Below, piece after piece: positions 1-23,281 of a DNA stretch of 23,281 bases (the first letter of the stretch is position 1; every line of letters starts with the position of its first letter). Under the pieces are notes generated by a model. It was not told where the DNA came from. It saw nothing but the letters and a program-made list of their open reading frames with translations, and did not search any database. Source of the DNA: a virus; the IMG/VR virus record IMGVR_UViG_3300032805_000020, positions 1 through 23,281 of that record; one strand, 5' to 3'. A program made the translations under genes and the position numbers.

Positions 1-220
1 CGGCTGTGGTAGGGAAAGTGTTCAGCGTGCAGGTAGAATTGCCTGCCACGCAAGGATTCTCCGTTGGTCCCTCTGTGCCATTTATATCTTGCAGGTAGGT
101 CCAGCCGGGGAAGAGGCCGGCAGCGCCGCTCACATGCGTCGCCGGCACTGTGGCTACATACTGTGCAGAACAGAAGCAAGCGGCGAGACAAATAAAGAGT
201 ACCGCCAAAAATGGTTTCAT
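1..220 (-). CDS. Third exported protein, N-terminal part (runs off left edge)
   Basis: The minus strand from ATG 220 is open to the window edge, 73 codons. The ATG follows immediately after the TAA of the giant fibre gene (TAAATG). It begins MKPFLAVLFICLAACFCSAQ followed by YVATVPATHVSGAAGLFPGW. This is an export signal, either a Sec signal peptide cleaved at CSA|Q or a lipoprotein signal, since LAAC at residues 12-15 is a perfect lipobox. The next part has a Cys pair (NPCVAGNSTC). The frame is easily missed because its stop lies outside the window. No family is recognised. It continues the run of exported proteins ending the tail cluster. Confidence 0.7.
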   Translation of the reverse strand, partial: MKPFLAVLFICLAACFCSAQYVATVPATHVSGAAGLFPGWTYLQDINGTEGPTENPCVAGNSTCTLNTFPTTA

Positions 221-3200
221 TTAGTTTGCCTGCGCCGCTCCCGGAGTCTTGTGCGGCCACGTCACATCCGCTCCATAAAAATTTATATTTCCTGTTGCCG
301 TATCGGTTGCTCGACCCACCTGCACGATGAACAAACCGCCCGCCACACAGCCACTCATCTGAGTCGACCCGAATTGGACGGTAGACGTTCCATAAAAGCC
401 GTTCGCCACCGCACTGCCCCCGAACGTCACGGTGCCTGAACTCTGCGCCGCGCTGAAGGTAGCATCGTCACTCGTCGTGCCGTTGATTGCCTGAGAGCAG
501 GACACTTTCACCTGGGGAATGACTGTGTGGCCGCTCGTCGTGTCTGAGGCTGAGGCGAAGTAGAAACGAATGTACGGGTTCGAGGCCGTATCCCAATCAA
601 ACGGAATACGCTCGGTAAATTGAGCGAACGTGCTTGATGTGTCGGTGATCGTAATGTAGCCGCCAAGGTTATTCGTCCCTGCCCGACACGTAACCGTACC
701 GCTGGAGCCGATAGACCAGCCTGCGCCTGCGGTTGTGTTATTGCAGTTCGCGGCGGGAACGTATTCTGCAAGCCACATGTCGTTATAGCCAGGATTGGCG
801 CTGCTGCCGTTGGAAGTAAAGACCTGCCCAGAAGAAGAACTCGGGGCTATTCCGCCGGGCGCTGCCGACGTTCCTCCGCTTACTAATACATCGTACTGCG
901 CGATGTTGAACAGCGTCCCGATGTTGGCTGCCGTGATCGACAGATCGGCGTAAGGAATCGCGTTATAGGCATAGCCCGTATCCGTCCAAGTGCAGGTTGT
1001 GGTGACCGTAACGCAGTAGCCCATATGTAGAGTGGTGAATACCGAGGCTGGAAGATTGAACTGATTACTCGCAGTAGCTGCGGTACCTAAAGCACCGACG
1101 AAGTTTCCACTCGCGGGAAAAAGACCAAGGGTGCCAGCCGTGCCGGACTTGCCCAAGGTTGGCGTATAGGTTAGGGCCGGAGTCGCGCCCGCCAGAATTT
1201 CCCCAGCCGATCCCACGACATCAAGATTGGTGGCCGAAGAACTGCCGCCCACGGTCAAGGTGCTGTTCGGCGAAGTGATCGTATCACCACCGCCGCTACT
1301 GCAAGCCGCGCTCCCTAATGTCCACGCACTCCCGGCCGCAACCCAAGTCGCGCATTGACTGGCCGTAGGAGTCAGCGAGGTAGGATAGACTACGAACCTG
1401 GAATCGGCCCCGTTGACGTAGCTGTGGTAGTCCGCGTTCGTGGTATCGAAGTCGATCACGCCCGCTGCCGTGGCGGTGTTGGTCGCATGGCTTGGAACCT
1501 TGAACGCCGCCGTCCCTGTCGCCGCGCTCGCATCGAAGATGCTGGAAGTGCCGCCTAGCAAGGTATGCGTGGAAATTGCCCAATCGGCGCTGTTAGTCGT
1601 CGTCCGATTCGCCGCCGCGGCGTAGAGGATTCCGCCCGCAGAATAGGGGCTGGCGGCCGTCGTCAGATTCGTGTACGGGATGCCGGAATCGGAGGTCGTT
1701 TTGTTGTTGCCCGCTGCGGTAATCACGTCCCCGGAAGTGGTGTAGGGGGAGGCGGCCGTAACCACGTTGGTAGCGAGGATGCTGGAGTCCGCCGGAACGT
1801 TCGCAGCGCCGAAGGAAACTAGATCGCCATTCGTTCCGGCAAAGGACGTGTTATTGATCTTGCTCACCGTGGTCGCGCAGGAACCGGCGGAGTTAGTTGC
1901 GTCTCCGGTCAGCGCCATCAAACCTTCACAGCCCAATCTACCGTTCGCATCCGTGGGCAGGATTTCCGCCGCCCACCAGTTACCTGTCGAACTGGAAGCG
2001 TCCGACCACCAGAATGCCATCTCGGGATTGTGGCCTGAGACATCTCCGACCAGCTTCAGCGCCGTGTTGTTATTTACCGTGCTGGTAGTGGGCGTAGCCG
2101 TGGCGATCACCGAGCCGGAGTTCATCACCCCGAACGGGAAGTTGGTCAACAGGCCCGCAGATCCAGCTTGGCCTACTGAAAAAGCCGTGGACCCCGTATT
2201 ATTTGTCAGATTGACAATCGTTTCCCGGTCGGGAGCCGTCTGCGCATCACTTTGAAGAACGACCGACGAACTGCTCTCCGGGTCCATTGGAATGCCTGAA
2301 ACCGACCAGTAGGGCGCCGTCGCTGCACCCCCACTAGGCTGTGAGACCAGCGTGTAGGGGCTATTCCCGGAGGTCGCTCCAGCCAAGCGCGAGACCGCTC
2401 CAGCCGCGCCGCCATAGATCAGGTCCCCGAGCGTCGTCATCGGATTGGACAGGGTAGCGATCGACAAGCAGGTGAACGTGAACGAGGACTGGGTATAGTT
2501 CAGAGCATTCGACGAGCCGTGACAGTCTGGCACTGTCTCCCAGGACAACGTGCTCGTGGCCGTGCCCACCGGAATTTGGTTTGCTGCTGCGCTGGCTGGG
2601 ATGCTATTGCCGTGGATTTTTCCTACTGTCGTCGTCAACGAGCCGGCAGTGTTCGTCATGTCTCCCGTAAAGGCAGGGACAGCCGCGGTGGGAAGCGTCG
2701 ACGGCAAAGACAAAGTTCCCGACGTGTCGTACAACATTCCGGTGCTCGCAGCCAGCGTGGGCAATGTTTCATTTCGCAGAGCGACAACGGTTGTAGCGTT
2801 TGAACCAGACGTGGTTACGTCGCCCGAGAGTTCGCTGCTCGCAACCGTCTGCCCTCCGCTCGTGGTGCGCGCGATCCCGGTCGCGGGAGTGTGGTAGGTG
2901 AGAATATCTCCATTTACGACTCCACCCGTCAGCGCCGATCCGTTGCCATTATTGACCGCAACCGTGCCGGACGTCGCTCCGGAATTCACGTTGCAGTTCG
3001 AACCCAGAGTGCAAGTCTGCCCGTTGGCCGTGACGGCCGAGTTCGCCAAGGCTGCATTCGGGACCGTTTCGTAGGTCGTCGCATTCGTGCCCGTAACCAC
3101 TGGAACTGTGTTGGTGCTCGGCGAAGTACCGTAGGAAACTCCATTGACATGAACAACCGTGACCGTGTTCGAGCCGGATGTCGTGGCATCGCCACTTAAC

Positions 3201-5206
3201 TCCGATCCTGTGATCGCCTGAGTCCCGCTCGCTGTGCGCGCGATCCCCGCAGCCGGCGTATGGTAGGTGATCACATCGCCTGCGACTACTGTGGAATCAG
3301 CCGGCGTGTTTCCGGCTCCAAAACTTACCAGGTGCCCACTGGTGCCTGCGAACGATGTGTTATTGATTTTGCTCACCGTCGTCGCCAGAGAACCGGCCGT
3401 GTTTGTCATGTCGCCGGTATGAGCCGGCTCGGCAGATGTCGGCAAAGTGCCAGGCAAGGACAACGTACCCGAAGTATCAAAGAGCAAACCGGTCGACGCT
3501 GCCAGCGTAGGCAAACTCAAGCCTTTGAGTCCCACCACCTGGTCGCTGGTATTGATGTCGGCGCCGCTCGCGACGACGTTGACGGCAGTATTGCTGGCGT
3601 TCTTCATCTGCAGGCGCAAGGCCGTAGAATCAGCCCAGATCCAGGATGAACCGGCCGAGCCAGTGGGCGCGGCAGTCTGCGTCATCACCAAGGGCCCAGC
3701 CGAGAGATTCAGGCCGCCCGTGCCACTGTAACCTAATGTTGTCGCGTTATCGGTGAGGAGGGAGGCTCCGATCGTCGCAGTCGCCGTGAATTTCGCCAGG
3801 GCATTGCTTGTGCCTGAACCTCCAATGCTGCCCGTAGCGCAACTGCCGGCCGCCCATAGCGAGCCGTTCGAGACTAAGCAGGTGCCGTTCGAGCCGATAG
3901 CGATTGGGACATTGCTTCCAGCCGAGCCCATCTGAATGAGATCACCTTCGGTTGCCGTTGGAGACAAGGCATCGAAGGCCGGACCTTTGGTCGTTTGTCC
4001 GGTTCCGCCGTGGGCTATGGCCGCGGTGCCTGTAATGTTGCCGGCGTTGCCGGAAGTGTTCAGAGCGAGCGTGTTAGAAAATGTCGGCGTGCCGGTGAAA
4101 GCAATATTGCCGGAGAAAGTCGGTGCTCCGGTGAACGTCCCTGAAAATGCTCCACCATTGTATGTTGTGGCGGTCAGCCCGTTCACGGTAATGCTTGGCG
4201 TGCCGGTCAGGCCGCCGGAGGTCCCTGTCGTATTCAGGGCCAGCGTGTTTGAGAACGTTGGCGTGCCGGTAAAAGCAATATTGCCGCTGAACGTCGGGGA
4301 GCCGGTGAATGTACCGGAGAAAGCAGAACCATTAATTGTCGTGGAACTCAGCGCGTTGACAGTGATGCTTGGGGTCCCGCTCAATCCGCCGGCTGTGCCG
4401 GTTGTGTTCTGGTTCAGCGTGGGAACATCCGCGGCAACGATCGCGCGGAAACTGGGAGCGCCCGGGCTGCCATTCGGGCTAGCGTAAAAAAGATTTTGAG
4501 TTTGACTTGGCCACTTGATGTTCGAAGTCGTCAACGCGCTGATGTCGAAGATGCTGGTCGCGCCGCCTGTGATGGTTGTCGTGCCGTTCGTAGTCCAGCC
4601 CGACGTGCCACCGAGAGCCGCCGAATTATTCCACTGCAGTTGTCCGCTTGAACCGCCAGCAGACGCCGAACCGGTGATGGCCTGACAGTCATACGCGCTG
4701 CCGGTCCAGCCCAGCGCATGGGACGTATCACCGCAAGGCGAGCTCGGATTCGTTCCTCCACCGCCGCTGCCTTTGGAAACCAGCGGGTTTACGGCAGTGT
4801 AGGTAATGGCCACCTGGCCGGCTGTAATCGCCGTAACATGAATGTAGGCATAAGCAAACGCCGTTCCAGTGATCGGCGAAGAGAGAGCCCCATTCGAGTT
4901 GCAGGATTGTGACGAGATAATGCCCCCGGCAGTCCAGTTCACGCCATCGGGAGAGCCATCGACTTGCACCGAGCAGCCTGTGACGGTCGTATTCGTGATC
5001 GCAACCCAGGCAAGGCTGTGCGTTGTGTAGCCGCTGTGAATGTCGACGACATACTGCGAACTCACGCTGGTGGGCGCCGTTGGTTGTTCGCCGGTCCCGC
5101 TTGTGATGTAGGTTTTCGCGATAGCCGAGGGCGGAGGCGATTGAGTTTGCTGTGCCACCAGAGGCCAGGCGAAAGCACACAAGAGCAACAGCCAAAGTTT
5201 TTTCAT
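221..5206 (-). CDS. Giant secreted repeat fibre-like protein with signal peptide
   Basis: The frame is open from 5323, but the best start is the ATG at 5206, with AAGG five bases upstream, giving 1661 residues. It begins MKKLWLLLLCAFAWPLVA|QQ, a clear Sec signal peptide with Lys-Lys, a Leu-rich core and cleavage after residue 18. Residues about 50-145 resemble a discoidin-like beta-sandwich (VQVDGSPDGVNW ... YIHVTAITAGQVAITYTA) with C78 and C102 placed to pair. The long middle is Thr/Ser/Gly-rich and modular. A 58-residue unit (GTPSITVN...FSGTFTG...FTGTPTFSNTLALN) occurs twice in tandem, and a TGDMTNTAGSL-x-TTV-x-KI module recurs three times. The C-terminus (FNLPASVFTTLHMGYCVTVTT ... STVQFGSTQMSGC ... 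INFYGADVTW) is a beta head. It would be a long fibre or adhesin. The stop abuts the next ATG directly. Confidence 0.7.
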   Translation of the reverse strand: MKKLWLLLLCAFAWPLVAQQTQSPPPSAIAKTYITSGTGEQPTAPTSVSSQYVVDIHSGYTTHSLAWVAITNTTVTGCSVQVDGSPDGVNWTAGGIISSQSCNSNGALSSPITGTAFAYAYIHVTAITAGQVAITYTAVNPLVSKGSGGGGTNPSSPCGDTSHALGWTGSAYDCQAITGSASAGGSSGQLQWNNSAALGGTSGWTTNGTTTITGGATSIFDISALTTSNIKWPSQTQNLFYASPNGSPGAPSFRAIVAADVPTLNQNTTGTAGGLSGTPSITVNALSSTTINGSAFSGTFTGSPTFSGNIAFTGTPTFSNTLALNTTGTSGGLTGTPSITVNGLTATTYNGGAFSGTFTGAPTFSGNIAFTGTPTFSNTLALNTSGNAGNITGTAAIAHGGTGQTTKGPAFDALSPTATEGDLIQMGSAGSNVPIAIGSNGTCLVSNGSLWAAGSCATGSIGGSGTSNALAKFTATATIGASLLTDNATTLGYSGTGGLNLSAGPLVMTQTAAPTGSAGSSWIWADSTALRLQMKNASNTAVNVVASGADINTSDQVVGLKGLSLPTLAASTGLLFDTSGTLSLPGTLPTSAEPAHTGDMTNTAGSLATTVSKINNTSFAGTSGHLVSFGAGNTPADSTVVAGDVITYHTPAAGIARTASGTQAITGSELSGDATTSGSNTVTVVHVNGVSYGTSPSTNTVPVVTGTNATTYETVPNAALANSAVTANGQTCTLGSNCNVNSGATSGTVAVNNGNGSALTGGVVNGDILTYHTPATGIARTTSGGQTVASSELSGDVTTSGSNATTVVALRNETLPTLAASTGMLYDTSGTLSLPSTLPTAAVPAFTGDMTNTAGSLTTTVGKIHGNSIPASAAANQIPVGTATSTLSWETVPDCHGSSNALNYTQSSFTFTCLSIATLSNPMTTLGDLIYGGAAGAVSRLAGATSGNSPYTLVSQPSGGAATAPYWSVSGIPMDPESSSSVVLQSDAQTAPDRETIVNLTNNTGSTAFSVGQAGSAGLLTNFPFGVMNSGSVIATATPTTSTVNNNTALKLVGDVSGHNPEMAFWWSDASSSTGNWWAAEILPTDANGRLGCEGLMALTGDATNSAGSCATTVSKINNTSFAGTNGDLVSFGAANVPADSSILATNVVTAASPYTTSGDVITAAGNNKTTSDSGIPYTNLTTAASPYSAGGILYAAAANRTTTNSADWAISTHTLLGGTSSIFDASAATGTAAFKVPSHATNTATAAGVIDFDTTNADYHSYVNGADSRFVVYPTSLTPTASQCATWVAAGSAWTLGSAACSSGGGDTITSPNSTLTVGGSSSATNLDVVGSAGEILAGATPALTYTPTLGKSGTAGTLGLFPASGNFVGALGTAATASNQFNLPASVFTTLHMGYCVTVTTTCTWTDTGYAYNAIPYADLSITAANIGTLFNIAQYDVLVSGGTSAAPGGIAPSSSSGQVFTSNGSSANPGYNDMWLAEYVPAANCNNTTAGAGWSIGSSGTVTCRAGTNNLGGYITITDTSSTFAQFTERIPFDWDTASNPYIRFYFASASDTTSGHTVIPQVKVSCSQAINGTTSDDATFSAAQSSGTVTFGGSAVANGFYGTSTVQFGSTQMSGCVAGGLFIVQVGRATDTATGNINFYGADVTWPHKTPGAAQAN
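4061..4408 (-). repeat. Two tandem 174-bp units inside the giant fibre gene
   Basis: Two adjacent copies of 174 bases (58 codons) code nearly identical protein, with the second starting near 4235. Anchor words such as GGCGTGCCGGT and AAAGCAATATTGCCG recur at the same offset. The limits are approximate. Confidence 0.75.
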
Positions 5207-5238
5207 TGGCACCTTCTTTGATTGATTGTTGGAAATTG

Positions 5239-8200
5239 TTAATCGGCGAAGATCGTCCAGTTCGTTCCATTGCATCTGACGCCGACATGGTTTGAGCCGC
5301 CGCCTACTACTGTACTGCCCCAAGTCGTCGCTGTGGCATCCGTGACCGTAAACTTCCCGCCCTCAAGCGCTGAGGTACAGGCAGGCAGATTCGCAACATA
5401 CGGCGCCAAAGTATCCTGAATCGGGCCGGAAGATGAGAATTGCATGTCTCCCGCAGCGAACTTGGCGAAGGTCAGGGTCTCGCCGTTGTTCAGACCGAAC
5501 ATGCCCGGCGAGCCGCTCGTGATGCTAGAGTCGGTCGCGGTCGCTTCCAGAACTCCGTTTTGAAAGGCGCTGATTGTAGTGCCTACAACCTGGCAGGTAA
5601 CCACGTCGCCGGGATTCACTACAATTGCGGCAGAAGTTGCGAGTCCAGTAGCGCTTCCCGCTACGTACTTGCCGATCGTGATCACAGGACTTCCCGTGTC
5701 GGCTTCCTCACAGAAGTATCCGGTTTTGACGCTGCTGGACATCCGGACTCCTGCGGCCGGGAATGACCCCACGATGCTGCCGATAGTTATCGTGGCGTAC
5801 TGATTGACCGTAAAGCTCGATCCGGTGTAGGCCGCGAAGGAGTATGTGGCATCGTTCGTAATCGTGGCCTGGTTGCTGGCAATGGTCCATGTGCCTGCGA
5901 CCTGCGTCCAGTTGGAGCCGATGGAACCGTTGGCACGATGGAAGGTATCTATGACTTGCGTGCCAGACGGGCTGAGGGGACCGCATCCGATGACGCATGT
6001 CCCAAGGATGCTCACGTTGCCTTCAAAGACTTGATTGTCGCGGGAAGTCTCAGTCGTGGGGGTGATTTGCTTTATCCAAGACGAACCGTCAAAGGGCGTA
6101 GGCGAGCCCGCATACAGATTAAACCCGACTCCGCTCGTCAAAGCCATGTCCGCGGTAGTGAGCGTCCCGCCGTTCGTGTCCGTGCCGATCGCGTTGTCTG
6201 CGGCATCCATTTTCGGGCGATGCGATGGGTCGGCCATGGTCTTGAACGGATTCGAGTCAAGGACAGTAATGATGGCCGTAGGCTTGATGATGGTGCCGTA
6301 TGTGGGCTCAAAATTTACCCGGCCTTTGTAGATTGTCGATGGCCCGCCTGCCAATGCGTTGAACTGATAAATGGTGCCAAGACCGCCCTGATTGGAGTTG
6401 CTGAGTGGGGCTTGTCCGCCGGTTACGATGCAGCCGGGAGAGCCACTGACAATCGACTTGGCGATGATGCTCACTTGTGGGTAGGCTGTGCAGTGCGTTG
6501 CTGAACTGAGAACGTCAGTGCTTTCCTGTCCCCCACTGCCAATGGCGTTCTCAGGCCAACCAAGTAATGAGGGGAATAACGTTGGCGCGGTCTGCACGGT
6601 GTAGGAAGATAGCGAAACCGGATAAGTAACGGAGAGCGTGCAGACCAAGTGAGCGCACTGAGACAGGCCCGTTTGGATCGCATAGTTCCCTGTGCCGTAG
6701 GGAGCATAAGGCGTTTCGGGAAAATCCGAGGTAGCGATGCGCGGGACCGCAAGCACGTCGTAGGTGATCGTGTCGCCCGGAGTAGTTGCGGCGATGCGCG
6801 GCCATCCAATCGTAAACGTTGCTGTAGGTAAGCCGCTGCCGAACTTGACTGGCACGCTGTACGTGCCGAGCGTCGTATCGTTCGCCACCACCCAGAAATC
6901 GTAAGTCGTGCTGCCCGAGGTCGAGCCGAATACGGGAGCCTGCCCGATGATGGTGCTGCCGACAAAGCCAGCTTCGTGCTGCCAGTTGCCGCTGACCAGG
7001 TCCATGCCGCCAACATTGCAACTTGCCCCGATGCTGCCACTCGTAAAGCATGCCTCCGTCGCGCCGCCGAGGGCACTCCACTGCGGATTCCAGCAGGTTG
7101 AACCCCCTCCAGTCTCCGTATATACGTTGCGCGTGGTTACGGTGCCGGAGCCTCCACGCAGATTCCCCGCCATAATCTCCCACTCACTTGCGCCCTGAAT
7201 CACGGAGTCGGAGATCGAAAGCGTGTTACCAGAGAGCCAGGTCACGCCGTTGCCTTCGCACTCCGGGTCGGTATTAAGATTCTTGATCGAACCTACGGCC
7301 GCACCCGATCCCCATGCGGTTCCGGAGAACGGCCCCGGCGCGTAGATGATGTTACCCACGTAGGCGTCAAGCGCAGTCACGCCGCTGGAGTTGTCAGCAT
7401 ATACTCCAAGCGTGTTCAGGCCATCCAGATTGAACTTTTCGTCGTCAATTACTGTGATGCCATTCGTGAGGCGTCCCGTCAAGTAGGAACCCTGCTGGAT
7501 GAGATTGTCCCGAAACGTGATGTTGTTGCCATTGTCCAAGACTCCAGTATGTAGGTAGGCATTCGCCCCCGGAGTCGATGCAGAAGCCGTGCCAGCGGGG
7601 CATCCGGAAGCCGTTGTCGTGTAAGTCCAGTTCGAGGCCGAGGATGTGACAACCTGATGCGGCCCCCAAAAAAACGTGGCGTCAGTTTTCTGCACGTCCA
7701 CCCAACTGCCCACTGCGGGATTGAGCGTGCTCGTGATCGTGGCTGTGGTGCCACTGCATGCCGTGGCCGTGATCGGTGCGCCAGGATAGGTCAACGTCGA
7801 TCCCAGCCGGCAGTTGGAAAGCGTGACGCTGGTCAGCGAGCCCGTGTCTAAGGGGAAGTTGAACCCGAAGTCGGTATTGTCGACCGCGATTTGCGCTCCA
7901 TGGCAATCGATTTCGCCGGGACCGAATTGAATGTTCACAGGCGCTAGAAACTCATAGGCATTAGCTGTGTCGCTCGGAGGATTCGATGGGAGGAAATCTA
8001 CGACCCAATTTCCTCTGGTCTGATCGTCCGTTCCGTTAGTTTCGGCATCCATGAGCGCTTCTTGGGCACCGATCGAAGCTGAGCCGATTATGTATGGGCT
8101 GGTGTGATTGTAAGCTGGAGTAAAGCTAATTGTTCCGGAGGCGTTGCCTGGAACACAGTCGCCAAGTCCTGTCATCTGGACTCTTTCGGGCGTGCCGCCT

Positions 8201-9156
8201 GTAAAGATGTAAATCCAATTAAGCGGATACTTGAGCGGATTCGTGGAGTTGTAGCCTGTGGGGTCGTTGCCGTAGACGCCGCTAGGGCATGGGCTTAGTG
8301 TGATCACCGCAGGCGTCCCCGCTGTGAGTGTTCCAATGATGGACTGCTGCCAGTTGTAGCCGGAGGTCACGTACCGAACGCGGTTGAATTGATTCGCGCC
8401 GAAGTCAGTTCCAACGGTCTGCTGAATAAATTGACTGATACCTGAACCGGGAGTCGGAGTGATGCCCGCGCCGGAAGCGCTCGCTGTGATTGTATCGGTT
8501 CCGGTTCCATTGTCGACGATGCTGATGTTCGATCCTGCTGTCAGATTCAGTTTGACCTGAGAGCCGTTATTCGTCCCGTTTGTTTGCAGCGTAATGTTAT
8601 TGGCTGGAGCGCAGTCCGCTCGTCCGTTCGTGTTGTAGCCGGCAACCAGGCCGCTCGAACAATCTCCCGCATAGATCGCGCCCAAACTTGTCAGCGTCGG
8701 CGGCGGTATGGGGACAATCGGAATCCCATTCTGCTGCGGAAAATACTGATCGAAATTGCAACTGCCCGATGTGCACCAAAAGTTTGTCGTCGCGGTTTGC
8801 ACGCACTGATAACCGCTCGTCGGAGTCCCGCCAAGCAGGACCTGATTGAATCCGTTTTTGATTGTCGTCGCAAAACAAACGTTCAGGGGATTCGTCAGCG
8901 CGGAATTGGCCAGTAGGCACGGCTGCACGATCGCACCATTCAGAATCGAGCACACCGTGGGCGATGTGATTGTGGATCCGCCACCGCCGGCCTGATAAGA
9001 CAGAGGATTGCCGCTTGAATCGACTGGAGCAAACACGATGACGCCCGAGGCGAGCAGATGGCTGCCGCTGTCATGGATGTTCGCGCTGGCGACGGTGACG
9101 TACTGTGCGAAGGCAGGCAGGGTCAACGCCAAGCACAAAGCTAAAGATCTCAGCAT
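5239..9156 (-). CDS. Large secreted fibre-like beta-helix protein with signal peptide
   Basis: This 1305-residue protein begins MLRSLALCLALTLPAFA|QYV, a clear Sec signal peptide: one Arg, a Leu/Ala core, and an AFA cleavage motif after residue 17. Residues about 18-185 form a domain with eight Cys between positions 69 and 182, suggesting disulfides made outside the cytoplasm. Residues about 400-700 have repetitive strand patterns (FGPGEIDCHGAQIAVDNTDF, NGNNITFRDNLIQQGSYLTG, GNTLSISDSVIQGASEW) like right-handed beta-helix tailspikes or lyases; no catalytic site can be assigned. A concanavalin-like domain (IDTFHRANGSIGSNWTQVAG and onward) lies near residues 1085-1235, and the last 65 residues end in the VTDATATTWGSTVVGGG...CNGTNW motif common at fibre C-termini. 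Three bases separate it from the previous stop, and no ribosome site is obvious. Confidence 0.7.
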   Translation of the reverse strand: MLRSLALCLALTLPAFAQYVTVASANIHDSGSHLLASGVIVFAPVDSSGNPLSYQAGGGGSTITSPTVCSILNGAIVQPCLLANSALTNPLNVCFATTIKNGFNQVLLGGTPTSGYQCVQTATTNFWCTSGSCNFDQYFPQQNGIPIVPIPPPTLTSLGAIYAGDCSSGLVAGYNTNGRADCAPANNITLQTNGTNNGSQVKLNLTAGSNISIVDNGTGTDTITASASGAGITPTPGSGISQFIQQTVGTDFGANQFNRVRYVTSGYNWQQSIIGTLTAGTPAVITLSPCPSGVYGNDPTGYNSTNPLKYPLNWIYIFTGGTPERVQMTGLGDCVPGNASGTISFTPAYNHTSPYIIGSASIGAQEALMDAETNGTDDQTRGNWVVDFLPSNPPSDTANAYEFLAPVNIQFGPGEIDCHGAQIAVDNTDFGFNFPLDTGSLTSVTLSNCRLGSTLTYPGAPITATACSGTTATITSTLNPAVGSWVDVQKTDATFFWGPHQVVTSSASNWTYTTTASGCPAGTASASTPGANAYLHTGVLDNGNNITFRDNLIQQGSYLTGRLTNGITVIDDEKFNLDGLNTLGVYADNSSGVTALDAYVGNIIYAPGPFSGTAWGSGAAVGSIKNLNTDPECEGNGVTWLSGNTLSISDSVIQGASEWEIMAGNLRGGSGTVTTRNVYTETGGGSTCWNPQWSALGGATEACFTSGSIGASCNVGGMDLVSGNWQHEAGFVGSTIIGQAPVFGSTSGSTTYDFWVVANDTTLGTYSVPVKFGSGLPTATFTIGWPRIAATTPGDTITYDVLAVPRIATSDFPETPYAPYGTGNYAIQTGLSQCAHLVCTLSVTYPVSLSSYTVQTAPTLFPSLLGWPENAIGSGGQESTDVLSSATHCTAYPQVSIIAKSIVSGSPGCIVTGGQAPLSNSNQGGLGTIYQFNALAGGPSTIYKGRVNFEPTYGTIIKPTAIITVLDSNPFKTMADPSHRPKMDAADNAIGTDTNGGTLTTADMALTSGVGFNLYAGSPTPFDGSSWIKQITPTTETSRDNQVFEGNVSILGTCVIGCGPLSPSGTQVIDTFHRANGSIGSNWTQVAGTWTIASNQATITNDATYSFAAYTGSSFTVNQYATITIGSIVGSFPAAGVRMSSSVKTGYFCEEADTGSPVITIGKYVAGSATGLATSAAIVVNPGDVVTCQVVGTTISAFQNGVLEATATDSSITSGSPGMFGLNNGETLTFAKFAAGDMQFSSSGPIQDTLAPYVANLPACTSALEGGKFTVTDATATTWGSTVVGGGSNHVGVRCNGTNWTIFAD

Positions 9157-9159
9157 ATT

Positions 9160-9891
9160 TTAAGAATTCACCGTAGCGTAAGCGAACAAGCCAGTTAGGC
9201 TTCCGCTGCTGAACTGACTGACGGTAAGAACAAGATTTCCACCAGAAGATGTGCCGCTTTTTGAAGTGTTGCCCGGAGACTGAGCCAGAAGATTGATTGA
9301 GTTTGAAGATGTCCCGGCTCTGGACACATAGAAAAACGTGTAAGTGCTGCCGGAGATATTTGAGAGCACGAGGTCGAAAGCATAAAAGGAGCTCGCTCCC
9401 AGACCAGAGACGCCATCAATGATTGTGCCGCCCAGGTAGAACTCCGCCGAAGCGCTCACGGCGCCGACCGAACAGACAAAGTGGACGACGCTGCCCACTT
9501 TCAGAATGGAGGTTGGGATATTGAACGTATAAAGGATCGCGCCTGTCGTGCTGGTGGATCCTCCTGTAGCACTGTATTTGTAGGTGCTCGTGTTTGTGGG
9601 TTGCGCAAAGGCGGACTGGAAAATAGCTGTAAGGTTGGCGAGCGCGGTCGAAGGCGAAGCAGATCCATCATTCGGACTCAAGCCCAAGCCAACGAGAAAA
9701 TTGGCGAGCGCGGTCACAAACGTTGTGACCTGGTAAAACAGTTTGTTGTGGGTGATGGATGGGGCAAGCACGCCGCTGCCGCCCACGCCGCTGGGGATAC
9801 CGTTGGCGCGCAACGTGTCGGCATTATAGTTCGTGTCACTCTCCATGTTGTTCGCTGGAGGGTTCCACTGCTTAAAATTCGTGCTGGCCAT
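9160..9891 (-). CDS. Tail fibre protein with anchor-type N-terminus
   Basis: The product has 243 residues from MASTNFKQWNPPANN. The ATG at 9891 has AAGGAG five bases upstream and is better than the TTG three bases before it. The N-terminal block FKQWNP...ESDTNYNADTLRANGIPSGV, then NKLFYQVTTFVTALANFLVG, is the common docking region of myophage fibres and collar proteins. The C-terminal half is a beta-rich domain (GAILYTFNIPTSILKVGSVV, FYLGGTIIDG, STYTFFYVSRAG, GGNLVLTVSQF) similar in style to receptor-binding or trimeric jelly-roll heads. Unlike the three genes after it, it has no signal peptide, so it is probably a normal virion component assembled in the cytoplasm. Confidence 0.65.
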   Translation of the reverse strand: MASTNFKQWNPPANNMESDTNYNADTLRANGIPSGVGGSGVLAPSITHNKLFYQVTTFVTALANFLVGLGLSPNDGSASPSTALANLTAIFQSAFAQPTNTSTYKYSATGGSTSTTGAILYTFNIPTSILKVGSVVHFVCSVGAVSASAEFYLGGTIIDGVSGLGASSFYAFDLVLSNISGSTYTFFYVSRAGTSSNSINLLAQSPGNTSKSGTSSGGNLVLTVSQFSSGSLTGLFAYATVNS

Positions 9892-9900
9892 CAATTCTCC

Positions 9901-10533
9901 TTAAACGTAGAAACCGGCATCGTAGCCGGCAATGTACGCGGTATCGACGTCGTAGCCAAACATCGGCAGTTTCGCGAACACATAGGTGTACATGACGCCA
10001 TCGGGCCGAGGAACGATCAAATCGTTCAGGATCATGTCCTGAATAATGGAGGTAAAGTTGCCGGCCAGGGAAATCACAGCCGTCATGTTCTGATTGTCCT
10101 GAATGATGATCGTGCCACCAGGGAACAGCGTCTGCCAGATCGGATAAACGCTCGCAATTAATCCGTCCCATTGGTTCTGGGCGACTTTAGCCTTGAGCAA
10201 AATGCGATAGGTGGAATCATTCAGGATCGGAGAAACTCCACCGGCCGGCTGAAAAGCAAGCACGCGGCTGGCTCCGACAATCTGGCCAATGATGTCCAAC
10301 TGCGAGCCGATCGCCTCGTCGATATCGAACTCATAGGACCACTGCGAGAGCAGTGCGGCCGCATCGTGGAACGGAATCAGCAGCGTTTGCAGCCAGGCTT
10401 TTTGGTTGGGCGCATTCTGGTACTGCGACGACAGCAGCGACATGTAATAGTCGACTGACGGAACCTGCCCGGAAGGCCGCGGGCCTCCGCCATAGCCAGC
10501 CCATCCGTAGCCGCCCTGACCGTAGCCTGGCAT
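9901..10533 (-). CDS. DUF2612-type baseplate/tail protein
   Basis: This 210-residue protein has a Gly/Tyr-rich N-terminus (MPGYGQGGYGWAGYGGGPRP), unusual for the family and perhaps flexible. The core SYEFDIDEAIGSQLDIIGQI followed by VGASR, DSTYRILLKAKVAQNQWDGLI, YPIWQTLFPGGTIIIQDNQNM and the C-terminal GYDVDTAYIAGYDAGFYV match DUF2612 proteins, which follow baseplate J in many myophages and replace tail protein I as link between wedge and fibres. It starts by a one-base overlap (TAATG) with the preceding stop, and ends ten bases before the next coding region. Confidence 0.8.
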   Translation of the reverse strand: MPGYGQGGYGWAGYGGGPRPSGQVPSVDYYMSLLSSQYQNAPNQKAWLQTLLIPFHDAAALLSQWSYEFDIDEAIGSQLDIIGQIVGASRVLAFQPAGGVSPILNDSTYRILLKAKVAQNQWDGLIASVYPIWQTLFPGGTIIIQDNQNMTAVISLAGNFTSIIQDMILNDLIVPRPDGVMYTYVFAKLPMFGYDVDTAYIAGYDAGFYV

Positions 10534-11012
10534 TATTGAACAGCCTCAGCTCTGGCGTGCAATGCAAACTGCATCGCGGTCGCTCCCGACGAAGCGTAGC
10601 TGCTCGTCGAAATCGAAACCGTCGTCCCGCCCGCAACGCTGATCATCGCCGAGGCCTGCGCGAACGTGGTTAGCAAGTTTCCGGCATTCGTTGCCGTGAG
10701 AGTCAGCGTTTGCACTGTGGCATTATCGGCATCGGTCCAACTGATCACGATGCTCGGAAGCGTGGAAGAACTTGTCGCGGCCGTTGTAACGATGATGTAG
10801 CCCGAGATCTTGAAGCGGCCGCTCTGCGCTGGGCTGAACCAGGGCGTCGACGAAATGTTTGCCGACTGAGCCGTCTCGTCGTAGAGGGACTGTAAAACGG
10901 GGAGATTGCCGTACAGCGTGTCGAGCAGGCTGAAGTTATAGTTCAGCAGCGTATCCCAATTCTGTGTTCCATTGGACGGGATATTCAAACCGAGATTGGG
11001 AGTAACTGGCAT
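10533..11012 (-). CDS. Small tail fibre / appendage-anchor protein
   Basis: This 159-residue protein begins MPVTPNLGLNIPSNGTQNW followed by DTLLNYNFSLLDTLYG. That short motif recurs at the N-terminus of phage fibre and appendage proteins and probably docks them to the baseplate. The remainder is a Thr/Ser/Ala-rich beta domain (SGRFKISGYIIVTTAATSSS, IVISWTDADN, TLTLTATNAG, VSISTSSYASSGATAMQFALHARAEAV) like small jelly-roll decoration or fibre head domains. GAGG lies eight bases before the ATG. Its stop overlaps the next start as TAATG. No specific ligand can be proposed. Confidence 0.55.
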   Translation of the reverse strand: MPVTPNLGLNIPSNGTQNWDTLLNYNFSLLDTLYGNLPVLQSLYDETAQSANISSTPWFSPAQSGRFKISGYIIVTTAATSSSTLPSIVISWTDADNATVQTLTLTATNAGNLLTTFAQASAMISVAGGTTVSISTSSYASSGATAMQFALHARAEAVQ

Positions 11013-11022
11013 TCAGGAAACC

Positions 11023-12207
11023 TCAGACGAAACTGATGACGATGTTACCGAGAGCGCTCTGCGCCGCTTCGTCGAATGTGATCGAGATGTCGCTTGTGCC
11101 TGATGGTGACGGCGATGTGCCGATTCCAGAACTGGCGGTTTCAATGATGAATGCGGGATTGTCGAGTGTCAGATTGACCGCCATTGCAGCAGCCATCGTG
11201 GAAATGAAGCTGACGTTTTGGCCAATGGACAAGCCCTGTAAGTAAGCGAGCACGGCATTCTGGATTAAGGCCGAGAACGAATTGTTCCAACTGGAGAGTT
11301 GGTGAACTCCAAGCTTTACATAGACCGTAACGTAGGTCGGAGTATCGAAACTGATCGCATTGCTGAGACCAGTAATGGGGTCGATTACCGTTTCGCTGGT
11401 GCTGCCATAAGTGCCACAGCCGATACTTTTGTTCGTATAAATTGCCGTGGCAACTGCGAGCGGATCCCCATTTTCCACGACGCACTGCACGGAGTGCGCC
11501 GGCGTGCCGTTGCCATTCGTCGCGCCCGTATAGTTTTCGTCAATATTGACGCGCGTCACGCCCGAGACGGCCTCGAGCGCCGCCTTCATGCCGGCAATGA
11601 GCGCAATCGACGGCAACTCTGTGCTAATGGCCTGCCGCGAGCGGAGTTGCGAATCAGGCTCCGCAGCCTCGCCAAGATTCGGAAGGTTCGAACCATTGGT
11701 GACGCTTGTCCAGCCCGCCTGCGTTGTGGCAATGCCGATGATCTGACTGGCCGCAACCGTAATCGGGCCAGGCTGTTGAGCGGTCGCCGTGACAGTTGTG
11801 CCGCCACCAGCGATCGTGACGGATGCCGGCAGGTTCCAGAGATTATTGTTGAGATCGTAGACGACGCCGTTCGTGATGACGGTTCCAGTGACGCCGTTCA
11901 CCGTGACCAGGCATGTCGAGTACGAGGCGGGCTTGCGAGTCAGCCCGTTTAACTTGACGAGAATATCGAGTGCCGGGCCGATGGCGAAACTCGGGCCCAT
12001 ATTGGTGTAGACCAACTGGACCGCATTCATCACGTCGGCCGCAAACAGCGCAACGATCGACATCTCCTGGAGGTCCGCCGAATCGTTGCCCAGGTAAGAT
12101 TGCTGGCCGTAAATGTTGAGAAAACTGGATTGATAAAAATCGAGGATGTCGGTGTACGAGGGAATGCTCAACCCGGTCGCGCTGATGCTCGGAGCTTGAT
12201 AGGACAT
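11023..12207 (-). CDS. Baseplate J-like wedge protein
   Basis: This 394-residue protein has the typical J/gp6-like layout. A helical N-terminus follows the pattern of IPSYTDILDFYQSSFLNIYG and SADLQEMSIVALFAADVM. A central strand pair (TVNGVTGTVITNGVVYDLNNNLWNLPASVTIAGGG, then TATAQQPGPITVAASQIIGI) is the classic J-domain beta segment. After LPNLGEAAEPDSQLRSRQ, the E-x-D-x-x-x-R-x-R signature, come MKAALEAVSGVTRVNIDENYT and the C-terminal domain. It dimerises into the triangular wedge around the hub and moves on contraction. A second half rich in Ser/Thr/Gly ends at a TGA ten bases before the next start. Confidence 0.88.
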   Translation of the reverse strand: MSYQAPSISATGLSIPSYTDILDFYQSSFLNIYGQQSYLGNDSADLQEMSIVALFAADVMNAVQLVYTNMGPSFAIGPALDILVKLNGLTRKPASYSTCLVTVNGVTGTVITNGVVYDLNNNLWNLPASVTIAGGGTTVTATAQQPGPITVAASQIIGIATTQAGWTSVTNGSNLPNLGEAAEPDSQLRSRQAISTELPSIALIAGMKAALEAVSGVTRVNIDENYTGATNGNGTPAHSVQCVVENGDPLAVATAIYTNKSIGCGTYGSTSETVIDPITGLSNAISFDTPTYVTVYVKLGVHQLSSWNNSFSALIQNAVLAYLQGLSIGQNVSFISTMAAAMAVNLTLDNPAFIIETASSGIGTSPSPSGTSDISITFDEAAQSALGNIVISFV

Positions 12208-12210
12208 GAA

Positions 12211-12600
12211 TTATGAAGGCAGCGCTTGCGACGGCGGAGTTGGAATATTGGTTACGGTGGTCAGTCCAAACTGGGTTTGGACGGTAGCGGTAAAAGAAAA
12301 TGTGAGAGTGCTGGAATCGAAGCTTGAATCAAGACTCACGATGCCCGTGACATAGGGCGTTCCTAAAATGCGCTGCGTGAGCAGTGTTGTGGCCTGTTGA
12401 ACGTTCGGCGCCACGCCAAGCAGATCCTGAAACACCGGCGTGCCGTCTGCTAGGTCGGCCCACCACTCGCCGAGAAACAAATTCAGGCGCGTCAGAATGG
12501 CTTGCGTGACGGCCTGCAGATCGGGAAGAAAATTCTGCTGGCCCTGCCCGCGCAGCGGATCGTAATTCGGACCTAAGTTGCGGTAGAGGATTGTCGGCAT
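12211..12600 (-). CDS. gp25-like baseplate wedge / sheath initiator protein
   Basis: This 129-residue protein has the size and order of gp25/gpW wedge proteins: a helical N-terminal half (LPDLQAVTQAILTRLNLFLGEWWADLADGTPVFQDLLG) in which the GEWW-x-D-x-x-x-G pattern is characteristic of the phage wedge proteins before baseplate J. This is followed by TTLLTQRILGTPYVTGIVSLD and two beta strands (TLTFSFTATVQTQFG) as in the sheath-like handshake domain. It would start sheath assembly on the baseplate. Its start overlaps the spike stop by one base (TAATG), and only three bases separate it from the J gene. Confidence 0.78.
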   Translation of the reverse strand: MPTILYRNLGPNYDPLRGQGQQNFLPDLQAVTQAILTRLNLFLGEWWADLADGTPVFQDLLGVAPNVQQATTLLTQRILGTPYVTGIVSLDSSFDSSTLTFSFTATVQTQFGLTTVTNIPTPPSQALPS

Positions 12601-13343
12601 TACGCAGCAACCGTGTCGGTCGTGCCATTCGAACTGGTTAACGTGGTTGTCGGAGCACTGGTAAAACCGCCTTGGGGATCGGGATGGATGTGATTATTGA
12701 AAAGCGTTTCCAGGTCCTCAAGAAATACCAGATGCTTGGTAGGGCTTTGGCCAAGTTTGACGGTCGGCGCATTGACGCTGACCGAGCCGCTGGAAACCGT
12801 GATGTTGATGGCAGAAGGCGTAATCTCGATTACTCGTGTGCCGTCGTCGCTCCGAAGTTGAAGCCCGGTTGTCGAGTAAGAAGAGAGCACGCGCGGTTGC
12901 GACCAGATTCCGAAGTCGGCGATCGCGTCCGAGAGCGAATGTCGACGTCGCGCCATCGGATTATTTCCGCTGCCTCCGGACTGCCACCAGGAATCGATAG
13001 GCTGATCCTGAAAGACCAGCATGCACTCGTCTCCCGCCTGAATTGGGAACGTGATCGTATAGCCGCCCGCGCGCGGCATCTTGATCGGGACATCCCGGAT
13101 GACGGGCAGATCGATCGGTGTTGGCACGGAATTCACCAGCATGTTTTCGCGAATCGCCGGCTGGACGGCCACAACCTGCTTTGTGGCGTCGAAAGCCAAA
13201 CCGGTAATCGGATCATTCACAACGATGGCCGGCGCGGCTCCGTGGAGCTCGCAAAGCAACTGCCAGCGCAAGCGCAGCCACTGCTGGCTGTCAAGATTCA
13301 AACGCTGCGTAAGATCTAGAAAACTGCTGGCTGCTGCCGACAA
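12600..13343 (-). CDS. Membrane-puncturing spike, gp138-type
   Basis: This 247-residue protein starts at a TTG (13343) with GGAGG four bases upstream; no in-frame ATG gives a better start. The N-terminal OB-fold region APAIVVNDPITGLAFDA, VVAVQPAIRENML, LPVIRDVPIKMPRAGG, TFPIQAGDECMLVFQDQPIDSWWQSG and RRRHSLSDAIADFG matches the gp138 N-terminal domain of phage phi92-type spikes closely. Then comes a repetitive beta region (GTRVIEITPSAINITVSSGSVSVNAPTVKLG) expected to form a trimeric beta-helix. Near the C-terminus, NNHIHP contains H218-x-H220, which in related spikes binds an iron ion at the tip. It caps the hub and pierces the outer membrane, implying a Gram-negative target. The stop TAA overlaps the next ATG by one base. 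Confidence 0.88.
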   Translation of the reverse strand: MSAAASSFLDLTQRLNLDSQQWLRLRWQLLCELHGAAPAIVVNDPITGLAFDATKQVVAVQPAIRENMLVNSVPTPIDLPVIRDVPIKMPRAGGYTITFPIQAGDECMLVFQDQPIDSWWQSGGSGNNPMARRRHSLSDAIADFGIWSQPRVLSSYSTTGLQLRSDDGTRVIEITPSAINITVSSGSVSVNAPTVKLGQSPTKHLVFLEDLETLFNNHIHPDPQGGFTSAPTTTLTSSNGTTDTVAA

Positions 13344-13501
13344 TCCGCCTCCATTAAATGGACGTCTACTATTTTGAGCGAGAGGCTAGTAACCTTTCAG
13401 TTGTCAAGGCAAGCCTCGTTTTGGCATGTTCAGCTTTGCCATGACAAGTTAGGCTACGGCTAGGAGAGCAGGGCGTGTTTTTAATCGCACGCCTTGCTTT
13501 T
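13344..13501. other. Gene-free structured interval between hub and spike
   Basis: This is the only sizeable non-coding stretch in the baseplate operon, 158 bases. It holds the terminator above, and an imperfect hairpin in which TTGTCA-A-GGCAA (13401-13412) pairs with TTGCC-A-TGACAA (13436-13447), one A-A mismatch inside. It also holds the second copy of the 15-base palindromic word. A tiny minus-strand frame MAKLNMPKRGLP lies inside, without a convincing ribosome site. No sigma70-type promoter is convincing on either strand: the TTGACA on the minus strand lacks a good -10 at normal spacing. It may be a small plus-strand RNA or the scar of a lost insertion. Confidence 0.4.
13350..13364. repeat. 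15-bp palindrome-bearing word, copy 2
   Basis: The plus strand reads TCCATTAAATGGACG, identical over 15 bases to the minus strand at 19719-19733. The copy lies just upstream of the spike start, and the minus-strand end of the palindrome runs into the spike ribosome site. Confidence 0.6.
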
Positions 13502-13503
13502 TT
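13468..13503 (+). terminator. Intrinsic terminator on the plus strand
   Basis: The arms GCAGGGCGTG (13468-13477) and CACGCCTTGC (13488-13497) pair over ten positions with a single G-T wobble, enclose a ten-base loop, and are followed by six T and ATT. This is a textbook rho-independent terminator for plus-strand transcription. On the minus strand the hairpin follows the hub stop but has no T run after it, so it should not stop the tail transcript. Confidence 0.7.
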
Positions 13504-14575
13504 ATTGAGCGGCAGAAGTCCCAGGCGTACCGGCAGAGCCGTACCCAAGACTGGCATTGCTAACCACGCCATCTAGCAAACTCACCGATCGAGTCCAACC
13601 TGTTATTTCTGTGTACCAAGCATTGCCTCGTGTGTCGCCGACAAAGCGAGCCCCGATGACAACATATTGGCCACTCTGATCGAGCAATCGCGGGTTTTCG
13701 CCGTAAACAGATTTCATAAATGTGATCAGACTGTTGTTGATCTGCACCATCGTTAACGGCTTTTTTACTTGCACCCGCGGGTCCAGGAGTACTCGGAAAC
13801 TGACTCCATACATCGTTTGCACCGGCGTGCCGATGATCGACTGCGTTCCAAGATCCTGCGTCGACGGCGGCGGACCGGCCGCACCTAAGACAACAGGCGG
13901 GCTGAACACGATCGCAGTCGGCGAGATGCTGACATCCTCTTGCACGCTGCCCATGTTCAAGCCGTTCTGGTCGATCCACCACTGCATATTGTTGCTCTCG
14001 GCGATGTCGTCGAGATGGCGATCGAGATTTCCGAACACGACTTGCGACCTGGGGAGCGTCGTGGTCGAAAGATTCTTTGAGATCACTCCGATGGGCACAT
14101 GCGCCAGCGCCGCAATTTGCTGCACGATTTGCTGCTGCGTCTGAAACGCGGGAATCGATGCGCCGATGCTCGGGCTCTTGTAAGGCGGCAACCCGAGCAC
14201 GCACCAGAGCCGCAACTTCAAATCTGTAACGTTCTCGCGTTCGAGAAACGCCTGGAAGATTGGGCCAGACCAGATTGTGTTGTAGTTGCCGTTCTGGTAG
14301 CCCGCGGCGAGCGTCACAACTGCACCTTGCGCCGCTTCCTTCAACACCGGATCAATCAGCGTCGCGTCCGCGTTCCAGATGATGATCTCGGCGGTCCAGT
14401 AATGCTGAAAGGCTACTTGCTGGACATCGAACGTGACTTTCAGTGCCTGGGGATCGTACGTCGGGTCCGCATTTGGATCAGGGATGGTAAACAGGACGTT
14501 GCTGCCGCTTAGCTTGATCTGGACTTGCCACTTGCGGCCGAACAGCGGATTCAGTTGAGAGACCGCGCTGCTCAT
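13502..14575 (-). CDS. Baseplate hub protein
   Basis: The product has 357 residues from MSSAVSQLNPLFGRKW; this ATG overlaps the plug stop (ATGA), while an in-frame ATG seven codons upstream has no support. The N-terminal part (RKWQVQIKLSG, IPDPNADPTYDPQALKVTFD, YWTAEIIIWNADATLI) and the later AAGYQNGNYNTIWSGPIFQAF, VTDLKLRLWCVLGLPPY and QQIVQQIAALAHVPIG have the pattern of trimeric T4 gp27/gpD-type hub proteins that carry the spike. The C-terminal GARFVGDTRGNAWYTEITGWTRS is also typical. The stop codon TAA lies within the T run of a plus-strand terminator hairpin. Confidence is high for a hub role because plug precedes and spike follows. Confidence 0.75.
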   Translation of the reverse strand: MSSAVSQLNPLFGRKWQVQIKLSGSNVLFTIPDPNADPTYDPQALKVTFDVQQVAFQHYWTAEIIIWNADATLIDPVLKEAAQGAVVTLAAGYQNGNYNTIWSGPIFQAFLERENVTDLKLRLWCVLGLPPYKSPSIGASIPAFQTQQQIVQQIAALAHVPIGVISKNLSTTTLPRSQVVFGNLDRHLDDIAESNNMQWWIDQNGLNMGSVQEDVSISPTAIVFSPPVVLGAAGPPPSTQDLGTQSIIGTPVQTMYGVSFRVLLDPRVQVKKPLTMVQINNSLITFMKSVYGENPRLLDQSGQYVVIGARFVGDTRGNAWYTEITGWTRSVSLLDGVVSNASLGYGSAGTPGTSAAQ

Positions 14576-14922
14576 GACGTCTGGCTCGAATACCAAACGA
14601 GGTCGAAGTCGCTGCCGAGATTCGTGTTGTCGGGATAGTCCTCATCTATCCCGCTGGCATTCAAGATGCTCGCCCCGCCGAGCCCGAGATAGGCGAACTG
14701 CGCAAGCAGGTTTCCCGCCGGCGCTTGCCCGCCAATGAGCGGAACTGAATCGAGCAGCACGTTGCCGGACGAATCGGAAATCGTCATGACCCAATAGCCA
14801 GCAATCTCGTTGTAATGCAAATAGAGTTGCCGCGTGACCGACTGGCCATCCACTTCCAGCGCAACCTGAATCGTCTGGTTGGGAAGATTATTTAGAGGAA
14901 GAAGTTGAGCGGCTGTGCTCAT
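14572..14922 (-). CDS. Baseplate plug-like protein (Pam3 gp18-like)
   Basis: This small protein of 116 residues starts at MSTAAQLLPLNNLPNQ; the ATG at 14922 overlaps the previous stop as ATGA, which fixes it over an in-frame ATG five codons earlier. The strands QTIQVALEVDGQSVTRQLYLHYN, YWVMTISDSSGNVLLDSVPLIGG, and the final NLLAQFAYLGLGG match the layout of the cyanophage Pam3 gp18 plug domain found between tube-initiator and hub genes in minimal myophages. It probably closes or stabilises the hub interior. Its own stop again overlaps the hub start as ATGA, so three baseplate genes in a row are coupled in this way. Confidence 0.65.
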   Translation of the reverse strand: MSTAAQLLPLNNLPNQTIQVALEVDGQSVTRQLYLHYNEIAGYWVMTISDSSGNVLLDSVPLIGGQAPAGNLLAQFAYLGLGGASILNASGIDEDYPDNTNLGSDFDLVWYSSQTS

Positions 14923-15671
14923 GGCGACGTAGACCACTGCCCGGAGCTATTCTCGTTCCCTTGCAGGTTCGACGGGACCGGTTGCACCGAAGAGGCTCCA
15001 GGATTGCTTGTGTTCGACTGGTTGGTGCGCGCGCTGAGCGTCTGACTCGATACCGAGCCCATGAAGATCTGCTCGAAGGTAATGCTGGCGCGACGCAAGG
15101 AATGAAACGATGTGTTGTCGCGCATCACCTGAATGGCCGTGATGACCATGTTCGGGTAGGTGCTCAACTGCGTCGTCAGCGTGATCGGCACGCGCGCCTG
15201 TTGCAAATTGCGAAGCGTGATGTAAGCTCCGGCCGATTTTGAATTGTAGCCCGAGTACTGCCCCGAGACGTACGAATCCATCGAATCGGAGATCCCGATT
15301 TCGAGCACAATGCGCGGTGGAATCAGAAACGTGTGATCGGAAATCGCCGCCCCGTTTTGGACCGGGTGGCGCGTCGCTTCCAGGCGCGAGTCGTGCATCT
15401 CGCGCAGGATGGCATCAAAAAAATAGTTTGTCGTGTTGAATGACGTGTTGCTGTTGTTCGTCGAGGGCTGCGGCAGCGTCTGCGAAGCGCCAGTGCTGAC
15501 CCCTTCGACGGTCTGAGTTGGGAACGTAATCGTCGAAGAAACGTTCGTGGTCGTCGGCAGGATCGCGCTGATCATGACGCCGCCGGGCGTGCCGATCGCC
15601 CACTGCAACGGGCGGTAGCCATTCCCGATAATGGCTCCCAGAACCGGAATCGACGAAAAAAAAGAACCCAT
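14919..15671 (-). CDS. Dit-like / tail-tube-associated baseplate protein
   Basis: This 250-residue protein lies directly behind the tape measure (TAA then ATG). The central part reads DAILREMHDSRLEATRHPVQNGAAISDHTFLIPPRIVLEIGIS, the pattern of the Dit-like N-terminal domain in myophage tube-initiator proteins (helix, then HPVQNG, DH, P-x-x-V-x-L-x-I-G). This is followed by ITLTTQLSTYPNMVITAIQVMRD and SLRRASITFEQIFMG, the paired strands of a tube-like beta barrel. Both ends are Ser/Asn/Thr-rich. It would form the ring joining tube to hub. A run of eight T on the minus strand (codons 3-6) follows the start and could be slippage-prone. The stop overlaps the next start as ATGA. Confidence 0.7.
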   Translation of the reverse strand: MGSFFSSIPVLGAIIGNGYRPLQWAIGTPGGVMISAILPTTTNVSSTITFPTQTVEGVSTGASQTLPQPSTNNSNTSFNTTNYFFDAILREMHDSRLEATRHPVQNGAAISDHTFLIPPRIVLEIGISDSMDSYVSGQYSGYNSKSAGAYITLRNLQQARVPITLTTQLSTYPNMVITAIQVMRDNTSFHSLRRASITFEQIFMGSVSSQTLSARTNQSNTSNPGASSVQPVPSNLQGNENSSGQWSTSP

Positions 15672-17234
15672 TTAAGCGTAGGCTCCCGACATCTGCAGCA
15701 GGTTAGCCTGAACGCGGCGCGCGGTTTGATCTGCCACTTTTTGGGCTGTCAGGTCGGCGATTTCTTGCGCGCTGGCGTTGGGCTGAGTCACATGCACCGT
15801 TACGCCGCCAACGTCGACGTTCGTGTGGCCGGGTGTGTAGGACTGAGGATGGTAGAGGTTCTCGCCGCGACGAGCTCCGGACAGGTAGTTGCCGTAACTG
15901 TCCTCGTAATAGCCGCCAGCCTTCAAGGCCTGAAAGTACTCGGCATCGGTTTTCGCTTGCAGGGCGCTGCGATAGCGCGGGCTCATGATCAGGCGCGCGT
16001 AATAGTCGGCGAAGCTTTGGAAGTCGCCGAAATCGCGATAGTCGGCGCCACCGGGCGCTTTGATGCCGGCCAGGTTATGGAGTTGGGTTGCACCGCGATT
16101 CGTGAATCCGCCAGTCTCGTGCACAAACTGCCCATAGAGCCAGCGCGCCGGGACTCCTGTAATCCTCGAAATGTAGTCAGCGGCCGCCTGGGCTTGCCCG
16201 GCAATGTCGAGCCGTGGCGTGGTACGCTCGTCGAACGCGCCCATTGCCTGTCCCGCGCCAGCCGTAAAGCCGATTGCGCCACCAACCAGCGCGCCGACTC
16301 CAGTACCGACTCCCGGAATGACACTCGCGGCTGCGCCGCCGGCCAGAGCGCCACCAAGCGTTTTCGCTACGATAGGGTGCTTCGAGATCTGGTCAATCAG
16401 CCAGCGCACGTCGTCGGTGATCATGCGAACGGTGTCAGCGATGTGCGTCAGGGCCAAGCCAATATTCTTGATCGTAACTTCGCCCTTCGAAAGTTGCTGG
16501 TCGCCGTACACCGCTCCGACAAACTCCAGGAACATGCTCGTAGCATCCCTGCCGATCGCGACCAGATCCTCCCAGATGCGGTACATATCCTTGAGCGTTG
16601 GCGTCAGCGCGTCCGCCAGTTCTGTGGACAATCGCGGCACGTTAATGATCAGCCAGTTCAGCCACTCTTCCAGTTTGGCTTGAACTTTGCCGTCGCCGAA
16701 CAGACGATCAACGAGCGTCATGGTTGCGCCGCGCGCCAGTTGTCCGAGGGTAACCTTGAACTCGGTGAACTTGAACTCCACGTCGCGGAACTGCCGCAAG
16801 CGCTTTTCCATTTCCGCGGTCCCGCCAAACTCTTTCTCGATCCGGATCTGGAGTTGTTCCAAAGCACGGTAGCGTTGCGCAAGTTCTGGAGGGCCCCAGA
16901 TAACATCTTCGGCCGAGACGCCGAGCGCATCGAGCGCAATCTTCATGTGGCGCGCAGCGTCGGTATTGATAAACATCCGGCGCGCGAACATCTGGAAAGA
17001 GAGATCCGCGTCGGCCACGTTGGTCATCAACCCAAGCGCCGCGCCGGCGATGCCGGTCAGAGAGGCGATGACTTCGGTGCCGGCGACAGCAGCCTGCTTC
17101 GCCATACCGCTCGTCACACGCTCAACGGCTTGTCCAGCCTTTCGTAAAGCGTGGTCAAACTTTTCCAGGGCAGGTGCGTCCGTGGAAAATCCGAGCCGCA
17201 CGAGATATTGCTTTATGACGTCAATGTCTGCCAT
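15672..17234 (-). CDS. Tail tape measure protein with glucosaminidase-like domain
   Basis: This 520-residue protein follows the chaperones, the usual place of the tape measure. Residues about 1-290 are mostly helical and charged. Hydrophobic segments lie near 48-72 and, very Gly/Ala-rich, at about 293-332 (TLGGALAGGAAASVIPGVGTG), fitting a membrane-inserting part used when DNA passes. Residues about 350-450 look like a GH73-type endo-N-acetylglucosaminidase/lysozyme domain: WLYGQFVHETGGFTNRG with E373 as candidate catalytic acid, LHNLAGIKAP, then FQSFADYYARLI and AEYFQALKAGGYYEDSY. This would open peptidoglycan locally during entry. At 520 residues the ruler is short, predicting a short tail. 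The stop TAA directly abuts the next ATG. The ribosome site is weak, so coupling to the chaperone is likely. Confidence 0.85.
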   Translation of the reverse strand: MADIDVIKQYLVRLGFSTDAPALEKFDHALRKAGQAVERVTSGMAKQAAVAGTEVIASLTGIAGAALGLMTNVADADLSFQMFARRMFINTDAARHMKIALDALGVSAEDVIWGPPELAQRYRALEQLQIRIEKEFGGTAEMEKRLRQFRDVEFKFTEFKVTLGQLARGATMTLVDRLFGDGKVQAKLEEWLNWLIINVPRLSTELADALTPTLKDMYRIWEDLVAIGRDATSMFLEFVGAVYGDQQLSKGEVTIKNIGLALTHIADTVRMITDDVRWLIDQISKHPIVAKTLGGALAGGAAASVIPGVGTGVGALVGGAIGFTAGAGQAMGAFDERTTPRLDIAGQAQAAADYISRITGVPARWLYGQFVHETGGFTNRGATQLHNLAGIKAPGGADYRDFGDFQSFADYYARLIMSPRYRSALQAKTDAEYFQALKAGGYYEDSYGNYLSGARRGENLYHPQSYTPGHTNVDVGGVTVHVTQPNASAQEIADLTAQKVADQTARRVQANLLQMSGAYA

Positions 17235-17774
17235 GTTTTGCTACTGCTTCATCGTATCGCCGCTGATTTTCTTCGCTCACGTCCAGCATCTCGTGAGCAT
17301 CCAGGAGATCGTCGATCGTGTACGTTCCGTCAAACAGTTCGTGCTGCTGCCAGATGCCGGCAATCACCGGGCGGAATAGAAAGGGATCTATTTCGGCGAA
17401 CTCGACGGGGGAGAAGCCGATTTGCCGGCCGCCGCCTCGAGAGATTCGACGACGGCCAAGAAAGGGCCCGTGTTGAACTCCATCGCCGAAAGCGTCAGGG
17501 CAAACACCGTGGGCGCGTCGTCCTCGAGATCCTTGGCCACAAACCGCCCATCCGGCGTGATGATCGCCACAGGCAGCATCTTGTCGCCCACCTGCTCCAC
17601 GCGGTTCACTACCCGCAAGCATTCGGTTTGGATCTTCGCAAACTCCTCTTTCGAGATATCACCGCTCGCGATCTTACGGCCGACCAGGAACACCCAACAA
17701 GCATCCTTGGGTGTCATCTTCGAGATGAGGTACTCGTGACCATTCAAGGTTACAGATTTGCTTTTCTCAGACAT
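17221..17774 (-). CDS. Tail assembly chaperone, long (GT-like) frameshift product
   Basis: A second minus-strand frame in the -1 register overlaps the end of the short chaperone and continues to 17221. It has no usable start codon, yet its unique part is clearly protein-like: IDPFLFRPVIAGIWQQHELF followed by DGTYTIDDLLDAHEMLDV and ENQRRYDEAV, the type of T domain found in lambda-style chaperone pairs. Joined by a -1 shift near the end of the short frame, the product would be about 184 residues. In this system a minority long form binds the tape measure. The stop overlaps the tape measure start by 14 bases. The shift itself is inferred, not seen. Confidence 0.65.
17388..17774 (-). CDS. Tail assembly chaperone, short (G-like) product
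   Basis: This 128-residue protein starts at MSEKSKSVTLNG. The ATG at 17774 has GGAG six bases upstream, whereas an in-frame ATG four codons earlier has none. The body (YLISKMTPKDACWVFLVGRKI, then a helical middle, then PDGRFVAKDLEDDAPTVFALTLSAMEFNTGPFL) resembles phage tail-assembly chaperones encoded just before the tape measure, which bind the tape measure and bring in tube subunits. The C-terminal tail (EAAAGKSASPPSSSPK) is low-complexity, as expected where a frameshift normally joins the second domain. It lies 12 bases after the broken PP-loop gene. The family is assigned mostly from position, size and the overlapping second frame. Confidence 0.7.
   Translation of the reverse strand: MSEKSKSVTLNGHEYLISKMTPKDACWVFLVGRKIASGDISKEEFAKIQTECLRVVNRVEQVGDKMLPVAIITPDGRFVAKDLEDDAPTVFALTLSAMEFNTGPFLAVVESLEAAAGKSASPPSSSPK
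17406..17414 (-). promoter_or_regulatory. Candidate -1 frameshift site in the chaperone pair
   Basis: In the short frame the codons TCT CCC CCG form a run of five C (17407-17411 as G on the plus strand), about eight codons before the short stop. Slippage back by one base would re-pair CCC and CCG on TCC and CCC and enter the long frame. It is not a perfect XXXYYYZ heptamer because the base before the C run is T. No other better slippery word is seen in the overlap. Confidence 0.4.
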
Positions 17775-17786
17775 GCAAGACTCCAA

Positions 17787-18540
17787 TCAGACGAAACAAT
17801 AACCAGAATCGCAGCCGGGCAAGAGCGAGATTTGATGGTTCGTAAAATCTACGCGGTCTAGTGGCTTGCCAATCTGGTGTAGGAAGACAAAATTATCACG
17901 TTGACGAATTTCGCGATCGAAAACTACAGCCTTATCAAAATCAGCAGGGTCCATTTCCCGCCATTCCTCATCGGTCATGTTCGGGCACATCCAGCAAGCG
18001 GAACGCGGAGGTTTCGGCCAGCCCATTACATCCATTACAAGACGAATGCCAATCGCCCTTAGTCATTGGGGCATCGAAAAGTAGCGGGTACCACTCCTGA
18101 AGCCATTGCCGGCGCGGAGAACGAATGCGACGCATTTCGTCGCGAGAAATTCCGATCCATACACGCGCTTGTTCCACTCCTAAACTGCGCAACCATCGAG
18201 CAGTAACTTCTCGTTTCCATTCGACGGAGCAGAATGTTTCCATTTTGCCAACGGAACCGTTCTGTGTTGTGAAGGCTGGAATTAAAAGAGTATCGCCGTC
18301 CTTGCCTCCATATAGATCGACGGTTGCGAAGCGACTCTTAGGAACACGTTCAACAGCAAGTCCGACTTTAGCAAGGTTCGGTCGGATAACATCGTCCAGA
18401 TACCGCCACGTCGAAGATTTTTCTCTTTCAGTATCAACGATTACGGCGAGGTCTGGTTTTGGTAGGCGTCCTTGAATTATTAAGGCAGCCACTGCTGCTG
18501 ATTGCGTACCACCGCCGCAACTCCATACCTGGGTAATCAT
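17787..18540 (-). pseudogene. PAPS-reductase-like PP-loop protein, broken by a +1 frameshift
   Basis: Two minus-strand frames (18540-17968 and 17787-18035) join into one protein of about 250 residues if one base is removed. The first begins MITQVWSCGGGTQSAAVAALI, a PP-loop (SGGxxS-like) nucleotide-binding motif of the PAPS reductase/ATP pyrophosphatase group, and continues to APMTKGD. The second supplies GWPKPPRSACWMCPNM, the Cys-rich segment, EEWREMDPADFDKAVVFD, and a C-terminal GCDSGYCFV. At 18049-18050 the minus strand reads GATTGGCATTCG; dropping one G gives D-C-I-R-L-V-M, restoring the family's usual reading. Related phage proteins may act in sulfur or nucleotide chemistry; no substrate can be inferred. 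It sits between tube and chaperone, 32 bases after the tube stop, with no clear ribosome site. It is either a recent inactivation, a sequencing error, or recoding. Confidence 0.75.
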
Positions 18541-18572
18541 CGTTGGCTATTGTATCTGGGCAGTCGCCGCAG

Positions 18573-19031
18573 TTACAGCACCGGGAAACTGGTGTTGATG
18601 ATGTCGGCACAGTGCAAGGTCCAGGTGATGTGTTGGCCTTGCGAAGTGTACGTTTTGTCCGGCATCTTCGATGGGCTCACTCCGGAGCATACGTGTTGAC
18701 TGCCGTCCACCAGGTTCCGTAAGAGCACCGTCATGGTGCAGAATTGGGCGACGTTGCCGGCGTACATCGCCGTCTCCAGCAAGTTGAGCCAGCCAAGCAA
18801 AAACGTGTGTAGTTCGCTCGTCTGCTGCATCTCGAGCGCGACGGTTCCATTCCGGCCAGCAACCGCCGAGACCATGACACCGCCGTCCGAGGCGACGTCT
18901 TGCACGGTCTTATCGACCGCCATCGACACGACGGCCTGATGGAATCCGATTTCACCAGTGAGCGCAAATGGCGGCAATAATGGATGGCTCATCACGAGGG
19001 CCGTGTCGAAGAAACTGTACGTGCTAGACAT
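18573..19031 (-). CDS. Tail tube protein (DUF3277-like)
   Basis: This 152-residue protein starts MSSTYSFFDTALVMSHP and has the features of DUF3277-type tube proteins that sit next to DUF3383 sheaths: a YSFFDT start, a GEIGFHQAVVSMA strand, DGGVMVSAVAGRNGTVALEMQQTS, and a LLGWLNLL helix in the middle. Its length is normal for a myovirus tube subunit, which would stack as hexameric rings inside the sheath. The start is fixed by GGAGG at 19039-19043, seven bases before the ATG, one of the best sites in the window and fitting a highly expressed structural protein. In a standard arrangement it would follow the sheath directly; here the two are separated by an endonuclease gene of opposite direction. 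Confidence 0.75.
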   Translation of the reverse strand: MSSTYSFFDTALVMSHPLLPPFALTGEIGFHQAVVSMAVDKTVQDVASDGGVMVSAVAGRNGTVALEMQQTSELHTFLLGWLNLLETAMYAGNVAQFCTMTVLLRNLVDGSQHVCSGVSPSKMPDKTYTSQGQHITWTLHCADIINTSFPVL

Positions 19032-19038
19032 ACTTGAT

Positions 19039-19043
19039 CCTCC
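19039..19043 (-). promoter_or_regulatory. Strong ribosome binding site of the tube gene
   Basis: GGAGG on the minus strand stands seven bases before the tube ATG. It is retained although the neighbouring endonuclease gene has been placed just upstream on the other strand, so the insertion spared tube translation. Confidence 0.7.
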
Positions 19044-19069
19044 ATTTGCATTGTGCTAGAGTCCCGATT

Positions 19070-19729
19070 ATGTCAGCGCTAATTGATATGACTGGACAAA
19101 GATTCGGGCGTTGGACCGTAGTAAGGTTCGATCCTACGGCGCGTGTTTCTTCTTGGCTGTGTCGCTGCGATTGCGGAACAGTGAAAACCGTACAGTCGGC
19201 GAATTTAAGACAGGGAGTTACAAATAGTTGCGGCTGCTTAAATGCCGAACTAGCGTCTCAACGTAATAGCACACATCGTCAATGCTGGACGCCGACTTAT
19301 AGATCATGGGTTAATATGACCCGGCGCTGCCGCGACAAAAAACTTGTTCGCTACGAGCGTTACGGCGGCCGTGGAATTAAAGTATGCGCCCGCTGGCTTG
19401 GCAAGAATGGATTCACCAATTTCCTTGCAGATATGGGCGAACGGCCGCAGGGAATGAGTATTGATCGATATCCAAATCCAGACGGCGATTACGAGCCCAG
19501 CAATTGTCGATGGGCTACACCGCAGCAACAGCAAACCAACAAACATCCTGCCAAGAATGCCGCTCTGCTGACTTTTCGTGGGCAGACCAAAATGATGTCG
19601 GTTTGGGCCAGAGAACTCGGAATGAGTCAAACCGCTTTTGCGCGCCGCTTACAGCATGGATGGTCTATCGAAAAGGCCGTAACGACTCCTCCGCGAGCCG
19701 ACCGCCGACGAAAGCCCGCGTCCATTTAA
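19070..19729 (+). CDS. HNH-type homing-endonuclease-like protein
   Basis: This is the only convincing plus-strand gene, 219 residues from the ATG at 19070; an upstream in-frame TTG at 19034 would add 12 unlikely residues, and ATG 19088 is another option. It has an N-terminal GQRFGRWTVV segment, a probable zinc site (C31, C33, C35 with C54 and C56), then YGGRGIKVCARW (about 98-109) and IDRYPNPDGDYEPSNCRWAT (about 131-150). These are typical of the small phage HNH/AP2-like nuclease family. The C-terminal TFRGQTKMMSVWARELGM...RLQHGWSIEKAV resembles the helix-turn-helix DNA-recognition modules of homing nucleases. It probably makes a site-specific break that spreads its own gene. It lies between sheath and tube, opposite in direction, leaving 38 bases to the tube start and 12 to the sheath stop. 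No strong ribosome site is seen. Confidence 0.8.
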   Translation: MSALIDMTGQRFGRWTVVRFDPTARVSSWLCRCDCGTVKTVQSANLRQGVTNSCGCLNAELASQRNSTHRQCWTPTYRSWVNMTRRCRDKKLVRYERYGGRGIKVCARWLGKNGFTNFLADMGERPQGMSIDRYPNPDGDYEPSNCRWATPQQQQTNKHPAKNAALLTFRGQTKMMSVWARELGMSQTAFARRLQHGWSIEKAVTTPPRADRRRKPASI

Positions 19730-19733
19730 TGGA
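19719..19733. repeat. 15-bp palindrome-bearing word, copy 1
   Basis: The minus strand here reads TCCATTAAATGGACG, whose core TCCAT-TAA-ATGGA is a short inverted repeat. It covers the stop codon of the endonuclease gene. The same 15 bases occur on the plus strand at 13350-13364. Confidence 0.6.
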
Positions 19734-19741
19734 TGCCGGCC

Positions 19742-21748
19742 TTAAAGTTGTGTCACCACGCTGATATTTAAAAAGTGGACTGCGCCCGCTTCAATGATTG
19801 ACAGATAAATCGGCATGGCCTGTCGTGCCGCGCGCGCGGCAGAAGTTTGCGTCGAGTAAGGCGGGGCTTGCGCGATGAAGCCGTTCGGCAGCGATTGCCC
19901 AGGCACCAGATTCAGGATCTGCACACCCTTCCATGTCCCACCGGCGATGAAGCCGATGACCTGCATCTGCTGCGCGGCTTGATTGACCGCGTTGATCAGC
20001 AAAGCTTCGCCGGGATCCGTCTGAGGCACCGCCGGCAGCGCGACCAGCACATTCATCACATTGGTCTGGATGAACGCCACCAGCATGTCGAGATTGATGG
20101 TCTGGAAGAAATAGTTTCCTCCCGGCTCGATCCCCTGCTCGGCGAAGGTGTAGACGTTGCCGTAGTTCAGGTACAAGTTGCAGTTCAAACCTTCGATCGT
20201 GCTCACCTGGTTCTGGGACAGCGGCTCCGGAGTGATCCCGATCAGCACTTTGAACTTCATCGTGAAGTAAGAGTTGGCAAGGCCGGTGTTCAAGCCCATC
20301 GCCGCGCCCATGTAGGCAGAAGCGATGTAGGCATTGTTCGGAGCCGCGCCGCTTTGCGTGGTGCTGTAGGCGAGCAACACGTGCCCGTACTTCGCCGCTT
20401 GCAGCGTGGCGGCAATGTTGCCGCCTGTGTTGTTCAGCACGGCCGAATCGGCGGTGCTCGCAAAATAATAGGCAGCGGGCGAAGCAGCCTGCACCCATGA
20501 GGCGATCGCGCTGATATCGCTGTCGGCTGCATCCGTGACGGTGAAGCCGTACCAGGCACTTTGCGCGGTGCGGCAGGCCTGGACTGCAAGCAGAGCAGGT
20601 TCAAGGATTGCGGAAATATCGACTTCCAAGCCGGTGCCGCTACCGCCAGTCGTAGTCAGAGCAGTGGCGATGCTGTAGCCGGTACCGGCAGTGATCAAAC
20701 TTAAGCCGGTCACTGTGCCGCCACCGCCAATCGTTGTGACTTGTAGCGTGCCGCCGCTCGCGCCGCCCTGGACAACCGTGATGACGTCGCCCACTTTGTA
20801 GTTCGTTCCGGCCGCGCCGCTGTGCACGACAACCGTATTCAAGCCGCTGGGATTCTGGGCGCCAATCCAGACATATTGCGGAGTGGGGCTTTGGCTGAAG
20901 TATTCGACCGCATGCAGGTATTCAGGATCGGACGTCGTGAACCCGGCCGTCAAAATGCCAGCGAGCGAAGAAAATTTCTGGATGCGCGAATTGGCTCCGG
21001 TCGTGGGAATGACGCCGCTCGGCCCGATGATGAGCCCTTGGTTGAATGTGGGCGGTCCGGCAATCTGAGCGGCAACCTGCACCGAAACGTCGATGATGTC
21101 CTGCAGTGGCAGGTACGGACTTGAACTCATAGCGCCTCCGGATGGTGGTGAGTTGTCGAGAAAAGCGATGCCGCAGACTCCACAGTGCGTACTGCCGTTG
21201 GTGACATTCCATGTGGGAGTGAACGGACCTGTTGAGTTGAGGATGTAAACAACCGAGCCCATGCTGGCGCCGGTCTGCGGCAGCGGGCTGATCGTGTAGT
21301 CGAGCACCCAGGGCGTGTTGACCGAATTGTAGCTTCCGGAAGTGGCGTCCTGGGCGATGACTTCAAAATAAGCGGCATTGCTGGACTCGGTAAGAGCGAC
21401 TCCGGTTTCGGACGTGCCGGGCGTGACATTCAGTTCACCGGAATCGTCTTTCGTGCACGGGCTGAGCTCATAAACGACAGCAGCGGATGGGACTACGTGA
21501 CCGGATGCATAGATGAGCGAAGTCTGGCCACCGGGGATATTGTCCAGAAAAGCGATGCCGCTGCCCCACTGGCCTACTGGCGAGCCCATCAGGTACGAGC
21601 CAAGCGTCGGAGCTCCGGCTGCCGAAATACCCGGCGTCATGCCAAGTACAACCAGAGTGTTTCCGGCGGTGGTTGCTGGAATGGTGATTGTTTGCGGCGA
21701 GGACGTGCTGGGCGTCGTGAAAACCGTTCTATTGACGATCGTGATCAT
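19742..21748 (-). CDS. Tail sheath protein (DUF3383-like) with 206-residue N-terminal extension
   Basis: The open frame codes 668 residues. From residue 207 on, it matches my recollection of DUF3383 contractile sheath-type proteins: a start of the type PLxDIIDVSVQVAAQ, then FNQGLIIGPSGVIP, the RIQKFSSLAGI segment and the EYFSQSPTPQYVWIGAQ strand; the C-terminal third has the EGLNCNLYLNYGNVYTFAEQG-type core. Residues about 299-384 are a Gly-rich insertion of phage-type beta repeats (YKVGDVITVVQGG, TAGTGY). Residues 1-206 are a separate Thr/Gly-rich domain with two related GIAFLDN motifs (about 64-70 and 193-199) and no recognised family. The upstream ATG at 21748 overlaps the previous gene and has no good ribosome site, whereas the ATG at 21130 has GGAGG four bases upstream. 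The mature sheath is therefore most likely the 462-residue product of 21130-19742; whether the long form is made is unknown. Confidence 0.8.
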   Translation of the reverse strand: MITIVNRTVFTTPSTSSPQTITIPATTAGNTLVVLGMTPGISAAGAPTLGSYLMGSPVGQWGSGIAFLDNIPGGQTSLIYASGHVVPSAAVVYELSPCTKDDSGELNVTPGTSETGVALTESSNAAYFEVIAQDATSGSYNSVNTPWVLDYTISPLPQTGASMGSVVYILNSTGPFTPTWNVTNGSTHCGVCGIAFLDNSPPSGGAMSSSPYLPLQDIIDVSVQVAAQIAGPPTFNQGLIIGPSGVIPTTGANSRIQKFSSLAGILTAGFTTSDPEYLHAVEYFSQSPTPQYVWIGAQNPSGLNTVVVHSGAAGTNYKVGDVITVVQGGASGGTLQVTTIGGGGTVTGLSLITAGTGYSIATALTTTGGSGTGLEVDISAILEPALLAVQACRTAQSAWYGFTVTDAADSDISAIASWVQAASPAAYYFASTADSAVLNNTGGNIAATLQAAKYGHVLLAYSTTQSGAAPNNAYIASAYMGAAMGLNTGLANSYFTMKFKVLIGITPEPLSQNQVSTIEGLNCNLYLNYGNVYTFAEQGIEPGGNYFFQTINLDMLVAFIQTNVMNVLVALPAVPQTDPGEALLINAVNQAAQQMQVIGFIAGGTWKGVQILNLVPGQSLPNGFIAQAPPYSTQTSAARAARQAMPIYLSIIEAGAVHFLNISVVTQL
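21128..21139 (-). promoter_or_regulatory. Internal ribosome binding site and ATG for the sheath
   Basis: On the minus strand GGAGG (21135-21139) stands four bases before an in-frame ATG (21130) followed by AG, so the site reads ATGA. ATGA is the same coupling motif used at three other gene joints in this cluster. The codons after this ATG begin the recognisable sheath sequence, which makes it the likely real sheath start. Confidence 0.75.
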
Positions 21749-23030
21749 TAGAGAACGGCCCTAATCTGATGGAAACTGATTTTCTGGGCGCCGGAGCCGG
21801 CCGGGAGAACAACATCTCATCCGCCGACACCGTAAAAGAAACCGATTCTGTGGGCCCGGGCGGAAGCGGCGGAGTTGCAAAAGCTTCCAGCGTCTGGCCA
21901 TCGCAAGTGACACTAACTTCGGAAGCCGCAAAAGTGGAATCGCTGAACGCCAGCGTATCCACCAAAGTCTGCAGGAAAGCGACCGGCAGAGCAGCGTGAT
22001 CCGAAAAGCTGAATGTGTCGCTGAGCGTCAGCCCTAACGCCAACGAACGGCTTAGCGTCTCCGACAGACTCGCGCTATCAGCGAGAGAGCGAGCAAGACT
22101 GACGTTCGCCGCCAACGTTTCGCTGAAATTGACGCTATCAACGACATAAACGTGGCCGCCGGCTGAGACGGTGTCGCTAAAAGAAACCGAATCGGACAGC
22201 GTCCGCGGCAGCGCATCCGTTTTGCCAGGCGAGTCGCTGAAACTGACTGTATCGGCGAACGTTCGTGAGAGCGCGACGCCGCGCGAAAGCAGCTCGCTGA
22301 AAGTTGCTGTGTCAGAAACCGGGCGAGACAGGTTCGCCAGCCTGGAAAGCGTCTCGCTGAACGTCTGGCTATCCGAGATCGACCGCGAGTAGCTTGCAAG
22401 GCGCGAGAGCGTCTCGCTGAATGTCGCTGTGTCACTGATCGAGAACCCAACATTGTTGATTCTCGTCAGGGTCTCGCTGAAAGAAACCGTGTCCGCAAGA
22501 GTGCGTGAGTACGTCAGCGATCGGCTTAACGTCTCGCTGAAACTGGCGGTGTCGGTCAACGAGCGCGAGAAACTGGACGAGTGCGTCAGGGTCTCGCTGA
22601 AAGAAACCGTATCGCTTTCGCTGCGCGTCAGAGATACGAGCCGGCTGAGCGTTTCGCTGAAAGAAACTGTATCGCTCAGCGATCGAGCGCTGCCCATCGT
22701 CCGCGTCAGCGTCTCGCTGAACGATGCACTGTCGGTCAGGCTTCGGCTGAACGCTACTGTCCTGGCCAGCGTTTCACTGAAAGTCAGCGTATCGCTGGGT
22801 GACAAGTGCAGGGCAGCCAGCCGCGAGAGCGCATCGCTGAACGTCGGAGCCGTATCGCTTAAAGAACGAGTCAAAGCAGACGCTTTTGACAAGGCGTCGC
22901 TGTAACTCGGAGCGCTATCGGAAACGCTTAAATGTAACGTGACGACTACTGAAACAGATTCACTGAATACGACAGTGTCGGTCACCGTACCGGCATAGTG
23001 ACCGCGTGTCGCCAGAATTGCAGCAATCAT
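21729..23030 (-). CDS. Ser/Thr-rich 20-residue repeat protein (fibre- or adhesin-like)
   Basis: This is a 433-residue protein of which about residues 20-380 are roughly eighteen near-perfect 20-residue repeats with consensus (S/T)FSETLSRxxxxSRSLSDTx. The FSETL and SDT positions are nearly invariant while the middle four residues vary. One repeat, near the HVYVVDSV segment, is two residues short. The last 60 residues are different, Pro-rich, and end in basic and acidic residues. No signal peptide or membrane segment is seen. Such regular Ser-rich repeats usually build an extended beta structure, as in fibres and adhesins, but no named family is recognised. The start ATG overlaps the upstream glycosyltransferase stop (ATGA) and has only a weak distant GAGG, fitting coupled translation. 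The stop lies 20 bases inside the following frame. Placement before a sheath gene is unusual for a fibre. Confidence 0.6.
   Translation of the reverse strand: MIAAILATRGHYAGTVTDTVVFSESVSVVVTLHLSVSDSAPSYSDALSKASALTRSLSDTAPTFSDALSRLAALHLSPSDTLTFSETLARTVAFSRSLTDSASFSETLTRTMGSARSLSDTVSFSETLSRLVSLTRSESDTVSFSETLTHSSSFSRSLTDTASFSETLSRSLTYSRTLADTVSFSETLTRINNVGFSISDTATFSETLSRLASYSRSISDSQTFSETLSRLANLSRPVSDTATFSELLSRGVALSRTFADTVSFSDSPGKTDALPRTLSDSVSFSDTVSAGGHVYVVDSVNFSETLAANVSLARSLADSASLSETLSRSLALGLTLSDTFSFSDHAALPVAFLQTLVDTLAFSDSTFAASEVSVTCDGQTLEAFATPPLPPGPTESVSFTVSADEMLFSRPAPAPRKSVSIRLGPFSNDHDRQ
21734..22989 (-). repeat. Tandem in-frame 60-bp repeats coding the 20-residue units
   Basis: About eighteen units of 60 bases lie in tandem inside the repeat protein gene. 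On the plus strand the best conserved word is GTCTCGCTGAA, recurring every 60 bases through much of 22350-22800. Codon-level divergence between copies is moderate, so the array is old enough to have drifted but remains recombinogenic. One copy is 54 bases long. The outer limits are approximate. Confidence 0.8.
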
Positions 23031-23281
23031 GCTGCGCTATTAGACCTCGCCAACATCGGATAGCATTTCGAAGGCAGCGTATAAACCAGCGGCGGTGTCT
23101 TGCTCACATCCCAATGCTGACAAAGCACTGCGCCATCGGCCATGATCTCAAATCCGGCGTCATGCACTTTCTGACAAAAATAGAGATCGTCCGTGGCAAT
23201 ATGATCGGGAGCAGACATCGCCTCAGCGCAATTTTCGGGGATCGTGCGAAAGTACGGAGGTTCCAAATATTGAAACAACTC
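23027..23281 (-). CDS. Glycosyltransferase-like protein, C-terminal part (5' end outside window)
   Basis: The frame is open to the right edge of the window, so only the last 84 codons are seen; the TTG at 23276-23278 is probably an internal Leu codon and not the start. The visible part contains TDDLYFCQKVHDAGF followed by a QHWD motif. This resembles the C-terminal acidic and His motifs of GT-A fold family 2 glycosyltransferases, where an (E/D)D pair is followed by F/L-C-x-(K/R)-x-x-x-x-G and, some residues later, a His near the metal site. It would transfer a sugar from a nucleotide-sugar in the cytoplasm; donor and acceptor cannot be read. The stop overlaps the next start as ATGA, so the two genes are translationally coupled and may be functionally linked. 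The family call rests on a short segment. Confidence 0.55.
   Translation of the reverse strand, partial: ELFQYLEPPYFRTIPENCAEAMSAPDHIATDDLYFCQKVHDAGFEIMADGAVLCQHWDVSKTPPLVYTLPSKCYPMLARSNSAA

Follow-up and report, generated by a model that had tools for sequence, protein, structure and literature searches.

Predicted signal peptides on long, cysteine-rich fibre proteins behind the baseplate genes of a contractile-tailed virus, and a possible periplasmic branch of virion assembly

Introduction

The fibres of tailed phages are taken to fold, and to be attached to the particle, in the cytoplasm, and to our knowledge tail fibres of the T4 type carry no signal peptide. The locus described here raises the question of why long fibre-like proteins of a tail operon should begin with apparent export signals, and whether proteins made in this way could still become part of the virion. 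It lies in a window of 23,281 nucleotides, the whole stretch of viral DNA analysed (IMG/VR record IMGVR_UViG_3300032805_000020), whose tail operon is of the contractile kind. Like T4-type fibres, the predicted exported proteins have long repetitive or collagen-containing bodies, apparent N-terminal attachment and variable distal parts; T4-type fibres are assembled in the cytoplasm without signals, whereas those of the window bear them. Folding of T4-type fibres involves dedicated phage chaperones (PMC3004832). When the literature was searched for phage tail fibres that bear signal peptides, the cases met concerned endolysins and spanins, apart from passing remarks, and no description of exported fibres was found.

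The fibre end of the tail operon

All genes considered here lie on the minus strand. Gene 1 (5239..9156, ATG at 9156) encodes a predicted exported long tail fibre of 1305 aa, and its start lies 3 bases past the stop codon of the fibre gene before it. The N-terminus reads MLRSLALCLALTLPAFA, with QY following the cleavage site. The predicted signal peptide (residues 1–17, about 9106–9156) is followed by a mature N-domain (residues 18–182) with eight conserved cysteines, and then by a variable body with 20 more. Gene 2 (221..5206) encodes a predicted exported, long fibre-like repeat protein of 1661 aa with a signal peptide at residues 1–18, MKKLWLLLLCAFAWPLVA, cleaved before QQ. Its longest open reading frame begins at a TTG within gene 1 (position 5323) but is not the gene; translation more credibly starts from the ATG at 5206, which AAGAAGG precedes. 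The mature protein has 20 cysteines arranged in ten close pairs, and its repeat region matches the fibre of locus L004 (E = 1.9e-11). The start of gene 3 (ATG at 220) overlaps the stop of gene 2 (TAAATG), and only the 5′ part of this third predicted exported protein is present (2..220), as the window edge cuts it after 73 aa. Its signal, MKPFLAVLFICLAACFCSA, precedes QY, but the cleavage site is uncertain because the segment contains a lipobox-like LAAC and was called a lipoprotein signal.

Upstream of gene 1 lies a small fibre-end protein of 243 aa (9160..9891; no signal, one cysteine). It belongs to a conserved family whose genes in relatives immediately precede that for the first exported fibre, and it is likely an adaptor. 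It is preceded by a DUF2612 baseplate/fibre-connector protein (9901..10533; no signal, no cysteine), a small protein with a TPN-LGLNIPSNGTQNWD domain (10533..11012; no signal, no cysteine), the baseplate J-like wedge protein (11023..12207; no signal) and the other baseplate genes, encoding wedge, spike, hub, plug and Dit-like proteins (12211..15671; no signals). In the window and in many relatives, the exported genes follow J, DUF2612 and the small fibre.

Signals were called by a rule combining hydrophobicity, charge and cleavage site, rather than by SignalP. The rule was passed by all three fibre-end proteins and by 0 of the 16 other window genes examined, which bears out the first-pass annotation in its claims that three fibre-end proteins begin with export signals and that the baseplate genes and the 243-residue fibre have none. 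Of random N-termini with matching composition, 4.7% pass, and 0.25% when alanine followed by glutamine (A/Q) is required at the cleavage site. Genes 1 and 2 and their relatives show a basic n-region, a hydrophobic h-region and a small-x-small cleavage site, while gene 3 is ambiguous with the lipoprotein type.

The first mature domain of gene 1

Twenty copies of the first mature domain of gene 1 were found on 18 contigs of uncultivated viruses. Relatives align to gene 1 over about residues 12–257 only, so that a conserved N-domain is followed by a variable body. By eye, a signal stands at the start of all 20 copies, of which the rule missed one and typed another as lipoprotein. None of the 20 begins downstream of the signal, an arrangement that had been named beforehand as evidence against export. 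The eight cysteines noted between residues 69 and 182 are indeed present (at 69, 80, 94, 118, 128, 133, 166 and 182), and all are kept in a relative with 49% overall identity. Gene 1 has no match among GenBank phages, its N-domain none among plasmids, and neither gene 1 nor gene 2 gave a credible family in Pfam, PHROGs, NCBIfam or PDB sequence searches. The N-domain of gene 2 has one weak relative, which is signal-less and lies on a short contig (L026).

An AF2 model of the mature gene 1 N-domain, built from 14 sequences (mean pLDDT 74), aligns with residues 1–106 of chain 8kec_b over 96 residues (VIA Z 10.2, rmsd 2.2). By its chain length and domain limits, this chain is presumably gp33, the short tail fibre of the Anabaena myophage A-1(L) (PDB 8KEC). 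Residues 2–110 of gp33 ring the baseplate wedges as a beta-ring that anchors the fibre to them, and the fibre genes of A-1(L) lie, as in the window, at the baseplate end. In A-1(L), the domain starts near residue 2 without a signal, whereas that of gene 1 follows one, and identity between the two is about 15%. A Foldseek search of the model against the PDB gave nothing significant (pilins, dioxygenases and transthyretins scored no better than E 0.4), and the body of gene 1, modelled from one sequence, reached a pLDDT of 31. On this modelling, the N-domain is likely a particle anchor with a transthyretin-like fold, and its likeness to a baseplate-anchoring ring speaks more for genuine fibres of the virion than for adhesins of a lysogen.

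Signals and cysteines in related loci

A survey of 78 loci anchored on the baseplate J-like wedge protein addressed the downstream genes more broadly. Among genes encoding at least 400 aa, 31/63 downstream passed a strict form of the signal rule, versus 4/76 upstream (Fisher p = 1.7e-9), and Q occupied the +1 position in 36/47 signals. Cysteine makes up 2.0% of the mature signal-bearing proteins versus 0.52% of upstream proteins. The number of cysteines is even in 40 of the 43 similarity-merged clusters with at least two (p = 1.5e-9), and the median gap is 16 residues within pairs versus 56 between pairs. Where the signal itself holds an odd number, the count in the mature part remains even in 10 of 11 cases, which indicates that the folded unit leaves the signal out. 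Parity by itself is not clean proof, since among proteins with at least six cysteines the upstream and J proteins also lean even (even:odd 20:6, against 14:17 for signal-less downstream proteins). Given the even cysteine numbers together with the close pairs, the mature proteins are very probably oxidised outside the cytoplasm, as judged from sequence. The earlier proposal that the products of one tail operon are divided between cytoplasm and envelope thus gains support from conserved signals and from cysteine number, parity and spacing.

A domain family separate from that of gene 1 exists in both forms: 11 signal-bearing versions have 6–34 cysteines, while two signal-less versions have 0 and 2.

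Cultured phages with similar genes

Tunturi 1 and 2 (PP887698, PP885685) are cultured, short-tailed podophages of Acidobacteriota (genus Tunturiibacter), in contrast to the contractile tail of the window. The laboratory host of Tunturi 1 is the soil bacterium Tunturiibacter psychrotolerans X5P2. In both, gp12–gp17 form a run of tail genes with signals mostly ending in A/Q, as in the window, and the long signal-bearing genes are cysteine-rich with even counts. By rule, five Tunturi 1 genes have signals, and the four long ones encode 10–32 cysteines. The window protein at 10533–11012 and Tunturi 1 gp13 share an LNLNVPxxGTQNYD domain; in gp13 and on other contigs, the TPN-LGLNIPSNGTQNWD domain stands directly behind a signal peptide. 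The gene 1 N-domain was not found in Tunturi 1 or 2. Both phages have lytic cycles and no annotated integrase (Demina et al., PMC11924767), and signal peptides are not mentioned by those authors (PMC11924767).

Signals are absent from the tail genes of Tunturi 3 and Tunturi 4, and likewise from those Tunturi 5 genes seen with a fibre annotation. As Tunturi 3 and Tunturi 1 share a host strain, export is not something the host requires.

A proposed route of assembly and its alternatives

The reading favoured here, at a probability of roughly 60%, is that genes 1, 2 and probably 3 encode receptor-binding fibres that are exported by Sec, trimmed, disulfide-bonded in the periplasm, and joined to particles at or after lysis. 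Export through Sec, with signal peptidase I cutting at A/Q, would be the first step and is well supported by the predicted signals. Folding in the oxidising periplasm, with disulfides between neighbouring cysteines, would follow and likewise has good support, from the number, parity and spacing of the cysteines. The freed N-domain of gene 1 would then likely anchor to the particle, as its model suggests, leaving the variable C-terminal body to bind the host surface. Capsid, tail and baseplate would meanwhile be built fibreless in the cytoplasm, with the fibres joining once lysis breaches the inner membrane, or immediately outside the cell, and the signal-less small fibre and DUF2612 protein may serve as the docking platform. 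Export is thus the well-supported part of the scheme, and attachment to the virion a likely one. Of the three meanings first suggested for these genes, fibres added outside the cytoplasm fits best because of the anchor-like N-domain model, the variable bodies behind a conserved N-domain, and the lytic cultured phages with such genes; lysogen adhesins and secreted cargo are not needed.

An unlikely, though not negligible, alternative is that the proteins are exported and disulfide-bonded yet never join the virion; the infected cell would instead release them as unattached receptor-binding proteins, which cover or strip away receptors and surface polysaccharide, thereby blocking superinfection and keeping progeny off debris. 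The evidence for export applies equally to such decoys, some bodies give beta-helix or carbohydrate-binding matches, and the small signal-less fibre proteins of the window could be the receptor-binding proteins of the virion. A free decoy, however, would not need a first mature domain that models like a baseplate anchor, and the long fibre- or spike-like genes behind the gp11 tail gene of Tunturi 1 all bear signals, leaving no obvious other adhesin.

Two further explanations are improbable to a similar degree. In one, signals and cysteines are genuine, yet disulfides arise only in the medium after lysis, and export of most copies is incidental; fibres of other phages do mature in the cytoplasm, and attachment of T4 fibres to fibreless particles has been described (PMC3004832), but the conservation of cleavable signals is left unexplained. 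In the other, the fibres stay cytoplasmic, and the hydrophobic N-terminus either anchors the protein in a membrane or baseplate or is the relic of an exported host protein whose gene was captured. The signal calls are indeed sequence-based, and the LAAC of gene 3 shows that not all are clean. Against this, a signal-like n/h/c segment is kept in 20/20 N-domain copies at about 40–55% identity, and the cysteines fit an oxidising compartment in content, parity and spacing once those of the signal are left out. A relic would hardly be so kept, and the signal-less form of the same domain is almost devoid of cysteine. Least probable of all are prophage-encoded surface adhesins that a lysogen makes for its own benefit from genes placed last in the tail operon: the repeats are adhesin-like and extracytoplasmic, and about 20% of Acidobacteriota-linked viral contigs were reported to be proviruses (Demina et al., PMC11924767), but the genes are packed into a late tail operon (a 3-base gap, overlapping stops and starts), adjoin lysis-like genes in some relatives, and are not confined to temperate phages, as the lytic Tunturi 1 and 2 show.

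If periplasmic maturation of the fibres is correct, virion assembly gains a periplasmic branch, the Sec pathway, signal peptidase and disulfide-forming machinery of the host would be needed for infection, and the cysteine richness of these proteins would be explained. Whether the scheme extends to a general two-compartment particle, with head, tail and baseplate made in the cytoplasm, fibres in the periplasm, and the two joined at lysis, in phages of soil bacteria whose tails are contractile, apparently long and non-contractile, or short, is an evenly balanced proposition. Receptor-binding proteins of uncultivated soil viruses could also be sought among long, cysteine-even, signal-bearing genes behind the baseplate.

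The host

No relative of gene 1 was found in genome contigs, which were searched for a host assignment by prophage. Among the groups tested, the Q-rule for signal peptidase I substrates is described as specific to Bacteroidetes, and Acidobacteriota are not mentioned (PMC5837995). Under that rule, glutamine is exposed at the mature N-terminus, as in most signals of the present survey. A/Q was nevertheless dropped as proof of a Bacteroidetes host, as the GC content of the window is 56–59% and Tunturi 1, whose host is acidobacterial, shows A/Q too. The host of the window phage is probably an acidobacterium.

Signal Peptides at the Fibre End of the Tail Operon

The window is a complete 23,281-base virus record and a fragment of a contractile-tailed phage, with sheath, tube, tape measure and baseplate genes on the minus strand and fibre genes at the low-coordinate end. 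The three signal-bearing proteins named in the first-pass annotation are present among the window ORFs as described: gene 1 (5239–9156), gene 2 (221–5206) and gene 3 (2–220), the last truncated by the window edge. The start of gene 2 should be the ATG at 5206 rather than the TTG of the longest ORF, and the gene 3 signal could alternatively be read as a lipoprotein signal. A simple, homemade signal rule, requiring a basic n-region, a hydrophobic core of 8 residues and a small-x-small cleavage site, was positive for 3/3 fibre-end proteins versus 0/16 other window genes. Its chance level is 4.7% of composition-matched random N-termini, or 0.25% when A|Q (cleavage after Ala, exposing Q) is required.

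Copies of the gene 1 N-domain (mature residues 18–182) were gathered from IMG/VR searches and survey loci. The 20 copies, on 18 distinct contigs including the window, are mostly ~40–55% identical over the domain. By eye, every one begins with a signal-like segment, of constant pattern and divergent sequence; the rule missed one and scored another as lipoprotein-type. None starts downstream of the signal, the kind of homologue that the first-pass annotation held to speak against export.

A wider survey covered 78 loci recruited through alignment of the baseplate J protein (window 11023–12207). Under a strict rule, signals occur in 31/63 downstream proteins of ≥400 aa versus 4/76 upstream proteins and 0/63 J proteins (Fisher p = 1.7e-9). 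Counts here and below are approximate, since they come from metagenome contigs with mechanically called genes and include related sequences. By eye, several downstream negatives bear clear signals that the strict rule missed, and the four upstream positives appear fibre-like. Q is exposed in 36 of 47 signals (proteins ≥200 aa). Two loci also carry short signal-bearing proteins far upstream of the baseplate genes (L036:622 and L042:743).

Cysteine Content and Pairing

The Cys pattern of the signal-bearing proteins fits an oxidising compartment. Their median Cys content in the mature part is 2.0%; the remaining downstream proteins have 1.1%, J has 0.75% and upstream proteins have 0.52%. With similar proteins merged, Cys number is even in 40/43 clusters having ≥2 Cys (p = 1.5e-9), versus 76 even and 54 odd among signal-less controls with ≥4 Cys; upstream and J controls with ≥6 Cys lean even (20:6), while downstream controls do not (14:17). 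Neighbouring Cys are paired in the signal-bearing proteins (median gap 16 within pairs, 56 between), a contrast weaker in controls (25 vs. 33 and 19 vs. 35). Where the signal itself has an odd Cys count, the mature part is even all the same in 10/11 cases, which is what removal of the signal would predict.

Mature gene 1 has 28 Cys and mature gene 2 has 20. The eight Cys of the gene 1 N-domain are mostly retained in contractile-tailed relatives; in two loci with another tail type (L012 and L013), some pairs are missing and the remaining Cys look paired by eye. A TPN-GLxVPxxGxxNW domain lies immediately behind the signal in 11 proteins with 6–34 Cys, and occurs without a signal in two, at window 10533–11012 (0 Cys) and in locus L085 (2 Cys). 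Elsewhere, neighbouring genes L077:8151-8855 and L077:8859-10934 share a PTTPxVGTNGGxxGxxxxWTGxN domain, the first without a signal peptide and the second with one. A TPNLGLN-domain protein (L046:12107-12799) has an apparent lipoprotein signal (LLVVTTGC), which suggests a membrane-tethered version of a fibre domain.

Virion Fibres or Secreted Proteins

Sequence comparison establishes conserved, cleavable-looking signals, paired and even-numbered Cys and a tail-operon position. The fibres would be exported ahead of lysis, oxidised in the periplasm and joined to particles at lysis. In T4, fibres can be added to otherwise complete fibreless particles (PMC3004832), which makes a late joining step plausible. 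The main rival, in which the fibres are likewise exported yet work free of the particle, accommodates the signals equally; the fold of the first mature domain, anchor-like by prediction, bears on the choice.

The mature N-domain model was built from 14 sequences (mean pLDDT 74). Its top VIA match is 8KEC chain b, a tail fibre of the Anabaena myophage A-1(L) (Z 10.2, rmsd 2.2, 96 residues, chain residues 1–106), followed by a chain from the tail tip of mycobacteriophage Bxb1 (Z 7.5). Chain b is inferred from its length to be the short tail fibre gp33, whose residues 2–110 ring the baseplate wedges (A-1(L) paper). Phage minor tail proteins rank first in a BFVD search. Foldseek against PDB gave nothing significant, so the anchor-like match is a lead of moderate strength that gene 1 encodes a virion fibre rather than a secreted protein. 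Relatives have the N-domain in common and diverge behind it.

Searches of open-access literature turned up no account of tail fibres carrying signal peptides; subscription papers were thinly covered, and novelty is therefore provisional. The two-compartment route, if shown, would be a new assembly route.

Cultured Relatives and Host

Tunturi 1 and 2 are cultured phages of Tunturiibacter psychrotolerans, an acidobacterium. Five Tunturi 1 proteins (gp12, gp13, gp14, gp16 and gp17) bear signals, the four long ones with 20, 10, 20 and 32 mature Cys, and the Tunturi 2 counterparts align throughout. A role confined to lysogens is argued against by the trait's presence in these two phages, for which the describing authors reported lytic cycles and neither of which has an annotated integrase. 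The text of that description does not mention signal peptides. Tunturi 3 and Tunturi 4 lack signals, as do the Tunturi 5 fibre genes seen; the trait is thus a property of some phages rather than of all that infect that host. The gp17 proteins of Tunturi 1 and 2 (L021:19474-23028 and L023:9903-13745) are nearly identical except for a block at ~residues 300–500, which may be a host-range-variable segment. Fibre domains shared with Tunturi 1, together with the A|Q pattern, indicate that the host of the window is probably a member of the Acidobacteriota.

Other Genes of the Window

A 433-aa protein of ~19-residue SDTxxFSETLSR repeats (21729–23030, minus) adjoins the sheath gene and had no match in family searches. 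On the opposite strand, between the tube and sheath genes, lies an HNH endonuclease (19034–19729, plus), probably a homing endonuclease. The tape-measure-like protein (15672–17234, minus) has a glucosaminidase domain (PF01832, E = 6.5e-10). Inside the tail operon is a phosphoadenosine phosphosulfate reductase-like gene (17968–18540, minus; PHROG 424, E = 2.5e-18), a type likewise reported from Acidobacteriota-linked viral contigs (PMC11924767).
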